64,000 bases of DNA, taken from NCBI RefSeq assembly GCF_019969725.1, contig NZ_JAHXYW010000005.1, positions 186,001 through 250,000 of the forward strand, given 5' to 3'. The notes under the pieces are model-generated. The model saw only the letters and a list, made by a program, of their open reading frames with translations, made no database searches and was not told the origin of the DNA. The stretch's first letter is position 1; each line of letters opens with the position of its first letter. The translations under genes and the position numbers were made by a program. Origin of the DNA: Neobacillus bataviensis (GTDB lineage: Bacteria > Bacillota > Bacilli > Bacillales_B > DSM-18226). Shown here piece after piece: positions 1-64,000 of this stretch.

Positions 1-102
1 ATCTCCTGCCGCATTAAACATTTCCACATCAATTTTTGTGATATTTTTTTCCGTACATCCAGTTAGAATGAGAAGTGGAACAATCAACCAGAATTTCTTC
101 AT
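1..102 (-). CDS. Putative lipoprotein, N-terminal fragment (runs off the window)
   Basis: The first 34 codons of a minus-strand gene are visible; the rest lies before base 1. The start ATG at 100-102 follows a GGGGG ribosome binding site. The N-terminus is a short lipoprotein signal: Lys-Lys, a hydrophobic stretch, then a lipobox Leu-Thr-Gly-Cys with the lipidated Cys at residue 16. The product should be anchored on the outer face of the membrane. Too little is visible to name a family. Confidence 0.6.
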   Translation of the reverse strand, partial: MKKFWLIVPLLILTGCTEKNITKIDVEMFNAAGD

Positions 103-179
103 ATGTAATCCCCCTACAATAGACAATTTGCCGTTAGTATCGACAAACGAACATTGGACTATTCAGTGTTTTGGGGCAA

Positions 180-207
180 AAAAGGAACAGCTGCAGTTAA
201 CTGTTCC
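180..207 (-). terminator. Rho-independent terminator after the small membrane protein gene
   Basis: On the minus strand AGGAACAG pairs with CTGTTCCT across a 10-nt loop and is followed by six T. The stem overlaps the stop codon of the gene at 197-406. Confidence 0.6.
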
Positions 208-406
208 TCTGACTAGGCTCGTGATTTCGAATCCGATCCTCTAATTCTTTTGCTTTTTGGGCTTCCCGCTTGGAGTGAACAATGATTAACCTCATCGTTA
301 CCAAAGCACCTATGAAAAAAATAAAAAACGTAATTGCTGCGGGAATATATTCCGATTTATCTTCAGGAAAGTATAAAAACAAGGACATTACTAATGACTG
401 AAACAT
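197..406 (-). CDS. Small single-pass membrane protein of unknown function
   Basis: A 69-residue protein. Residues about 20-42 form one transmembrane helix (AAITFFIFFIGALVT region), followed by a basic, charged tail rich in Lys, Glu and Arg. The ATG at 406 was preferred to one 21 nt upstream because AAAGGAAG sits at proper distance only from the inner start. It lies between a lipoprotein gene and a cyclophilin lipoprotein gene on the same strand. I do not recognise the family. Confidence 0.5.
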   Translation of the reverse strand: MFQSLVMSLFLYFPEDKSEYIPAAITFFIFFIGALVTMRLIIVHSKREAQKAKELEDRIRNHEPSQRNS

Positions 407-483
407 TTTTTTCTTCCTTTCTATCAAGGACTTGCTCCTAATAAATCATTATAGCAAGAAAAAACGTTTCCGACCAACAAAGC

Positions 484-1224
484 TTATTTTAATACTTTTA
501 TCTTTTTAATAATAACATCTTTTTCTGGTTTATCCTGTGCCCCCACAGGTGTGTCGGCAATTTTATCAACGACTTCCATTCCTTCAACAACTTGTCCAAA
601 AACCGTATGGCGGTGATCAAGCCATGGAGTTCCGCCGTGATCATCATAGGCATCAATCATTTCTTTCGGGTATCCAGCCTTGTCCATTTCCGATTTCATT
701 TGCGGGTCAAGAGAAGTTTTTTGAACAATAAAAAACTGGCTGCCGTTTGTGTTAGAGCCTGAATTGGCCATTGACAAGGCTCCGCGGATGTTGAAAAGAT
801 TATTGGAGAATTCATCTTCAAATGGCTTTCCCCAAATACTTTCGCCGCCCGTTCCGTTCCCATTAGGATCGCCGCCTTGAATCATGAAGTCTTTGATAAC
901 CCTGTGGAATATTAAACCGTCGTAATATCCTTCCTCAATATGCTTGACAAAATTTTCAACGGCTTTTGGCGCATACTCTGGAAATAATTTAATTTTTATC
1001 GTACCCATTGATGTTTCCATTTCAACGAGCTTCTCTTTCTCAGACACCTCTGTTGAAAGCTGAGGATAGACATCCTTTGACACTTGTTGATCCCCTTCCT
1101 TCTGTTCCGTTTTTGGCGCAGAACTTTTTGTTTTTGCTTCTTCCTTCTTTGTTGTGCTTGTCCCACAAGCCGACAATACTAAAAAAATAGCAAATAAAGC
1201 AATCAAGAATTTTCGCTTCTTCAT
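484..1224 (-). CDS. Cyclophilin-type peptidyl-prolyl cis-trans isomerase, lipoprotein
   Basis: A 246-residue protein with a lipoprotein signal (lipobox Leu-Ser-Ala-Cys, Cys20), a Lys/Glu/Ser-rich linker to about residue 60, then a complete cyclophilin domain. Diagnostic cyclophilin stretches are [15 protein letters not shown], the GSQFFI segment and the [17 protein letters not shown] segment. It should catalyse prolyl isomerisation on the outer face of the membrane and help fold secreted proteins. It differs from cytosolic PpiB by its signal peptide and linker. It appears monocistronic, with the divergent kapB on the other side. Confidence 0.9.
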
Positions 1225-1343
1225 TTATCATACCTCCATTTTTTCACTTTAACCGAAAATAAATTTTTTTGCACTCTGATTTAAATTTAGTCATAATGAA
1301 GGGGAAGAATCAAGATAAAGATTGGGAGTCAGGGGGTTTTTTC

Positions 1344-1727
1344 ATGTCAGAATTGCAGGTTGGTACTGCAGTAACAGGTTTCTATAAAACAGGAAAGTAT
1401 ATTGGAGAAATAACGGATATCCGCCCGCAGCATTATTTAGTAAGAGTTTTGGGTGTTCTCAAGCATCCAATGCAAGGCGATCTTCATAACCCAAAAGAAG
1501 CGGATGTACTCATTTTCCATGAGAGGCGGGCACTGGCCTTTAGAGAGCAGGCCAATATTCCAAAGCAGATGGTCAAACCCTTTGAAGAAGAAATACCCGA
1601 CTACAAAGAGTCATTAAAAATAGCGGTAGATAAAATGAAAAATGAACTGTTAGAAACATCTTCACAATGGGCTGAAATGAGCTTAAAAATGATAGACTCT
1701 CTAGAAAAGGATTATTTCAAATCCTAA
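1344..1727 (+). CDS. kapB: Kinase-associated protein B (KapB)
   Basis: A 127-residue protein matching the KapB family of sporulating bacilli, which in B. subtilis is needed for normal phosphorelay input from kinase KinB. The N-terminal half is a small beta-rich domain (GTAVTGFYKTGKYIGEI region); the C-terminal half is helical and acidic. An earlier in-frame ATG at 1269 exists, but the ATG at 1344 has the AGGGGGT ribosome binding site and gives the usual family length. No lipobox is visible although the family is often labelled lipoprotein. It faces kapD across a shared terminator. Confidence 0.88.
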   Translation: MSELQVGTAVTGFYKTGKYIGEITDIRPQHYLVRVLGVLKHPMQGDLHNPKEADVLIFHERRALAFREQANIPKQMVKPFEEEIPDYKESLKIAVDKMKNELLETSSQWAEMSLKMIDSLEKDYFKS

Positions 1728-1733
1728 AACATT

Positions 1734-1766
1734 AAAGGCCAAATCAGGTTGAGTGATTTGGCCTTT
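1734..1766. terminator. Bidirectional terminator between kapB and kapD
   Basis: A perfect 13-bp stem, AAAGGCCAAATCA with TGATTTGGCCTTT, around a 7-nt loop. It is flanked by A and T runs, so it can serve both convergent genes. Confidence 0.8.
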
Positions 1767-2389
1767 TATGCGAATTCATTTAATAACTTTGAAAAATCAA
1801 CCCGGTCACCGATGGTGGTTGGCTTTGGTTTTTCTAGATATCGTTTATCCTTTTCAACTAGCTTGAATATATTATAGGTAGTCAAGGCATCATCAAGTGC
1901 CCGGTGATGCCTGCCTGTCCCTTCCTTGCCATATTCTTGAACAGCCTTCCATAGTCCTGTTTGATTTTGATCTCCAAAGAATCGTTTATATTCCATTGAC
2001 AGATCTAATTCTGAAGCATGAAATGGAAAAGCAGCACCAGCCTCCAAACAGTTATGACGAAGTACCTTCATATCCATATTTCCCCAAGTAACAATTGTGG
2101 TTTCCAGATTACTTTTATTGAATTCCTCCAGCTTTCGGATAAAATCATAAAAAGATAGCCCCGTGTCAACCTGCTGCTGTGAAATATGTAAAAAGGATTT
2201 ACAGCGTTCTGATAGTTTTGGGAACTTTAGAGGAGTAACAAAGGAAGAAAACTGTTCGGCAATCTGATCGTCAATAACGGATACAATTCCAACCTCGATA
2301 ATTTCAGCGAAAAAATCCTTCATGCGTCCATTACGTTCAGGCATTGTAAATTCAAAATCAATAAATAGGTATTGCCGCTTTGCTCTCAT
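1766..2389 (-). CDS. kapD: DEDDh 3'-5' exonuclease-like protein KapD
   Basis: A 207-residue protein of the KapD family, an inhibitor of the KinA sporulation pathway in B. subtilis with an exonuclease fold. Exo I is visible as DFEFT near residue 11, and Exo III as HHRALDDA near residue 180, giving the DEDDh active site (the second Asp lies in the WGNMDMK segment). The ATG at 2389 was chosen because GGGGGTGAAG precedes it; a start five codons earlier lacks spacing. Convergent with kapB. The nuclease substrate is unknown. Confidence 0.85.
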   Translation of the reverse strand: MRAKRQYLFIDFEFTMPERNGRMKDFFAEIIEVGIVSVIDDQIAEQFSSFVTPLKFPKLSERCKSFLHISQQQVDTGLSFYDFIRKLEEFNKSNLETTIVTWGNMDMKVLRHNCLEAGAAFPFHASELDLSMEYKRFFGDQNQTGLWKAVQEYGKEGTGRHHRALDDALTTYNIFKLVEKDKRYLEKPKPTTIGDRVDFSKLLNEFA

Positions 2390-2524
2390 ATTCTTCACCC
2401 CCATTTCTTATGAATCAGTTATACTACCATTATATAAAGAAACATGTACAAAAAACTGTGCTATTGTTCTATTTTATTTTCAATTATAACATGATTTTCC
2501 TTAAATTTTTTAAATATTTCAATA

Positions 2525-2556
2525 AAAAAGAGAGTGGGTAAAAATCCCATTCTCAT
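2525..2556 (-). terminator. Terminator after the hotdog thioesterase gene
   Basis: On the minus strand GAGAATGGG pairs with CCCACTCTC (one mismatch) around a 7-nt loop and is followed by TTTTTT. Confidence 0.65.
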
Positions 2557-2936
2557 TTTCTGATTTTTATGACCGCCATGGTACATCTTGAAACGCAAAT
2601 AAGGCGTTCCTGATCGTCGGTAATTTTAATATCCCAGACTTGTGTCGTTTTGCCTTTGTGCAGGACTGTGCCCACCGCTGTGACTACTCCTTCCCGAATA
2701 GAGCGAACATGATTCGCATTAATTTCAAGACCGGCTACTGCTTCCTCTTCTTTATTTACTAACTCATAAGCGCCCAAACTCGCAACCGTTTCAGCCAAGG
2801 CCACAGATGCACCGCCATGCAGGATGCCAAAAGGCTGTCGCGTCCGCTCATCAACTGGCATGGTTGCGATGATTTTTCCTTCTTCAATATGTGTGACATC
2901 GATTCCTAAGGCTTCAATTAATGTATCTTTAATCAT
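2553..2936 (-). CDS. Hotdog-fold PaaI/MenI-type acyl-CoA thioesterase
   Basis: A 127-residue hotdog thioesterase. The signature is the PFGILHGGASVALAETVAS segment at about 45-63, where His-Gly-Gly and Glu are the usual catalytic elements of this subgroup. It resembles B. subtilis YuxO (MenI), the 1,4-dihydroxy-2-naphthoyl-CoA hydrolase of menaquinone synthesis, so that role is likely but other acyl-CoA substrates are possible. AGGAGG precedes two tandem ATGs; the second (2936) has the better 6-nt spacing, and 2939 is the alternative. Confidence 0.78.
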   Translation of the reverse strand: MIKDTLIEALGIDVTHIEEGKIIATMPVDERTRQPFGILHGGASVALAETVASLGAYELVNKEEEAVAGLEINANHVRSIREGVVTAVGTVLHKGKTTQVWDIKITDDQERLICVSRCTMAVIKIRK

Positions 2937-3032
2937 CATAATCCTCCTCTTTTTCATTTCTATGTAATGCAAAGAAAGCTGTCATAATTAATCCTATTCT
3001 CTTTTTTTCATGAATTTCCTTCTTTAAATTAA

Positions 3033-3063
3033 AGGAAAAACAGCCCTAGAGCTGTTTTTTCCT
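3033..3063 (-). terminator. Terminator after the glycine-rich protein gene
   Basis: On the minus strand AAAAACAGC pairs with GCTGTTTTT around TCTAGG. Confidence 0.7.
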
Positions 3064-3066
3064 TAA

Positions 3067-3354
3067 TTAATAATAAAATGGTGAAGCACCGAATCCAGGG
3101 CCGCCTATACCAGGATAGCCAAGGCCAAGCCCTGGAGCTCCAAAACCAAGTCCTGGCGCAAAACCAAATCCTGATCCTGGGTAGCCTAAGCCAGGGTAAC
3201 CAAAACCGCCGTAAAATGGACGTGCAGCAAACGATGCACCAAGTCCGCCTCCAATTAAACCACCTAAAAAACTAAGCCCACCTATTGCCAAGGGTAATCC
3301 AAAGCCGAAAAATCGTTGATCTTGTACCGGGTAGGGACTTCGATATGGGTACAT
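3067..3354 (-). CDS. Gly/Pro/Tyr/Phe-rich low-complexity protein, possibly spore-surface
   Basis: A 95-residue protein. Residues 1-16 are Tyr/Pro-rich, residues about 20-45 form a Gly-rich hydrophobic segment (GGLSFLGGLIGGGLGASFA), and the rest is built from imperfect repeats of Gly-Tyr-Pro-Gly and Gly-Phe-Gly. A strong AAGGAGG site lies upstream and a clear terminator downstream, so it is a real gene. Such composition is typical of small spore coat or exosporium proteins of bacilli, but I do not recognise a named family and the role is inferred from composition only. Confidence 0.6.
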   Translation of the reverse strand: MYPYRSPYPVQDQRFFGFGLPLAIGGLSFLGGLIGGGLGASFAARPFYGGFGYPGLGYPGSGFGFAPGLGFGAPGLGLGYPGIGGPGFGASPFYY

Positions 3355-3437
3355 TAATTACCATACCTCCTTTTTCGCTATACTTGCCTACACTATTTCA
3401 TATGCGAGAAGGAAGGCTAATGAGTGGGCAATTATTT

Positions 3438-3470
3438 AGAAAACCCACGGAAGTTTCCGTGGGTTTAAAG
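3438..3470 (-). terminator. Terminator after pepA
   Basis: An AACCCACGGAA / TTCCGTGGGTT stem with a very short loop, followed on the minus strand by TTTT. It lies just past the pepA stop. Confidence 0.7.
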
Positions 3471-3472
3471 GT

Positions 3473-4981
3473 TTATTTTTCAATTGGTTCAAACCGTTCT
3501 ACAAATAAGGCAAGAGTACGCGTCATGACTCCGGTTGCACCTGCAGGACCAAGATCATTACCTTTAGCAGTAGTAGCCGTTCCGGCAATATCTAGATGCA
3601 CCCAAGGAGTACCTTCAGCAAATTCGCCGATAAAGGCACCGGCAACAAGCGCATGTCCCTCACTGCCTGGGGAATTATTTAAATCAGCTATTTTGCTATT
3701 TCTGACTCGTTCCTTCTCGCTATCAAACAAAGGCAGTAACCACATTTGCTCACCGGCTTCTACCGATGCTTCTAACACTTGTTCATATAATGATTCATGA
3801 TTGGTCATCGCGCCGGTTGTATGTAATCCAAGTGCCGTAATGACCCCGCCGGTTAATGTTGCAACATCGACTAAATATTCGGCTCCATGATGCTTCGCAT
3901 ACGTTACGGCGTCTGCTAACACCAAACGGCCTTCTGCATCCGTATTCAATACCTCAATCGTTTTCCCACACATTGAGGTAATCACATCGTCCGGCTTAAA
4001 GGCATGAGCACTAATCATATTATCAGTCGAAGGGATGACAGCCACAACATTTTGTTCTGGGCGGGTTTCACCAATGATTTCCATTGCTCCGAGCACAGCC
4101 GCCGCTCCACCCATGTCTGTTTTCATCCCTACAATGCCGGCTTTTGTTTTAATCGAATAACCGCCCGTATCAAAGGTAATTCCTTTTCCGACTATGCCGA
4201 TTACGTCTTTCCATTCATCTTTCCCTTGATACTTTAACACAATCATCTTAGGCGGCTCTGTTGACCCTTGGTTTACAGCAAGGAATGCTCCCATCCCAAG
4301 CTTTTCAATTTCTGCTTTATCTAAAATTTCTATCTCAAAATCATACTTATCAGCAAGCTTTTCTGCATAATTTGCCATATCGGTTGCTGTAAGCAAATTT
4401 CCAGGAATATTGACAAGCGTCCTAGCCGAGTTTGTTCCATTTCCGAAAGCAAAGCCGACCGATAACGACGCTTGAATCTCTTCTCTATCAAAGCCCTCAC
4501 AGTAAACATTCAGGCTCTTCAGTTTTTTCTCAGGTTCATTCGATTTCTGCTTGTAATCCTTGAATTGATACGTCGCCAGTGAAAAAGCTTCGCTTAAAGC
4601 ATGGGCAGCTTCTAATCCATCCAGGTCATCCGTGAGGAAAGAATCCAGATAAACAGCGGCCTCTTCTAATTTACTTGCCTTCAGATCTTTAAATAACTTA
4701 CCAAATGCTTCTCTTAGTTTCTCGAAGGTCAATTCCTTTTCCTTTCCAAGACCGACAAACCAAATTCGTTTTGAACCGATTTTACTAAAGGTATGTATTT
4801 TGCTAATACTTTTTAATTTTGCTGAAATATCACCTGATTTAACCAACTCTGTTAGCTGTCCATCGAATTTTTCATCCAATTTCGCTAAAGTACCTGAGAA
4901 TTTTTCTGGTTTTTCAAAAAGTCCAATGACCAGACCTTCATGTTCAGCAGTTAACTCCAATTTTGATGTAACTTGAAACAT
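3473..4981 (-). CDS. pepA: Leucyl aminopeptidase, M17 family
   Basis: A 502-residue cytosolic metallo-aminopeptidase that removes N-terminal residues from peptides, with two metal ions per active site in a hexamer. The N-terminal macro-like domain spans about 1-165. The catalytic domain shows [14 protein letters not shown] at 265-278 and the M17 signature NTDAEGRL at 346-353, which supply the metal ligands and catalytic Lys and Arg. Full length for the family. It corresponds to B. subtilis YuiE and lies upstream of yuiC on the same strand, with its own terminator. Confidence 0.93.
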
Positions 4982-5030
4982 TCAAATTCACCTCCGTGTT
5001 ATTCACCATTTATTATACCGAACCCCAAAT

Positions 5031-5056
5031 AAAAAAACAGGCACGATGCCTGCTTT
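5031..5056 (-). terminator. Terminator after yuiC
   Basis: On the minus strand GCAGGCA pairs with TGCCTG and is followed by seven T. The stem begins at the yuiC stop codon. Confidence 0.75.
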
Positions 5057-5666
5057 ACCTTTTTTCTGAGCTAATATACCGCTGGCGGAATACCTGCAGC
5101 GTTTTATCCTCGTTCCAAGCCTGTAATTGTTGTTCTGTCAGTTTTCCATTGCCTTTTTGAACAACATAGACCTCTACCTTTTTTTTGCCCCATTTATTAT
5201 AAACATCCTCAACGGTTTCATAATAAAGATCTAATTCATTTCCTTTTATTGCGCCGCCCTTATCAGCTACGACCCCATATCCATATCCGGGAATAAACAG
5301 AATTGTACCAATCGGAAAAACGTTCAAATCTGCTGCTACAGTAGAAAATAAATCACGTTTGACTTTAACACCTGAATAGGTGATCCCATACTCAGGATGT
5401 CCTTGTCTTTTTCCAGTCGATTCAAAACCTGCGGTGTAGCCGGTAGCTGTAACAGTTTGCTTTGGATACTTTGACCAATCAAAGGCATCCTCTAATGTTG
5501 GAGAGGCGGTCCCTGAGACATTTTCGCTTGATGAAATAACTGACGCAAATTGTGAAATTAAAGCATGAGCATTAACACCAGAAATAGATTGGAACGTCGC
5601 TAATAAGGCCATAATAAAAAGAGTTGTCATGGCTGCACGCTTGATCCAATTTTTAAATATATCCAT
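5055..5666 (-). CDS. yuiC: 3D-domain cell wall protein YuiC
   Basis: A 203-residue exported protein. An N-terminal hydrophobic segment (about residues 9-30) acts as signal or anchor. The C-terminal half is the 3D domain, a double-psi beta-barrel related to MltA lytic transglycosylases; the conserved DLNVFPIGT and [11 protein letters not shown] segments carry the three Asp typical of the fold. Members such as YuiC and YocH act on peptidoglycan. The ATG at 5666 is preferred because GGAGGAGTG lies upstream; a start 12 codons earlier is open but has no ribosome binding site. Confidence 0.82.
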
Positions 5667-5774
5667 TAAAATTTTCACTCCTCCAAAAATATTCATTCCC
5701 AAGCTGAAGGGAATTATTCAAAAAAGGAATGAAAAAATTTAACAAGGGCCAAAGCAAATGGTCATAATATAAAT

Positions 5775-5807
5775 CTGTTGATTGGAGCGGAAAGCGCGAA
5801 TCAACAG
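5775..5807. repeat. Short palindromic remnant of a dispersed Bacillaceae repeat
   Basis: A perfect 9-bp inverted repeat, CTGTTGATT and AATCAACAG, encloses GGAGCGGAAAGCGCG. These parts match the two outer ends of the longer element at 15,016-15,153 with its middle missing. Confidence 0.55.
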
Positions 5808-5825
5808 TCTAGTTAAAAGAGCAAA

Positions 5826-5852
5826 ACAAAAAAACCCTTTGCTAAAGGGCAA
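5826..5852 (-). terminator. Terminator after yuiB
   Basis: On the minus strand CCCTTT pairs with AAAGGG around AGC and is followed by seven T. Confidence 0.7.
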
Positions 5853-5858
5853 AGAGTT

Positions 5859-6182
5859 TTAAAACATTTGATAGCCATTTTTTCGAAGCAGTTTGATGGT
5901 AAATCCAGCAGCGATGGCTCCTGCTAAACCACTTAACAAAATAAGAATATCAGCGGTGGCCAGCGAGCTGAATTTATGTCCTAATTCCAAAAAGGCTGAC
6001 TTACTATTTGTAAAATATTCAATAAATCTTACTTTATCTACGATTAAAATGGCCACAATAGGATATATTATCGCCATAACCCATGACATTCTTAAAAGCA
6101 TATTTAGGATAAATCCAATACCAAAAAACAAGACAAAAAATAGCAATATCGAAATAACTAAAACAACGATGCTCATTTGCAT
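5859..6182 (-). CDS. yuiB: YuiB family membrane protein
   Basis: A 107-residue integral membrane protein with three predicted hydrophobic segments, at about 4-30, 33-50 and 78-98, and a short basic C-terminus. Sequence and length match the YuiB family, found next to yuiA and yumB in bacilli. The function is unknown. It is read in the same direction as yuiA, but a terminator lies between them. Confidence 0.75.
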   Translation of the reverse strand: MQMSIVVLVISILLFFVLFFGIGFILNMLLRMSWVMAIIYPIVAILIVDKVRFIEYFTNSKSAFLELGHKFSSLATADILILLSGLAGAIAAGFTIKLLRKNGYQMF

Positions 6183-6250
6183 CCGAGATTCCCCCTTTAC
6201 GCATCAACACTAAGTGTACCTAACGTCCAAAGTGGAGTCAATATGAACAC

Positions 6251-6281
6251 AAAAAAAATAGCCCTTCGAAATGTTCGAAGA
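6251..6281 (-). terminator. Terminator after yuiA
   Basis: On the minus strand CTTCGAA pairs with TTCGAAG across CAT and is followed by GGCTATTTTTTTT. Confidence 0.65.
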
Positions 6282-6325
6282 AGCAGTATCCAGCAATTCT
6301 TTTCAATTATAAAACTTAACTCCCC

Positions 6326-6463
6326 TTATTCCTCTTCTTTCTTGCCTGTGCCACCACAGCAGGAACACGTTTCAGAACCACCAAGCACTAGTTGAAAATA
6401 GCCGTACCCTGAGCAATAATCACAATTTTTAGTATCCAAGCTCTTAACTGTCATCCTTTTCAT
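6326..6463 (-). CDS. yuiA: YuiA family zinc-ribbon-like microprotein
   Basis: A 45-residue protein with two paired-Cys motifs, CDYCSGYGYF at 14-23 and CSCCGGTG at 33-40. These resemble the CxxCxGxG zinc modules of DnaJ. Synteny (yuiB-yuiA-yumB) and the conserved central FQLVLGGSETC segment identify it as YuiA, of unknown function. The ATG at 6463 abuts a GGGGG; the next in-frame ATG, at 6454, has more normal spacing and may be the true start. Confidence 0.75.
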   Translation of the reverse strand: MKRMTVKSLDTKNCDYCSGYGYFQLVLGGSETCSCCGGTGKKEEE

Positions 6464-6610
6464 CCCCCTTGTATATTAACTTAATTTTCTGATAATATAA
6501 CAAGGATTGGCGAAAAAGGAAAGAGCGAAATTCTTGCAAATTCTCAAAAGAAAACGGATACATATAAAGTTTTCTTTCATTTTCTAAGTGTTACTTAAAT
6601 TTTCAAAAAA

Positions 6611-7102
6611 TTACAAAAATAATTTGTAAGCCGTATAACCAAACTGATCTCCTGGGTTCAACCCATCAATACCAGGTTTTATACAAGATTCCTTTAGCTT
6701 AATAAGCTGGTGAAGAATTATAGACGCATCTTTTTCATTTAACAACTCTTCTGGTGCCATAAATCTCGCTTCATAAAGTTCATTTTCCTGATGGATTATC
6801 TTTTCTTCGCTTATTGGCTCCATTAAAAAGACGATCATATTGTCACTTATTTCTTCTTTAATTACTCCGGTTCTTAACCCGATAAGACCTTTAACGGTAC
6901 AGTCAATTCCTGTCTCTTCTTTAACCTCTCTTATAACCGCTTCATCTGCCGTTTCACCTATCTCAACAAAACCTGCTGGCAAGGACCATTGGCCCTTCAA
7001 GCCGCCGTATCTCTTCTTTACAACAAGCCATTGGCCATCCTTAGAAATCACTAACCCCGAAACAGCTAACCACACCTTGCCGCGTTTTTCACGATTGCTC
7101 AT
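6611..7102 (-). CDS. Nudix hydrolase
   Basis: A 163-residue Nudix protein. The Nudix box runs at about 44-66 ([13 protein letters not shown] then REVKEETGI) and fits the consensus Gx5Ex7REuxEExGu, so the Mg2+-binding catalytic Glu are intact. Such enzymes hydrolyse nucleoside diphosphates linked to another group; the substrate cannot be told from sequence. It sits between yuiA and yumB on the same strand and shares a strong hairpin terminator region with yumB upstream. Confidence 0.85.
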
Positions 7103-7125
7103 TGTAGCACCCCTAAATAATCATA

Positions 7126-7157
7126 ACAAAAAAGGACAGGGTCACTGTCCTTTTTTA
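7126..7157. terminator. Terminator after yumB
   Basis: A strong stem, AAAAAGGACAG with CTGTCCTTTTT, around GGTCA, with A and T runs on both sides. Confidence 0.8.
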
Positions 7158-7161
7158 CTTA

Positions 7162-8379
7162 TTAAAATACATTAAACTTTCCTTTTTTCAGTACAAGACC
7201 GGCGCCGCCAATCATATATAGGGAGCGGTTATCGACTACCTTTTTCATGAAGGAAGCTTTTGCACCAGTGATTTTCTTGCCAAACACAACACCGATAGCA
7301 TCATCTTCACCAAGTGAGCAAACGGTACCTTTATTATCAAATGTAAAGGTTTCAAGCTCTGTCTTGCTCCGGACAAGTGCAGCCAAGTTGCGTGCCACAA
7401 GTTCACCCTGCTGCATTGCAATTTGGGCAGTCGGCGGATATGGACGATTAATTTCTTCATTGATGACAAGAGAACTGTCGCCAATAATGAATACATCATC
7501 AAAACCAGGCACTCGTAATTCTGGTGTTACCTTTACACGGCCTCTCATAGCTTCAAAACCAGATTTCTCGATGATAGAATTCCCTCGAACACCCGCTGCC
7601 CAAACAACAGTACCCGCTTTGATCTCACGAGGCTCTTCTTCACCTTTCGCTACGATAATACCGTCAGGAGTAGCTTCCTTAATAGCCGTTCCAATTAAAA
7701 ATTCTACACCTTTTCGTTCTAATTGAGATACAGCATAATTAACTAATTCCGGATCAAATCCAGGTAATACAGTTGGAGCCGCTTCAACACAGATTATTTT
7801 TACTTTATTATAATCAACATCATATTCGTGGCATAATTCAGGAATTCGATTTGTTAATTCTCCTAAAAATTCAATTCCCGTAAAGCCTGCACCACCAACA
7901 ACAATGGATAGGCGATTATCATTTTTTTCTTCCTCCATATTGTAGGTAGCAAATTGATACTCAATATGCTCACGAAGCTGGCGTGAAGAATTTACATTAG
8001 TAATCCCAAAAGCATACTCTTTTAATCCTTTAATCCCAAAAGTCTCAGGTTCGCCTCCAAGAGAAATAACAAGGTAGTCATAATGGACTTCGCCTTTTTC
8101 TAATACGACTATCTTTTCATCTTTCTTAATTTCAACCACTGTATCTTGAATAAAGTCAACCTTGCTTCGGTCAATAACATCACGGATATCATAGCGTACT
8201 TTGTCATGATGAAGTGTACCTGCAGACGCTTCATGAAGCCATGTTGTTTCATAATGGTAATCATTTTTATTTACTAATACGATATCGGCTTCATTTATAC
8301 CGACAAGCTTTTGTAAGCGAACAGTTGTCATCAGTCCGCCGTATCCAGCACCGAGAATAACGATTTTAGGTTTTCTCAA
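7162..8379 (-). CDS. yumB: Type II NADH dehydrogenase-like flavoprotein YumB
   Basis: A 405-residue FAD-dependent NAD(P)H oxidoreductase of the NDH-2 family. The FAD-binding Rossmann motif is GAGYGG near the N-terminus, the NADH-binding motif is GGAGFTGIE at about 166-174, and the second FAD contact is FIIGDSS near 300. It should pass electrons from NADH to a quinone or other acceptor at the membrane face. A TTG at 8379 was chosen as start because it gives the family length ([15 protein letters not shown]) and lies behind AAGGTGG; GTG at 8394 is open but sits in that site. Divergent from yumC, with a possible Rex site upstream. Confidence 0.85.
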
Positions 8380-8830
8380 AGTGATCACTTCCACCTTTTA
8401 AGTAAATTTTTTGAATAAATTCGCTTATTCTTATCTTCCACTGCTTTAACTAATTTTATTTTTCTAAGCAGAAAAATGTATGTGATATACTTCACGAATG
8501 AGGATAAAGAAAAATAGCCAATTTTAAATACACCCGATTTCATCATTCAACTGAATCGGATTTTCAAACCGGTCATAAAATTGTTCCTATTTTGTCACAA
8601 ATAATTAACAATATATCCACATTACATCTTATGCTACTTTCCTCGGATTTTCAAGCGAATTTTTTAATTTATTTACCAAAAGAATATTAAAAATTTTACT
8701 TTTTTATAACCTAATTCAAGTTATTTAAATAGTTATTCCAGTCTGAATATTGCCATAAAGAAGTGAGGATTTTATTAATTTATGATATTATAGGGAGTGG
8801 AGTTGTTACTACTAGTTAGGGGGATACGGC
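8380..8830. other. AT-rich divergent intergenic region yumB/yumC
   Basis: About 450 bp with no credible gene on either strand. It is very AT-rich and carries the presumed divergent promoters of yumB and yumC and one Rex-like palindrome at 8480-8497. No hairpin typical of a riboswitch was seen. Confidence 0.5.
8480..8497. promoter_or_regulatory. Possible Rex operator upstream of yumB
   Basis: The imperfect palindrome ATGTGATATACTTCACGA matches the Rex consensus TTGTGAA-N4-TTCACAA at 11 of 14 specified positions. It lies 100 bp upstream of the yumB start. Rex represses NADH dehydrogenase (ndh) in B. subtilis and responds to NADH/NAD+, so control of this gene by Rex would make sense. Confidence 0.4.
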
Positions 8831-9829
8831 GTGCAAGAAAATCAAAAAGTTTTTGACATTACTATTATCGGCGGAGGCCCTGTCGGTCTTTTTACAGCTT
8901 TCTACGGAGGAATGAGACAAGCTTCAGTAAAAATCATTGAAAGTTTACCTCAGCTAGGCGGCCAATTATCTGCCCTTTATCCGGAAAAATATATTTATGA
9001 TGTTGCTGGTTTTCCAAAGGTCCGTGCACAAGAATTAATTAATAACTTGAAGGAACAAATGGCGAAATTCGAACCTTCAGTTGCCCTCGAGCAATCTGTT
9101 GAAAAATTGGAAAAGCTCGAAGACGGAACTTTTAAATTAACCACTAATAAAGAGGTTCACTTTTCTAAAACCGTCATTATTACAGCTGGAAACGGAGCCT
9201 TCCAACCGCGCCGCTTAGAGCTTGAAAGTGCTGTCCAGTATGAAAAGAAAAACCTCTATTACTTTATAGAGGACTTAAACCAATTTGCCGGCCAAAAAGT
9301 AGTTGTATTTGGCGGCGGAGATTCAGCAGTGGACTGGGCTTTAATGCTGGAGCCAATTGCCGAGCAAGTAACGATTGTTCACCGTCGTGATAAGTTCCGC
9401 GCACATGAGCATAGTGTGGAAAATTTATTTAATTCAAAAGTAGATGTAAAAACTCCGTATGTACCTGCAGAACTAATTGGGGATGAAGACGGGATTAAAC
9501 AAGTTGTTCTTCAATATGCTAATGGTGAAGGAAAAGAAACGATTGATGTGGATGCTGTCATTTGTAATTATGGATTTGTATCCTCACTTGGACCTATTAA
9601 AGAATGGGGTCTCGAAATTGTTAAGAACTCGATTGCCGTCAATTCCAAAATGGAAACAAATATTCCAGGAATATATGCAGCCGGTGATATTTGCACCTAT
9701 GATGGCAAAGTAAAACTTATCGCCTGTGGTTTTGGTGAAGCGCCAACTGCCGTAAATAATGCGAAATCATTTATCGATCCTAAAGCAAAAGTACAGCCGC
9801 TTCATAGTTCTTCAATGTTTGATAAGTAA
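8831..9829 (+). CDS. yumC: Ferredoxin/flavodoxin--NADP+ reductase YumC
   Basis: A 332-residue thioredoxin-reductase-like ferredoxin--NADP+ reductase (type 2 of the Bacillus YumC class). FAD-binding GGGPVG lies near residue 12, the NADPH-binding motif [10 protein letters not shown] near 160, and the second FAD motif [11 protein letters not shown] near 280. It lacks the CxxC pair of thioredoxin reductases, as expected. It supplies electrons from NADPH to ferredoxin or flavodoxins. The start is GTG with GGGGG upstream. Divergent from yumB; a dispersed repeat follows the stop directly. Confidence 0.93.
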
Positions 9830-9835
9830 TAAGAA

Positions 9836-9977
9836 AAGCGGAAGCACCCGTTTAACGGCGTTTGGACTGGAGCACTTTGACTGAGATAAAGGAAACACGG
9901 AGAGCGGAGCGATCCGATGTTGACTTATCGTAGGGAAATGGGCGAAGTACACTAGCCGCTGGGTGCTGGAGCTGGAC
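9836..9977. repeat. Dispersed intergenic repeat with terminal inverted ends
   Basis: About 142 bp between yumC and yutM. The left end AGCGGAAGCACCC and right end GGGTGCTGGAGCT are near inverted copies, and the GACTGAGATAAAGG and CGAAGTACACTAGCCGCTGG segments recall a repeat I know from many Bacillaceae intergenic regions. No gene is visible in it. It could form a long cruciform-like RNA if transcribed from yumC. Confidence 0.5.
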
Positions 9978-10011
9978 AATTCTCAAAGTTTAAAATTAAT
10001 ACTTTCTACAA

Positions 10012-10038
10012 CAAAGGCGCCCACTTGGGCGCCTTTTT
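10012..10038. terminator. Terminator between yumC and yutM
   Basis: An AAAGGCGCCCA / TGGGCGCCTTT stem with almost no loop, followed by TTTT. It works for yutM on the minus strand and may serve yumC. Confidence 0.75.
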
Positions 10039-10040
10039 AT

Positions 10041-10406
10041 TTAACATTCTTCAGGTGTACCTGCTGCAGTCGCTGTTCGGAAAGAAGAACCACATCCGCA
10101 GGAAGCAATAGCGTTCGGGTTGTCAATCGTAAAGCCACCGCCCATCATGGACTCTTTATAATCAATTTTCGTGCCCCGTAGAATTAGTGCACTTTCCTGA
10201 TCTACGACTATTTTAATTCCATACTGTTCAAATTGCTTGTCAGCCGGATTTAGCTCGTGTTCGAAGCCCATTCCATAAGATAAGCCGCTGCATCCTCCAC
10301 CTTTTACACTTACTCGTAAGTAGGCTCCTTCTTCTTCATTGTGCTTCATCATTTCTTTAATGTGAAGAGCCGCCGCTTCCGTTAAGATTACAACATCATT
10401 GCTCAT
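10041..10406 (-). CDS. yutM: A-type Fe-S carrier protein (HesB/IscA family)
   Basis: A 121-residue A-type Fe-S cluster carrier. The three conserved Cys are one in the GGGCSGLSYGMGF segment at about 37-49 and the CGCGSSF pair near 103-105. It likely receives clusters from the SufU/SufBCD machinery (also in this window) and delivers them to target enzymes. Full family length. Its neighbours yuzB, yuzD and yutI form a redox and Fe-S gene neighbourhood. Confidence 0.87.
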   Translation of the reverse strand: MSNDVVILTEAAALHIKEMMKHNEEEGAYLRVSVKGGGCSGLSYGMGFEHELNPADKQFEQYGIKIVVDQESALILRGTKIDYKESMMGGGFTIDNPNAIASCGCGSSFRTATAAGTPEEC

Positions 10407-10445
10407 AATTTCTCCTCCTTTTTTAAAGTTTTAATATAGTATATT

Positions 10446-10685
10446 TTAAAACATCGGATTTTCCTCTAAATATTGATAGATATTGTCCACAAGTTCATCA
10501 GGTGTTTTTCCTGTCACTACCTCTCCATTAACTAGAGCATATAATGTGGAGGCACATTTACCGCAATATCCAAGACATCCATATTCAATAATATCCAAAT
10601 TTGGATCTTTTTCTAATTTTTCAAGTGCTTTCTGCGCACCATTCGCCAGATTGCTGATACAAAATTCTATGATCGGTTGAATCAT
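10446..10685 (-). CDS. yuzB: YuzB family protein (DUF1450)
   Basis: A 79-residue protein with three conserved Cys, one near residue 8 and two in the [12 protein letters not shown] segment at about 34-45. The spacing recalls thioredoxin-like ferredoxins or zinc sites. Family DUF1450, function unknown. The ATG at 10,685 is used because GGAGAGGTG lies at good distance; a GTG three codons earlier lies within that site. It lies upstream of yutM on the same strand. Confidence 0.78.
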
Positions 10686-10945
10686 TCTTTTCACCTCTCC
10701 ATTACGTACCTATCCTACTATTTTTAACATGTTCCGTCAATTATCACGACTGTAGCTTTAGTGTCAAGAAAAGTGGGATAAGTGTTGTTATTTCGCCACA
10801 TTTTAGATATACTCATATGTGGTAAAAGAACAGAAATTATTCTAGAATATATCAATTAATTCCCATTTGTTTTTGATTCTGAAATGGGTTCCATTTGAGC
10901 AAAATAAAGACATTAGATATTGGTTTAAAAAAGGGGAAATACAAA

Positions 10946-12013
10946 ATGAAAAACCTTGTTATACTTGGCGGCGGATACGGCGGCATGAAAGTTTTAAACG
11001 AATTGCTTCCAAATCATCTGCCAGAAGACGTTACGATTACGCTTATTGACCGCGTACCGTATCATTGTTTAAAAACAGAATACTATGCTCTTGCTGCGGG
11101 AACGATTTCGGATAAAGAAATCCGTGTCGCCTTTCCAGAGCATTCACAACTCAACATCAAATATGGCGATGTCATCGGGATTGATCAAAAAGATAAGAAG
11201 GTCTTATTAAATGGTGAAGATCCTATTGAATATGATGACTTAATCGTTGGCCTGGGCTGTGAAGACAAATATCATGGGGTTCCTGGTGCTGATGAATATA
11301 CTTACAGCATTCAAAGCATTGAAAAATCCCGCCGCACCTACTCCGCATTAAACAATTTAGCTCCCGGATCTGTTGTCGGGATTGTTGGTGCAGGTCTTAG
11401 TGGTGTAGAACTGGCCAGCGAATTGAGCGAAAGCCGTGAAGATATTCAGATTAAATTATTTGATCGCGGAAAGTATATTCTTTCTTCTTTCCCAGAGCGA
11501 TTAAGTAAATATGTTGAAAACTGGTTTGTGAGGCATAATGTCGAAATTATTAACAACTCAAATATAACAAAAGTGGAAGAAAAAACACTGTTCAATCATG
11601 ATCAGGCAATCAAATGTGACGTCATTGTTTGGACAGCAGGGATCCAGGCGAATAAAATTGTCCGGGAGATGGAAGGGGAAAAGGACCGATTAGGAAGGCT
11701 TGAAGTAACACCTCATCATCATCTTCCTAATGATGAACATATTTTCATTGTTGGTGACTGTGCTAGTTCCCCGCATGCTCCAAGCGCCCAATTAGCTGAG
11801 GGTCAGGCTGAACAAATTGTCGAAGTACTTAAGAAGCGCTGGAACGGTGAACCTTTGCCTGAAACGTTCCCACCTATTAAATTAAAGGGTGTCCTTGGTT
11901 CTCTAGGTAAGAAACAAGGGTTTGGTATGATGGCTGAGCGTGCAATTACGGGACGTGTGGCCCGCCTGTTGAAATCGGGCATTCTGTGGATGTATAAATG
12001 GCATAACGGCTGA
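10946..12013 (+). CDS. yutJ: NADH dehydrogenase-like protein YutJ
   Basis: A 355-residue NDH-2-like flavoprotein with FAD-binding GGGYGG at 8-13, the NAD(P)H motif GAGLSGVELASEL near 155-167, and FIVGDCA near 265. Length equals B. subtilis YutJ. It is a paralogue of yumB; the electron acceptor is not known. The ATG at 10,946 behind AAGGGG was chosen; an upstream TTG start would add 17 unconserved residues. It ends at a bidirectional terminator shared with yuzD. Confidence 0.85.
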   Translation: MKNLVILGGGYGGMKVLNELLPNHLPEDVTITLIDRVPYHCLKTEYYALAAGTISDKEIRVAFPEHSQLNIKYGDVIGIDQKDKKVLLNGEDPIEYDDLIVGLGCEDKYHGVPGADEYTYSIQSIEKSRRTYSALNNLAPGSVVGIVGAGLSGVELASELSESREDIQIKLFDRGKYILSSFPERLSKYVENWFVRHNVEIINNSNITKVEEKTLFNHDQAIKCDVIVWTAGIQANKIVREMEGEKDRLGRLEVTPHHHLPNDEHIFIVGDCASSPHAPSAQLAEGQAEQIVEVLKKRWNGEPLPETFPPIKLKGVLGSLGKKQGFGMMAERAITGRVARLLKSGILWMYKWHNG

Positions 12014-12017
12014 TAAA

Positions 12018-12059
12018 AAAAGAAGCATTCCGTTTTGATAATTGGAATGCTTCTTTTTT
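12018..12059. terminator. Bidirectional terminator yutJ/yuzD
   Basis: A 15-bp stem AAAAAGAAGCATTCC / GGAATGCTTCTTTTT around a 12-nt loop, T-rich on both strands. Confidence 0.82.
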
Positions 12060-12387
12060 ATATCGCTTTATATCCGTACTTTTCAAGCTCTGAAAAAATG
12101 GTCTTGAGGCGTGGATTGCCTTCGCCAACTACTTTTTCTTTTATCACCACTACTGGATAAAACATATCTTCATCAATAACCCGTTTCGCAAAATGATATT
12201 TTTCAGGGTCTTCTTCTGGAGGCAGCAGGATATCCACATATGTCATTTTAAAGGGCTGCTCCGGGAACTTTCTTGTAATGGCCGCTTCCAGCCATTCAAA
12301 TGTTTCTTTTGACGAGGGCAGGTTGACACAGCTTGGGCATAATTGTTCGGCACCGTACAGAACAATTTCTACTTCGGTAAATTCCAT
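12058..12387 (-). CDS. yuzD: YuzD family protein (DUF1462), thioredoxin-like
   Basis: A 109-residue protein with the conserved YGAEQLCPSCVNLPSS segment, whose CPSC resembles a thioredoxin-type active site, and a GEGNPRLK segment near the end. Family DUF1462; function unknown. It is divergent from yutI (an NifU-like scaffold), which suggests a role near Fe-S assembly. The start ATG at 12,387 is uncertain; an ATG five codons upstream has an equally weak ribosome binding site. Confidence 0.78.
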   Translation of the reverse strand: MEFTEVEIVLYGAEQLCPSCVNLPSSKETFEWLEAAITRKFPEQPFKMTYVDILLPPEEDPEKYHFAKRVIDEDMFYPVVVIKEKVVGEGNPRLKTIFSELEKYGYKAI

Positions 12388-12539
12388 TAAAACCATTCCC
12401 ATCTTTTTTTCTTTTATTTTACAATAATTAAATGATAAAAACGAAGAAAATGTCTGTAAATGTGTGTTATCCTATTTTCTGAGAATGGATTTTTAAGGCC
12501 AATGACATTATAATATAGATAGGAAAGGAGACGATTAAT

Positions 12540-12776
12540 ATGGCAGAACAAGAAATGTTTGAACAAGTTCAGGAAGTATTAGATAAATTACGCCCATTTC
12601 TTCTTCGCGATGGCGGGGATTGTGAATTAGTTGATGTAGAGGATGGTATTGTTAAGCTTCGCTTGCTTGGTGCTTGTGGATCTTGCCCAAGCTCAACCAT
12701 CACATTAAAGGCCGGCATTGAAAGAGCTCTTTTAGAAGAAGTGCCAGGCGTTGTCGAAGTAGAGCAAGTATTTTAA
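12540..12776 (+). CDS. yutI: NifU-like Fe-S cluster scaffold/carrier (Nfu type)
   Basis: A 78-residue stand-alone NifU C-terminal domain. The [15 protein letters not shown] segment and the CGSCPSST motif at about 46-53 are diagnostic; the CxxC pair bridges a 4Fe-4S cluster between two subunits. It transfers clusters to apo-enzymes. A good AAAGGAG site precedes the ATG. Divergent from yuzD, as in B. subtilis. Confidence 0.9.
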
Positions 12777-12787
12777 TTAAAGACGAC

Positions 12788-12821
12788 AAAAGCGATTGCC
12801 TTTAGAAGCAATCGCTTTTTT
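12788..12821. terminator. Bidirectional terminator after yutI
   Basis: AAAAGCGATTGC pairs with GCAATCGCTTTT around an 8-nt loop and ends in TTTTTT. Confidence 0.82.
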
Positions 12822-12825
12822 AATT

Positions 12826-13815
12826 TTATGATTTTACAAAGGGTTTCCAGTCTTTATTCACAAGTGTTTTTGGCATGTTTCCTTCTAAAACTGATATGAT
12901 ATTTTCTACACAAAGCTTCATCATGGCGGTTCTGGTTTCAACACTTGAACTGCCGATATGCGGAAGTGCGACTACGTTTGGAAGCGATAATAATGGATGG
13001 TCTCGATTGATTGGTTCTCTTTCAAATACATCTAATCCAGCACCAGCAATTTCCCCTGCAATTAAGGCGTCATATAAGGCCTGTTCGTCGATTACAGGGC
13101 CTCTTGAAGCATTGATAAAAATAGCCGATTGTTTCATTCCTCTGAATACTTCACGCGTGAACAAGTTTCTGGTTTCTTGTGTTAGTGGTGTTAGACAGAC
13201 GATGAAATCGGATTTCTCGACAAGCTCTTTAAAAGGTACATACATGGCACCTAGCTTCTGTTCTATTTCAGGCTTTCTGGTCCGGTTATGATAAAGGACG
13301 TTCATATCAAAGCCTGTTGCCCTTTTGGCAACTGTTTCGCCAATTTTCCCCATTCCAACAATACCAATTGTTTTATGATGAATATCTTGGCCAGCCAGAA
13401 GCAGCGGGCTCCAGCTTTTCCATTTTCCTTCCTTGACATATTCGGCTGCCTCGACTATCCGGCGGGCGGCCGCCATCAGCAAACCAAAGGTTAAATCAGC
13501 CGTGGTGTTTGTTAAAACATCAGGAGTATTGCAAATTGCAACTCCTTTAATGCTTGCTTTTTTGACATCAATATTGTCAAAGCCTACAGCTAAATTAGCG
13601 ACAACCTTTAACCGATTCCCGGCGGTTAAAATTTGTTCATCGATTTGGTCAGATACCATCGTCAAGAGGGCATCTGCTTTCTCAGCCTCTGCGTGAAGGA
13701 CTTCTTTTGGAACGGGAATATCCTCATGTTCCCACATTTTTACTTCATATTTTTGTTTCATAACTTCAATAACTGCCTCTGGCAGCTTCCTAGTAATGTA
13801 AATATAAGGCTTCAT
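12826..13815 (-). CDS. D-isomer-specific 2-hydroxyacid dehydrogenase (glyoxylate/hydroxypyruvate reductase type)
   Basis: A 329-residue NAD(P)H-dependent 2-hydroxyacid dehydrogenase. The Rossmann motif GMGKIG is at 154-159, and the catalytic triad is Arg238 (NASRG), Glu267 (FEREP) and His286 (LPHIG). The NRTRKPE segment after the second beta strand carries basic residues that suggest a preference for NADPH. Closest functional classes are glyoxylate/hydroxypyruvate reductase and gluconate 2-dehydrogenase; the sequence alone does not decide. It appears monocistronic. Confidence 0.85.
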   Translation of the reverse strand: MKPYIYITRKLPEAVIEVMKQKYEVKMWEHEDIPVPKEVLHAEAEKADALLTMVSDQIDEQILTAGNRLKVVANLAVGFDNIDVKKASIKGVAICNTPDVLTNTTADLTFGLLMAAARRIVEAAEYVKEGKWKSWSPLLLAGQDIHHKTIGIVGMGKIGETVAKRATGFDMNVLYHNRTRKPEIEQKLGAMYVPFKELVEKSDFIVCLTPLTQETRNLFTREVFRGMKQSAIFINASRGPVIDEQALYDALIAGEIAGAGLDVFEREPINRDHPLLSLPNVVALPHIGSSSVETRTAMMKLCVENIISVLEGNMPKTLVNKDWKPFVKS

Positions 13816-13910
13816 GCTGCGTCCCTACCTCAATCCTAATTTTAGAACTCCTTGTCATTTTACCATATTATTCTGATTGAAATTTTTCAAAAATGTGTCA
13901 ATTCATATAT

Positions 13911-14924
13911 TTACACTTTATATAACCATTCCAACTGGGGGAGATTTAACCTTTTGATTGGCGCTCCCGAAATGTGAAAAAACCCAGCCAAAAATCGCTC
14001 ATATTCACCCGATTGTCTTAAAATTTTACTTAGCTGATCTTCTAATACCTTCTTATCCTGCTCGGACCGAGTTATATAATAATTTTCGATAGACTCAAAA
14101 TAGTGGAGTGGGAAAATTAGACGCGAGTATAATAATCGCCACGAAAATGATGATAATGGAGCAACACTTTGATATTCTTCAAAAAATTGTTTTAAATCGA
14201 CATCGTATGTTTGAAAATTTCGGAAATATCTCTCTCTTGTCCACTCGGCTAAATCACGGCTGCGATGATCAAATACCCAATCAAAGGGATTTTTAATAAC
14301 ATAATTGCCGCCCCACGTTTTTTTAGAAAAACGTTCATGACAGACTGTGCCGCTGTCCGTTTCGGCTGGTTCATCATCTATTTCTGTATCGACTAGGTAT
14401 TGAATGGCATTTTCAGTTAAGCCCATATAATAGGGAAATGATTCGATAAACATCCGTTCAAATTCATCTTCTGGCGTTTGAAAGAGAAGGCCATTCCAAA
14501 CTTTTTCCATTTGTTCAAGCCGCTTTTCCCATAATTCCTTCCACTTTCCAATTCGGCTGGACCGCTCGATTTGAAAGGGAACCCTTCTCCCGCGTTCATG
14601 AAATTTAGCGAGCTTACGCCCTAATTTGATTTTCCGCTGTTTTTCATCTGCTTGCCGATTGGCTAATACGCAATATTTATTTTGTTCCCATGTCGTAATT
14701 AAATTCCCTTCCTTGGACTGCAAAAATATAGGCACATTATGGTCGCCATAATTTCGCAGATGTTCGGCAATCTTCCCAAGTTCAGAAATATCCTCTTCTT
14801 CCTTTCCAGCAGGATTAGAGATTACATACAGCCAGCCATTGCCTCTTAAGGCGTCATACGTATCTAATTTTATATATTCTTGCGTTGTGATCCCATATTG
14901 ATTTTCAAGCATTTTCTGAAGCAT
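13911..14924 (-). CDS. yutH: Spore coat protein YutH (CotS-like kinase fold)
   Basis: A 337-residue protein of the YutH family, a CotS-related spore coat protein with a degenerate aminoglycoside-phosphotransferase fold. The KFHERGRRVPF segment near 108 and the NPFDWVFDHRSRDLAEWTRE segment near 218-237 match where the family keeps its kinase-like core. Catalytic ability is doubtful because no clear HxDxxxxN loop is visible. Expected in the mother cell, in the coat. A GAGGTGGG site precedes the ATG. Confidence 0.82.
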   Translation of the reverse strand: MLQKMLENQYGITTQEYIKLDTYDALRGNGWLYVISNPAGKEEEDISELGKIAEHLRNYGDHNVPIFLQSKEGNLITTWEQNKYCVLANRQADEKQRKIKLGRKLAKFHERGRRVPFQIERSSRIGKWKELWEKRLEQMEKVWNGLLFQTPEDEFERMFIESFPYYMGLTENAIQYLVDTEIDDEPAETDSGTVCHERFSKKTWGGNYVIKNPFDWVFDHRSRDLAEWTRERYFRNFQTYDVDLKQFFEEYQSVAPLSSFSWRLLYSRLIFPLHYFESIENYYITRSEQDKKVLEDQLSKILRQSGEYERFLAGFFHISGAPIKRLNLPQLEWLYKV

Positions 14925-15015
14925 ACGAGTCCCACCTCTTCTTCATACCCTTATTAAGTCATATATATGAAGGAGCATTAAAAAACTTGTTGTCTTCCTG
15001 TTTTTTTTAAAAAAA

Positions 15016-15153
15016 GCTCTGTTAAACTCTGTTGTTGATATGGCGCTTCGCTTTCCGCGGCGTACCGGGGAGCCTCCTCGGCGCTTTTGCACCTGTGGGG
15101 TCTCCCCAGCCCCGTAATCCCGCAGGAGTCTTCGCGCCTTCCGCTCTGTTAAA
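15016..15153. repeat. Dispersed GC-rich Bacillaceae repeat flanked by 11-bp direct repeats
   Basis: A GC-rich block in an AT-rich gap of about 390 bp between yutH and yutG. The core has GGCGCTTCGCTTTCCGC at one end and TTCGCGCCTTCCGC at the other, with the internal GAGCCTCCTCGGCGC and TCCCGCAGGAGTC stretches common to a repeat present in many Bacillaceae genomes. GCTCTGTTAAA occurs on both sides, at 15,016-15,026 and 15,143-15,153. An open frame on the minus strand here is a by-product of the repeat. The remainder of the gap holds nothing else recognisable. Confidence 0.6.
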
Positions 15154-15313
15154 AAATCAATCAACTATTGCTTTTAACACTTCCAAAAAATGAATAGAAA
15201 ATATGGTCGAATGGAAAGATAAAATTTTGATTGGTTCTTTTACTTTGAATTGCATATCTTATGAAAAAAGAGTATATATATAGTGAAAATCCAAAGAAAA
15301 GGTGATAAAAGGG

Positions 15314-15829
15314 ATGGCAGACGACAAAAAAGTAGATATGACCGAAGAAACTGCACGCAGATGGCTAACAGAAAGAGGCGTCCAAATTCAAGATATTGCT
15401 GATTTAGTTTTTTATTTACAAGAAAAATATCATGAAAATTTACAAATGGCAGACTGTATTGCTAATGTGGAACGCGTCCTCTCCAAACGTGAAGTGCAAA
15501 ATGCCATTATTACCGGAATCCAGCTCGACATGCTTGCTGAAAAAGGAATGCTTGAGGAGCCGCTTCAATCGATCATAGGGACAGATGAGAGTCTTTATGG
15601 AGTAGATGAAATACTTGCCTTTTCGATTGTGAATGTGTATGGATCAATTGGATTTACCAATTATGGTTATATTGATAAACAAAAGCCTGGCATCTTAGCC
15701 CATCTAAATGATAAATCAACCGGTGAGTGCCACACTTTTTTAGATGATATTGTCGGTGCAATTGCCGCAGCTGCCTCAAGCAGACTGGCGCACCGGGCAG
15801 CAAGAATGGAAAAAGAAAAAAATAGTTAA
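15314..15829 (+). CDS. yutG: Phosphatidylglycerophosphatase A family protein YutG
   Basis: A 171-residue PgpA-family protein. The SIVNVYGSIGFTNYGYID and GECHTFLDDIVGAIAAA segments carry the conserved Asp and His of the family. Unlike E. coli PgpA it has no clear membrane span, so the Bacillus branch may act on another phosphate ester. The ATG at 15,314 lies behind AAAGGTG; a GTG four codons earlier lies in that site. It converges with yutF on a shared terminator. Confidence 0.8.
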   Translation: MADDKKVDMTEETARRWLTERGVQIQDIADLVFYLQEKYHENLQMADCIANVERVLSKREVQNAIITGIQLDMLAEKGMLEEPLQSIIGTDESLYGVDEILAFSIVNVYGSIGFTNYGYIDKQKPGILAHLNDKSTGECHTFLDDIVGAIAAAASSRLAHRAARMEKEKNS

Positions 15830-15858
15830 AAGGATGGGTGTAAACCCCATCCTTTTTA
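15828..15858. terminator. Bidirectional terminator yutG/yutF
   Basis: AAAAGGATGGG pairs with CCCATCCTTTT around a short loop and continues into T. Confidence 0.8.
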
Positions 15859-16620
15859 TACCTCCCATTGCTTCAATGAATCAATGGCATATGTAGGTTT
15901 TCGTTTATACCCTTTAAGCAATTCTTTCGTGGTCACACCTGTATGAACCAATAGTGTGTCCATCCCGGCATTCATGCCCGCTAAAATATCTGTGTCATAA
16001 TAATCCCCGACCATGATCGTTTCTTCCTTGGCCGTTCCTAATACCTTTAAGGCCTGCTCCATAATAATCGATTCCGGCTTGCCGATAAAAATCGGTTTCG
16101 TTTGGGTAGAAACCGTAATGACGGATGTCAGCGAACCATTCCCCGGCAACAGCCCTCTTTCAGTTGGAATTGCAATATCACCATTGGTAGAAATGATGGC
16201 CGCTCCATTTCTAACAGCCAAACAAGCAACAGCTAATTTCTCATAACTGATGGAGCGGTCAATCCCAATCACGACAAATTCCGCATTTTCTTGGGCAAAT
16301 TGGAATCCCTTTTCTTCAAGCGCCAATCGTAGCCCTTCCTCTCCAATTACATAAACAGCAGCATCCTTCTTGGTTTCATAGATGTAATTAGCGGTTGCCT
16401 GGCTGGTCGTGAATACAAGTTCTTCCTCTGCCGGAATATCGAAATCCCGAAGCTTTTCGGCAACCTGTGCTGGTGTCCTTGACGAATTATTTGTTACAAA
16501 TAAATACGGGATTTTCTTAGCCCGCAGACTTTTGACAAAATCAGAAGCTGCCTCAATACGTTCAGTTCCTTTATACATCGTTCCATCTAAATCAATTAAA
16601 TAGCCTTTATATTTTTTCAA
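15856..16620 (-). CDS. yutF: HAD-superfamily phosphatase YutF (NagD-like)
   Basis: A 254-residue HAD hydrolase of the NagD/4-nitrophenylphosphatase class. Motif I is DLDGTMY at 10-16, motif II is VTNNSS at 43-48, the motif III Lys lies in IGKPE near 178, and motif IV is GDYYDTD near 203. All catalytic Asp are present. It has a C2 cap, so it likely acts on small phosphorylated metabolites. The physiological substrate is not settled. yutE lies just upstream, 6 nt away, on the same strand and is probably co-transcribed. Confidence 0.88.
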   Translation of the reverse strand: MKKYKGYLIDLDGTMYKGTERIEAASDFVKSLRAKKIPYLFVTNNSSRTPAQVAEKLRDFDIPAEEELVFTTSQATANYIYETKKDAAVYVIGEEGLRLALEEKGFQFAQENAEFVVIGIDRSISYEKLAVACLAVRNGAAIISTNGDIAIPTERGLLPGNGSLTSVITVSTQTKPIFIGKPESIIMEQALKVLGTAKEETIMVGDYYDTDILAGMNAGMDTLLVHTGVTTKELLKGYKRKPTYAIDSLKQWEV

Positions 16621-16626
16621 AATCCT

Positions 16627-17070
16627 TCACTCCTGACTTTTAAAGGCGGAAACAGGACCTAGTTCATTTGTAAGATAATCGCGGACATTTTTCGCAAAAA
16701 GAGATAAAGCCGGATGAGATTTTGCAAATTGTTCCTTTAGATCACTATGGACTATTTCTGTATAATCTTGCACAAGTTGCTTCCGGTATGGAATGAGGCT
16801 TTTTAAGACATTACCTATTTCTTGTGATATGACCCTTTCATCCATTAAAATTTCAATGATATCGTCATAACTCCCGGGGTCGCGCATGATAAAACCGTCA
16901 ATCATGGCATTGCCAACATCAAAAATGGCTTCTAGTGACATTTGTGTTATCCGTTCCAATGCAGCTTTTTCTAATGGTGTCGACCATTCTGACTGCTCAG
17001 TGAAAAGATTTATTTGTTTTTCTAAATAAACCAAAGTTGTTTCCATTTTATCCCGGTCTACAAAATACAT
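16627..17070 (-). CDS. yutE: YutE: DUF86/HepT-like HEPN-fold protein with degenerate active motif
   Basis: A 147-residue, mostly helical protein of the DUF86 family, related to HepT toxins. The SLEAIFDVGNAMID helix near 48-61 is typical. In active HEPN ribonucleases an R-x4-6-H motif follows; here the matching stretch is YRKQLVQDY near 98-106, where Arg remains but the His is missing. No MntA-type antitoxin gene is adjacent. It is therefore probably a non-toxic, housekeeping member. The ATG at 17,070 is used because GGAAGTGGAG precedes it. Confidence 0.8.
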   Translation of the reverse strand: MYFVDRDKMETTLVYLEKQINLFTEQSEWSTPLEKAALERITQMSLEAIFDVGNAMIDGFIMRDPGSYDDIIEILMDERVISQEIGNVLKSLIPYRKQLVQDYTEIVHSDLKEQFAKSHPALSLFAKNVRDYLTNELGPVSAFKSQE

Positions 17071-17098
17071 TTGCTCCACTTCCTTTTTTGTTGTCTTA

Positions 17099-18400
17099 CT
17101 AAGTTGCAAGCCCGTTTACGAATGCAGCTGGAGGGGCATAAAAGTTTCCTTGCGCTAAATCCACTTTATTTCTCGTTAGAACTGATGCTTCTTCTTCGTT
17201 TTCAATTCCTTCTGCGACAACTAACGACCCTGCTTCTCTTGCCACAAGCAGCAAACCTTTCAGCATCGATTCCTTTAGAGAATTTTGATGAATATTTTGG
17301 ATTACTGATCGATCAATTTTGATGATATCCGGCATGATTTCACTAATCGTACTTAAACTGGAATACCCTGCACCCGTATCATCGACAGCGATTCGAAACC
17401 CCATTAATCGTAACATTTTTATATTATAAATAAAGTTCTTTAAGCCCTCGATGGAATCGCTCTCGGTTACTTCAATAGTGATTTGCTTAGGCGAAATACT
17501 TTTATATTTTAACATAAGATTTTTCAAATCTCTTGTAAATCTTAAATTACCTAGAGTTAACGGGGTGCAATTCACAAATATGTCCTGACGGCATCTAGTA
17601 GTCTTTATTTGCTCCAAAACTATTTCAATGATAATCATTTCCAGTTCATACAGCATCCCAGTCTGTCTTGCAACCGAAAAGAGCGGCAATGGATTTTCTA
17701 ATAGGGTTCCCTGCGGTCCTCGTGTAAGCATTTCCCAGGCTCGAATTTCTTTTGTTGCTACATCGATTATCGGCTGGGCTAAAAGTTTAATGTCCTTTTT
17801 TGAAATAATTTTATTCATCGTCATAACCATTTCATTAAAACCTGATTTAGCTTTTCTTTCTGCCATAAAAACGGCCTGTCTATGGGCTTTTAAAACAGAA
17901 TCATGAATCGAGTAATGTTTTTTATCAACAAACATATAGCCCGTTTCAAAAAAAAGCTCGACAGCAGGGTATAACTTATGTAATTTCTTTTCAACATGAT
18001 AAGTTATTTTATTCATAAACAGATCTATTTCTGATAAACAATCCCGTTCAAAATCAACTTTTAAGAATAGTGTAAAACCGTCACCATAAAAATCATGGAG
18101 AGTGATGATATCTTGATTGTTGATTTCTTTCTCAATAGAAAGACGGAAAAACTTCCCTATATTTTTAATTAGCTTTGTATAATGGGTTTGTCCAAGTAAA
18201 TCAGCCAATTCAAAAGAATTTTTGATATTAAACACAATCACAGCCACTTCATGTCCAGATTGAAAGGCTGATGTTACACCCTCTAATGCGGGATTTCGCA
18301 AAATTATTGGGGGTGGATAAAAGCGAATTGACGAAAGAGGCAGTAAATTCTTTCCCCATTGCATTACATTTATTGCTTTTTCGATGTAACGACGGACCAT
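17099..18400 (-). CDS. EAL-domain c-di-GMP phosphodiesterase with degenerate GGDEF domain
   Basis: A 433-residue cytoplasmic protein. Residues about 35-190 are a GGDEF fold in which the signature is replaced by YGDGF at 105-109, so cyclase activity is unlikely. Residues 195-430 are an EAL domain with all catalytic positions visible: ExLxR at Glu223, Asn277, Glu310, Asp340-Asp341, Lys361, Glu397 and Gln417. It should hydrolyse c-di-GMP to pGpG. No membrane helix or sensor domain is evident. It lies upstream of yutE on the same strand and may lead the yutE-yutF unit. Confidence 0.85.
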   Translation of the reverse strand: MVRRYIEKAINVMQWGKNLLPLSSIRFYPPPIILRNPALEGVTSAFQSGHEVAVIVFNIKNSFELADLLGQTHYTKLIKNIGKFFRLSIEKEINNQDIITLHDFYGDGFTLFLKVDFERDCLSEIDLFMNKITYHVEKKLHKLYPAVELFFETGYMFVDKKHYSIHDSVLKAHRQAVFMAERKAKSGFNEMVMTMNKIISKKDIKLLAQPIIDVATKEIRAWEMLTRGPQGTLLENPLPLFSVARQTGMLYELEMIIIEIVLEQIKTTRCRQDIFVNCTPLTLGNLRFTRDLKNLMLKYKSISPKQITIEVTESDSIEGLKNFIYNIKMLRLMGFRIAVDDTGAGYSSLSTISEIMPDIIKIDRSVIQNIHQNSLKESMLKGLLLVAREAGSLVVAEGIENEEEASVLTRNKVDLAQGNFYAPPAAFVNGLAT

Positions 18401-18587
18401 TCAATTCATCCCTCTTCCAGTCAACAATTGAGAATTTAAGTATATTGTAGCATATTTTGACAGATTTCGTATTTTTCAAGAGGCGAATTTTACAAATTTT
18501 GCGGTAATTTCACTACTCCCCTCAATCAAATAAATTTGTTACTATAGAGAAGGTGTTAAAAAGTATTTTTTAAAGGAGATTATTGGG

Positions 18588-18854
18588 ATGAAAGAACGGT
18601 TTTTCTTATACGATGATACGGAGAATACAAAAACAAGATTTGTTAGTTTTGTCGGTGAAAACCAGCGCTATGATTTAGCCATTGTTCAATCCGACCGCCA
18701 TTATGGTAAACATCTTGTCCTTGATATGCAGGGAAACCGTTTTGCTATTATTGGCCACGATGACCTGCAGGAGGAAGGCTATTTAGAATATGCTTTTCAA
18801 TTAAATGAAGAAGATGCAGAAGAACTAAGATCCTTTCTAATGGAATTAGTTTAA
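18588..18854 (+). CDS. DUF3055 family protein
   Basis: An 88-residue acidic protein with the family's RFVSFVGENQRYDLAIV and GKHLVLDMQGNRFAIIG segments, as in DUF3055 proteins of Firmicutes. Function unknown. AAGGAG lies at good distance from the ATG. Followed by another small gene on the same strand, 59 bp away. Confidence 0.72.
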   Translation: MKERFFLYDDTENTKTRFVSFVGENQRYDLAIVQSDRHYGKHLVLDMQGNRFAIIGHDDLQEEGYLEYAFQLNEEDAEELRSFLMELV

Positions 18855-18913
18855 ACAATTACTCATGATTTTCCCTCCTTGGGCTAAACTAGGTTTTAAA
18901 AGGAGTGGAAAAT

Positions 18914-19198
18914 ATGGCGGATAAAGAGGCAGAGAAGTATACGGAAATATCCAATGTGGAAAAACAGCATAATTATCTAACTGCTCAGGAGTTTCCAGAG
19001 GGACCTTATGGCTCAACCTTCCGAAAAGACGATCCTGTTCAAAATAAGAGCATGCCCTGGGAAGAAGGGCAGCGGACCTATAGTGCATTTAATTATGAAT
19101 ATAAGTCATTTCATCAAGAACTGCCCCGGCAGATGGAAGGAGCCCATCCGCCGCATGATGATCCGGACACGGATGAACAGGCCCCATATAACAAATAA
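18914..19198 (+). CDS. Small hydrophilic conserved Bacillus protein
   Basis: A 94-residue, highly hydrophilic protein with no Cys and no hydrophobic segment. Notable stretches are EISNVEKQHNYLT near 10-22, EFPEGPYGS near 26-34, and a Pro/Asp-rich C-terminus. It resembles proteins annotated only as cytosolic protein in bacilli. The ATG at 18,914 is preferred to a GTG three codons earlier, which lies inside the AAAGGAGTGG site. Probably intrinsically disordered; function unknown. Confidence 0.6.
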   Translation: MADKEAEKYTEISNVEKQHNYLTAQEFPEGPYGSTFRKDDPVQNKSMPWEEGQRTYSAFNYEYKSFHQELPRQMEGAHPPHDDPDTDEQAPYNK

Positions 19199-19234
19199 AC
19201 GAAAGGCCAGGTTTCTGGCCCTTCGTTTATTTTT
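19193..19234. terminator. Bidirectional terminator before yutD
   Basis: A long stem AAATAAACGAAAGGCCAG with CTGGCCCTTCGTTTATTT (one bulge) around GTTT, followed by T. Confidence 0.82.
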
Positions 19235-19502
19235 TTACCTTTTTCAAAACAAAATAAGCACAGCCAAAGTTGCAGTATTCATAAAGATATTCGCTGAGGG
19301 TGCTTATTTTTGTATCAAAGGTAGCTTTTTGATTTTGGTCTTCAAAAAAACCTTTTAAACGGAGCTGGCCATAACCCCAGTCTCCCACAATGAAATCGTA
19401 TCTTGATAAAATATCGCTATATCTCGCTTTTAGAGCATCCTCATTAAAACCGTTTCGATGCTCCTGCACCAATTCATACATGGTGTTGTTAATATTTATC
19501 AT
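19227..19502 (-). CDS. yutD: YutD family protein (DUF1027)
   Basis: A 91-residue protein with the family hallmark RYDFIVGDWGYGQLRLKGF at about 34-52 and the YLYEYCNFGCAYFVL segment near the end. Conserved throughout Bacilli; function unknown. Convergent with the preceding small gene and divergent from the YhcN/YlaJ lipoprotein gene. Confidence 0.8.
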   Translation of the reverse strand: MININNTMYELVQEHRNGFNEDALKARYSDILSRYDFIVGDWGYGQLRLKGFFEDQNQKATFDTKISTLSEYLYEYCNFGCAYFVLKKVKK

Positions 19503-19617
19503 CTTTTTTCACCTCAATTTGCCAGACACTCTTAATTCCCATTATAACCGATTCACCATCAATTACTAAGAAAAAAAATCCTCCCTTTGGCTATTCTAAT
19601 AAAAGGAGGTGTTAAGC

Positions 19618-20253
19618 TTGAAAAGGTCAATCATCGTCATTGGATTGTGTACGCTTACTGCTTTAACTGGATGTGCAAAGGACACTAAGAATGACATCTA
19701 TGAGGAAAGCGGTAATACCATTAATGTTAATAATAAGCGACATGAGCTCTACAATGAAGGAGCAGGCCGCGGTATTCGAAATGTCAGCAACAATTATGGG
19801 TATGTCCGCCACCAAAAGAGTCCGTTGATGAATGATAACACAGCCAATAATCATTATACAGCTCTTGATCGAGAACAGCTTGCTAACATAATCAGCAAGT
19901 ACAGTACCAATATCCATAATGTAAATGATGTAGCCACCCTTGTAACAGACCAAGAAGTCTTAGTTGCATATGATACAAATTCCAAGAACCGAAATTTAAC
20001 AGCGGATCAGGTGAAAAAAACCGCGATGTCCGTTGTACCAAGATATTACCACGTTTACGTGACTGACAATAAGGTATTAATGCGCGACGTTGAAAATTTG
20101 GCAAATCTCGATTCAACAAGCCGTAATACCCGGAATTTGGTTAATGGCTTGATTAAACAAATGAAAAAATCTCCTCAGGGTTTAAGGATGAACACTACTG
20201 AGGATGAAAATGGTCTTACTCCGGACGACCAAAATTATAATCACAATAAGTAA
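19618..20253 (+). CDS. YhcN/YlaJ family sporulation lipoprotein
   Basis: A 211-residue lipoprotein (lipobox Leu-Thr-Gly-Cys, Cys19) of the YhcN/YlaJ family, spore-membrane proteins involved in germination or outgrowth. The C-terminal domain has the ATLVTDQEVLVAYDT and YYHVYVTDN segments typical of the family. The start is TTG at 19,618, 6 nt after AAAGGAGGTG; a GTG nine nt earlier lies inside that site. The tail is Asn/Asp-rich. It converges with lipA on a shared terminator. Confidence 0.82.
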   Translation: MKRSIIVIGLCTLTALTGCAKDTKNDIYEESGNTINVNNKRHELYNEGAGRGIRNVSNNYGYVRHQKSPLMNDNTANNHYTALDREQLANIISKYSTNIHNVNDVATLVTDQEVLVAYDTNSKNRNLTADQVKKTAMSVVPRYYHVYVTDNKVLMRDVENLANLDSTSRNTRNLVNGLIKQMKKSPQGLRMNTTEDENGLTPDDQNYNHNK

Positions 20254-20257
20254 TAAA

Positions 20258-20290
20258 AAGAGTTCAGTCATCCTAGACTGAACTCTTCTT
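20258..20290. terminator. Terminator between the YhcN/YlaJ gene and lipA
   Basis: AAGAGTTCAGTC pairs with GACTGAACTCTT around ATCCTA. Confidence 0.75.
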
Positions 20291-20294
20291 CGCT

Positions 20295-21212
20295 TTATGC
20301 TTTTTTTGCTTCCTTTTCACCAAGTAATTGCTTATGCTTTGCAGCAGCATTTACCTGTTCGTCGGCATGGTAGGATGAGCGCACTAAAGGACCGGCTTCA
20401 CAGTGGCTAAAGCCTTTGCTGATGGCAATTTGCTGCAGTTCTTTAAATTCATCAGGACTATAATATTTCTCAACCCTCAAATGACTCTTGGTAGGCTGTA
20501 AATATTGTCCGATGGTCATAATATCCACATGGTTTGCTCGCAGGTCATCCATTACCTCCAGGATTTCTTCCTTTGTTTCTCCAATTCCAATCATTAAGCT
20601 GGATTTAGTCGGAATGGTTGGCTGCATTTCTTTTGCCCGTCGTAAAAATTCAAGCGAGCGGTCGTACTTGGCACGTGCTCGAACTCTTGGAGTCAAGCGG
20701 CGAACGGTTTCAATATTATGGTTTAAGATGTCGGGTTTAGCATCCATTAAAAGCTGTAAATTTTCTTCTTTTCCACCCATATCGGAAGGAAGAACTTCAA
20801 TGCTTGTGAATGGGTTTTTCCGGCGAATCGCTCGTACTGTTTCAGCAAATACAGCAGCACCGCCGTCTTTTAAATCATCGCGTGCAACCGCTGTAACAAC
20901 CACATGCTTTAAGTTCATAAGCTGAACGGAATCGGCCACTCGTTCTGGTTCTTGCCAATCGAGTTCTGTTGGCAGACCCGTTTTAACCGCACAGAAGCGG
21001 CAGGCACGGGTACATGTATCACCAAGGATCATAAAGGTTGCTGTACGTCTTACAGCCCAGCATTCATGAATATTAGGGCATTTAGCCTCTTCACATACAG
21101 TATGAAGGTTTTTTTCGCGCATCATTTTCTTCAGGCCCGTATATGACTCATTCGTGTTAAGCTTTATTTTTAACCACTCAGGTTTACGTAATATTTCTTC
21201 TTTCTTGCTCAT
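20295..21212 (-). CDS. lipA: Lipoyl synthase
   Basis: A 305-residue radical-SAM enzyme that inserts sulfur at C6 and C8 of protein-bound octanoate. Both 4Fe-4S cluster motifs are complete: the auxiliary cluster Cys40, Cys45, Cys51 ([12 protein letters not shown]) and the radical-SAM Cys67, Cys71, Cys74 (CTRACRFC). The conserved RSSYHADE stretch near the C-terminus gives the final Ser ligand. One of its substrates, the GcvH lipoyl domain, is also encoded in this window. Divergent from lytH. Confidence 0.95.
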
Positions 21213-21388
21213 TTTTACACCCCTTGCAATCCACTTATGTATGGAAAATGAGTTCTTCTGTTGTCACTTTAACATACTGCCTGCCTTTACGACAAGCAAT
21301 CAATTCTTCTTACCAATTATTAACCATAATGAAATTGTTTAGAAAACATAAACTAAACTTGTACATTAATCGGAAGGAGGATTCCTGC

Positions 21389-22384
21389 GTGAGGGTTGTT
21401 CTAATGATTGGAACTTTCCTTTTATTTTTTACCTCTACATTTGCTGTCAGGGATGCTCAAGCTAAGGAACCTGATCCCTATCAGGAAAGAATGAAGCTTT
21501 ATAAAAAAGTGGAAACCGTTACAAATATACCCTGGTACTACTTAGCCGCCATCGATCAATATGAAAGAAGTGTCCGTTTGGCCCGTCGTGATTTACCAAA
21601 ACCAGACGGGACGATTGCCATTTATTTTCGTCCTGAAGAGTGGTCTGGCTTAACGAATCCGAACCCTAAGACCAAAAATCCTACCATCATTCAGTTTTTT
21701 AATGGAATAGGTGTCGATGGCAATGGAGATGGTAAAGCGAGCTTAAAGAGTGATGAGGATGTTTTATATGCTTTTGCTAATTATCTTCTTTCCTATGGTG
21801 TCGATCATGATAATATAAAAATCGGACTATGGAATTACTATCATCGCGATAAAACGGTTGGGATTATTGTTGGTAAGGCCAAAATGTACCGCCATTTTGG
21901 AAGGCTTAATTTGGATACTCAGGTATTCCCTGTCCCAATTCGCTCCAATCACAGTTATCGCAGTACATGGGGAGATGCCAGAGGCTGGGGAGGCAGAAGG
22001 ATGCATGAAGGCACTGATATTTTTGCCGGCCATGGAGTCCCTGTTCGAGCCACCTGTTATGGCATTATAGAGATGAAGGGTTGGAATAAGTTCGGGGGCT
22101 GGAGAATTGGCATCCGCGATATTAACAATACCTATCATTACTTTGCCCATCTTAGAGGGTTTGCTGGGAATTTAAAGGTCGGATCAATTGTTGAGCCTGG
22201 TATGGTCATTGGCAGTGTCGGAAATACAGGATACGGGCCGCCCGGCACTGCGGGCAAATTTCCTCCACATTTGCATTATGGTATGTATAAAGACAATGGA
22301 ATAACAGAATGGTCGTTTGATCCATACCCGCATTTAGCAAAATGGAAGCGGATTGAGCGGATGAATCTTAGGAAGCAAAAATAA
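21389..22384 (+). CDS. lytH: LytH (YunA): M23 L-Ala-D-Glu endopeptidase of spore cortex maturation
   Basis: A 331-residue exported protein. A signal sequence of about 25 residues ends at AQA. The N-terminal region (about 30-175) is typical of LytH; the C-terminal domain is M23 (LytM type) with the zinc ligands His206, Asp210 (HEGTD) and His296 of HLHYG. In B. subtilis LytH makes the single-L-alanine side chains of cortex peptidoglycan under sigma-K. GTG at 21,389 is the start, behind GGAAGGAGG. Confidence 0.87.
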   Translation: MRVVLMIGTFLLFFTSTFAVRDAQAKEPDPYQERMKLYKKVETVTNIPWYYLAAIDQYERSVRLARRDLPKPDGTIAIYFRPEEWSGLTNPNPKTKNPTIIQFFNGIGVDGNGDGKASLKSDEDVLYAFANYLLSYGVDHDNIKIGLWNYYHRDKTVGIIVGKAKMYRHFGRLNLDTQVFPVPIRSNHSYRSTWGDARGWGGRRMHEGTDIFAGHGVPVRATCYGIIEMKGWNKFGGWRIGIRDINNTYHYFAHLRGFAGNLKVGSIVEPGMVIGSVGNTGYGPPGTAGKFPPHLHYGMYKDNGITEWSFDPYPHLAKWKRIERMNLRKQK

Positions 22385-22413
22385 AGGACTTTCCACTAAG
22401 GATTGTCCTTTTA
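22384..22413. terminator. Terminator between lytH and yunB
   Basis: AAAGGAC pairs with GTCCTTT with a 12-15 nt loop, convergent between the two genes. Confidence 0.6.
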
Positions 22414-23187
22414 GTTTGTCGATTTTGCTTTTTTCTTTTCTTCTGTTTTAGGCAATTCGATGGATGGCAATGCATTGCTTCCATTATTATAAAATTGCGG
22501 AACATCGCCCTGAATTAATCTGCCTCCAACAGGAATTTTTTGATCCAGCTTAGTGATTTTCGTTGAAAACGGTGTAATAATTTGCACCGATACTTCTAGA
22601 TGAATGGCTACATCAATCCAAGTATTATTGATTCCCAGTGGTTTTGGTGTGATTTTCACATCCGGACGGACATCCCCAATCGCTTGAAACTTTACCGGTA
22701 TCTTCGGACCAAGGTTTCCGAATAAGGCCATATTTGTTGCCCGCCCTAGCGGTACATTCCAAACAATTCCATCCGAATTCGTATTTTCTAACTCTATTTC
22801 GACGTCGGTTAATTGCTGTAGGGAAGAAAGATCACCTTTCTCGGCAGCATTAAGATTCTTTTGGATCTGACTGGTGATTTCGGACAATTTCTGATTTACT
22901 ACCTCCGTTTTTAAAGTTGCGCTAGGCGGAGAGCCATCAGTTCCCGGTTCTACAGCAATTACATCGCCAATCTCGACTGTCTTTTTATTTATGGCTTTCG
23001 TAATAACCTGTGAGGCTATCTTTTTTGATTGAGATTCAGCATAACTGATTAACGTCGGTTCAATGCCTTTGTTAATAATCCATATCCCAAAGGCAGTGGA
23101 AAAAAGAAAAAAAACAAATGAAAGCAGCATAACATAACGGAAAGGCAGCGGACCTCGCTTCGTAAACCGTCGGCGAATCTTTGCCAA
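22411..23187 (-). CDS. yunB: Sporulation protein YunB
   Basis: A 258-residue protein with a basic N-terminus, one transmembrane helix at about 18-42, and a large domain outside the cytoplasm. It matches the YunB family, which B. subtilis makes in the mother cell under sigma-E and needs for efficient sporulation. The LGRATNMALFGNLGPKIPVKF segment is well conserved. The last 20 residues are Lys/Glu-rich. Confidence 0.85.
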   Translation of the reverse strand: MAKIRRRFTKRGPLPFRYVMLLSFVFFLFSTAFGIWIINKGIEPTLISYAESQSKKIASQVITKAINKKTVEIGDVIAVEPGTDGSPPSATLKTEVVNQKLSEITSQIQKNLNAAEKGDLSSLQQLTDVEIELENTNSDGIVWNVPLGRATNMALFGNLGPKIPVKFQAIGDVRPDVKITPKPLGINNTWIDVAIHLEVSVQIITPFSTKITKLDQKIPVGGRLIQGDVPQFYNNGSNALPSIELPKTEEKKKAKSTN

Positions 23188-23243
23188 AACTCATCACCCC
23201 TTCTAGCTATATGTATGCTTCTAGAAGGTGAACTAGCCCAATT

Positions 23244-23276
23244 AAAAAGCTTGCTTAGGTAAAAGCAAGCTTTTAA
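23244..23276 (-). terminator. Terminator after yunC
   Basis: On the minus strand AAAAGCTTGC pairs with GCAAGCTTTT around a 10-nt loop and is followed by T. Confidence 0.75.
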
Positions 23277-23575
23277 ATCATTTTCAGCAAGGCGTCCCTG
23301 CCTATCATTCCTTGGTGGATTCCCAGTTCTTCTGCCTCAAATGTCACCGATTCCATTGGCGCATTTAGAAGCTGATCGATGGTTCTGACCCCGACGGCTC
23401 TTCCCGCAATAATCTTGCGGTCCTTCAATTTTTCATTTAAAAGACCGACATCCAAGGCACCGCACATGATATATCCTTTATCGCTTGAAATGGCAAGCAA
23501 TGTTGTTTTTGGAAGTAAAACGGTCACCGCCAAAAAGGTATGGCCGTCTATTTCGATTGGTGAAAGCTCAATCAA
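23273..23575 (-). CDS. yunC: YunC family protein (DUF1805)
   Basis: A 100-residue protein with the DUF1805 core, including GYIMCGALDVGLLNEKL near 34-50 and AGRAVGVRTIDQLLNAP near 57-73. Small alpha/beta protein, function unknown; no catalytic residues can be assigned. AAAGGAG precedes the ATG. Order yunB-yunC-yunD-yunE-yunF matches B. subtilis, although yunB and yunC are separated by a terminator. Confidence 0.82.
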   Translation of the reverse strand: MIELSPIEIDGHTFLAVTVLLPKTTLLAISSDKGYIMCGALDVGLLNEKLKDRKIIAGRAVGVRTIDQLLNAPMESVTFEAEELGIHQGMIGRDALLKMI

Positions 23576-23635
23576 TTCCTACACTCCTTTCCTCATTATC
23601 AAATTATGACAATGATCAAAAAAGAGTGTATTCAA

Positions 23636-24988
23636 CTAGGACATCTGCTGCAATTTCCATTTTAATAGATCCCGCAAGAACTCTGGCAGGAAATAGGTTT
23701 TTTGTTTAGAGGGAATGACCTCTTTGAAAAAATGGCCGAACGTAAACATATCTGGCAAGGCCAAAGTGTACCTTTCCTCCATCTCTATTGGTTTGCCATT
23801 CATGAATATCCTTCCATCTTGGACTAGAATGCCTTCATATACAAATATCCCAAGAACGTCTCCTCTAAATCCTAATCCTTTGATTTGTTTATGTGGAAGG
23901 CTTGCATCCTGGGTTTCAGAGAGAATATTTTTAAATTCCCTGCCCGTCAGCTCCACGACACACGGATTGATGGGATGAGGACAAATCGTTAAAAGATCAT
24001 ATTCAGTGACTTCACCTGATAAGGACCCTAAAAGAAGTCCTGCATTGATCATGGCAATATCTGATTTACACCATTCTTTTAACGAAGAACAAAGGAGTCT
24101 GGAGAAATTTGTTTCCTTATATGGATCATTTAACAACGGTTCTTGAAGAGTTGTTACTTTTTGGCTTAATAGTTCTTTACCCAGCTTAAGGAATGCCTGA
24201 ACCTGCTCCTGTTCATTAGCAGACTCCGGAAGATCCTTTACATCATAAACTATAGCTTTCTTATCGTTAATTTGCTTTTGATCATTTAGTTTTAGGGTGA
24301 CATGACCCACCAAATAACCATATTTCCCTGCAGCCCCGAGCAGAGTTTCCCCCACTAACCGGCCGTTTTCAAAATAATGATGTGTATGAGCTCCTAAAAT
24401 GATATCTATCTCCTGTAACTCACTGGCAATCTTTTCATCATCCTTTAATCCAAGATGAGAAAGACAGATAATGATATCTGATTGTTCTTTTAAGCTTGGG
24501 AGCCATTTTTTCAGCTCCATGATGGGATCTGTCAGCTTCCAGCCAAGCAATTCATATAGATGAGCAAAATTCGCCGTTACCCCAATGACCCCGATACGGG
24601 TTCCGTTTTTTGTCGGATAAATCTTATATGGTTTAACCCAGCTTGGATAAACTTGATTTTTTTTATAAAAGTTCGCAGCCAGTATATCGAAATGGGCGTC
24701 TTCATACAGATGATCCAAATCATCATATGGGAGGTTGATTCCTTCGTTATTTCCAATCGTGATGGCGTTATATTCGGACTCATTTAATAATTGGATGTTT
24801 CCTTTTCCTTTAGATGCCTCCGAATAAGGATGCCAGCGGTCGATAAAATCGCCGATGTCAAATAAAAGCATTTCCTCTTTATGTTTTTGATGATGCGTTT
24901 TTCTTTGTTTGAGGAATTGCTCAATTCGCGGCCAATTTTCTAAGTGGCTGTGAACATCATTAGTATGATAAATATGTATGGTTTCCAT
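23636..24988 (-). CDS. yunD: Metallophosphatase/5'-nucleotidase family protein YunD
   Basis: A 450-residue two-domain protein. The N-terminal calcineurin-like domain has HTNDVHSH near 6-13, a GD pair at FDIGDFIDRW, GNNEG near 87, and GAHTHHYF near 194, which supply both metal sites. The C-terminal 5'-nucleotidase domain starts near 280. It has no signal peptide, unlike UshA-type periplasmic enzymes, so it should act in the cytoplasm. The ATG at 24,988 avoids overlap with yunE; the ATG at 25,015 is possible. Confidence 0.85.
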   Translation of the reverse strand: METIHIYHTNDVHSHLENWPRIEQFLKQRKTHHQKHKEEMLLFDIGDFIDRWHPYSEASKGKGNIQLLNESEYNAITIGNNEGINLPYDDLDHLYEDAHFDILAANFYKKNQVYPSWVKPYKIYPTKNGTRIGVIGVTANFAHLYELLGWKLTDPIMELKKWLPSLKEQSDIIICLSHLGLKDDEKIASELQEIDIILGAHTHHYFENGRLVGETLLGAAGKYGYLVGHVTLKLNDQKQINDKKAIVYDVKDLPESANEQEQVQAFLKLGKELLSQKVTTLQEPLLNDPYKETNFSRLLCSSLKEWCKSDIAMINAGLLLGSLSGEVTEYDLLTICPHPINPCVVELTGREFKNILSETQDASLPHKQIKGLGFRGDVLGIFVYEGILVQDGRIFMNGKPIEMEERYTLALPDMFTFGHFFKEVIPSKQKTYFLPEFLRDLLKWKLQQMS

Positions 24989-24995
24989 TTGTATC

Positions 24996-25817
24996 TTATC
25001 CTGCAATTCCTTCATAGATTAATCGTATGCCGACAATAACTAGTACCGTCCGCAATAATAATACGATCGTTTTACTCTTAAGCTTAGTATTTAAGTAGAC
25101 CCCAACCCTGGCGCCAATCCACGCCCCGGGTACTAATGCAAGTGCATAAAGCCAATTGACATTCCCGAGCGTTATATGCGTAATGGAACTGAGGATTGAT
25201 GTTGGTAAAATCATAAACATCGAGGTAGCCGTAGCGACGTGCGGCGGGAAAAAGAAGACTAATATCATCGTTGGTACCATCAGTGAGCCTCCGCCGACCC
25301 CAAATATCCCTGATATAAACCCAACAATAAATGCAACGAGAACGCCAATCATTGGATTATAGCCGTATTCAAAGGTTTTCCCCGTATTGTCTGTAAAAGT
25401 ACGGACAATTCCTTTTTCCTTTTTATAAGGAATCGGCTTTAGTTTATCTTTTAGCAGTAAAATGACTGAGACAAAAATAATGAACAAACCAAAAAGAATA
25501 TTAAAAGAATGCATCGGTAATTTTTCTGTTACCCATGCTCCAAGAATACTGCCGGGACCACTGCCAATCAAGAAAATTAATCCGCTCTTATAATCGACTG
25601 TCTTATGTTTCATATAAGCAAGCGTAGAGGATAGCCCTGTAAAAATCATCGTGAACAAGGACGTTCCTACCGCAACCTGGGGGCTAACATAGCCAAAGGC
25701 CGAAAATGATCCTAAATAAAGCAAGGCGGGAACAACAATGATTCCTCCTCCTAAACCGATGAGCGAGCCAAGTGAACTCGCTGCCAGTCCTATCACAACC
25801 AAAAGAATCCATTCCAT
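24996..25817 (-). CDS. yunE: TauE/SafE family transporter YunE
   Basis: A 273-residue integral membrane protein with about eight hydrophobic segments and the duplicated TauE/SafE repeat. The glycine-rich GSLIGLGGGIIVVPALL segment at 18-34 is mirrored by GFISGIFGVGGGSLMVPTMI near 168-187. Family members export sulfite, sulfoacetate or other organosulfonates; the substrate here is not known. Only 7 nt separate it from yunD, so co-transcription is likely. Confidence 0.85.
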   Translation of the reverse strand: MEWILLVVIGLAASSLGSLIGLGGGIIVVPALLYLGSFSAFGYVSPQVAVGTSLFTMIFTGLSSTLAYMKHKTVDYKSGLIFLIGSGPGSILGAWVTEKLPMHSFNILFGLFIIFVSVILLLKDKLKPIPYKKEKGIVRTFTDNTGKTFEYGYNPMIGVLVAFIVGFISGIFGVGGGSLMVPTMILVFFFPPHVATATSMFMILPTSILSSITHITLGNVNWLYALALVPGAWIGARVGVYLNTKLKSKTIVLLLRTVLVIVGIRLIYEGIAG

Positions 25818-25834
25818 TTTTACACCTTCTAATT

Positions 25835-26680
25835 TTAAAATAGATCTAACTGCCTTGGAGCAAGCCCTTCATATTCAATCTGGAGCAGTTCCATCATTTG
25901 TTTAGCGTTATCTGCCGCGTCACCGCCCGAGTTATTATTAAAGAGGAGATATACATCACTGCATTCATTTTTAAGCTTTGCGATGGATTCGGCCCATTCT
26001 TCTAATTCCTGTTGGTTATAGCGATATAGGAACCGGACTTCCCGCCAATCCACGTCGGTTCGCTTTTGCCAGCCGTGGACATTACGGCCATGGAACCTGA
26101 CAAGTACTTTTTCAGGAGTGGTGGCTTGAAGAATGGTTGGCACAGATCCTTCCCCGGACTGTGGTTCATCACATATGCTATGAATCCATTTTTCTTCCTT
26201 CATAAATTCTAGTGTTTTTTGAAGGTATTCTGGTTTGAACCAAGATTGATGTCGGAATTCAAGGGCGCATGGAATGGCTCCCATTTCTTGCTTGCACCAT
26301 CGTAAATAGTCGACATTTTCCCGTTTGCAATCAAACCACGGTGGAAATTGAAAAAGGACCATTGCTAGTTTATTTTGTTCTATGTATGGCTCGAGTGATT
26401 CCTTAAACGCATTAAACATTGCCTGTTTTGTATCAAAAGGGACTTCTCCCCGTAAATGCCCGGTCATTCCTTGATAGGCCTTGACAATAAACTGGAAGCT
26501 CCCCGGCGTTTCATTGACCCATTTATTTGCGTTCCGTTGCGGCTGGATCGCATAAAAAGCTGTATCCACTTCAACAATAGGAAAATGGCCTGCGTACTGT
26601 TTTAATTTATCTCTTGAGGAAATTTGACCAGGGTATAAGGTGTCATGGTCGCCCCAGCCGGTTACTCCAATATATATCAA
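25835..26680 (-). CDS. yunF: DUF72 family protein YunF
   Basis: A 281-residue TIM-barrel-like protein of the DUF72 family, with the N-terminal YIGVTGWGDHDTLYP, the mid VLFQFPPWFDC and the C-terminal YLLFNNNSGGDAADNA segments. Function unknown. TTG at 26,680 is taken as start because GGAGGTG lies 6 nt upstream and the length then equals B. subtilis YunF. It is the last backbone gene before the glycosaminoglycan island and lies upstream of yunE on the same strand. Confidence 0.8.
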   Translation of the reverse strand: MIYIGVTGWGDHDTLYPGQISSRDKLKQYAGHFPIVEVDTAFYAIQPQRNANKWVNETPGSFQFIVKAYQGMTGHLRGEVPFDTKQAMFNAFKESLEPYIEQNKLAMVLFQFPPWFDCKRENVDYLRWCKQEMGAIPCALEFRHQSWFKPEYLQKTLEFMKEEKWIHSICDEPQSGEGSVPTILQATTPEKVLVRFHGRNVHGWQKRTDVDWREVRFLYRYNQQELEEWAESIAKLKNECSDVYLLFNNNSGGDAADNAKQMMELLQIEYEGLAPRQLDLF

Positions 26681-26766
26681 CTCATTCACCTCCACCACTT
26701 AATAATAGCATAACCATTTTAAGGCGGCGGGTAATTTTAGTGTGCTCAAATCTCAATTTCAGCATC

Positions 26767-26797
26767 AAAAAAACCGCCTGCCATCACGGCAAACGGG
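26767..26797 (-). terminator. Terminator at the end of the uronate/amino-sugar operon
   Basis: On the minus strand CCGTTTGCC pairs with GGCAGGCGG (two G-U pairs) around GTGAT and runs into seven T. It follows kduD and marks the end of the island's catabolic operon. Confidence 0.7.
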
Positions 26798-26830
26798 TAA
26801 TTTTTTTAAAATATTCTTGCGTCTGCAATT

Positions 26831-27610
26831 TTATCTGACCAACCAGCCGCCGTCGACTGCTAAAATGTGGCCATTCATATAGTCAGATGCCTTACTTGAA
26901 AGAAATACCACAGTCCCCATTAAATCAAAAGGTGTTCCCCAGCGCCCGGCTGGAATACGTGAAAGAATTTCTTGATTACGACTTTCATCTGCGCGAATAG
27001 GTGCTGTATTCGCCGTTGCAATATATCCAGGGGCAATGGCGTTGATTTGGATATTGTGCTCGCCCAATTCATTGGCAAATGCTTTTGTAATACCTGCCAC
27101 GCCATGTTTACTGGCTGTGTATGGTGGTACAAATTTACCGCCTTGGAACGCCAACATGGAAGCAATATTAATAATCTTCCCACTTTTTTGCTCAGCCATG
27201 ACTTTCGCTGCCGCCTGGCTTAAAAAATACTGAGCATTTAAATTGAGATCGATTACCGCATTCCAATCTTCTTCTTTGTATTCAAGCAGCGGCGCTCGGC
27301 GAATCGTCCCAGCATTATTGACGAGAATATCAATTTTTCCGTACACATCTAAACAAGTCTTAACGATTTCATTAATCGTTTCTTTTTTTGTTATATCTCC
27401 TTGCAAGAATGATACCCTGCGCCCCTCTTTTTCTATAAGTTCCCTTGTTTCATCAAAATTGCTATCATGGGCAACAATGAATAAATCAGCACCAGCCTTC
27501 GCAAGTGCTACGGAATATCCTTGTCCTAAGCCAGTATTTCCTCCTGTTACAATAGCCACTTTTCCGTCTAAACGAAAGAAATCCATTGAAAATTCATGTA
27601 AATTTGTCAT
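26831..27610 (-). CDS. kduD: 2-dehydro-3-deoxy-D-gluconate 5-dehydrogenase KduD
   Basis: A 259-residue short-chain dehydrogenase that reduces 2,5-diketo-3-deoxygluconate to 2-keto-3-deoxygluconate. The cofactor motif is TGGNTGLGQG at 22-31, NNAG is near 96-99, and the catalytic Tyr/Lys are in PYTASKHG. The N-terminal MDFFRLDGKVAIVTGG block is typical of KduD. The ATG at 27,610 is used, behind GGGAG. It is last in an operon with kduI, kdgK, kdgA and amino-sugar genes, and fits the pathway for the unsaturated uronate released by the GH88 enzyme. Confidence 0.92.
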   Translation of the reverse strand: MTNLHEFSMDFFRLDGKVAIVTGGNTGLGQGYSVALAKAGADLFIVAHDSNFDETRELIEKEGRRVSFLQGDITKKETINEIVKTCLDVYGKIDILVNNAGTIRRAPLLEYKEEDWNAVIDLNLNAQYFLSQAAAKVMAEQKSGKIINIASMLAFQGGKFVPPYTASKHGVAGITKAFANELGEHNIQINAIAPGYIATANTAPIRADESRNQEILSRIPAGRWGTPFDLMGTVVFLSSKASDYMNGHILAVDGGWLVR

Positions 27611-27638
27611 ATCTGACTCTCCCACCTTCTATTATTTT

Positions 27639-28469
27639 TTATCGTAAATCTTCCATTTTCACGGCATCCATGTCATCATACGAGATATTCTCACCACACA
27701 TGCCCCAAATAAAAGTGTAATTACTTGTTCCAACACCTGAATGGATTGACCAGCTTGGAGAAATGGCGGCTTGTTCATTTTTAATGACTAAATGCCTTGT
27801 TTCATTTGGCTGTCCCATGAAATGAAATACGCGGGTTTCCGGTTCCATATCGAAGTATAAATAGACTTCCATACGGCGTTCATGTGTGTGGCATGGCATC
27901 GTGTTCCATGCACTTCCCGCCTCCAGCATCGTCAAGCCTAATTGGAGCTGGCAGCTCTGACATACATTCGGGTGAATGTATTGGTAAATGGCACGTTGAT
28001 TTAGTGTACTTGGATTCCCTAAGCGAAGCGGTTCAATTTTGTTAATATCGATTTTTACGGTTGGAAATGTTTGATGGGCCGGTACAGAATTTAGATAGAA
28101 CTTCGCTGGAGCTGCTGCGTCCTTTGAATAGAACAAGATTTCTTTTGTTCCTTTGCTAACATATAAACCATCACCGCGTTTCATATCGTATTCGTTACCG
28201 TCAAGCACAATCAAACCGTCCCCGCCGATATTAATGACACCCATTTCACGGCGTTCCAAAAAGTAATTGACACCCAATTCTTTGCTTAGTGAAATCGTTA
28301 ATTCTTCGCTCGTCGGCATCGCACCGCCAAAAATCATGCGATCAACATGTGTGTATGTTAAGTTGACTTTTCCCTCGGTAAAGATATTCTCTACTAAAAA
28401 TTGACTCCGCAATTGTTCTGTTGTGTATGTTTTTATATCCTCAGGATGATGGGCGTAACGTGTCTCCAT
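27639..28469 (-). CDS. kduI: 5-dehydro-4-deoxy-D-glucuronate isomerase KduI
   Basis: A 276-residue cupin isomerase. Zinc ligands are in MPCHTHERRMEVYLYF near 193-208 (His, His, Glu) plus a later His in SWSIHSGVGTSNYTF. It converts 4-deoxy-L-threo-5-hexosulose uronate, formed spontaneously from the unsaturated uronate, to the KduD substrate. Full family length. It lies 28 bp upstream of kduD. Confidence 0.94.
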   Translation of the reverse strand: METRYAHHPEDIKTYTTEQLRSQFLVENIFTEGKVNLTYTHVDRMIFGGAMPTSEELTISLSKELGVNYFLERREMGVINIGGDGLIVLDGNEYDMKRGDGLYVSKGTKEILFYSKDAAAPAKFYLNSVPAHQTFPTVKIDINKIEPLRLGNPSTLNQRAIYQYIHPNVCQSCQLQLGLTMLEAGSAWNTMPCHTHERRMEVYLYFDMEPETRVFHFMGQPNETRHLVIKNEQAAISPSWSIHSGVGTSNYTFIWGMCGENISYDDMDAVKMEDLR

Positions 28470-28498
28470 TAATTAATCCCCTTTTTATCATTTTGTGG

Positions 28499-29512
28499 TT
28501 ACCGTGAAATCTTTCCAGAACTGTTTTCAGCAAATTGAAATACTTCTTCTTGTGTAAAAGTATTGCAATCACCAGATACCGTATGCTTTAATGCAGAGGC
28601 GGCAGAAGCAAATGAAACAGCGGTTTGCGGTGATAACGATCCCAACAAACTAAAAAGGATTCCTGCCGCATACGCATCTCCGCCGCCAACGCGGTCTACA
28701 ATTGGATTTATTACATGTTTTTTCGATACATAGAGCCTCTCATCTACGAATAAGGTTCCTTGCAAAACATTATGAGATGCTGAAATAACGTCCCGGAAGG
28801 TAGAACTCATATAGCGGATGTTTGGATAAAGCTCTCTTATTTTTTTATAATAGAAAACTAGTTTCTCTTCTCTTGTTAAAGAATCGCTGGCTTGTTCTAT
28901 CCCCAATAAGTAGATGGCATCCAGTTCACCGCAGAAGCAGATATCCACATACGGCAGCAAGTTTTGAAACACTTCCGCTGCTTCCTGATGGCTCCAAAGT
29001 GATGCCCGGTAGTTGCAATCAAAGCTTGTCATGACTCCATGTTCTTTTGCTTTCTGTAAAGCAATAAGCGCTGCTTCTTGCAGCCCCGCGGACAAGGCCG
29101 GGGTAATTCCAGATAGATGAAACAGGGCAGCATCCTTAAAGATTTCATCAAAATCCAATTCTTCTACTACCAGTTTAGAAAAACTCGAATACTTTCTGTC
29201 ATACGTCACTTTTGCACTTCGTTCCCCGACGCCCGTTTCTAAATAATAGGTGCCCAATCTCTCTCCGCCTGTCATTAGATAGTCGGTATGAACACCATGT
29301 GACAGAAGATGACGTTCCACCCCAAGTCCTAATGGATTATTTGGGATTTTGCTGACAAAATACACATCATAACCGAAATGTGAAAGGGAAATTCCGACAT
29401 TTGCTTCCCCTCCCCCATAGTGCATCAGCAACTGTTTGGCATTTGAAAGACGTTCTCCAGTTTGAGTGGAGAGACGAAGCATAATCTCTCCAAACGTGAC
29501 AACCTTTTTCAC
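28499..29512 (-). CDS. kdgK: 2-keto-3-deoxygluconate kinase (PfkB family)
   Basis: A 337-residue PfkB sugar kinase. The N-terminal GGGEANVGISLSHFG segment near 33-47 and the C-terminal RVGGGDAYAAGILF segment near 254-267, with its catalytic Asp, are intact. Context makes it KdgK, giving 2-keto-3-deoxy-6-phosphogluconate. The start is GTG and overlaps the kdgA stop as GTGA, so the two are translationally coupled. As no tagatose-6-phosphate kinase is present in the island, a second substrate cannot be excluded. Confidence 0.88.
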   Translation of the reverse strand: MKKVVTFGEIMLRLSTQTGERLSNAKQLLMHYGGGEANVGISLSHFGYDVYFVSKIPNNPLGLGVERHLLSHGVHTDYLMTGGERLGTYYLETGVGERSAKVTYDRKYSSFSKLVVEELDFDEIFKDAALFHLSGITPALSAGLQEAALIALQKAKEHGVMTSFDCNYRASLWSHQEAAEVFQNLLPYVDICFCGELDAIYLLGIEQASDSLTREEKLVFYYKKIRELYPNIRYMSSTFRDVISASHNVLQGTLFVDERLYVSKKHVINPIVDRVGGGDAYAAGILFSLLGSLSPQTAVSFASAASALKHTVSGDCNTFTQEEVFQFAENSSGKISR

Positions 29513-30162
29513 GATTTGTTCACCCTTGCTTTCTGTACTTTTTCTACATATTTACGAGCAAGTGATGTGATTTTTGAATAGTCTCCTGTTTTTGCTGGAG
29601 CTAGTAAATTCCCGCCTACTCCTACTGCGACACAGCCATTTCGAATCCATTTTTCAACATTTTCTAAATCTACTCCGCCTGTTGGCATGATGTTTACCTG
29701 TGGGAGCGGTGCTTTAACCGCCTTTACAAACTCAGATCCGTAAGTGCTTCCCGGGAATAATTTCACAATATCGACTCCCGATTCCAACGCATGCTTCATT
29801 TCGGTAATGGTCATGCAGCCTGGCATATATGGAATTTGATACAAGTTACATAGTTTAGCAGTTTCTTGATCAAAAGCTGGACTGACAATAAATTGCGCTC
29901 CTGCCATTATGGCTATCCGTGCTGTAACTGCGTCCAGTACAGTTCCTGCACCAATCAAGACGCATTCTCGGTCAAAGTAGTAGTCTGTCAACTGTTTAAT
30001 CACGTCTTCGGCGCCTTGAATGGTAAAAGTAATTTCAATACTTAAAATCCCACCCTCAATACAGGCATCGGAGATATGACACGCTTCTTCCGCAGAATCA
30101 GCCCGAACGACAGCCACCACTCCACAATTGGCTATTTTGGTTAAGGTATTTAATTTTTTCAT
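29509..30162 (-). CDS. kdgA: KDPG/KHG aldolase
   Basis: A 217-residue class I aldolase that splits 2-keto-3-deoxy-6-phosphogluconate into pyruvate and glyceraldehyde-3-phosphate. The Schiff-base Lys is Lys134 (DIVKLFPGS) and the catalytic Glu is Glu43 (SIEITF). The ATG at 30,162 follows GGAGG by 5 nt; an in-frame start 14 codons upstream has no ribosome binding site. It overlaps kdgK by 4 nt. Confidence 0.92.
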   Translation of the reverse strand: MKKLNTLTKIANCGVVAVVRADSAEEACHISDACIEGGILSIEITFTIQGAEDVIKQLTDYYFDRECVLIGAGTVLDAVTARIAIMAGAQFIVSPAFDQETAKLCNLYQIPYMPGCMTITEMKHALESGVDIVKLFPGSTYGSEFVKAVKAPLPQVNIMPTGGVDLENVEKWIRNGCVAVGVGGNLLAPAKTGDYSKITSLARKYVEKVQKARVNKS

Positions 30163-30219
30163 GCGAACCTCCAATAATGGGTTTTGTAAAGGCTCATCCG
30201 TCAAAGCGGAAAAAATTCT

Positions 30220-31245
30220 TCAAGCATACTGCAAAGTGTTTCCTGGAACATCATGTGTATTTTTAATCTTGTCGAACCATGAGCTGGCTGACTCTTTCAA
30301 CACTGCATTTAGTTCCTCAATATTCTTTTTGCCGTTTTCACGCAGCCATGCACGTCCTGCCTGTTCACCGTTTGAAGCAAATGGTTCAACGCCGTTTTTC
30401 CAGGTTGCACGGCCGCATAAGACGCCATTAAAGGTAGAACCGGATTTTTTGGCAAACTTCAATGTTTCCTGGAAAACTTCCGCACTTACTCCGGCACTTA
30501 AAAAGATAAATGGAAGCGCAGTCGCTTCACTTTGTTCTTTAAAATACGCAGCAGCTTCTTCGTCACTATAAACTGTTTCCCCTTTCGCAAAACCTTCCAC
30601 AAAGTTCATATCCACTGGAACTTCTACTTTCAATACATCGACATTGTACTGAGGCTTGGAAAATTCCTTCATTGCCTCAATCACTTTATGCGGCTTCACT
30701 TTTGCATACTCTTTACTTTTTGCATTATTATATTTGGCATCATACGTGACAATTTCCAAGAAAAATGGAATGTCCTCAGCTGCACACTCGGAACCAATCC
30801 GTTCCATAAAAACATGTTTATACTCGTTAATTTTTTCGTCCTCATCCACATCATAATAGAGTAAGAATTTAACAGCATCTGCACCTGCATCTTTCAACCT
30901 TTTAACGGACCACTCCGGTAATAAATCAGGCAACCGGCCCACAGCCGTTGCATCATAGCCGGTCTTTTCATAGGCTACCAATAGCCCTGCATCTTTGCTG
31001 CGGACTTTTGCAGCGGGCAGTCCATACTCAGGATCTAACAGGATGGAAGTAGAATAAGGAGTCAATTCTTCCGAAACCAAATTTTTAAAGCGGATGATGC
31101 TATTATCTTCGACACTTTCCGTACCCGCTGCCATAATCATTTTTTTCAATGAGCCGCGCTGGTCAATCGCCAAAGCTCCGATTACACCATTTACATCAGA
31201 TAGACGTTTTAAAGCGGCCAATTTGTTACTTGTCATTTCTAACAT
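30220..31245 (-). CDS. lacD: Tagatose 1,6-bisphosphate aldolase
   Basis: A 341-residue class I aldolase of the LacD type. The [13 protein letters not shown] segment near 23-35 and the Schiff-base Lys in [10 protein letters not shown] near 205 are visible. It splits tagatose 1,6-bisphosphate into dihydroxyacetone phosphate and glyceraldehyde-3-phosphate. Together with AgaS and the NagA-type deacetylase, this indicates that the amino sugar handled is N-acetylgalactosamine rather than only N-acetylglucosamine. An AGGGGG site precedes the ATG. Confidence 0.9.
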
Positions 31246-31314
31246 CGAAATTCCCCCTATAAATCTATTTTTTCGACCTGTATCAAATCAAAATAATAAT
31301 TGAGCTAGGACAGG

Positions 31315-31425
31315 TTAATATAACCCGTTCCCAACTTCTAGTGAATTTAACATACCGGGGGCCATGGCTGTTTTTAGTGCTGTCATAATGGACTGATTTC
31401 GATTCACTGCCACGGCTAAAATCAT
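31315..31425 (-). CDS. Short open frame between nagA and lacD, possible regulator remnant
   Basis: A 36-residue frame with a GAGGGAG site 4 nt before its ATG, starting 13 bp after the nagA stop. Its sequence (MILAVAVNRNQSIMTALKTA and on) recalls the C-terminal part of SorC/DeoR-type sugar-binding regulators, where a conserved hydrophobic strand is followed by an Ala-Leu-rich helix. It is far too short to be a complete member. It may be the tail of a deleted regulator gene or a real microprotein. The rest of this 193-bp gap shows nothing else. Confidence 0.35.
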   Translation of the reverse strand: MILAVAVNRNQSIMTALKTAMAPGMLNSLEVGNGLY

Positions 31426-31438
31426 CGCACTCCCTCTT

Positions 31439-32605
31439 TCAACAAAACAAATTGTTTAAGCTTTGATAGCGGCATACACCATCAAGGTAAGTAGCCGTTA
31501 ATTCCAATGCTGGAGTCAGCACAATAAAGTCAGCCTCATAGCCTGCCTTAATCTTCCCGCATAGGCCGTCCAATTGAATACTTTTAGCAGGTGCCATACT
31601 CGCCATATAGATCGCTTCTTCAGGTGTGGAAATCCCCCATTCGACGACATTTTTAACAGCCGCATTTAATTGCAGAACACTGCCTGCTAAACTTCCACTT
31701 TCCAAATGGGCTGCCCCATTTTTTACCTCCGCAGTAAATTCTCCCAGCTGATAGGTTCCTTCCGGCATCCCTCCAGCCATCATACAATCCGTCACCAGGA
31801 CGGTATTGTTTCTGCCGCGGACATTCATTAAAATGTTGGCGGCAGCGGGATGAACATGGTGCCCATCACAAATGAGTTCGGCAAACACATCTTTTAAATT
31901 CATAGCCGCACCGGCCATTCCCGGCTCACGATGGTGCAGCGGGCTCATGCCGTTGTACGTATGAACAAAAATGGAAGCTCCTTTTTCAACGGCTTGTTTG
32001 GCTTCTTGGTAAGTGGCGTTACTATGGGCCAATGCCACCGCAATTTTTTCTTTTACGGCAAATTCAATAAATTCCGCTGCTCCTGTTCTTTCAGGTGCCA
32101 GCGCAATCTTTTTAATCATCTGATTGGAGCGTTTCTGCCAAGTTTTCAACGCATCAATGGACGGATCACGAAAATAATTTTTGTTTTGCGCGCCTTTATG
32201 TTTTTCTGTAAAAAAGGGCCCTTCCAAAAAGATGCCTCTTATTTTGGCGCCCTCCACTTTTGAATAATTAACACCAATCATCTCAACAACGTCATTCAAT
32301 GAATCTATCGAGGAAGTTAACGTTGTTGGCAGAAAGGATGTCACCCCGCAAGACAAGAGCCCCTTGGAAATTTCATTCAATCCATCAAAATCATTGTCCA
32401 TTACATCGTGGTTCTTGAAGCCGTGAATGTGCGTATCCACTAATCCTGGAGCGATCCACAGTCCGCCATAATCAATAACTTCTGCGGACTCGTTGGGCAA
32501 TTCTTCAAAAAAAGCACCGAATTTTCCCTCTTTGATTTCCAAAAAACCGGGACCGGCTGCCCTTTCCTCAAGAAAAAATTTTTCTGCATAAATAAACTTT
32601 TCCAT
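31439..32605 (-). CDS. nagA: N-acetylhexosamine-6-phosphate deacetylase (NagA/AgaA)
   Basis: A 388-residue amidohydrolase that removes acetate from N-acetylglucosamine- or N-acetylgalactosamine-6-phosphate. Metal and substrate residues are visible in GLVDTHIHGF near 54-63, ALAHSNATY near 191, HTYNGMSPLHHREPG near 215, and the catalytic Asp in VLVTDCMMAGG near 272. Its place between agaS and lacD suggests the galactosamine-specific role (AgaA), but sequence alone does not separate this from NagA. Confidence 0.9.
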   Translation of the reverse strand: MEKFIYAEKFFLEERAAGPGFLEIKEGKFGAFFEELPNESAEVIDYGGLWIAPGLVDTHIHGFKNHDVMDNDFDGLNEISKGLLSCGVTSFLPTTLTSSIDSLNDVVEMIGVNYSKVEGAKIRGIFLEGPFFTEKHKGAQNKNYFRDPSIDALKTWQKRSNQMIKKIALAPERTGAAEFIEFAVKEKIAVALAHSNATYQEAKQAVEKGASIFVHTYNGMSPLHHREPGMAGAAMNLKDVFAELICDGHHVHPAAANILMNVRGRNNTVLVTDCMMAGGMPEGTYQLGEFTAEVKNGAAHLESGSLAGSVLQLNAAVKNVVEWGISTPEEAIYMASMAPAKSIQLDGLCGKIKAGYEADFIVLTPALELTATYLDGVCRYQSLNNLFC

Positions 32606-32680
32606 TTCTCTTACACCTCTGATCAGAAGCAGTTACAGAAAGGGAGAAAATCCCTATCCAATTATAAAAATTCAAAATTA

Positions 32681-33847
32681 TTACTTGTATTCGTGAATGG
32701 TTACCCCTTTTACAACACGGTTGACTGTTCCAGATGGAGAAGGAGTGTCCGGTGTATTGCCCACTTTAATGGAAGCTAGCAGCGAGACCGTTTGACCGAT
32801 TATGACATACGGAAGGGCCAAGTACGCGTCGGGAATATCTTGGGCTTCAGGTCTAAAAGAAAATGTTTCACCATCATAATTGGTTTCTCCGTCCACTGCG
32901 ATGGCGCAAATGCAGCAGGCTGTGTTATCTTGCTTCAATTCTTGTAATATATCTAAATCGTAAAAACGTGTATAAGGATGGTTTGAAACAAAAACAAAGA
33001 CTAATGTTTTTTCATTCACAAACGATTTAGGTCCGTGTCTGAATCCCAGCGATGAATCAAAGGAGGTAGCAATTTTACCAGCAGTTAACTCCAATACTTT
33101 TAACTGAGCTTCTCTTGTTAGGCCCTCCAGGCTGCCTGAGCCAAGATAAACGATGCGCTCAAAATCAGTCTCGATTATTTTTTTGATGATATCTTCCCGA
33201 TTAATGACACTTTCACCCATATGGCGGATTGTTTTAACAATGGCTAATTTCTCACCAACTGATAAAGGATCAAAGACGAGTAAGGCTGTTAACGCCATGC
33301 AAGTAAAACTTCCTGTCATAGCGAATCCTTGATCATTGGATTTTTCAGGCATCAACAGCAATAAATTGTTTTCGTCGTTCTTTGCCCGGTTGGCTAACCT
33401 CCCATCTTGTGCGCAAGTAATCGTCAACTGATACAAATTGCTTACGATTTGTTCAGCCAACTGGACGGCCGCAATACTTTCTGGACTGTTGCCGCTCCTG
33501 GCGAACGAAACTAGTAATGTTGGAACATCTGCTTTTAAAAATTGATATGGATTTGATACTAATGCGGTTGTTGGAATACTTAGCAATTCCCACTGTTCTT
33601 CATCCACTTTTTCTTTTAGATAGGGAGTGACTGTATCTCCTACATAGGCAGATGTTCCGGCACCTGTAAAAATGACCCGGACTCTGCTGTGTTTACTAGA
33701 TAATTTTTGTAGAAATTCTTTAATCTCGATGCTTTTCTTTGTTAACAAGGCAAATGTCTCTTCCCATAAATCTGGCTGCTGTTTTATTTCCGCAGTCGTA
33801 ATCGATGCACCTAATGGCAATAACTTCTCTTGGGTTAATGTAAACAT
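32681..33847 (-). CDS. agaS: AgaS: D-galactosamine-6-phosphate deaminase/isomerase (SIS domains)
   Basis: A 388-residue protein with two SIS sugar-isomerase domains. The first has VIFTGAGTSAYVGDT near 58-72 and SFARSGNSPES near 113-123; the second has IVYLGSGSLEGLTRE near 226-240 and GFRHGPKSFV near 265-274. AgaS proteins convert galactosamine-6-phosphate to tagatose-6-phosphate and ammonia. This is the strongest hint that the polysaccharide used contains GalNAc, as chondroitin does. Confidence 0.88.
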   Translation of the reverse strand: MFTLTQEKLLPLGASITTAEIKQQPDLWEETFALLTKKSIEIKEFLQKLSSKHSRVRVIFTGAGTSAYVGDTVTPYLKEKVDEEQWELLSIPTTALVSNPYQFLKADVPTLLVSFARSGNSPESIAAVQLAEQIVSNLYQLTITCAQDGRLANRAKNDENNLLLLMPEKSNDQGFAMTGSFTCMALTALLVFDPLSVGEKLAIVKTIRHMGESVINREDIIKKIIETDFERIVYLGSGSLEGLTREAQLKVLELTAGKIATSFDSSLGFRHGPKSFVNEKTLVFVFVSNHPYTRFYDLDILQELKQDNTACCICAIAVDGETNYDGETFSFRPEAQDIPDAYLALPYVIIGQTVSLLASIKVGNTPDTPSPSGTVNRVVKGVTIHEYK

Positions 33848-33870
33848 ACCGACATCTCCTCTTGGTTTAT

Positions 33871-34776
33871 TTATATCTTTTCAAATACTCTTAAGCCTGC
33901 ACCAATCACTCCATTATCCTGTCTCAAGTTGCTGATACTCATCTGGCCTAATAGATGCTGCTGTTCAGGCAATTGATAGATTTTCAACTTTTCTTTTATG
34001 ATGTCGAGCAGAAAAGGATTGTTTATAATCACACTGCCGCCGAAAACAATTTTATGAGGATCCAATAAGCAGGAAATGGAATAAATGCCTTGAGCCAAAT
34101 TATCTGTTACCCCTTCGATAATCGGCAGATATTCGGGTGCTCCTGTTGTATATCCGGTAAAGACATCTTTCGTTGAAAGATGTTGAACCTGCAATTGCGT
34201 TTTGGCTAAAGTTTGGATAGCTGGTCCGGCTGCGACTTTTTCCAACCGCTCATTTTTTTTTATGGCGGACTTTGACAGAACGGGGATCAAACCCAGCTCG
34301 CCGGCAAATCCAGCTCCTCTGATAAAGGTTCCATTATGAATGATCGAGCAGGAGATTCCTGTGCTGATGGTCATATAAACAAAGGTCTCCATCCATGTTC
34401 TCCTGGAAAAATTCCACTCGGCAAAGGCAGCCATATACACATCGTTATCGATCGTTACCTTTTCAATAAAAAACTTTTCCTGTAAACGCGATACGATTGG
34501 AAAGTGATCCCAACGCAAATTATTTTGAAAAATCGCGATGCCATTCTCCCTATCCACTTTACCCGGGACACCTGCGCCGATTCCTTCTATCTCTGCCCAC
34601 GAGAAAGATGACTTTTCAAGAACTTGTTCAACCGCCCCTATTACTTGTTGAAACATTTTTTCGCGGTCAGAAGGATCACTTTTTACTTCGGCACGATAAA
34701 GCAACTCTCCCGATTCTGTAATGATTCCCGCTGCAATCTTTGTACCCCCGATATCAATGCCGATTGCCTTTTTCAT
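33871..34776 (-). CDS. ROK family sugar kinase lacking the usual zinc motif
   Basis: A 301-residue ROK protein without a DNA-binding domain, so a kinase rather than a repressor. The phosphate-binding GIDIGGTKIAAG lies at 6-17 and the catalytic Asp is in TIDNDVYMAAFAEW near 108. Most ROK kinases have a His plus a CxCGxxGC zinc site; here the region reads AGELGLIPVLSKSAIKKNE, with no Cys and no His. It leads the operon with agaS, nagA and lacD and is a candidate N-acetylgalactosamine kinase, needed because uptake is not by a phosphotransferase system. Confidence 0.8.
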   Translation of the reverse strand: MKKAIGIDIGGTKIAAGIITESGELLYRAEVKSDPSDREKMFQQVIGAVEQVLEKSSFSWAEIEGIGAGVPGKVDRENGIAIFQNNLRWDHFPIVSRLQEKFFIEKVTIDNDVYMAAFAEWNFSRRTWMETFVYMTISTGISCSIIHNGTFIRGAGFAGELGLIPVLSKSAIKKNERLEKVAAGPAIQTLAKTQLQVQHLSTKDVFTGYTTGAPEYLPIIEGVTDNLAQGIYSISCLLDPHKIVFGGSVIINNPFLLDIIKEKLKIYQLPEQQHLLGQMSISNLRQDNGVIGAGLRVFEKI

Positions 34777-34848
34777 TTTTCTGCACCTCTAATTTAGACA
34801 CCTTATTAAAATATTGCCTTTTTACGTATCATAATTTTTATGAGGTTG

Positions 34849-34911
34849 TTTCTATAGGTACGATTTAGGGCTTTTTGTGAAAAATTTTTACTTTATGTAG
34901 TTCAATCTAAA
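34849..34911 (-). promoter_or_regulatory. Weak copy of the island's AraC-type operator/promoter, before the ROK operon
   Basis: The inner half-site TGTGAAAAATTTTTA (34,876-34,890) fits the island consensus well. The outer one, 21 bp further at 34,897, is poor. A TAGAAA hexamer on the minus strand (34,849-34,854) sits at the same 21-bp gap as in the other copies. Confidence 0.45.
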
Positions 34912-34918
34912 TGAATAA

Positions 34919-34954
34919 AAAACAGCCAAGACTATTAAAATAGCTTGGCTGTTA
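34919..34954 (-). terminator. Terminator after the PL8 lyase gene
   Basis: On the minus strand AACAGCCAAG pairs with CTTGGCTGTT around a 16-nt loop and ends in TTTTTT. Confidence 0.78.
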
Positions 34955-34968
34955 CTCAAAAAACGCTA

Positions 34969-37635
34969 TTACCTTTGTGAATCCAAGAGTATGGTTTTAC
35001 TTAACAAAAAATTAGCAAAAAAAGGATTAATCATTTTTCCAGATTGAGCTCGAACTTGATTTTCAAGATCTGTCACACCATTATCCACTAACTTACTGCC
35101 AATTTTGTATTTTTGAATCTGATTAACCTTAGAAATTAAACTGTTATAGATTCCGTCATTCATGATCCAGCCATTTTGATAGCCGAAATCAATGACTTGA
35201 TTTAACCGTTCAATATCCTTCGACTCATCGACTTGGAACTTCACAACATGTGTTTTACCGATAGACCCGGCCGTATTAACCTCTACTTTTATTGTAGGAG
35301 ATGTTTGCAGCACCTTTACGGTATCATCTTTACTTATGACAGAAATTCCTGTTTTATCTACATCAATGATGACTTTGTCCTGCTTTTGTGTTGGATCCGA
35401 AACAGACAATGTCAATTCACCTTTTTTCTCCTTCACCATAACAGAGGAAGGATTCTCAGCCGTGATGAAATCTGCCGTCCCAGGTGCGAAAAAGTTGGCA
35501 GCGGTTATTCCCAGCGTCGTTTCTTTAACCGAATGAACATCCTTTGTATTGCTTAAGATTGTTACATCCGGATTCTGGCTGTATGCTTCTACTTCTTCTT
35601 TAGATTTATTTGGCAGCAGTACATACGAATAAGAAGCCTCTTGCGGATTTATTCCATGATTAAAAGCCAAGCTTAAGTAATTTCTTGTAATCGGAGCGGT
35701 TGAACCTCCGCTGTTAATATCTTTCCATGATCCGGTTCTTGCTTCTCGTAAACCATCAATTTGTGCAGGATTAGGGAAATAATAGCCGATGTCTGAATTT
35801 TGAACATTCCCCTCTAAATGGGCCCACTTGACGTTTTCCATTGGTTCTGACCAGCCAAGACTGCTTGATTTTGTTTCTCCATTTACGGTTAACTGGTTGT
35901 CTCCGGCATCTCGCAATTGCCGGTTTTCAACAATCGTTTCTACTTTACGACTGTCCCCGCCTTTAATATCGGATCCGAGCGCAACGATTTCATCATCAAA
36001 CATGAACCAAGACTTTTTGCCTTGCAAGCTGCTCCCTGTCACATTTGCAAGTGAGAAATCCATACCAGCCGATCCATAAAGCCCATCCATTGTGGATCCG
36101 CCTGCCCAATTTCTGGTGTTATAATAAGCGGCCCAATCTCTTAATATTCCTTTTGACCCGTCCGTGGTTGTACCCGCTAATCGGAAGCTGTCGACTGTTG
36201 GCCAAAAATCGTTTTTAAATTGCTTAAGATCATTGTTGTATAAATTGGTCATGCCGATTCCTGTATACCAGCCCTTTTGGTTTTCTCCATTGCCGTATTC
36301 AAAAGCAGATATCCGATCGGAGAACATGCTTAATCCAAAACCAAAGCCCGGGCGTAAATGCACGACTCGGTCCATACCAGCAAACACCTGATTTTTAAGT
36401 AATTCCCCTCTTGGTTGAATCGAAGAATCCGCCATCAAGGATTTTACAAGATTAATATCATAAACCGACAAACCTGCTGTATAGTTAGGGAACGTAGTAT
36501 CCGTTTGAATCCATTCTTTCACCATGCGCTTGATTGACGTTGATTTTTCCTGAGGAGCTGCATTGGCCAAATTTAACAAGCTTAGAATGATGGTTCTGCC
36601 TTTATCATGATCATTTTCATATTGGCGCGAAATGGATCGTCCATTCACCATATCCATCACCGCCCCTTTATAAATAAGCGGTTCAAAAGTATCCGATACC
36701 CAGTTAAAGATATTATCCACTTGAGGAGACGGCCATTTAGAATCCTTTAACAAATATAGGATGTCTGCCGTACGCGTGAGCCAAACAGCTCCATAACTGC
36801 CTGTGTAAGCAATATTAAAGTGCTGGACGAGGGACCCATCTTTATAAACGCCATCACTATGATCCACGTAAAGATATTCATTAGGAAGCGAATCATGCCC
36901 TTGGGTTACTTTTTCATCGGTTTTCCCAATCACCCCTCTGAGGTTAGCGATAAAAATTTTGTCCAGCAGGTTCGCTCCTGTTTCTTTAATGGCATTGTTA
37001 TACGTTCTCACTTTCGGGTTTGGATCAAAATGGTCAATTGCCTTTATATAGTTATTTAGCTGTGTTGGTGAAAGCTCATCGTACAATAAGACCATAATAT
37101 CGTTTAATCTCTTTGGTGTTCCGATTTCCCAGTCCCACCAATTTCCATACTCGCTTTTTTGCTCGTTATAACGATTGGCGTACATCCAATCCAAGGCGCT
37201 TATAAGGTCAACTTTCATCGCTTCATTATGATATAAGCTTGATCCTTTAATGGAATAGGCAAGCGCCATATCTTTCAAGTTGTTATAGGCACTGGTAATC
37301 TCAGCTGAATTTGACGTACTCACTAGGTTCTTCCATAAGTATGACCGGCCCTCTTCCTTATTTAGCGTGTCCCAGTACCCTGTTTTTCCGGCATTTGTAA
37401 CCCGATTGGATAATTTCACAAGGTACTCATTTATATCCGAGTCATTTGGGTTGTATTGTTCATTTCCCGTCAATTTGTTAAACCATCTTGCACGAGCTTT
37501 GTCAAAATCATCCATGGTGACGGACTGCTCCCCTGTTGTATTGGCTTTAGCGATGTTCTTTACAGAAATAAGAGAAACAAGAAGCATGGAAATTATCAAT
37601 AAAATCATTGATTTCCTTTTTTGCGGTTTAGCCAT
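34969..37635 (-). CDS. Secreted polysaccharide lyase family 8 (hyaluronate/chondroitin lyase type)
   Basis: An 888-residue exported enzyme. A Sec signal peptide ends at about Ala31 (AKA). The alpha/alpha-toroid domain carries the PL8 catalytic set: Asn222 in TGANLLDK, and His272 and Tyr281 in the DGSLVQHFNIAYTGSYG stretch. Beta-sandwich domains follow from about residue 400, including the NGENQKGWYTGIGMTNLY segment shared with hyaluronate lyases. It cleaves uronic-acid glycosidic bonds by beta-elimination and yields unsaturated disaccharides. PL8 also holds xanthan and chondroitin AC lyases; the surrounding genes favour hyaluronan or chondroitin. No cell-wall anchor is visible. Confidence 0.9.
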   Translation of the reverse strand: MAKPQKRKSMILLIISMLLVSLISVKNIAKANTTGEQSVTMDDFDKARARWFNKLTGNEQYNPNDSDINEYLVKLSNRVTNAGKTGYWDTLNKEEGRSYLWKNLVSTSNSAEITSAYNNLKDMALAYSIKGSSLYHNEAMKVDLISALDWMYANRYNEQKSEYGNWWDWEIGTPKRLNDIMVLLYDELSPTQLNNYIKAIDHFDPNPKVRTYNNAIKETGANLLDKIFIANLRGVIGKTDEKVTQGHDSLPNEYLYVDHSDGVYKDGSLVQHFNIAYTGSYGAVWLTRTADILYLLKDSKWPSPQVDNIFNWVSDTFEPLIYKGAVMDMVNGRSISRQYENDHDKGRTIILSLLNLANAAPQEKSTSIKRMVKEWIQTDTTFPNYTAGLSVYDINLVKSLMADSSIQPRGELLKNQVFAGMDRVVHLRPGFGFGLSMFSDRISAFEYGNGENQKGWYTGIGMTNLYNNDLKQFKNDFWPTVDSFRLAGTTTDGSKGILRDWAAYYNTRNWAGGSTMDGLYGSAGMDFSLANVTGSSLQGKKSWFMFDDEIVALGSDIKGGDSRKVETIVENRQLRDAGDNQLTVNGETKSSSLGWSEPMENVKWAHLEGNVQNSDIGYYFPNPAQIDGLREARTGSWKDINSGGSTAPITRNYLSLAFNHGINPQEASYSYVLLPNKSKEEVEAYSQNPDVTILSNTKDVHSVKETTLGITAANFFAPGTADFITAENPSSVMVKEKKGELTLSVSDPTQKQDKVIIDVDKTGISVISKDDTVKVLQTSPTIKVEVNTAGSIGKTHVVKFQVDESKDIERLNQVIDFGYQNGWIMNDGIYNSLISKVNQIQKYKIGSKLVDNGVTDLENQVRAQSGKMINPFFANFLLSKTILLDSQR

Positions 37636-37697
37636 TGTCTTCCTCCTCGGAATATAGTGAAAATAATGATCTGTTTTCTAAATTTTCAGACTATAAA

Positions 37698-37711
37698 TGG
37701 AAGCGTATTCA
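37698..37711. promoter_or_regulatory. Candidate CcpA (cre) site upstream of the PL8 gene
   Basis: TGGAAGCGTATTCA fits the cre consensus TGWAANCGNTNWCA at all but two positions. It lies 63 bp upstream of the lyase start and overlaps the likely promoter (a TATAGT hexamer follows on the minus strand). Catabolite repression by CcpA would be expected for a secreted polysaccharide-degrading enzyme. Confidence 0.4.
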
Positions 37712-37739
37712 AAAAACTAATAACCAAACTTTTACTAAA

Positions 37740-38345
37740 TTAATAGTCAACGAGTGTTGCTGCTGCCGTTAAAGCCCTCTTATGATTTTTACTGCTTGCA
37801 ACAATACCTAGCACTTTTTCGTTTGTATGATAGCCCGCCTTCTCCAAGGGCGGATTCTTGACTATCTTAACTCCGTAACAATGTTCTTGCCCGTTATCCA
37901 TACTTGATAAAAACCGGGTGCCGTTTGAAAATTTGCTTTCAAATTGATCAAGCGGCAAAAAAGTCCCTTCACGAGCAAAACGTATGAAAGACTTTTTATC
38001 CATCACGACTATATCAACGCTTCCCGTTGCAATCATCGCCATCAGTTTTTGCTGGATAGTTCGATCTGAAAGAGTGTTATCACTTGTTGTCCAAAAATTA
38101 ATTTGAATGTTTGGGGATTCTCTTTCTCCTGAGAATTTTTTGGTAATGTCTCGTTGTACATCGAGCCGCTTTTTCTCTTTTACAAAATTTCCAATAAACA
38201 CTGCCTGTAAATCTGTTTCCTTTGAGTGATGAATAGATGGAAGAAGGGATAGAATCATCCCAGCAAATAAGATTCCTATGAGGATGAATGATTTGTAATG
38301 GTACCAAATTTCATCTGTTTTTTTGAAGAATGTTTTGATATCCAT
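37740..38345 (-). CDS. Membrane-anchored protein with partial solute-binding-protein fold
   Basis: A 201-residue protein with one transmembrane helix at about 18-37 and an extracellular domain of about 160 residues. That domain resembles a fragment of family 1 sugar-binding proteins: an NIQINFWTTSDNTLSDRTIQQKL stretch interrupted by short gaps, then DIVVMDKKSFIRFAREGTFLPLDQ. It has no lipobox, unlike the real binding protein at 40,305. It lies between the YesM-type kinase and the PL8 gene on the same strand, so it may present ligand to the kinase. That role is inference from position only. Confidence 0.6.
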   Translation of the reverse strand: MDIKTFFKKTDEIWYHYKSFILIGILFAGMILSLLPSIHHSKETDLQAVFIGNFVKEKKRLDVQRDITKKFSGERESPNIQINFWTTSDNTLSDRTIQQKLMAMIATGSVDIVVMDKKSFIRFAREGTFLPLDQFESKFSNGTRFLSSMDNGQEHCYGVKIVKNPPLEKAGYHTNEKVLGIVASSKNHKRALTAAATLVDY

Positions 38346-38385
38346 TTTTTTATTCCTCCTTTCCGGGATACCATTACAAAGAAAA

Positions 38386-38412
38386 TGTTACTGGAGCCAG
38401 GCACCAGTAACA
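38386..38412. terminator. Palindrome between the kinase gene and the anchored protein gene
   Basis: A perfect 9-bp inverted repeat, TGTTACTGG with CCAGTAACA, around AGCCAGGCA. On the minus strand it is followed by TTTTCTTT and may terminate or weaken transcription after the histidine kinase gene. Confidence 0.5.
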
Positions 38413-38461
38413 ATGTACGATTTTTACTCATATGGAGGAGGATTTTTACCTTTTCAATTAA

Positions 38462-40192
38462 TCACAAAGGCCCTTTAATAGGAATAGATAAGCGAATGGA
38501 CAGTCCTGAATTTTCATTACCTTGAAAATCCATCGATACCTCAGGTCCGTAGGTCAGCTTTAGACGTTGAAATACATTTTTAAGGCCAATATGTTTTTTA
38601 CCTTCATTTTGCTCCGCTTCCTCATGAAGATTGGACTGCAGGCATTTAATTTTTTCTTCCGATATCCCTATGCCATTGTCACGTACTTCAATGATTAATT
38701 GTTGATTTTTTATGCTTCTAGCTTGAATAACAATCTCCGGTTTATAGAGAATTTCATTAAATCCGTGAATGATGGCGTTTTCAACTAAAGGCTGCAAAAT
38801 TAAGCGAGGCACGCGGAAATCTTCCCATTCTTCCGGAAGATCAATAATCAAATCCAAATTCATGTCGTTCCGCATCTTCATAATATCGGTATAGTCAATC
38901 AATAACTCACACTCTTTCTTCAGGGGCGTCAGTTCATCTACCCTCATGTAAGCACGCAGCAGCCTCATTAAAGAATCTATTTGACGGCTATGAATGTGAT
39001 CATTGTTTAAAATCAGATTACATTTAATTGAATTGAGTGTATTAATCAAAAAATGCGGGCGGATCTGAGCAAACAATGCTTGAAGTTCAATCACCCGTTT
39101 TTCTTCCTGCTCTTTTTTGAATTTTCCAATCCATTGTTTGATTTGATCGAGCATGTTGTTAAACGCATTTCCCAGTACTGCAATTTCGTCTTTTCCTTCT
39201 ACCGGGAAACGGACGCTTAGATTTTCATTTCCAAACTGTTCGGCTACCCTTCTTAGTCTATTAAGGGGTTTGTAAATGGATTTGCCAATAAACACTGAAA
39301 TAATAAGAAAGATCAAGATACTAATAGAAAGAGAAATAGCATAGAAACGAAAGGTTTGCGAAATTTCGCCTGTGATATTTTTAAATGATGAACGATAAAG
39401 CAGCTTCCAATTTGCAGCAGAAACGGTTGCACCAACCTTTAATTCCTCCGCATCCGCAGGTCCTGCTTCATTGTCTGGGTATTGAATAATCAACTGTTTT
39501 TTATCATCGTACAACTGGAACGTTCCGGAATCTGGTTTTTTAAACAGATGTTTAAAATATCCATGCGGGATTCCTACAAAAATAACCCCTAAATCCTTGC
39601 CGTTGGAGAAATCTTTATAGGATCTCACAGCAAAGTAATAGGATTCATTTTCAGTCAATGGCGATATGCCTAATTCGGATTCTGTTACCCAATAGATTCT
39701 GTTAGGATTGAGCGTGCTCCTCCACTTTGGATCTAGTGCTTTTGAATTGGGATTCTTAAGGAATGAATATTCCAACGTATTACTTCCAGAGATTAAAAAA
39801 TTGCTGTTATTCAAATAAAATACCTCTGCCTTTAGTCCAGAAGTTTTAGAGAAAGCTAATTTAAGAAAATCGGAAATGCGGGCATATCTTTGATAATTTT
39901 CAAAGGAAGATAACTGACCGACATCTTTAAAAGCCCTAATATCCTCAAACGTGTTACTTCCTGGTTTTCCATAAAGATTGGTGGCATAGACGATTTCCTC
40001 GACCGTTTGATTTAAATCGCTTGCATACACATTGACCACATTTTGGCGAGAATCCTTCACCTTCTCGACTACTACACCTCTAATGAGGGAATAAGAAAAA
40101 ACCGACGCAATCGCAAGGGGAAAGAGAATAAAAATAAAAAAGGAAATTTGAATTTTCCGGTAAAAAGTAGATTTAAACAGCCATTTCATCAT
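38462..40192 (-). CDS. YesM-type sensor histidine kinase
   Basis: A 576-residue membrane kinase. TM1 spans about 16-38, an extracellular sensor region about 40-280, TM2 283-304, HAMP about 300-355, the His-kinase domain has phospho-acceptor His380 in IRPHFLINTLNSIK, and the ATPase domain has LVENAIIHGF and a DNGIGI motif. It should phosphorylate the YesN-type regulator at 44,515 on sensing an extracellular sugar. It is separated from the binding-protein gene by a terminator; a TATACT hexamer about 35 bp upstream of its RBS may be its own promoter. Confidence 0.9.
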   Translation of the reverse strand: MMKWLFKSTFYRKIQISFFIFILFPLAIASVFSYSLIRGVVVEKVKDSRQNVVNVYASDLNQTVEEIVYATNLYGKPGSNTFEDIRAFKDVGQLSSFENYQRYARISDFLKLAFSKTSGLKAEVFYLNNSNFLISGSNTLEYSFLKNPNSKALDPKWRSTLNPNRIYWVTESELGISPLTENESYYFAVRSYKDFSNGKDLGVIFVGIPHGYFKHLFKKPDSGTFQLYDDKKQLIIQYPDNEAGPADAEELKVGATVSAANWKLLYRSSFKNITGEISQTFRFYAISLSISILIFLIISVFIGKSIYKPLNRLRRVAEQFGNENLSVRFPVEGKDEIAVLGNAFNNMLDQIKQWIGKFKKEQEEKRVIELQALFAQIRPHFLINTLNSIKCNLILNNDHIHSRQIDSLMRLLRAYMRVDELTPLKKECELLIDYTDIMKMRNDMNLDLIIDLPEEWEDFRVPRLILQPLVENAIIHGFNEILYKPEIVIQARSIKNQQLIIEVRDNGIGISEEKIKCLQSNLHEEAEQNEGKKHIGLKNVFQRLKLTYGPEVSMDFQGNENSGLSIRLSIPIKGPL

Positions 40193-40261
40193 TTCCGCCC
40201 CTCCTCTGCATCATCTGCCGACAATTTAGTATACCATGACCGCTGAACCTAATAATAAGGG

Positions 40262-40288
40262 AAAAAGCAACCATTTCGGCTGCTTTTT
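40262..40288 (-). terminator. Terminator after the solute-binding protein gene
   Basis: On the minus strand AAAAAGCAGCC pairs with GGTTGCTTTTT around GAAAT. Confidence 0.72.
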
Positions 40289-40304
40289 CTCGGGACAAAC
40301 GTGT

Positions 40305-41624
40305 TTACTTGGATTTAGAAATGATATCGTTCCCCTGCTCAACCATCCATTTTTGGGCATCTTCAGCACTTGTTCCATCTAACATGAATTTGCTGAATCC
40401 ATCCTCCAACACTTTCTTTAATTGGCTGGCATAGCCTGTTGTATAACTTGTATCGTAAGTTACATATCCTCTATTATCGAACACGGAGCTCACTAGTGAT
40501 TGTTTGTCTACCAGATTTGAGTCTTCACCAATCATTTTGTTAATAACAGCATCCTTGTCGACATTCTTAGATCCTGGAATATCACTGATCACATCTGTTT
40601 GCTGCGCCATATAAAGAGCGAATTTATAAGCTTCTTTCTTGTGTTTAGATGACTCCCCAATCGCGAGATAATGTCCGCCAACGTTTTCTGCACCAACCTT
40701 AGTGTCTTTTGAAGACTGCGGCAGCGGTGCGAATACAGTTTGGAAATCGTGCGGATACTTTTCTTTATCCTTAATTAAACCGACGAAGAATGCTGCTGTA
40801 GGAAGCATAGCTGCTTCACCATTTAAGAATTCTGATGCATAGTGCAATTGGGCGGCAATGACATCCTTAAATGGCTTAACAGAGCCGTCCTTTTCCATGT
40901 TACGGCGCAGCTCAAAGAAATTCTTAAAAGATGGATCATTAAATACCGGCTTTTGATCTTTTGTTAAATATGGGTGTGGCAGCTCAGAGTAAGCAACGAA
41001 ATTATCGTATTCTCCCCAAGTATGGAAGTAAGCGCCATACTGCTTGCCCTTCGTTAATTTTTTGGCATACTCACGGAAATCGTCCCAAGTCCAGCCCCAT
41101 GTAGGGACAGGCAGCCCGGCTTCATCCAATGCTTTTTTATTTAACGCGACCAGCCAAGGCTGTGAGGTATCTTGGATACCATATGTCTTATTCTCATATT
41201 TCGGCACACTGTAGAATTCTTCATCTGGATTAATAGAATCCGCTTTCAAAAAATCATCTACCGGAGCCAACACGCCGCGGGCTGCACGCTCTACCATGAA
41301 ATCCACATGTGAGAAAGCCACGACATCAATAGGTTGTCCAGTCCCCATCTTAATGTCCAGTTTTTTGTAATATTCAAGACTGTTATTGTTTGTAACGAGC
41401 GGTTCATAATGAACCTCAATATTCGGGTTTGCTTTTTCAAAATTGTCAATTTTTTTCTGAATCACATCATTGGTTTCCCAAGTATAGTAGTTGATGGAAA
41501 CCTTTTCATCTTTCTTTGCTGTTTTTTGATCAACCTTTTCTGTTCCAGCGGAGCAGGCCGATAGAAAAACAGAGCCTACCAATGTCATACTCAACAACAT
41601 ATTTCGCATCTTTTTCGTCTTCAT
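40305..41624 (-). CDS. ABC transporter solute-binding lipoprotein, probably for glycosaminoglycan disaccharides
   Basis: A 439-residue family 1 extracellular solute-binding protein. The lipoprotein signal ends at Leu-Ser-Ala-Cys (Cys24). The body has the usual PIDVVAFSHVDFMVERAARG and NGEAAMLPTAAF segments. It delivers sugar to the two permeases encoded just upstream. It has its own promoter and tandem operator in the 95-bp gap before it, so it can be made in excess over the permeases. Unsaturated hyaluronan or chondroitin disaccharides are the inferred ligands. Confidence 0.88.
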   Translation of the reverse strand: MKTKKMRNMLLSMTLVGSVFLSACSAGTEKVDQKTAKKDEKVSINYYTWETNDVIQKKIDNFEKANPNIEVHYEPLVTNNNSLEYYKKLDIKMGTGQPIDVVAFSHVDFMVERAARGVLAPVDDFLKADSINPDEEFYSVPKYENKTYGIQDTSQPWLVALNKKALDEAGLPVPTWGWTWDDFREYAKKLTKGKQYGAYFHTWGEYDNFVAYSELPHPYLTKDQKPVFNDPSFKNFFELRRNMEKDGSVKPFKDVIAAQLHYASEFLNGEAAMLPTAAFFVGLIKDKEKYPHDFQTVFAPLPQSSKDTKVGAENVGGHYLAIGESSKHKKEAYKFALYMAQQTDVISDIPGSKNVDKDAVINKMIGEDSNLVDKQSLVSSVFDNRGYVTYDTSYTTGYASQLKKVLEDGFSKFMLDGTSAEDAQKWMVEQGNDIISKSK

Positions 41625-41656
41625 GAATGTTTCCCCCTTTATTCACTTTCAAATTT

Positions 41657-41719
41657 ATTATAATTTTCAATTTAATTTAAGGCTGTGTAATATTTTGAGA
41701 ACATTGTGCACAATTTTGC
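41657..41719 (-). promoter_or_regulatory. Tandem AraC-type operator and promoter of the binding-protein gene
   Basis: Half-sites TGTGTAATATTTTGA (41,684-41,698) and TGTGCACAATTTTGC (41,705-41,719) are 21 bp apart. A perfect TATAAT lies on the minus strand at 41,657-41,662, exactly 21 bp from the inner half-site. The hexamer at the -35 position is poor, as expected for an activator-dependent promoter. Confidence 0.7.
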
Positions 41720-42550
41720 CTACCCTTTGACACCGCCAACCGTGATTCCCTCGATAACCTGTTTTTGAAGGATTAAAAATACAATAACAAGTGGAACAAT
41801 CGCAGCAAGGGCTGCCATCATCGTTGCTGCATAGCTGGTGCCAAATTCATCGGCAAACATTCCCATTCCAAGTGTAATCGTAAATAATTTTTGACTGGAT
41901 AGAAAGATAAGCGGATTCTGATAATCATTCCAAGTCCAAATAAACTTAAGAATACCCGCAGTTGCCAGAATGGGTTTTACCATTGGCAGCATAATCTGCC
42001 AATAAATCCGGAGAAATCCGGCCCCATCCATCTTTGCCGCCTCGATATATTCCGTACTGATTCCGATCATAAACTGCCGCATCAGGAACGTAAGCGGGAT
42101 GGAGAATGCAGACATGAGTATGAGTGCTTCATGAGAATCATACAGGCCAAGCCAATTGATCAGGATAAATCTAGGGACCAGCGTGGATTCTGACGGAACT
42201 AAGAAAAACGCCATTAGTAAAAAAAACACTGTATTTTTAAAAGGAAAATTTAATTTTGCAAAGGAATATCCCGCCATCGAAGAAATGATCAGCGTAATGA
42301 CAGTTGAGATAATGGCAAGTTTTAATGAATTGAAATAAAACAATTCAAACGGGACTTTTCCAAGCCAGACGGTTTTAAAGTTTTCAATGATGTTCCAGTT
42401 ATTTGGAATCCATTCGATTGGGTAAGACATAACATCCTTCTCTACCTTTGCTGCAGAAGAGAGCATCCATAACAAAGGGGACAAGAACAAAAGCGACAAC
42501 ATCCCAACCAAAATCGTTCCAATAATTTTTGATACTTTCAAGTTCGTCAT
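41720..42550 (-). CDS. Sugar ABC transporter permease (MalG/AraQ type)
   Basis: A 276-residue inner-membrane permease with six predicted helices. The EAA loop is EYIEAAKMDGAGFLRIYWQIMLP split around residues 182-204, which docks with the ATPase. The ATG at 42,550 follows AGGAGGTG; a longer in-frame version runs into a Cys/His-rich stretch that belongs to the upstream permease gene in another frame. It is 14 bp downstream of the partner permease gene. Confidence 0.88.
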   Translation of the reverse strand: MTNLKVSKIIGTILVGMLSLLFLSPLLWMLSSAAKVEKDVMSYPIEWIPNNWNIIENFKTVWLGKVPFELFYFNSLKLAIISTVITLIISSMAGYSFAKLNFPFKNTVFFLLMAFFLVPSESTLVPRFILINWLGLYDSHEALILMSAFSIPLTFLMRQFMIGISTEYIEAAKMDGAGFLRIYWQIMLPMVKPILATAGILKFIWTWNDYQNPLIFLSSQKLFTITLGMGMFADEFGTSYAATMMAALAAIVPLVIVFLILQKQVIEGITVGGVKG

Positions 42551-42564
42551 ATCATACACACCTC

Positions 42565-43509
42565 CTAAAAATTCTCTTTTTGCGCCCTGGCAGTAATAAG
42601 AGTGATGACAGCAACAATGACAAATAATATCCAAGATAATGCACTTGCATAACCCATTCTAAAATTTTGGAAACCTTCTTGGTAAATATAATAAACAAGA
42701 ACATTCGTTGAATTGTTTGGTCCTCCTTCGGTTAAAAAAGCAATCAAATCAAAGACCTTAAACGAGTTTACAATCGATGTGATAAGCAGGAATAAAGTTG
42801 TTGGTCCCAGCATTGGAACGGTAATATGAAAAAATTGCTGAAGCTTGTTTGCACCGTCTATTTGGGCTGACTCATATAATTCCGCTGACACACCTGTTAA
42901 TCCTGCGAGATAAATGACGACATTATAGCCGACGATATTCCATACTGCGATAATAATGATTGCCCAAAGAGCAGAATCCGTACTGCCGAACCAATCAGGC
43001 GGATGGGCAATTCCTATCGAATGTAATACTTTATTAATCACACCCAGAGAAGGATGGAATAATACAGAAAATACTGTTGCCACTGCAACCATCGTTGAAA
43101 TATAAGGTACAAAGAATGCCACCTTAAAAAAGCCTTTAAAATAGACAGTTGATGAAATTAACACAGCGATCACCAATGATAACCCAATACTGACAGGAAC
43201 ATATACGAGAGAAAAAATAAAATTGTTTTTCAAGGCTTGGTAGAAAACCTTATCGTGGAATACATTGATGAAATTCTCTAATCCAATAAAATGAATTGCT
43301 TTGAGTCCGCCTACCAAGTTCCATTCAGTAAAACTTAAATACAATGAAAAAAGCAGCGGGAAAACACCAAGCCCAACAATCCCAATAAATTCTGGGGCAA
43401 TGAAAAGCCAACCGCTTAACGATTCTCGACGGGAGTTCGTCCAAAAACTTTTTTTAATCATAGACTTCCCAATTGATTTACGGGTTGTTTTTACTATGTT
43501 CGTTTCCAT
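42565..43509 (-). CDS. Sugar ABC transporter permease (MalF/UgpA type)
   Basis: A 314-residue permease with six predicted helices after a basic cytoplasmic N-terminus of about 30 residues. The EAA loop is ELYESAQIDGANKLQQFFHI near 215-234. It pairs with the downstream MalG-type permease. No ATPase gene is in the island, so a shared MsmX-type ATPase encoded elsewhere is likely, as for many Bacillus sugar importers. GAGGTGAGG precedes the ATG. Confidence 0.88.
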   Translation of the reverse strand: METNIVKTTRKSIGKSMIKKSFWTNSRRESLSGWLFIAPEFIGIVGLGVFPLLFSLYLSFTEWNLVGGLKAIHFIGLENFINVFHDKVFYQALKNNFIFSLVYVPVSIGLSLVIAVLISSTVYFKGFFKVAFFVPYISTMVAVATVFSVLFHPSLGVINKVLHSIGIAHPPDWFGSTDSALWAIIIIAVWNIVGYNVVIYLAGLTGVSAELYESAQIDGANKLQQFFHITVPMLGPTTLFLLITSIVNSFKVFDLIAFLTEGGPNNSTNVLVYYIYQEGFQNFRMGYASALSWILFVIVAVITLITARAQKENF

Positions 43510-43542
43510 TATATCCTCACCTCATCTTTTGTTTGTACTCTA

Positions 43543-43605
43543 AATTTAATGGAATCTTAGTGGGGTTCCCATTGACAATTTGTACTTGTGCGTGCAATAT
43601 TTTTA
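43543..43605 (-). promoter_or_regulatory. Weaker copy of the tandem operator/promoter, before the permease genes
   Basis: CATTGACAATTTGTA (43,570-43,584) and CGTGCAATATTTTTA (43,591-43,605) are 21 bp apart. A TAAATT hexamer on the minus strand (43,543-43,548) lies at the same 21-bp gap. The inner half-site is degenerate, the outer one good. It serves the permease genes starting at 43,509. Confidence 0.5.
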
Positions 43606-43651
43606 CCTTTTCAAAAGCCTGTTCCAGCTTTTTTCAGAGTATACCCATGGG

Positions 43652-43714
43652 TAAAAATCTTTCACATGAGGGTAAAAATTCTTCACGACCGATTGTTCCT
43701 ATTTTCTTTATAAT
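43652..43714 (+). promoter_or_regulatory. Tandem AraC-type operator and promoter of the DUF624 gene
   Basis: Read on the minus strand the half-sites are TGTGAAAGATTTTTA (43,652-43,666) and CGTGAAGAATTTTTA (43,673-43,687), 21 bp apart. A perfect TATAAT on the plus strand at 43,709-43,714 sits exactly 21 bp beyond the inner half-site. Orientation relative to the gene is the same as in the other copies. Confidence 0.68.
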
Positions 43715-43762
43715 AATAAATATTAATGAAGATTTTCCGTTCATATAAAGGAGGGGGTAAGA

Positions 43763-44407
43763 ATGGAATGGAAAGGTATTTTGGGATTAATCTTCCGTAC
43801 GTGTGAGTGGATCATGCTTTTGGCGTACCTTAATATTCTTTGGATTCTTTTCACTCTATTAGGAGCAGTTGTTTTCGGGATCTTCCCCGCAACGGCAGCG
43901 ATGTTTGCGGTCATTCGAAAATGGTTGATAAGTAAACATGATGTACCAGTGCTGAAAACATTTTGGACCTATTATCGGGGAGAATTTTTAAAAACAAACC
44001 AATTAGGACTAATGTTTTTCGTGACAGGTCTCATTCTATATCTTGACTTTAAAATCATTGATTTTCAAAATGAATTCATTCATAAGATATTTTTGATTGT
44101 TTTATTCCTGTTTACTAGTGTTTACGCAGTGACTTTTATTTATATTTTTCCGGTCTTCGTCCAATATGATTTGAAACTTCTCCAGTATGTGAAAAATGCT
44201 TTTCTGATCGGGATTGCTAACCCGATTAGAACCGCCATGATGGTAGTGTGTCTCATTACTGCCTTTTTTGTACTAAGACTGGCGCCTGGTCTGCTTCCTT
44301 TCTTTTCAGGTAGCCTGCTAAGTATCGTGATGATGACTTTTGCTTATCAATCTATTAATAAAATTGAACATAAAAAAAGCAGCTCTGCTGTAAGCAACAA
44401 TCATTAA
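43763..44407 (+). CDS. DUF624 (YesL) family membrane protein
   Basis: A 214-residue membrane protein with about five hydrophobic segments and the YesL-family N-terminal block, including LNILWILFTLLGAVVFGIFPATAA near 23-46. YesL-type proteins usually lie beside YesM/YesN systems and sugar ABC transporters; their function is not known. It is the only plus-strand gene of the island, is divergent from the permease genes and has its own copy of the operator, which ties it to sugar uptake. GGAGGGGG precedes the ATG. Confidence 0.82.
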   Translation: MEWKGILGLIFRTCEWIMLLAYLNILWILFTLLGAVVFGIFPATAAMFAVIRKWLISKHDVPVLKTFWTYYRGEFLKTNQLGLMFFVTGLILYLDFKIIDFQNEFIHKIFLIVLFLFTSVYAVTFIYIFPVFVQYDLKLLQYVKNAFLIGIANPIRTAMMVVCLITAFFVLRLAPGLLPFFSGSLLSIVMMTFAYQSINKIEHKKSSSAVSNNH

Positions 44408-44439
44408 CAATTGAAACGAAACATTCAGACCAAAAGCAA

Positions 44440-44502
44440 CCCCATTTTGTACTAGGACGATAGCAAGCAGCCGCTTCTCCAAGGTCAAAATGGGGTTTAT
44501 TT
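44440..44502. terminator. Bidirectional terminator between DUF624 and yesN-type genes
   Basis: A 12-bp stem AACCCCATTTTG with CAAAATGGGGTT encloses about 38 nt that may fold further. TTTATTT follows on the plus strand. Confidence 0.62.
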
Positions 44503-44514
44503 ACAATTAAATCT

Positions 44515-46119
44515 TTACGTAAGAATCTTATTTGCTTGCCTGGATTTATATTCCCCCGGGCTATATCCTGTATGTTTCTTAAATATTTTGGAGAAGTAAG
44601 TTCTGTCGGAATAGCCCAGCTGACTTGCAATAATTTCAATGCTGTCTTCTTTTTCCTTCAACAATTTTTCAGCCGTCTTCATTTTAAAGCGATGAATATA
44701 ATCCGTGAAGTTTTCACCAGCTAGTCTTTTAAAATAACGCGAAAAGTAACTAGGGTTTAAGAAAAGGAAGTTAGCCATATCCGCCGAACTGATATTCTCA
44801 GACAAATGCTCCATGATAAATTGATCAATTTCTTGCAGCTTTGGTTTTTTCCTTGAATCGTTTTGTTTGTCCTCCATGGAACTCATCAATTGTTCAGCTT
44901 TATTTTTTAACAATAAGATGAAGTCTTTCAACTTAACAGAATTCTTCAAAAAATAGGCGAACTCCTCGCTTTTTAAAGAGTTTCCGCTTTTTACATCCAT
45001 ATAGCTAATCCAGCGCTCCCCGTTATCTATAAGTTGTTTAGGATTAATGTGTTTTTCAATAGACAACGCTTCCAATTCATCGATTGTTCTGAAGATGGTT
45101 GGTAGATCGTTATGATCAAATGCTTTCATCAACTCGTTACCTAACGGCTTTAGCATTTCATTTGAATTGATATGCCAATCACTACGATGGTTAGAATGTA
45201 ATCCGCTTATAGACGAATCAAGATAAAAGGCCTGATAACGAGATTTGCTCAATTTCACTATTTCGTCCCCAAGATTTGCTCTTTTAACTATATTTCTACT
45301 GTATAAAAAAGAGAGATTTATTTTTAAGTATTCATTAACCCTCTGTTGCAAATCAACTAGAAAACGATGATACTCTTCAAAAGTGTTTTGGGAAATCGTA
45401 TATTTAAAGTTAAAAATGATATAAAGATTATTCTCTTTATCCAGAATGGGTGTCATTCCTTTAACATTTTGAGCTAACTCCTCAGCAATGTTAAGAATCC
45501 CAAATTTTATAAAAAGAATATCACGAAGACTATATTTTTCCGGTAAAGTAGAAAAATCAATAAAAGATTTCCCCATTATAAAATCAGGAAATACCCAATG
45601 AATCCCTAACTTTTTACCGTACCCCAGTATATTTTCTATATTTTTTCCAGATAGAATTTGCTCTAAAAAGTTTTGCTTTAAGACTTCTTTATTTATTTGG
45701 ATTGTTTCCCTGAATGAATAGAGTTCCAAATTATCTTGTGAATCCTTTAAATGCTGCAGTGATTTTCTAAGACTTTTTTCCAATTGTTCAGAAGTCAGTT
45801 CATCTTTAATCAAATATTCGTCCGCACCTAATTGGACCGCACGTTTCGCGTAATGAAAATCCTCATGACAGGTTAGGAATATCATCCGGACATCCGGTTT
45901 CAATTCTCTAAATTTCTCTGCTAATTCAAGCCCATTTATTTGAGGAAGTCCAATATCCGAAATAACAATGTCCGGGAGTGTAGAGTCAAATAATTGAAGT
46001 GCTCTCATAGGAGAGTAGGCTGCAGCACAAATAGTTAACTCGAGACTGTTCCACTGAACCAACTTTTCTAAATATTTTAGCATTGGGACGTCATCATCAA
46101 TCAGCATGATTTTATACAT
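44515..46119 (-). CDS. YesN-type AraC response regulator
   Basis: A 534-residue regulator. The receiver domain (1-120) has the acidic pair Asp9-Asp10 and the phospho-acceptor Asp55 in DIVISDIGLPQ. A long middle region of unknown fold follows, then a C-terminal AraC-type double helix-turn-helix (about 435-534) with MANFLFLNPSYFSRYFKRL and IIASQLGYSDRTYFSKIFKK. AraC proteins bind tandem sites about 21 bp apart, matching the operators in this island. The ATG at 46,119 follows AAGGAGG. It likely works with the YesM-type kinase at 38,462. Confidence 0.9.
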   Translation of the reverse strand: MYKIMLIDDDVPMLKYLEKLVQWNSLELTICAAAYSPMRALQLFDSTLPDIVISDIGLPQINGLELAEKFRELKPDVRMIFLTCHEDFHYAKRAVQLGADEYLIKDELTSEQLEKSLRKSLQHLKDSQDNLELYSFRETIQINKEVLKQNFLEQILSGKNIENILGYGKKLGIHWVFPDFIMGKSFIDFSTLPEKYSLRDILFIKFGILNIAEELAQNVKGMTPILDKENNLYIIFNFKYTISQNTFEEYHRFLVDLQQRVNEYLKINLSFLYSRNIVKRANLGDEIVKLSKSRYQAFYLDSSISGLHSNHRSDWHINSNEMLKPLGNELMKAFDHNDLPTIFRTIDELEALSIEKHINPKQLIDNGERWISYMDVKSGNSLKSEEFAYFLKNSVKLKDFILLLKNKAEQLMSSMEDKQNDSRKKPKLQEIDQFIMEHLSENISSADMANFLFLNPSYFSRYFKRLAGENFTDYIHRFKMKTAEKLLKEKEDSIEIIASQLGYSDRTYFSKIFKKHTGYSPGEYKSRQANKILT

Positions 46120-46199
46120 AGTGGAAAGCCTCCTTTTACTTAAATATACTAGCTTTATTTTTGACAAGTAACAACTTGCTCTTTATTGTTGTTTGTATG

Positions 46200-46361
46200 C
46201 TAACTTATAAGATTTTTGGAGAACAGTTCTTGATAAATAATGATTAACTGGTCAAGTTCTTTACTGACTTGAATGGTCTTGTGTGCCGATAGTCCATACT
46301 GCTCGGCTAGGGCAAGCATCTTTTTTCTCTTCTTTTCAATTGAAATTTCTAACATTTTCAT
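46200..46361 (-). CDS. Spo0E-like aspartyl-phosphate phosphatase
   Basis: A 53-residue protein with the Spo0E-family signature: an N-terminal helix (EKKRKKMLALAEQYG), then VSKELDQLIIIYQ, where the S-x-E-L-D core lies at 33-37. Family members dephosphorylate Spo0A~P; others are uncharacterised. GAGGAAG lies 7 nt before the ATG. It lies 80 bp upstream of the yesN-type gene on the same strand, behind an island operator. Its presence in a sugar-use locus is unusual and could link the diet to sporulation, or it may act on the regulator itself. Confidence 0.75.
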   Translation of the reverse strand: MKMLEISIEKKRKKMLALAEQYGLSAHKTIQVSKELDQLIIIYQELFSKNLIS

Positions 46362-46428
46362 GTATCAACTTCCTCAATCGTAATTCACATATAATTCTAC
46401 ATTTTTTTGAAAATTAATTAAATTAGAA

Positions 46429-46569
46429 TTACAAATGATCGTATGAAGTAAAACTTAAGGATGTGTTTGTCAGCGCCTCCAAGTTCCCTATCTTAGCGAG
46501 GAGACTTTGCAGAAAACCTTCATTCGAGATCAATCCATTGTCGCCGGCAGCATGGATATTTAATTTATA
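46429..46569 (-). pseudogene. Possible gene remnant directly behind an island promoter
   Basis: An open stretch of 46 codons with no start codon on the minus strand, beginning just after the -10 box at 46,569. Its NIHAAGDNGLISNEGF segment weakly recalls the GDNG loop of arylsulfatases, an activity one would expect in a chondroitin sulfate locus. The match is short and may be chance. If not a remnant, it is the 5' leader of the spo0E-like/yesN transcript. Confidence 0.2.
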
Positions 46570-46631
46570 TTATATTCCGTCTATTTTTTTAATTCTGTGC
46601 AGAATTTTGAGGAGGTTGTGCAGAATTTTGA
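46569..46631 (-). promoter_or_regulatory. Best-conserved tandem AraC-type operator and promoter, before spo0E-like/yesN
   Basis: Two identical half-sites TGTGCAGAATTTTGA (46,596-46,610 and 46,617-46,631) are 21 bp apart. A perfect TATAAT on the minus strand at 46,569-46,574 lies exactly 21 bp from the inner half-site. It would drive the spo0E-like gene (200 nt downstream) and the regulator gene, suggesting autoregulation. Confidence 0.72.
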
Positions 46632-46712
46632 TTTCTCTTTTGTTTGAACTATACACCTAGTAGCCAAAAACACCCGGTTGCTCAAAACCGGCTTGGCTTT
46701 TTAAAAGAATAA

Positions 46713-46739
46713 AGCTGCAGAAAATCTGCAGCTTTATAG
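46713..46739 (-). terminator. Terminator after the ThuA-domain gene
   Basis: On the minus strand AAAGCTGCAG pairs with CTGCAGCTTT around ATTTT. A second GC-rich hairpin (46,663-46,703) lies next to it. Confidence 0.7.
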
Positions 46740-47387
46740 TTGATTAAATAATGTCCAATTTATTTTTCCTGCTAACAAGCTAGAGATGTTTGTATTTAAC
46801 ATTCCATCTTTCGTATGAGCCGGAGTAAAGCAGCATATTTTCCCTTTTGCATAGTGATGCTTCCATCCTGCAAGTGAATCTCCATCAGCACTAGTGCTCC
46901 AAAGGTCTACTTTTGTATTTGCTGCATCGCAATGAACTAAATAGTGCTCATCGGTAAGGAAGAATATTTTCTCTCCACTTTTTTCATTTTCCTTACACAT
47001 GTAAATCACCTGTTGAAGTCCTGGTGGATGATAGACAAAATAGCCTCTTAACATGTGAATATAGTGGGATTCTGGTGAATACCCTGCCATACCGGCATGC
47101 CAAGCAAGGATACTCCCACCCTCTTTGATGTAGTTGACTAGCTTTTTATCCAAATCTTCCGTTAGCCAGATAATCACTTGTTCATCCATTGGATTTAGCT
47201 GGGCCATTTTTGCATTGATAAATAAGTCTGGTTTATCATCGAGAACTTGTGAAACTTCTTCATGTGTAATATATTGAAGGTCAATACTTTCATGGTAATG
47301 TAATCTTGAAATGGCTGCTTGTAATCCAGCTTTTAGATCGTCTATATCATGCCAATAATCTCCTAATAATGCTGCAATATTTAACAT
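46734..47387 (-). CDS. ThuA-domain (class I amidotransferase-like) protein
   Basis: A 217-residue protein resembling the ThuA family first seen in trehalose-use loci. Conserved stretches are the GGSILAWHAGMAGY segment near 90-103, GYFVYHPPG near 115-123, DEHYLVHCD near 147-155 and HHYAKGKICCFTPAHT near 178-193. No function is proven for the fold; it lacks a clear Cys-His-Glu triad. It follows the GH88 gene by 111 bp on the same strand and likely belongs to the same transcript. Confidence 0.7.
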   Translation of the reverse strand: MLNIAALLGDYWHDIDDLKAGLQAAISRLHYHESIDLQYITHEEVSQVLDDKPDLFINAKMAQLNPMDEQVIIWLTEDLDKKLVNYIKEGGSILAWHAGMAGYSPESHYIHMLRGYFVYHPPGLQQVIYMCKENEKSGEKIFFLTDEHYLVHCDAANTKVDLWSTSADGDSLAGWKHHYAKGKICCFTPAHTKDGMLNTNISSLLAGKINWTLFNQL

Positions 47388-47498
47388 CCTGCTAATCTCC
47401 TTACCAGTTCAACTATACATTAATAAAAAACTGCCAGATTATTCATCTAACAGTCCAATTCACAGTCGCCTATTATTATTTTGATCACTAATATGATT

Positions 47499-48686
47499 CT
47501 ACCAATAAAGCTCCCAGTCTTTAAGTACCCTTACTAATGCCTCCATATAGTAGTAATCGCCCCAGATGTTGCATTCATCGACTCCGACATTATGAGGAAT
47601 GCTGTAAACAGCATGTAAAAGCAAACCATTTGATTCAGAATGATTGATGGTAGTATAATTTTCAATCAACGATTTCAAAATATGCATTGCTGTACTTTGA
47701 TAGATGTTTTTCATTGGATGATCAAGAGGAAGCCATTTATCCATTTCCAAAAGTCCACAGATGGCAATACTGGCAGCTGATGAATCCCGATACTGATCGC
47801 CTTCTGTAAACATAAGATCCCAATAAGGAATATAATCCTCAGGCAGTCGATTGAGAAAATATTGGGTTACCTTATGATACATTTCCATAAAGCTCTCATC
47901 TTTTGTATACAGGTAACTTAAAGGAAAGCCGTACACGCCCCAGGCTTGGCCACGGGCCCAGCAAGAATCGTCTGAATACCCTTGAGCAGTTACCCCTTTT
48001 GCAGGTTGACCAGTCTCACTGTCAAAATAATACGTATGGAACGTCGATGCATCCTCTCTAACCACGACTTTCATAGCTGTTTTAGCATGCTTGTATGCTG
48101 CATCATAAAAACGCTGATCGCCAGTAACCTCGCTCGCCCAAAACAGAAGCGGTAAGTTCAAGTAACAATCAATAATCAAACGATAGTTATCAGGGGCGTT
48201 CAAATCCCCCCATGCTTGGATAAATTCACCCTTTTTACTAAAGCGCTCCATTAATGTATCTGCAGCCTTAAGCGCAATATTTTTTGCCTCTGAATTTCCT
48301 GTCAGCTTATAAGCAGCTACACAAGACAGAGTATAAAGAAACCCTAAATCATGGTGGTTTATCCCTAATCGCTCATCGATTCTTTTACGGAAGGTCTCCA
48401 CTTGAATTTCGGCAACCTCACGAAACTTCTTATTCCCGGTCATTTCATATGCAAGCCAAATCATTCCTGTCCAAAAGCCCTGTGTCCATTCATAATCATT
48501 TTGGACCGGTGAATACACATTGTTGACGCTCGCAGCATCTGGAAATGTTTCCTTGAAAAGCTCAAGATTTTCTTCCACTTTTCGAATACAGTGTTCTAAG
48601 GCTTTTTCAACTTGATGTTTTGTTAATCCATGGTCCTTAAAAAACCTTTCAGGATGTAAAATACCTTCTTCAATCACTCTTGACAT
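47499..48686 (-). CDS. Unsaturated glucuronyl hydrolase, GH88
   Basis: A 395-residue alpha6/alpha6-barrel enzyme of the GH88 family, without signal peptide and so cytoplasmic. The two catalytic Asp are Asp113 (GINHHDLGFLYTLS) and Asp173 (YRLIIDCYLNLPLLFWAS), at the spacing of the Bacillus GL1 enzyme. Trp/Asp-rich segments such as QGYSDDSCWARGQAWG line the pocket. It hydrates and opens the unsaturated uronic acid of disaccharides made by the PL8 lyase, releasing the keto-uronate and an amino sugar. Confidence 0.92.
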   Translation of the reverse strand: MSRVIEEGILHPERFFKDHGLTKHQVEKALEHCIRKVEENLELFKETFPDAASVNNVYSPVQNDYEWTQGFWTGMIWLAYEMTGNKKFREVAEIQVETFRKRIDERLGINHHDLGFLYTLSCVAAYKLTGNSEAKNIALKAADTLMERFSKKGEFIQAWGDLNAPDNYRLIIDCYLNLPLLFWASEVTGDQRFYDAAYKHAKTAMKVVVREDASTFHTYYFDSETGQPAKGVTAQGYSDDSCWARGQAWGVYGFPLSYLYTKDESFMEMYHKVTQYFLNRLPEDYIPYWDLMFTEGDQYRDSSAASIAICGLLEMDKWLPLDHPMKNIYQSTAMHILKSLIENYTTINHSESNGLLLHAVYSIPHNVGVDECNIWGDYYYMEALVRVLKDWELYW

Positions 48687-48734
48687 GGCTGGCTTCTCCT
48701 TTTAATAAATTCGATCTCAAAAAAATATACATTC

Positions 48735-48797
48735 ATTATAACTTCCGCCATTCTCGGAATATGTGTAAATTTTTTCCCTAAGTGTGTTGTTTTTTTA
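48735..48797 (-). promoter_or_regulatory. Tandem AraC-type operator and promoter of the GH88 gene
   Basis: Half-sites TGTGTAAATTTTTTC (48,762-48,776) and TGTGTTGTTTTTTTA (48,783-48,797) are 21 bp apart. A perfect TATAAT on the minus strand at 48,735-48,740 again sits exactly 21 bp from the inner half-site. Confidence 0.65.
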
Positions 48798-48846
48798 CAT
48801 GTTCAAACGAGAAATGAAGCCGATATGAAATCTGTCGGAAAAATAA

Positions 48847-48873
48847 AAGAAGACGAACTTTAAAAAGTTCGTC
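48847..48873 (-). terminator. Terminator after sufB
   Basis: On the minus strand GAGACGAACTT pairs with AAGTTCGTCT around a short loop, then TCTTTTATTTTT. It closes the suf operon and borders the island. Confidence 0.72.
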
Positions 48874-48968
48874 TCCTGCACTAAAAAGATAATATTAAAT
48901 CGGCGTGCCGACATTTTTACAAATTATGATAAACCCAAAACCCTTGATATACAAAGGTTATTTCTTGG

Positions 48969-50366
48969 TTATCCAATAGAACCTTCCATTTCGAACTTGA
49001 TCAAGCGATTCATCTCAACGGCGTATTCCATTGGCAGTTCTTTTGTAAATGGCTCGATGAAGCCCATAACGATCATTTCAGTTGCTTCCTGCTCAGAAAT
49101 ACCGCGGCTCATCAAGTAGAAAAGCTGCTCTTCAGACACCTTGGAAACTTTGGCTTCGTGCTCAAGTGAAATGTTGTCATTTAAGATTTCGTTGTAAGGT
49201 ATTGTATCTGAAGTTGACAAGTTATCCATAATCAACGTATCGCACTCAATATTTGCACGTGCACCGTCGGCTTTGCGGCCGAAGTGAACTTGACCACGGT
49301 AAGTTACTTTACCACCATGCTTAGAAATAGACTTAGATACGATCGTTGAAGATGTATTTGGTGCCAAGTGAATCATTTTCGCTCCGGCATCCTGGTGCTG
49401 TCCTTTACCTGCGATGGCAATTGACAATGTCAAACCGCGGGCGCCTTCCCCTTTTAAAATAACCGCAGGATACTTCATGGTTAACTTCGAACCGATGTTA
49501 CCATCAATCCATTCCATGGTCGCATTTGCTTCACAAACTGCACGCTTGGTAACCAGGTTGAAAACGTTATTTGCCCAGTTTTGAATTGTTGTATAACGGC
49601 AGTAAGCATCCTTTTTAATGATAATTTCAACAACCGCACTGTGAAGCGAGTTTGTTGTATAAACTGGAGCTGTACAGCCCTCAACATAATGCACGTGTGC
49701 GCCTTCATCAACGATGATTAATGTACGCTCGAACTGACCCATGTTTTCAGAGTTAATTCGGAAGTACGCTTGCAGAGGCGTATCCACTTTCACACCTGGC
49801 GGGACATAGATGAAAGATCCGCCGGACCAAACAGCAGAGTTTAATGCCGCAAACTTATTATCAGTTGGCGGAATAACCTTTGCCCAATGCTCGCGGAAAA
49901 TGTCTTCATTTTCTTTAAGCGCGGAATCCGTATCTTTAAAGACGATTCCTAGTGCTTCAAGGTCTTCCTTCATGTTATGGTAAACAACCTCTGATTCATA
50001 TTGTGCAGATACCCCAGCAAGATACTTTTGCTCTGCTTCAGGAATACCCAATTTATCAAAAGTTGCTTTAATTTCTTCAGGAACTTCGTCCCATGACTTC
50101 TCTGACTTCTCAGATGGTTTTACGTAATACGTAATTTCATCGAAATTTAAAGAACCCAAATCTCCGCCCCATTGCGGCATTGGCATATTGTAAAAATGCT
50201 CAAGTGATTTCAAACGGAAATCCAGCATCCATTGCGGCTCGCTCTTAAGCTTTGAAATCTCTTCAACAATTTCCTTTGTCAATCCACGCTTTGATCGGAA
50301 TATGGAAACGTCTTTATCGGCAAAACCATATTTATAATCACCGATTTCAGGCATTTTTTTTGCCAT
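48969..50366 (-). CDS. sufB: Fe-S cluster assembly scaffold SufB
   Basis: A 465-residue SufB, the core of the SufBCD scaffold on which Fe-S clusters form. The beta-helix core with [18 protein letters not shown] near 233-250 and the [20 protein letters not shown] segment near 370-389 are characteristic. The ATG at 50,366 follows GGAGG by 8 nt. Last gene of sufCDSUB, in the order usual for bacilli. Confidence 0.95.
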
Positions 50367-50417
50367 TATCGTGTCCTCCATTCATAAACGAGAGGGGCCA
50401 TAAAAACCCCTGCCGTT

Positions 50418-53381
<2,964 letters not shown>

Positions 53382-53399
53382 TGTAATCCTCCTAACTGC

Positions 53400-54185
53400 T
53401 TACGCTTCTTGCCCAACTGTTTCATCTTCAATGCCGAGCTCTTTCTTGATCCAGTCATATCCTTCTGCTTCTAAGCGTTGTGCCAGCTCTGCTCCGCCTG
53501 ATTTCACAATGCGGCCTTGCATCATAATATGCACATGGTCAGGAGTGATATAGTTTAAAAGACGTTGATAGTGAGTAATAATTAAGCAGCCAAATTCTTC
53601 GCCGCGCATTTCATTAACACCCTTTGATACAACCTTAAGAGCGTCAATATCAAGACCTGAGTCGATTTCATCAAGGATTGCAATTTTTGGCTCAAGCATC
53701 ATCAATTGCAGGATTTCGTTACGCTTCTTCTCACCGCCGGAGAAGCCCTCGTTCAAATAGCGCTGAGCCATATCTAAATCCATTTCTAGGAATTCCATTT
53801 GCTTATCCATTTTGCGAATGAATTTCATTAGGGAAATCTCATTGCCTTCACCGAGACGGCTATTTAGCGCTGAACGTAAAAAATCAGCATTCGTTACGCC
53901 GTTGATTTCACTTGGATATTGCATGGCAAGGAAAAGACCTGCGCGGGCACGCTCATCTACTTCCATTTCAAGAACATTTTGACCATCTAATGTAATGCTG
54001 CCGCTTGTTACTTCATATTTTGGGTGCCCCATGATGGCGGAAGATAAAGTAGATTTACCTGTTCCGTTTGGACCCATAATTGCGTGAATTTCTCCACCTT
54101 TTATTTCAAGGTTTACACCTTTTAAGATTTCTTTCCCATCAATTTCTACGTGTAAATCCTTGATAGTTAAAGTTGATCCAGCCAT
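53400..54185 (-). CDS. sufC: Fe-S cluster assembly ATPase SufC
   Basis: A 261-residue ABC-type ATPase, soluble, which drives SufBCD. Walker A is GPNGTGKST near 34-42, the signature is FSGGEKKRNEI near 144-154, and Walker B is AILDEIDSGLD near 165-175. The ATG at 54,185 follows GGAGG by 8 nt. First gene of the suf operon. Confidence 0.95.
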   Translation of the reverse strand: MAGSTLTIKDLHVEIDGKEILKGVNLEIKGGEIHAIMGPNGTGKSTLSSAIMGHPKYEVTSGSITLDGQNVLEMEVDERARAGLFLAMQYPSEINGVTNADFLRSALNSRLGEGNEISLMKFIRKMDKQMEFLEMDLDMAQRYLNEGFSGGEKKRNEILQLMMLEPKIAILDEIDSGLDIDALKVVSKGVNEMRGEEFGCLIITHYQRLLNYITPDHVHIMMQGRIVKSGGAELAQRLEAEGYDWIKKELGIEDETVGQEA

Positions 54186-54526
54186 AATAATACCTCCGAA
54201 AAGAATGTTTTGTATCTTGTAGATCACAGGAGATCTATAACTCTATTCTCATTTTATTCTCATTCCAATCTTATAACAAATGAAATGTATTAGCAACTCT
54301 TAAACAGTAAAAACCAAGTGCTATTTTCATTGAGGATGTCCTAAATGAGAATGAAAAGAGTGGTTTTTAAAAAATTCAGACAACTAACCAATTATGTAAA
54401 ACACACTCGATTAAAATGATACCTCATTTTTTTAGCAATTGCCAAGTGAATTCAGGTTGAAAGTCTTCTCTATTTTTACCCATTTAGTTTGATTCATGTA
54501 TCATCAGTTTCTACCTAATTTAGACG
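54186..54526. other. Upstream region of the suf operon
   Basis: About 340 bp with no credible gene. Near the sufC side ATTCTCATT occurs twice, 11 bp apart (54,245-54,264), which might be a regulator site. An AATGAGAATGA stretch near 54,343 is similar on the opposite strand. No riboswitch fold was recognised. Confidence 0.35.
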
Positions 54527-54554
54527 AAAAAGCAGGCTCACTCGCCTGCTTTTT
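54527..54554 (-). terminator. Terminator after metQ
   Basis: AAAAAGCAGGC pairs with GCCTGCTTTTT around a 6-nt loop. Confidence 0.8.
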
Positions 54555-54562
54555 CCTATTAC

Positions 54563-55405
54563 TTATTCAGAAACCGGGACAACGGCACCTTTGTATTTTT
54601 CAAGAATGAAATCTTGGATTTCTTTAGAATGAAGTACTTCAACAAGTGCTTTGATTGCTGGCTTGTTTTCATCACCTTTACGAACCGCAATTACGTTTAC
54701 ATATGGTGATTCTTTATCTTCAATCGCAATGGAATCTTTTACTGGGTTTAGGCCCGCATCAATCGCATAGTTTGAGTTGATAAGAACCGCATCGCCTTCG
54801 CCATTGTTATAGATTTGCGGTAATAATTTTGCTTCATAGTTTGCATCAAATTTTAAGTTCTTTGGATTTTCAACAACGTCTTTCAACTCAGCTTTAGTTT
54901 TATCAATGCCTTCTTTAAGCTTGATTAGACCTTCTTTTTCAAGCAATGAAAGTAGACGGCCGTGGTCTGCAACAGAGTTGCTCATGATTAGGTGGGCACC
55001 ATTTGGAAGGTCGCTTAGCTTTTTGTATTTCTTAGAATATATACCAATTGGCTCGATATGGATTCCGCCAGCATTGACAAAATTATATCCAAACTCTTTA
55101 TTTTGAGACTCTAGGTAAGGGATGTGCTGGAAATAGTTAGCATCAAGTTCTTTTGAAGCAAGGGCTTTGTTTGGTAAAACATAGTCCGTGAATGTTGTAA
55201 TTTTTAAGTCAATCCCTTTTTCTTTTAACAGAGGTGCTGCTTTTTCAAGAATTTCAGCGTGGGGAACAGTAGATGCTCCGACCACTAATGTTGTTGTTTT
55301 GCTGCCCTTTTCACTAGTACCTTCTGATTTATCTTCAGATTTACCGCAAGCTGCCAGCGCAAGTGCAAGTGTTAATGCTAAAAGTACTGTTAACCATTTT
55401 TTCAT
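54563..55405 (-). CDS. metQ: Methionine ABC transporter substrate-binding lipoprotein MetQ
   Basis: A 280-residue NlpA/MetQ lipoprotein (lipobox Leu-Ala-Ala-Cys, Cys20). The VVGASTVPHAEILEKAAPLLKEKG region near 42 (shown in part), ANYFQHIPYLE near 95 and the GGIHIEPIGIYS segment are family hallmarks. It binds methionine, often D- and L-, outside the membrane for MetNP. Last gene of metNPQ, under the SAM-I riboswitch at 57,267. Confidence 0.93.
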   Translation of the reverse strand: MKKWLTVLLALTLALALAACGKSEDKSEGTSEKGSKTTTLVVGASTVPHAEILEKAAPLLKEKGIDLKITTFTDYVLPNKALASKELDANYFQHIPYLESQNKEFGYNFVNAGGIHIEPIGIYSKKYKKLSDLPNGAHLIMSNSVADHGRLLSLLEKEGLIKLKEGIDKTKAELKDVVENPKNLKFDANYEAKLLPQIYNNGEGDAVLINSNYAIDAGLNPVKDSIAIEDKESPYVNVIAVRKGDENKPAIKALVEVLHSKEIQDFILEKYKGAVVPVSE

Positions 55406-55420
55406 TTTAACCTCTCCTTT

Positions 55421-56089
55421 TTATCGTTTATCTAATTTTGAAGTGATGAAATCACCAATAAATTGAATTACAAACACAATAAGTAAAATGACGACTGTAG
55501 CCATGAAGGTTACATCATTTTGGTTTCGCTGGTACCCATAGTTGTAGGCTAGACTTCCTAAGCCGCCTGCACCAATCGCTCCTGCCATCGCTGTGTAACT
55601 GACAAGGGCAATCGCTGTAACTGTAATACCTGATATGAGTGCCGGCATTGATTCCGGAAGAAGCACCTTCCAGATAATCGTACCAGTTGTTGCTCCCATT
55701 GATCTGGCTGCTTCAATGACTCCTTTATCAATCTCTCTTAGTCCAATTTCCACCATCCGCGCATAAAACGGCGCAGCTCCAATTATTAGTGATGGTAACG
55801 CAGCATTAACACCAATCATGGATCCAACCAATATCGTCGTTAACGGAATTAATAACACGATTAAGATAATAAATGGTATAGAACGGAAAATATTTACGAT
55901 CGTACTGAATACTGCGTTAATCGGTTTATTTCCCCATAAGTTTCCATTAGAAGTAAGAAATAATATTAAGCCAAGCAAGGTCCCTAAAATAAAGGTTGCA
56001 AGCACTGAGATCCCCGTCATATATAGGGTATTTTTTGTTTCTTGCCACAAAATAAGCCAATCAACATTTGGAAAATACTCCTTAATCAT
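55421..56089 (-). CDS. metP: Methionine ABC transporter permease MetP
   Basis: A 222-residue MetI-type permease with five predicted helices. The EAA-like loop reads GVIEAARSMGATTGTIIWKVLLP near 143-165 in two parts, contacting MetN. It overlaps metN by 8 nt, which suggests translational coupling. Confidence 0.93.
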   Translation of the reverse strand: MIKEYFPNVDWLILWQETKNTLYMTGISVLATFILGTLLGLILFLTSNGNLWGNKPINAVFSTIVNIFRSIPFIILIVLLIPLTTILVGSMIGVNAALPSLIIGAAPFYARMVEIGLREIDKGVIEAARSMGATTGTIIWKVLLPESMPALISGITVTAIALVSYTAMAGAIGAGGLGSLAYNYGYQRNQNDVTFMATVVILLIVFVIQFIGDFITSKLDKR

Positions 56090-57107
56090 TTGCTACCACC
56101 TCCACTCCTACCTGCTGTGAACGGATAAAGTCAACTGCATTCATGACTTCTTTTTCGTCCCCATCGATATGGATGAAAAGCGTACCATATGAACCACTCT
56201 GCGTTTGTGATATTTTCCCCTGCAGGATATTTACCGTAACATTGTTATTTCTTATTAAATTTGTGATGACCGGCTGCTCAGCAGATTCCCCAATAAAGGT
56301 TAGTTGGACAATCAAACCGGAATGATAACGTTCAAGCAAATGATCTGCCGTATCCTTGGTTTCTTCCGGCTCTGTCACTTGTTGGACGAATCGTTTTGTA
56401 ATCGGCTGCTGCGGGTTTTTGAAAACATCGAGTACTGAGCCAAGCTCAACTACTTTTCCGCTTTCCATTACAGCAACACGGTGGCAAATTTTACGAATGA
56501 CATGCATCTCATGGGTAATCAATACAATGGTTAAGCCCAGCCGTTTATTAATATCAACTAATAATTCCAGGATTGAGTCGGTTGTTTGTGGATCGAGTGC
56601 AGAGGTTGCTTCATCACAAAGCAATACCTTTGGGTTATTCGCAAGTGCCCGGGCAATTCCGACCCTCTGTTTTTGCCCGCCGCTCAGCTGTGAAGGATAA
56701 GCATTTTCTCTGCCTTCAAGGCCAACAAGCTTTATGAGCTCATTAACTCTTTTTTGTCTCTGTGAGCTTGGAACCCCGGATATTTCTAATGGAAAAGCAA
56801 TATTTTCGCTGACTGTCCTTGACCAAAGAAGATTAAAATGTTGGAAAATCATGCTGATTTCCTGGCGTGCCTTTCGAAGTTCACTGCCTTTAATTTTTGA
56901 GATAACACGACCAGCTACCGTTACGGTTCCATCGGTTGGCAGTTCAAGTCCGTTAAGCATACGGATTAAAGTACTTTTCCCAGCACCGCTATATCCAATT
57001 ACCCCGAAAATTTCCCCTTCTTTAATATCCAGGTTGACGTCATCGACGGCTTTTAGCTGCCCCTGTTTCGAAGGATAGATTTTTCGGACATTTTTTATCG
57101 AAATCAT
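56082..57107 (-). CDS. metN: Methionine ABC transporter ATPase MetN
   Basis: A 341-residue ATPase. Walker A is GYSGAGKST near 38-46, the signature LSGGQKQR near 140, and Walker B VLLCDEATSALD near 160-171. Residues about 265-341 form the NIL regulatory domain that binds methionine and inhibits transport. The ATG at 57,107 follows AGGTGAG; an ATG four codons earlier is less likely. First gene after the SAM riboswitch. Confidence 0.94.
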   Translation of the reverse strand: MISIKNVRKIYPSKQGQLKAVDDVNLDIKEGEIFGVIGYSGAGKSTLIRMLNGLELPTDGTVTVAGRVISKIKGSELRKARQEISMIFQHFNLLWSRTVSENIAFPLEISGVPSSQRQKRVNELIKLVGLEGRENAYPSQLSGGQKQRVGIARALANNPKVLLCDEATSALDPQTTDSILELLVDINKRLGLTIVLITHEMHVIRKICHRVAVMESGKVVELGSVLDVFKNPQQPITKRFVQQVTEPEETKDTADHLLERYHSGLIVQLTFIGESAEQPVITNLIRNNNVTVNILQGKISQTQSGSYGTLFIHIDGDEKEVMNAVDFIRSQQVGVEVVAND

Positions 57108-57216
57108 TGATAGTCTCACCTACTTTTTAACCTATTTACTTAAAATTCTGAAATTAAAACCTATTACTTGATTATAGGGTTTGATTGTTTGCCAGAAATA
57201 TTCCTATTTTAGGAAA

Positions 57217-57248
57217 ACAAAAAACCTTTCTGCACAGGCAGAAAGGCA
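57217..57248 (-). terminator. Riboswitch-controlled terminator before metNPQ
   Basis: On the minus strand GCCTTTCTGC pairs with GCAGAAAGG and runs into TTTTTTG. It is the expression platform of the SAM aptamer just upstream. Confidence 0.82.
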
Positions 57249-57266
57249 TTATTAATATAAACCTTT

Positions 57267-57371
57267 CTCCCATCTCCCAAAGCAATTGCTTTGTGTGAAT
57301 TGGCACCATTTCAATAAATTGACGGTTGCCGGGCTTCATCGGGCACATCCCTCCACCTCTCTTGATAAGAG
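57267..57371 (-). promoter_or_regulatory. SAM-I riboswitch (S box) of metNPQ
   Basis: On the minus strand the S-box landmarks occur in order: CTCTTATCAAGAGAGG, GTGGAGGGA, GATGAAGCCCGGCAACC, then the closing P1 strand GATGGGAG, which pairs through two G-U pairs. Binding of S-adenosylmethionine should favour the terminator at 57,217 and shut off methionine uptake. Confidence 0.92.
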
Positions 57372-57488
57372 CATCCTATATATTCAATTAACACGTTAAA
57401 TTATTTAAGTAATTATTTCACGAAAGTTATCGTAACACGTATAAAAAGGTGTGTCAATGAAATTTTCGAAAAAATAATTTAGGAAATT

Positions 57489-58805
57489 TTAAACATTTGT
57501 TTTTAACGAAGTTAAGCCTGTTGCCGCCTCAATAGCTGATTCTAGGTCTTCAATCAGATCCTCGACGTTCTCGATACCGATTGATAGGCGGATTAAATCT
57601 TCTGAGACACCTGCTGCTTTAAGTCCCTCAGAATCTAGCTGCTGGTGTGTTGTACTAGCCGGATGTATGATTAAACTTTTGGCATCCCCAACATTGGCAA
57701 CATGAGCCCATAAAGAAAGGGAATCTATTAGCTTCGCTCCAGCTTCTTTTCCACCCTTAATTCCGAAAACAACCATTGACCCTGCACCTTTTGGCAAATA
57801 CTTTTTGGTTAAGTCGTAATCAGGATGTGTTTTGTGGCCTGGATAGGAAACCCACTCGACGGCAGGGTGATTTAACAAATATTCAACGACCTGGTTTGTA
57901 TTGGCGACATGCTCTTTCATGCGAACATGCAGTGTTTCAAGCCCAAGTGCAAATAAGAAGGCATTTTGTGGACTTAGGGCTGGTCCAAGGTCACGGAGAA
58001 GCTGCACTCGCGCTTTGATAATGTATGCAACCGCCCCTAGTGCCTCTGCATAAACAAGATCATGATAGCTTGCATCTGGAGTAGTAAAGCCAGGGAATTT
58101 CGGCGAATTCCAATCAAACTTACCTCCGTCAACAATGATGCCTCCTGTCGTGGTTCCATTGCCTAGGAGCCACTTGGTTGCGGAATGTATCACAATATCT
58201 GCACCATGCTCAATTGGTCTGCAAAGGTAAGGTGTTGCAAACGTATTGTCAATAATTAATGGGACTCCGGCCTCGTGGGCAATTTCTGCCACTTTTTCAA
58301 TATCAAGAATGCGCAAGCTTGGATTACCAATGGTTTCAGCAAAGACTGCTTTTGTTTTTTCGGTAATTGCCGTGCGGAAGTTTTCCAGATTTTCCGCATC
58401 TACGAATTTAACTTTAATCCCGTATTTAGGGAGCGTAACTGCAAATAAATTATAGGTTCCGCCATAGAGATTAGAAGCGGCCACAATTTCATCGCCTGCT
58501 TCGGCAATATTTAGGATGGCGAGTGTGATGGCAGCCATTCCGCTGGCAACCGCCAGGGCACCAACACCTCCTTCCAGGAGGGAGACACGTTCTTCAAAAA
58601 CGGTGGTGGTTGGATTATGAATGCGAGTATATATGTAACCTGGTTCTGCTAAGCTAAACAGGTTTGCAGCATGTTCTGTGTTTTTAAATTGATAGGCATT
58701 GTTTTGGTAGATTGGAACCGCGCGTGCACCTGTCACTGGGTCTGGTGATAAACCGCCATGAACACTTAATGTTTCAAACCGATACTTTTTTTGATTTTCT
58801 GCCAT
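57489..58805 (-). CDS. metY: O-acetylhomoserine sulfhydrylase (MetY-type)
   Basis: A 438-residue PLP enzyme of the Cys/Met metabolism family. The PLP Lys is Lys211 ([16 protein letters not shown]); YTRIHNPTT near 59-67 and SGMAAI near 88 are typical. Length and the [14 protein letters not shown] insertion fit O-acetylhomoserine sulfhydrylases, which make homocysteine from sulfide, rather than the shorter MetI/MetC enzymes. The ATG at 58,805 follows AAAGGAG; a longer frame extends into the riboswitch and is not translated. Confidence 0.88.
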
Positions 58806-58830
58806 TACTCCCACTCCTTTTAAAATAAAT

Positions 58831-58858
58831 AACCCCCACTTCAATAAGAAGAGGGGGT
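58831..58858 (-). terminator. Riboswitch-controlled terminator before metY
   Basis: On the minus strand ACCCCCTCTTC pairs with GAAGTGGGGGT (one mismatch) and is followed by TATTTATTTT. Confidence 0.7.
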
Positions 58859-58862
58859 CTCT

Positions 58863-58970
58863 CTTCTTATCTTCCGAAGCCTTTTCCGCTTCGCTGGAAT
58901 TAGCACCTTGGTTGTCCAACCGGTTGCCGGGCATCATCGGGCCAGTCCCTCCGCCTCTCTGGATAAGATT
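58863..58970 (-). promoter_or_regulatory. SAM-I riboswitch (S box) of metY
   Basis: On the minus strand: AATCTTATCCAGAGAGG, GGCGGAGGGA, GATGATGCCCGGCAACC and the closing P1 strand GATAAGAAG. All S-box core elements are present. High S-adenosylmethionine should repress metY. Confidence 0.93.
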
Positions 58971-59048
58971 ACTTTATTTGGCTATTTTATTGGTATAATA
59001 TTCTAAATTCAGCATACCTGATGTCTAATTCCGAGTCAATAGCTTTGA

Positions 59049-59381
59049 TTAAATTATTTTTGCAAATTCTTGCTGTGCTTTTGTGAGGTAAAAAAGAGAT
59101 TCGAGCAGCAAGATCGTTCTTAAAGGGGCTGATATGCTGAGCTTTAGAGTTCGTAATCTTTGCTTGCCCTCGAGGAGTTGTGTCATTGCATTTATATCGC
59201 CGCTAATTTCGTATTTGGAGGGTTGGTTTTGAAGAGTAAAAATGGTTCCATTTTTTATTACCAGCTGTATGGACTGCTGATGGGTATTTAAGTTCACACG
59301 AAGGTCCGCGTTTTCTATTAATGGAAGGATATGCCCTTGTACTTTTACTTTTGTTAGAAAATTATTTAAAGCCTCTATCAT
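59049..59381 (-). CDS. yusD: SCP2 sterol-binding-like domain protein (YusD-like)
   Basis: A 110-residue protein matching a small SCP2-type lipid-binding fold: alternating hydrophobic beta strands (IQLVIKNGTIFTLQ near 38-51) followed by YEISGDINAMTQLLEGKQRL near 57-76. Position between the met genes and yusE matches B. subtilis YusD. Function unknown; lipid binding is inferred from the fold. The ATG at 59,381 follows GGAGTGGTG. Confidence 0.65.
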   Translation of the reverse strand: MIEALNNFLTKVKVQGHILPLIENADLRVNLNTHQQSIQLVIKNGTIFTLQNQPSKYEISGDINAMTQLLEGKQRLRTLKLSISAPLRTILLLESLFYLTKAQQEFAKII

Positions 59382-59584
59382 TTTCACCACTCCGGTCCCA
59401 TGCTTTTACTAATACTTATTCATCATGGGGCGCTATTATCCTTTTAATAACGCTCGACAGTTATTGCGGGGATTGGCGGAGTGATGTGTCGAAATTGGGG
59501 GAATTGTTATAAATTGTTCAAATGTACGTTGTTAAGGATGGTTGATATTTTTATAAAATTTGAAGTAAAGAAAGGGTGTGGAAC

Positions 59585-60490
59585 ATGGCTTTTAAACCAC
59601 GAATTGAGTCGCTAGAGTTACTGATTCTTAGGATTTTAAACACGCGAATGGAGTTGACGGAGGAAGAAAGGAGGAATTATTTTAACCTTGAAAAAGGCTA
59701 CCAGGGTGAAGTTCAATTTGATTTCTTAACTGAAAAATTGCAAAGTAATTGCCATATTTTAAATGATTTGCTTATTGAGAGTAATAATAAGGATTTTCAG
59801 ATTGATTCCACTCTTATTTTTCAAGAACCTCTTTATGTTTTTGAAGTAAAATATTATCAAGGAAATTTTATTTTTAAACCCGACCGGTTAGAGACTCTAT
59901 CAGGAAAGATATATCAAAACCCACTTGACCAGCTGAAACGCACCAAAACCCTGCTCCGTCAATTACTCCAAAATCTGGGTTATAATATACCGATTGAAGG
60001 ATATGTCGTTTTTAATAACCCCGACTTTTTCTTGTACCAAGCACCCCTAAACGAACCCATCATTTATGCACCTCAGTTAAAAACTTTCATGAAAAAATTA
60101 AATAGAAAGCAGTCCAAATTGAGCATTCATCATAATAAGCTCGCTGAAAAACTGGTGTCTCTACATAAAGTTGTATCTCCTTATTCAAAACTGAGGGCTT
60201 ATAGTTTTGAGGAGCTGCGGAAGGGATTGACATGTTCTGCGTGCCATTCCTTTAATGTGTCTTTGTGTGGTGGAAAATTAGTATGTTATGACTGCGGGTG
60301 TGAAGAGAAAATTGATGCTGCCGTATTACGGAGTGTAGATGAAATTAAACTGCTGTTCCCCGAGATGAAGATTACCACCAATGTTGTGAGGGAATGGTGT
60401 GTGGTTATTAAGTCGCAAAAAATGATTAAAAGAATTTTAAAGGAAAACTACAAGGTAATGGGGAAGAAAAAATATACCTATTATGTTTAA
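59585..60490 (+). CDS. NERD-domain nuclease-like protein with C-terminal zinc ribbon
   Basis: A 301-residue protein. A NERD (nuclease-related) domain covers about 35-160: the GYQGEVQFDFL segment near 38-48 holds its Glu, and QIDSTLIF and FEVKYYQGNF give the Asp and ExK catalytic pattern of restriction-like nucleases. Near 215-240 a zinc ribbon has CSACHSFN and CYDCGCEEK. NERD proteins are poorly understood and may act on nucleic acids. The ATG at 59,585 follows AAAGGG. It interrupts the conserved yusD-yusE order together with the repeat array that follows. Confidence 0.78.
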   Translation: MAFKPRIESLELLILRILNTRMELTEEERRNYFNLEKGYQGEVQFDFLTEKLQSNCHILNDLLIESNNKDFQIDSTLIFQEPLYVFEVKYYQGNFIFKPDRLETLSGKIYQNPLDQLKRTKTLLRQLLQNLGYNIPIEGYVVFNNPDFFLYQAPLNEPIIYAPQLKTFMKKLNRKQSKLSIHHNKLAEKLVSLHKVVSPYSKLRAYSFEELRKGLTCSACHSFNVSLCGGKLVCYDCGCEEKIDAAVLRSVDEIKLLFPEMKITTNVVREWCVVIKSQKMIKRILKENYKVMGKKKYTYYV

Positions 60491-60509
60491 GTTTTGGGTA
60501 GATAGGTCC

Positions 60510-61090
60510 TATGCAGTCTTATCGACTGTGGCTGTCCTATTTTTGAGTTGGCTAGCTTTATGAACCGTCCTTATCGACCGTGGCTGCCCTTTATTGTGTC
60601 TTGCGGGCTTTATGAACCGTTCTTATCGACCGTGACTGCCGTTTTTTGTGTCTGACGGGCTTTATGAACCGTCCTTATCGACCGTGGCTGCCGTTTTTGT
60701 GTCTGACGGGCTTTATGAACCGTCCTTATCGACCGTGGCCGCCTTTTATTGTGTCTGACGGGCTTTATGAACCGTTCTTATCGACCGTGACTGCCGTTTT
60801 TTGTGTCCGACGGGCTTTATGAACCGTTCTTATCGACCGTGACTGCCGTTTTTTGTGTCCGACGGGCTTTATGAACCGTTCTTATCGACCGTGACTGCCG
60901 TTTTTGTGTCTGGCGGGCTTTATGAACTGTTCTTATCGACAGTGACTGCCCTTTTTTATGTCTGGCGGGCTTTATGAACTGTTCTTATCGACCGCGACTG
61001 CCCTTTTTTATGTCTGGCGGGCTTTATGAACCGTTCTTATCGACCGTGACTATCCTTTTTTGCGACTAGCAGGTTTTATGAATTGTTATA
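60510..61090. repeat. Tandem array of about eleven 52-bp repeats
   Basis: About eleven head-to-tail copies, each 51-52 bp, begin near TGAACCGTTCTTATCGACCG, pass through TGACTGCC and a T-run, and end in GACGGGCTTTA. Inner copies are nearly identical; the outer ones are diverged. The period is not a multiple of three and no frame is kept, so it is not coding. No variable spacers are present, so it is not CRISPR. Confidence 0.9.
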
Positions 61091-61097
61091 AGCAAAC

Positions 61098-61130
61098 AAA
61101 AAACAGATGCCCACAAAAAGCATCTGTTTT
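61098..61130 (-). terminator. Terminator after yusE
   Basis: AAACAGATGC pairs with GCATCTGTTT around a 9-nt loop; on the minus strand T-rich sequence follows. Confidence 0.78.
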
Positions 61131-61437
61131 AGCTTATATACTGCCTTATTTTATCCAACAAAAACGGTACCGAATGAAAAGCATACAGCGTCTCCATCAC
61201 GACACCGTTTTGCACGATTAGCAAACTGGGGACACTTTCAACGGCAAAATCCACCGCTAAATCAGGGTAAAAATTTAAATTCATTTTTCCCATTTCTATC
61301 TCGATCAGTTCCTCAACTACCAACAGCATTTTAGAGGCCAGCTGGCAGGTGCCGCACATTGGCGTATAAAAATAGACCAGCCCGGTTGCCTTTGATTCGA
61401 GGAAGTTGGTCAAATCCTTTCGATTCCACTCATTCAT
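61129..61437 (-). CDS. yusE: Thioredoxin-like protein YusE
   Basis: A 102-residue thioredoxin-fold protein with active site CGTC at 28-31 and the cis-Pro in ESVPSLLIV near 67-75. It lacks a signal peptide. CGTC differs from the classic CGPC, so its redox potential may differ. It lies 5 bp downstream of yusF on the same strand. Confidence 0.86.
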   Translation of the reverse strand: MNEWNRKDLTNFLESKATGLVYFYTPMCGTCQLASKMLLVVEELIEIEMGKMNLNFYPDLAVDFAVESVPSLLIVQNGVVMETLYAFHSVPFLLDKIRQYIS

Positions 61438-61442
61438 TTCAG

Positions 61443-61799
61443 TTAACTCATTTCTAAATACTCGGTATGAACGTCAATGTTCGCACCTAATAAAACCGTA
61501 GCTAGGTGTTGCACAGGCGCAGTGGCTACTTCACGATACATCCGGTCAATATATAAATGTTCCGCATGAGGAAATTCCCGTTTAAACTGCTTCCGAAGCT
61601 TCTCGCCTGCTTCATCGGCATCCACAAGGATATAGACATCCTTGTCTTCAAGAAATTCAATCAATTCATCTAATTTTGTCAAACTGATGGTTCCATTTGT
61701 ACAAATGATTTCAACGGGTTCCTTTAAGATACTTTTAACCTTATTTTTATCCGATTTTCCTTCGACAATAAGAACTTTGTCAACATACGTATCATTCAT
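61443..61799 (-). CDS. yusF: Toprim-domain protein YusF
   Basis: A 118-residue stand-alone Toprim protein. LIVEGKSDK near 10-18 gives the catalytic Glu, and YILVDADEAGEKLRKQF near 56-72 gives the DxD pair. Small Toprim proteins may act in DNA or RNA handling; related M5-type ribonucleases trim 5S rRNA, but no role is set for YusF. Upstream of yusE in a likely operon. Confidence 0.85.
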   Translation of the reverse strand: MNDTYVDKVLIVEGKSDKNKVKSILKEPVEIICTNGTISLTKLDELIEFLEDKDVYILVDADEAGEKLRKQFKREFPHAEHLYIDRMYREVATAPVQHLATVLLGANIDVHTEYLEMS

Positions 61800-62000
61800 T
61801 ATCCATCACCTGTAAAAGAAGTTGTTTTATGATAACATATTCCAAATTTTTCACAATGTGTGCCTGCTTCTTAGGTACGTTAACTATAGCATTATTGTCA
61901 TCTCAAAAATAGGTTTTTGCTCATGGATGCTTTTCCGCCTTTTTCACATTTTATTATAGCCTGCCCAAATTTAGTAGTAGAAAAAGTGGAAAATGTAAGA

Positions 62001-62023
62001 AAAGCACCTGCATGAGGTGCTTT
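62001..62023 (-). terminator. Terminator after gcvH
   Basis: AAAGCACCT pairs with AGGTGCTTT around GCATG. Confidence 0.75.
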
Positions 62024-62034
62024 CAAGCTAAGAA

Positions 62035-62418
62035 TTAGTCTTCTTTAGTCATTTCTTCGTATTGTTCAGCCGTCATAAGCTTGTCGATTTCACTGCTGTC
62101 GGATAATTCAATTACGATCATCCATGCTTTTTCATATGGTGATTCGTTCACGAACTCAGGGCTGTCACTTAAATCTTCGTTTACTTCAACAACTTTACCG
62201 CTGACTGGTGCGTAAAGTTCAGAAACAGTTTTAACTGATTCCACGCTGCCGAATGGTTCGTCAGCTGTTACTTCATCGCCCACTTCAGGAAGCTCTACGA
62301 AAACGATATCACCTAACTCGTGCTGTGCAAAGTCAGTGATCCCGACGCGCACTTTTTCTCCTTCAACTTTTACCCATTCATGTTCTTCAGAATAACGTAA
62401 TTCTTTTGGTGTACTCAT
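62035..62418 (-). CDS. gcvH: Glycine cleavage system H protein
   Basis: A 127-residue GcvH. The lipoyl-lysine is Lys63 in [12 protein letters not shown], on the hairpin of the lipoyl domain. It shuttles the aminomethyl group between the P, T and L proteins, and in bacilli also serves as the first acceptor for lipoate made by LipA (also in this window). The ATG at 62,418 follows GGAGGG by 9 nt; a TTG two codons upstream is unlikely. Confidence 0.95.
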
Positions 62419-62496
62419 TTGCAAAATCCCTCCATTGAATTATTCTAAAATCTATCATCGAAATAAATCGATTACCACTTTTACATGATGGCTAGG

Positions 62497-62856
62497 TTAC
62501 TTCAGCCACATTTTCTCAAACTCTTCTTCCTTAAAGCCAACGGTCACATGTTCTCCGTCTGTTAAAATCGGGCGTTTGATTAACATGCCGTCGGAAGCTA
62601 ATAAATCTAATAGCTCATTGTCTGTTGCTGACTTCATTCGGTCTTTCATACCTAATTCCCGGTATTTTTGGCCACTTGTATTAAAAAATTTCTTTAATTC
62701 CAAGCCGCTTTTTTGGTAGAACTCTTGCAACAATTCCCGTGATGGGGGATTTTCCACAATATGTACTTCTTCATACGAAAGCTGATGGGCATCCAGCCAC
62801 TTCTTTGCATTTCGACATGTTCCGCATTTCGGATACCAGTAAAATGTTAATGCCAA
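62497..62856 (-). CDS. yusI: ArsC/Spx family protein YusI
   Basis: A 119-residue ArsC-like thioredoxin-fold protein with CGTC at 11-14 and the ArsC/Spx core KFFNTSGQKYRELG near 57-70 and GMLIKRPIL near 89-97. It is closer to arsenate-reductase-like YusI than to the regulator Spx, as the Spx contact region for RNA polymerase is not evident. A TTG start is chosen (giving MALTFYWYPKCGTC) because GGGTGGTG lies upstream and the length matches the family; GTG at 62,868 is the alternative. Confidence 0.83.
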   Translation of the reverse strand: MALTFYWYPKCGTCRNAKKWLDAHQLSYEEVHIVENPPSRELLQEFYQKSGLELKKFFNTSGQKYRELGMKDRMKSATDNELLDLLASDGMLIKRPILTDGEHVTVGFKEEEFEKMWLK

Positions 62857-62989
62857 CCGTTTCACCACCCTCTTTAGTCAAATGCATTTTATCATAGACA
62901 ACTTCAAAATCCTAATAGATGGCACTTCCAAAAGATAAAATTCGACACCGTTTGTAGAATTTCCTGCTTTTTAAAAAAATATTTAAATA

Positions 62990-63019
62990 AAAAGCTCCCC
63001 TCTGTGAAGGAAGGGAGCC
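62990..63019 (-). terminator. Terminator after fadE
   Basis: On the minus strand GCTCCC pairs with GGGAGC around a 13-nt loop and runs into TTTTTATTT. Confidence 0.7.
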
Positions 63020-63029
63020 GGAATAAAAA

Positions 63030-64000
63030 TTACACTACATAACGTTCTGCTTCAATTACTACATCTGCCGCTTCGCGTTTTTTTGCAATCACGTTGATTG
63101 GCGTGTGGCGAGTAAACTTGCGAAGGGAAGTAAGCATCATGCGAAGTGTATCTCCCTGCTCAACCGCTACAAGGGTCTCTTTCGCATGCTGTTCGATTTC
63201 ATTAAAGGCTTCTTGACAGAAGATTTGAGTGTATAGAAGCTTCTGCTTATTCTTTTCTAAGCCGTCTTTTGCAATCGCTTTTTCAGTACGTAAAACAACT
63301 GATTCCATAGCGTAAACTTGTGAAGCGATATCCGCAATATTAGAGAGGATTTCTTGCTCTGTTTCAAGCGCTTTACCGAATTTTTGCGCAGCTAAGCCTG
63401 CTGCTAATAGGCCAATTTTCTTTGCGTTTTTCACCAGATATTTTTCCTGTGCAAGCGGCTCATCGCCTGGCTCTTCCGGCATTAACATCATTAACTCCTC
63501 TTGAAGCACCATTGCTTTTTGGAATAATGGAAGCTCGCCTTTAAAGGCCTTTTTCAAGAAGGTGCCTGGCACCAATAGACGGTTGATTTCGTTTGTTCCT
63601 TCAAAGATACGGTTAATACGGGCGTCACGGTAGGCTCTTTCAATCGGATATTCCTGCATGAAGCCGTATCCGCCGTGAATTTGTACGCCTTCATCTACCA
63701 CGTAAGAAAGCACTTCACTTGCAAAGAATTTATTTACGGAACACTCGATTGCGTATTCAGCGATTGAACCAGCAACCTTTTTAATGTCCTTCGCTTCTTC
63801 CGTCGAAAGCTGGCCTTGGTTGTTTTCATACAAACCGATTGTACGGTAAACGGAGCTTTCAGCCGCATAAATTTTAGAAGCCATTGTACCAAACTTTTCT
63901 TTTGTTAAATTAAATTGGGCAATTGGAGTTTTAAATTGCTTACGGCCATTTGCATACTTAACTGTCATTTCAAATGCCTTTTTGGAACCGCCGACGCCGC
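63030..64000 (-). CDS. fadE: Acyl-CoA dehydrogenase FadE (YusJ), C-terminal part; 5' end beyond the window
   Basis: The frame is open through base 64,000, so the N-terminus is outside. The visible part starts in the GVGGSKKAFEMTVKYANGRKQ region (shown in part) typical of acyl-CoA dehydrogenases, then has QIHGGYGFMQEYPIERAYRD and the IFEGTNEINR motif carrying the catalytic Glu. An extra C-terminal domain of about 150 residues follows, as in YusJ-type long-chain enzymes. It performs the first step of beta-oxidation; in B. subtilis it lies in the FadR-controlled fadNAE operon. Confidence 0.92.
   Translation of the reverse strand, partial: GVGGSKKAFEMTVKYANGRKQFKTPIAQFNLTKEKFGTMASKIYAAESSVYRTIGLYENNQGQLSTEEAKDIKKVAGSIAEYAIECSVNKFFASEVLSYVVDEGVQIHGGYGFMQEYPIERAYRDARINRIFEGTNEINRLLVPGTFLKKAFKGELPLFQKAMVLQEELMMLMPEEPGDEPLAQEKYLVKNAKKIGLLAAGLAAQKFGKALETEQEILSNIADIASQVYAMESVVLRTEKAIAKDGLEKNKQKLLYTQIFCQEAFNEIEQHAKETLVAVEQGDTLRMMLTSLRKFTRHTPINVIAKKREAADVVIEAERYVV

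Follow-up and report, generated by a model that had tools for sequence, protein, structure and literature searches.

Tandem sites of AraC-type proteins are already known, from AraC at the araBAD promoter of E. coli (araI1-araI2) and from the AraC/XylS class II activators. Two-component systems with an AraC-type regulator have been described as well. In C. bescii, kinase-regulator pairs such as BxgRS adjoin CUT1 importers, and for three of the five regulators, which are read as activators, tandem-repeat sites with large spacers lie upstream of promoters in the available part of the report (PMC8579813). In Ruminiclostridium (Clostridium) cellulolyticum, the DNA-binding part of XydR, the AraC-type response regulator of the XydS/XydR system, shifts promoter DNA, and both bound regions contain CAAAA(N14 or N15)CAAAA, for which the accessible text gives the position -39 relative to the predicted -10 box (PMC3572039). 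The pneumococcal systems YesNM and TCS07 are YesN-named two-component systems tied to carbohydrate use, and for the regulator of TCS07 a different motif, CTWWWWWWAG, was put forward as a candidate, according to the portion of the study at hand (PMC11034029). The motif, the regulon and the helix covariation described below, or any YesMN glycosaminoglycan regulon, did not turn up in searches of the text of open-licence papers.

Gene content of the island and its YesN regulator

The window (the whole stretch of DNA analysed, 64 kb in length, GC 39.7%) contains an island whose minus strand carries kduI, kdgK, kdgA, lacD, nagA, an agaS-like gene, a ROK kinase gene, a PL8 lyase gene and a small SBP-like gene, followed by the genes of a YesM-type kinase, an SBP and two permeases. 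Beyond these lie the DUF624 gene on the plus strand, the genes of YesN and of a Spo0E-like protein, a ThuA-like gene, a GH88 gene and then the suf genes (Table 1). In the catabolic operon, ROK, AgaS-like (under its cut-off), NagA, LacD and KduI were assigned from Pfam/NCBIfam; the suf genes, kdgA and kdgK were identified by eye, the last two from sequence and neighbourhood with no domain scan.

YesN combines an N-terminal receiver and a C-terminal AraC-type helix-turn-helix (HTH) in a single protein, and its neighbourhood holds a YesM-type histidine kinase and an ABC sugar importer (SBP, two permeases), as is characteristic of YesN-type response regulators. It had been presented as the only AraC-type protein of the region, and indeed AraC-type domains were found in YesN alone among the 177 window ORFs of at least 70 aa. 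Judging from its relatives, ATG at 46119 is the more likely start codon. The co-presence of PL8, GH88, a uronate branch (KduI) and an amino-sugar branch (AgaS-like/NagA/LacD) is the combination looked for in glycosaminoglycan utilisation. This gene content fits the use of chondroitin- or hyaluronan-type oligosaccharides, and the branch with AgaS and LacD would suggest a polymer that contains GalNAc. On gene content alone, the inducer would be a chondroitin or hyaluronan oligosaccharide.

Table 1. Positions in the window of the seven sites and of the island genes (bits, window-free matrix; E, profile R1 for sites and Pfam for genes)
Feature	Position	Strand	Elements	Genes preceded	Score or domain
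Site 1	34828..34893	-	outer 34876-34893, inner 34855-34872, -10 TATGAT 34828-34833	ROK-agaS-nagA-lacD-kdgA-kdgK-kduI	40.1 bits; E 1.2e-4
Site 2	38385..38451	-	outer 38434-38451, inner 38412-38429, -10 TAACAT 38385-38390	small SBP-like gene, PL8	30.5 bits; E 0.0086 (half-sites only)
Site 3	41657..41722	-	outer 41705-41722, inner 41684-41701, -10 TATAAT 41657-41662	SBP, then YesM kinase	40.2 bits; E 8.4e-6
Site 4	43543..43608	-	outer 43591-43608, inner 43570-43587, -10 TAAATT 43543-43548	permB-permC	32.9 bits; E 1.1e-5 (half-sites only)
Site 5	43649..43714	+	outer 43649-43666, inner 43670-43687, -10 TATAAT 43709-43714	DUF624	39.0 bits; E 4.4e-7
Site 6	46569..46634	-	half-sites 46617-46634 and 46596-46613, -10 TATAAT 46569-46574	spo0E-like gene, yesN	41.0 bits; E 1.1e-4
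Site 7	48735..48800	-	outer 48783-48800, inner 48762-48779, -10 TATAAT 48735-48740	GH88, ThuA-like gene	27.8 bits; E 5.7e-4
YesN, receiver and AraC-type HTH (proposed binder)	44515..46167	-			Response_reg 9.7e-21, HTH_18 5e-20, HTH_AraC 3e-15
YesM, HAMP/His_kinase sensor (proposed partner of YesN)	38462..40192	-			His_kinase 1.6e-16, HAMP 2.9e-13
ABC importer, whole	40305..43509	-			SBP_bac_1, BPD_transp_1
Importer SBP	40305-41624	-			SBP_bac_1
Importer permC	41720-42550	-			BPD_transp_1
Importer permB	42565-43509	-			BPD_transp_1
DUF624 membrane protein (YesL-like)	43763..44407	+			2.4e-31
Spo0E-like small protein (between site 6 and yesN)	46200..46361	-			SpoOE-like 7e-14
GH88	47499-48686	-			1.3e-22
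ThuA-like	46734-47387	-			2.6e-12
PL8 lyase	34969-37635	-			Lyase_8_N 2.5e-90, Lyase_8 5.8e-78
Small SBP-like protein	37740-38345	-			SBP_bac_1 0.0015 (under cut-off)
Catabolic operon (ROK kinase, AgaS-like, NagA, LacD, KdgA, KdgK, KduI)	27639..34776	-

Seven tandem sites and their geometry

Three-part matrices (outer half-site, inner half-site, -10 box) were trained on 51 relative loci, collected through a YesN at 35-46% identity, with the window omitted; their seed consensus and allowed spacings (21/22 and 20/21) were taken from the window pattern and its relatives, so that the weights are window-free and the origin of the matrices is not. Scanning the window produced seven matches of 27.8-41.0 bits, the next best reaching 12.0 and the maximum over 60 Markov-1 copies of the window 18.6 bits. 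The sequence-only profile R1, built on a non-redundant set of 63 relative sites that score 26 bits or more and whose two distances sum to 42, ranked the same seven sites at the top (E 4.4e-7 to 0.0086; next 0.17). The half-site approximates GTMAAAATNNTNCACA in the gene-ward direction; in coding-strand sense it is TMAAAATTNTNCACA, with a longer form close to RGTMAAAATNNTGCACA in relatives. All seven sites lie upstream of transcription units of the island, and the distance from the -10 box to the start codon is 32-51 bp, with the exception of the spo0E-yesN unit (207 bp).

The preliminary description had singled out four strong promoters (sites 3, 5, 6 and 7), each with two 15-bp half-sites 21 bp apart, pointing towards the gene, and a TATAAT box 21 bp beyond the inner one, all of which can be read directly from the DNA; in site 6 both halves are near-perfect. 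Its weaker copy at 43543, before the permeases, does keep the geometry, with TAAATT as -10 box. The other weak copy, at 34849, is a genuine site and scores 40.1 bits, but its outer half-site (34876-34893) had been mistaken for the inner one, a better register placing the inner half at 34855-34872 and a TATGAT box at 34828-34833. This site precedes the catabolic operon, the membership of which had been predicted as probable. The list of six was incomplete, since a seventh site of 30.5 bits before the PL8 unit (38385-38451) had been missed. Once corrected in this way, the original observation is stronger.

The distance from the end of the inner half-site to the -10 box is 21 bp at all seven window sites. 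The period of the half-sites is 21 bp at six of them and 22 bp at site 2, where the -10 box TAACAT is weak. The layout is that of AraC/XylS class II sites, with tandem direct repeats on one helix face and an inner half abutting or overlapping the -35 region. The latter had been described as poor, and this holds throughout: with spacers of 16-18 bp, the seven sites match TTGACA at best in between 1 and 4 of its 6 positions (4 at 38385 only), and none of them was included in a list of sigma-70 promoters obtained by scanning.

The 15-mer alone is barely enriched in the window (20 found for 12.95 expected, and 6 of 100 shuffles reach 20), and all three pairs within 80 bp formed by half-sites matching at least 13 of 15 positions are at a distance of 21 bp. 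The signal therefore resides in the pairing and the geometry. The claim of a spacing fixed at exactly 21 bp is correct for the period at six of the seven window sites and does not extend to the relatives, which show 21/22 and 20/21, with 23 bp to the -10 box in a second clade. Among 151 relative sites, the spacings 22+20, 21+21, 22+21 and 21+20 are all present, these four being the only ones permitted. When relative sites were anchored on their outer half alone, 42 of 49 had their best inner half at 21 or 22 bp, the spacings at which the scoring matrix had been trained. A -10-like box, sought with no trained matrix, lay 42 bp from the end of the outer half in 28 of the 49 and 43 bp from it in another 6, and no further distance occurred more than three times.

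Motif-free autocorrelation of 108 upstream regions gave 15 at both 21 and 22 (other distances: mean 4.0, maximum 8). As evidence this is weakened, since operon-internal control regions (54) also give 15 at 21. Taken by themselves, the permB regions peak at neither 21 nor 22, and the sole peak that counts is that at 22 before the SBP genes (12 over 36 regions, mean 1.2).

Distribution of the sites among relatives

The 51 YesN-bearing loci (999 kb), which are also the training set of the matrices, contain 151 sites of at least 20 bits, distributed before permB (47), SBP (46), GH88 (29), YesN (3), YesM (2), DUF624 (1) and other genes (23), the last class including PL8 genes. At least one such site is carried by 49 of the 51 loci, the matrix scan giving none in L043 and L046, and ten control loci with a distant YesN or none (206 kb) have 0 sites. 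Scans of genomes and conservation in related loci were checks set beforehand, and their outcome did not refute the proposal. The proposed YesN regulon gains support from the sequences of YesN-bearing Neobacillus, Paenibacillus and Cohnella loci, where the same kinds of genes have sites upstream: PL8 genes of relatives are preceded by sites as at site 2, and sites at the own yesN gene, as at site 6, recur in L060 and L065. In loci of the P. tyrfis group, the permB and SBP sites are kept and GH88, PL8 and DUF624 are unmatched in the fetched stretch, a pattern in which the motif tracks YesN and the importer rather than the enzymes. As a conserved partner, the Spo0E-like gene gave a single match (E 0.027, in L025) among the relative loci; a link to sporulation through this gene is speculative.

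Co-occurrence with YesN was followed in whole genomes by means of R1, a search whose first pass scores part of the candidates only, so that weak sites may be missed. The YesN subfamily is narrow, being present in 2 of 398 phylum-wide genomes at E 1e-80. In the nearest genus (60 genomes), orthologues are found in 7, and matches at E <=2e-4 occur in 7/7 genomes with YesN vs 0/53 without, the best among the latter being 0.0017; four of the seven (L002, L004, L006, L028) supplied training sites to R1. G005 and G007 have matches at the yesN locus despite supplying no R1 training sites, their 4.6-kb pieces having been part of the matrix training set. With laxer filters applied to 30 genomes of this genus, 7 gave matches at E <=1.8e-4 and the other 23 reached 0.0025 at best. 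Outside the genus, 3 of 40 genomes that lack the orthologue gave matches (G091, G079 and G090; 9e-5 to 1e-3), in each case before a paralogous YesMN importer.

In Paenibacillus (61 genomes), matches at E <=1e-3 were obtained in 13 of the 30 genomes with YesN vs none of the 31 without (Fisher 1.8e-5, the genomes being related and so not independent), and yesN is no more than 10 kb away from 35 of these 36 matches. The 13 include at least two R1 training genomes (G517 and G551, with the coordinates of L042 and L048) and at least six others (G122, G502, G505, G508, G516, G554) that did not serve for training, the contig that carries the match exceeding every training contig in length. Within the nearest genus and the sampled Paenibacillus, at the cut-offs used, the sites thus occur only in genomes with this YesN. 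The remaining 17 YesN-bearing Paenibacillus genomes have no R1 match at E <=1e-3; a related but altered SBP site is carried by 15 of them and none was seen in G533, 16 of the 17 having been fetched (all but G518).

Two matches are unlinked to yesN, and both concern functions that also belong to the putative regulon of the window. In G037, a site 65 kb from yesN precedes kdgA-kdgK-kduI and is near-identical to site 1 (TGGTAAAAATCTTTCACA / AGCCTTAAATTCTACCTA / TATGAT). In G508, a site of 40.4 bits precedes a gene for a 1067-aa PL8 lyase, 1.5 Mb from yesN. Among 30 kdgA loci the site is present in G037 only, and three of the 29 loci that have none come from YesN-bearing genomes. A general recruitment of kdgA operons is therefore rejected, and the single case points to a recent or lineage-specific event. 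In further fetched stretches, a site was detected in L207 only, which is the DUF624 site of G001 again.

Paralogous systems and a candidate recognition code

R1 also matched outside the orthologous loci, and of the 14 such matches that were fetched, 7 immediately precede the permB gene in an importer operon with a paralogous YesMN. The promoter architecture is therefore probably shared by paralogues. Chance seems to account for the matches in L107 (no matrix match), L108, L109, L111 and L116. A single site is common to L110 and L114, and the gene that follows it, about 840 aa long, is uncharacterised. A set of 63 paralogous loci was also scored before permB; 60 of them are the upper part of the permB list, with few places skipped, and L103, L112 and L113 were selected for their R1 matches, the last two being in the permB list as well. 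When the set is split by the presence of a receiver-plus-HTH protein, scores of at least 14 bits are reached in 4/11 vs 5/52 loci (Mann-Whitney p 0.2). A split by the presence of a YesM-type kinase, chosen after the first, gives 9/24 vs 0/39, or 8/23 for the former when L103 is left out.

Most of the orthologues read have almost the same pair of recognition helices, NPSYFSRYFK and GYSDRTYFSKVFKK, from which L040, L041, L043 and L048 deviate. The second helix is GFSDRAYFSKVFKK in 15 of the 16 fetched R1-negative, YesN-bearing Paenibacillus and in the second YesN copy of G502. In those 16 loci, the SBP promoter reads GTCAAAA(N5)TACG ... TACACGGT (16/16), with a period of 21 (14) or 22 (2) and TATAAT 23 bp past the inner half. 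This altered clade has retained the 5' part of the half-site together with a TGTACA/TGTACG-like 3' part, and no GTCAAAA-like element was found within 260 bp before permB in the same loci. For the SDRA proteins of GY type, that of G533 (L231) and the one encoded by the second copy in G532 (L232), no site was detected at 12 bits. NPSYFSRLFKK is retained in four paralogous systems (L113, L121, L123, L124), which have GYDNQSYFIKIFK as second helix (FR in L124); each has one site, TCAAAAT or ACAAAAT followed by a CGTTAA or CGTTAC 3' part.

In the AraC half-site, HTH1 faces the upstream part, and the YesN sequences fit the same arrangement, in which the 5' part would fall to HTH1 and the 3' part to HTH2. 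The constancy of the 5' GTCAAAA across YesN clades, combined with a 3' hexamer that varies with the second helix-turn-helix, makes a candidate code. In its modular form, which is put forward tentatively and with the balance somewhat against it, HTH1 (helix N[PAS]SYFSR) of the YesN class would read an invariant 5' GTCAAAA(T) and HTH2 the 3' hexamer, in tandem sites with a period of 21-22 bp, located 20-23 bp upstream of the -10 box. The candidate hexamers are TGCACA for SDRT, TGTACA/TGTACG for SDRA with GF, and the CGTTAA type for NQS..I. Against such a code count the altered clade, with no GTCAAAA-like element before permB, the GY-type SDRA proteins with no site at 12 bits, and L104 and L106, in which a different first helix accompanies the outer half GTCAAAAT. 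A test on a single position also lends it little weight. The base at position 14 is G in 49/74 SDRT sites vs 2/10 SDRA sites (p 0.012), a difference that is suggestive only, the cut-offs being unequal (20 and 13.5 bits). In L001-L049, 53 half-sites of the CGTTAA type and 96 of the TGCACA type were counted, at unequal thresholds that make the two numbers uninformative. If the code is true, the targets of many paralogous YesMN importers in Bacillales and Paenibacillales would be predictable from the helix sequence.

A proposed YesMN regulon and its described counterparts

The seven sites are, with high probability, the tandem sites of a YesMN two-component system acting as an AraC-type class II activator of a regulon for glycosaminoglycan-type oligosaccharides. 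YesM would probably sense such an oligosaccharide and phosphorylate YesN, which in its phosphorylated form would occupy each tandem pair on one helix face, two turns apart. The inner half-site would abut or overlap the place of the missing -35 element, and recruitment of RNA polymerase to the -10 box is suggested by the geometry together with the poor -35 region. The predicted targets are the importer, YesM, YesN, DUF624, PL8, GH88/ThuA and the uronate/amino-sugar catabolic operon. With sites at both the SBP-YesM and the YesN unit, the circuit is probably under positive autoregulation and would amplify itself.

It is improbable that another AraC-type or YesN-type regulator, encoded elsewhere, binds these sites and that YesN at 44515 is a mere neighbour. 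Paralogous YesMN importers do have similar sites, some sites may be bound by a paralogue, and the survey of AraC-type proteins covers the 64-kb window, the host genome possibly encoding further regulators. The distribution of the sites counts against such a binder: at the cut-offs used they are absent from 53/53 members of the genus and 31/31 Paenibacillus in which this YesN is lacking, they cluster around yesN in the Paenibacillus that have it (35/36 matches <=10 kb), and the 3' part of the half-site varies together with the second recognition helix of YesN.

Some AraC-family proteins both activate and repress, and the sites could be repressor operators, or unphosphorylated YesN could repress, instead of class II activation taking place. 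This is very improbable, the sites being located upstream of the -10 box next to a poor -35 region in 7/7 cases. Repression by YesN was raised as possible in pneumococcus, in the accessible portion of that study (PMC11034029); against it, for three of the five AraC-type two-component regulators of C. bescii, tandem sites lie upstream of promoters whose starts were mapped, and the available text interprets these regulators as activators (PMC8579813). A chance pattern of AT-rich DNA, in which poly-A stretches and TATAAT mimic the geometry, might explain the scarce enrichment of the 15-mer and the autocorrelation peak at 21 in operon-internal controls, and it is practically negligible given the gap between the seven matrix scores and both the next best and the Markov maximum, the conservation at the same genes in other genera and a presence that tracks YesN.

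If activation by YesN is correct, a single switch would tie importer, lyase, hydrolase and catabolism together and would also raise its own sensor and regulator. The base-pair geometry of the motif, the seven-promoter regulon, the unlinked targets and the helix covariation would make such regulons predictable and testable.

The proposed sites resemble those of AraC/XylS class II activators in their direct repeats about 21 bp apart, an inner repeat overlapping -35, a good -10 box and a poor -35 region, and YesN shares with AraC a C-terminal double HTH. AraC is a sugar-binding arm protein, YesN a receiver-bearing response regulator of a two-component system, and the half-site sequence differs. 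Tandem sites are a point of difference from pneumococcal YesN, for which no clear repeat motif is given in the available part of the 2024 study (PMC11034029). The XydR repeats have a period of 19-20 bp vs 21-22 bp for the YesN sites, and xydSR is reported as having no autoregulation and no defined binding site in the accessible text (PMC3572039), unlike yesN with its site 6. The systems of C. bescii are like the present island in the kinase-regulator pair beside an importer and in the tandem sites upstream of promoters, and they differ from it in acting on plant polysaccharides, according to the part of the report at hand (PMC8579813).

Small genes around PL8 and yesN

The small gene that stands ahead of the PL8 gene encodes what looks, from its sequence, like a truncated or degenerate solute-binding protein (SBP). 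The Spo0E-like gene is positioned downstream of the YesN-site promoter and upstream of yesN, and through its product, induction by sugar might be tied to the dephosphorylation of Spo0A, but the loci searched gave only a single weak match to it.

Positions of small genes (window) and of tandem sites in two other loci
Feature	Position	Strand	Remark
SBP-like protein, 201 aa	37740-38345	-	SBP_bac_1 similarity, weak
Spo0E-like protein, 53 aa	46200-46361	-	Pfam 7e-14
Tandem site, 25 bits	L110 from 9118	+	precedes uncharacterised gene, ~840 aa
Tandem site, 25 bits	L114 from 9177	-	precedes uncharacterised gene, ~840 aa

Tandem sites in other genomes

Among the hits not tied to a YesN orthologue, L110 and L114 share one tandem site ahead of the ~840-aa gene, in two genomes. 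In the second Paenibacillus YesN clade (L213-L228), the SBP promoter is strongly conserved; in many members, the inner half-site is bracketed by a CACCG/CGGTG inverted pair, which may contain the operator of a different regulator.

Tandem sites were also found upstream of a 763-776-aa gene in YesN-bearing loci L007, L025, L026, L031, L045 and L049, which suggests that the regulon is enlarged in Paenibacillus. The product of this gene, which carries WTEAFPxGNGRLGG close to its N-terminal end, resembles the GH95-type alpha-L-fucosidases.
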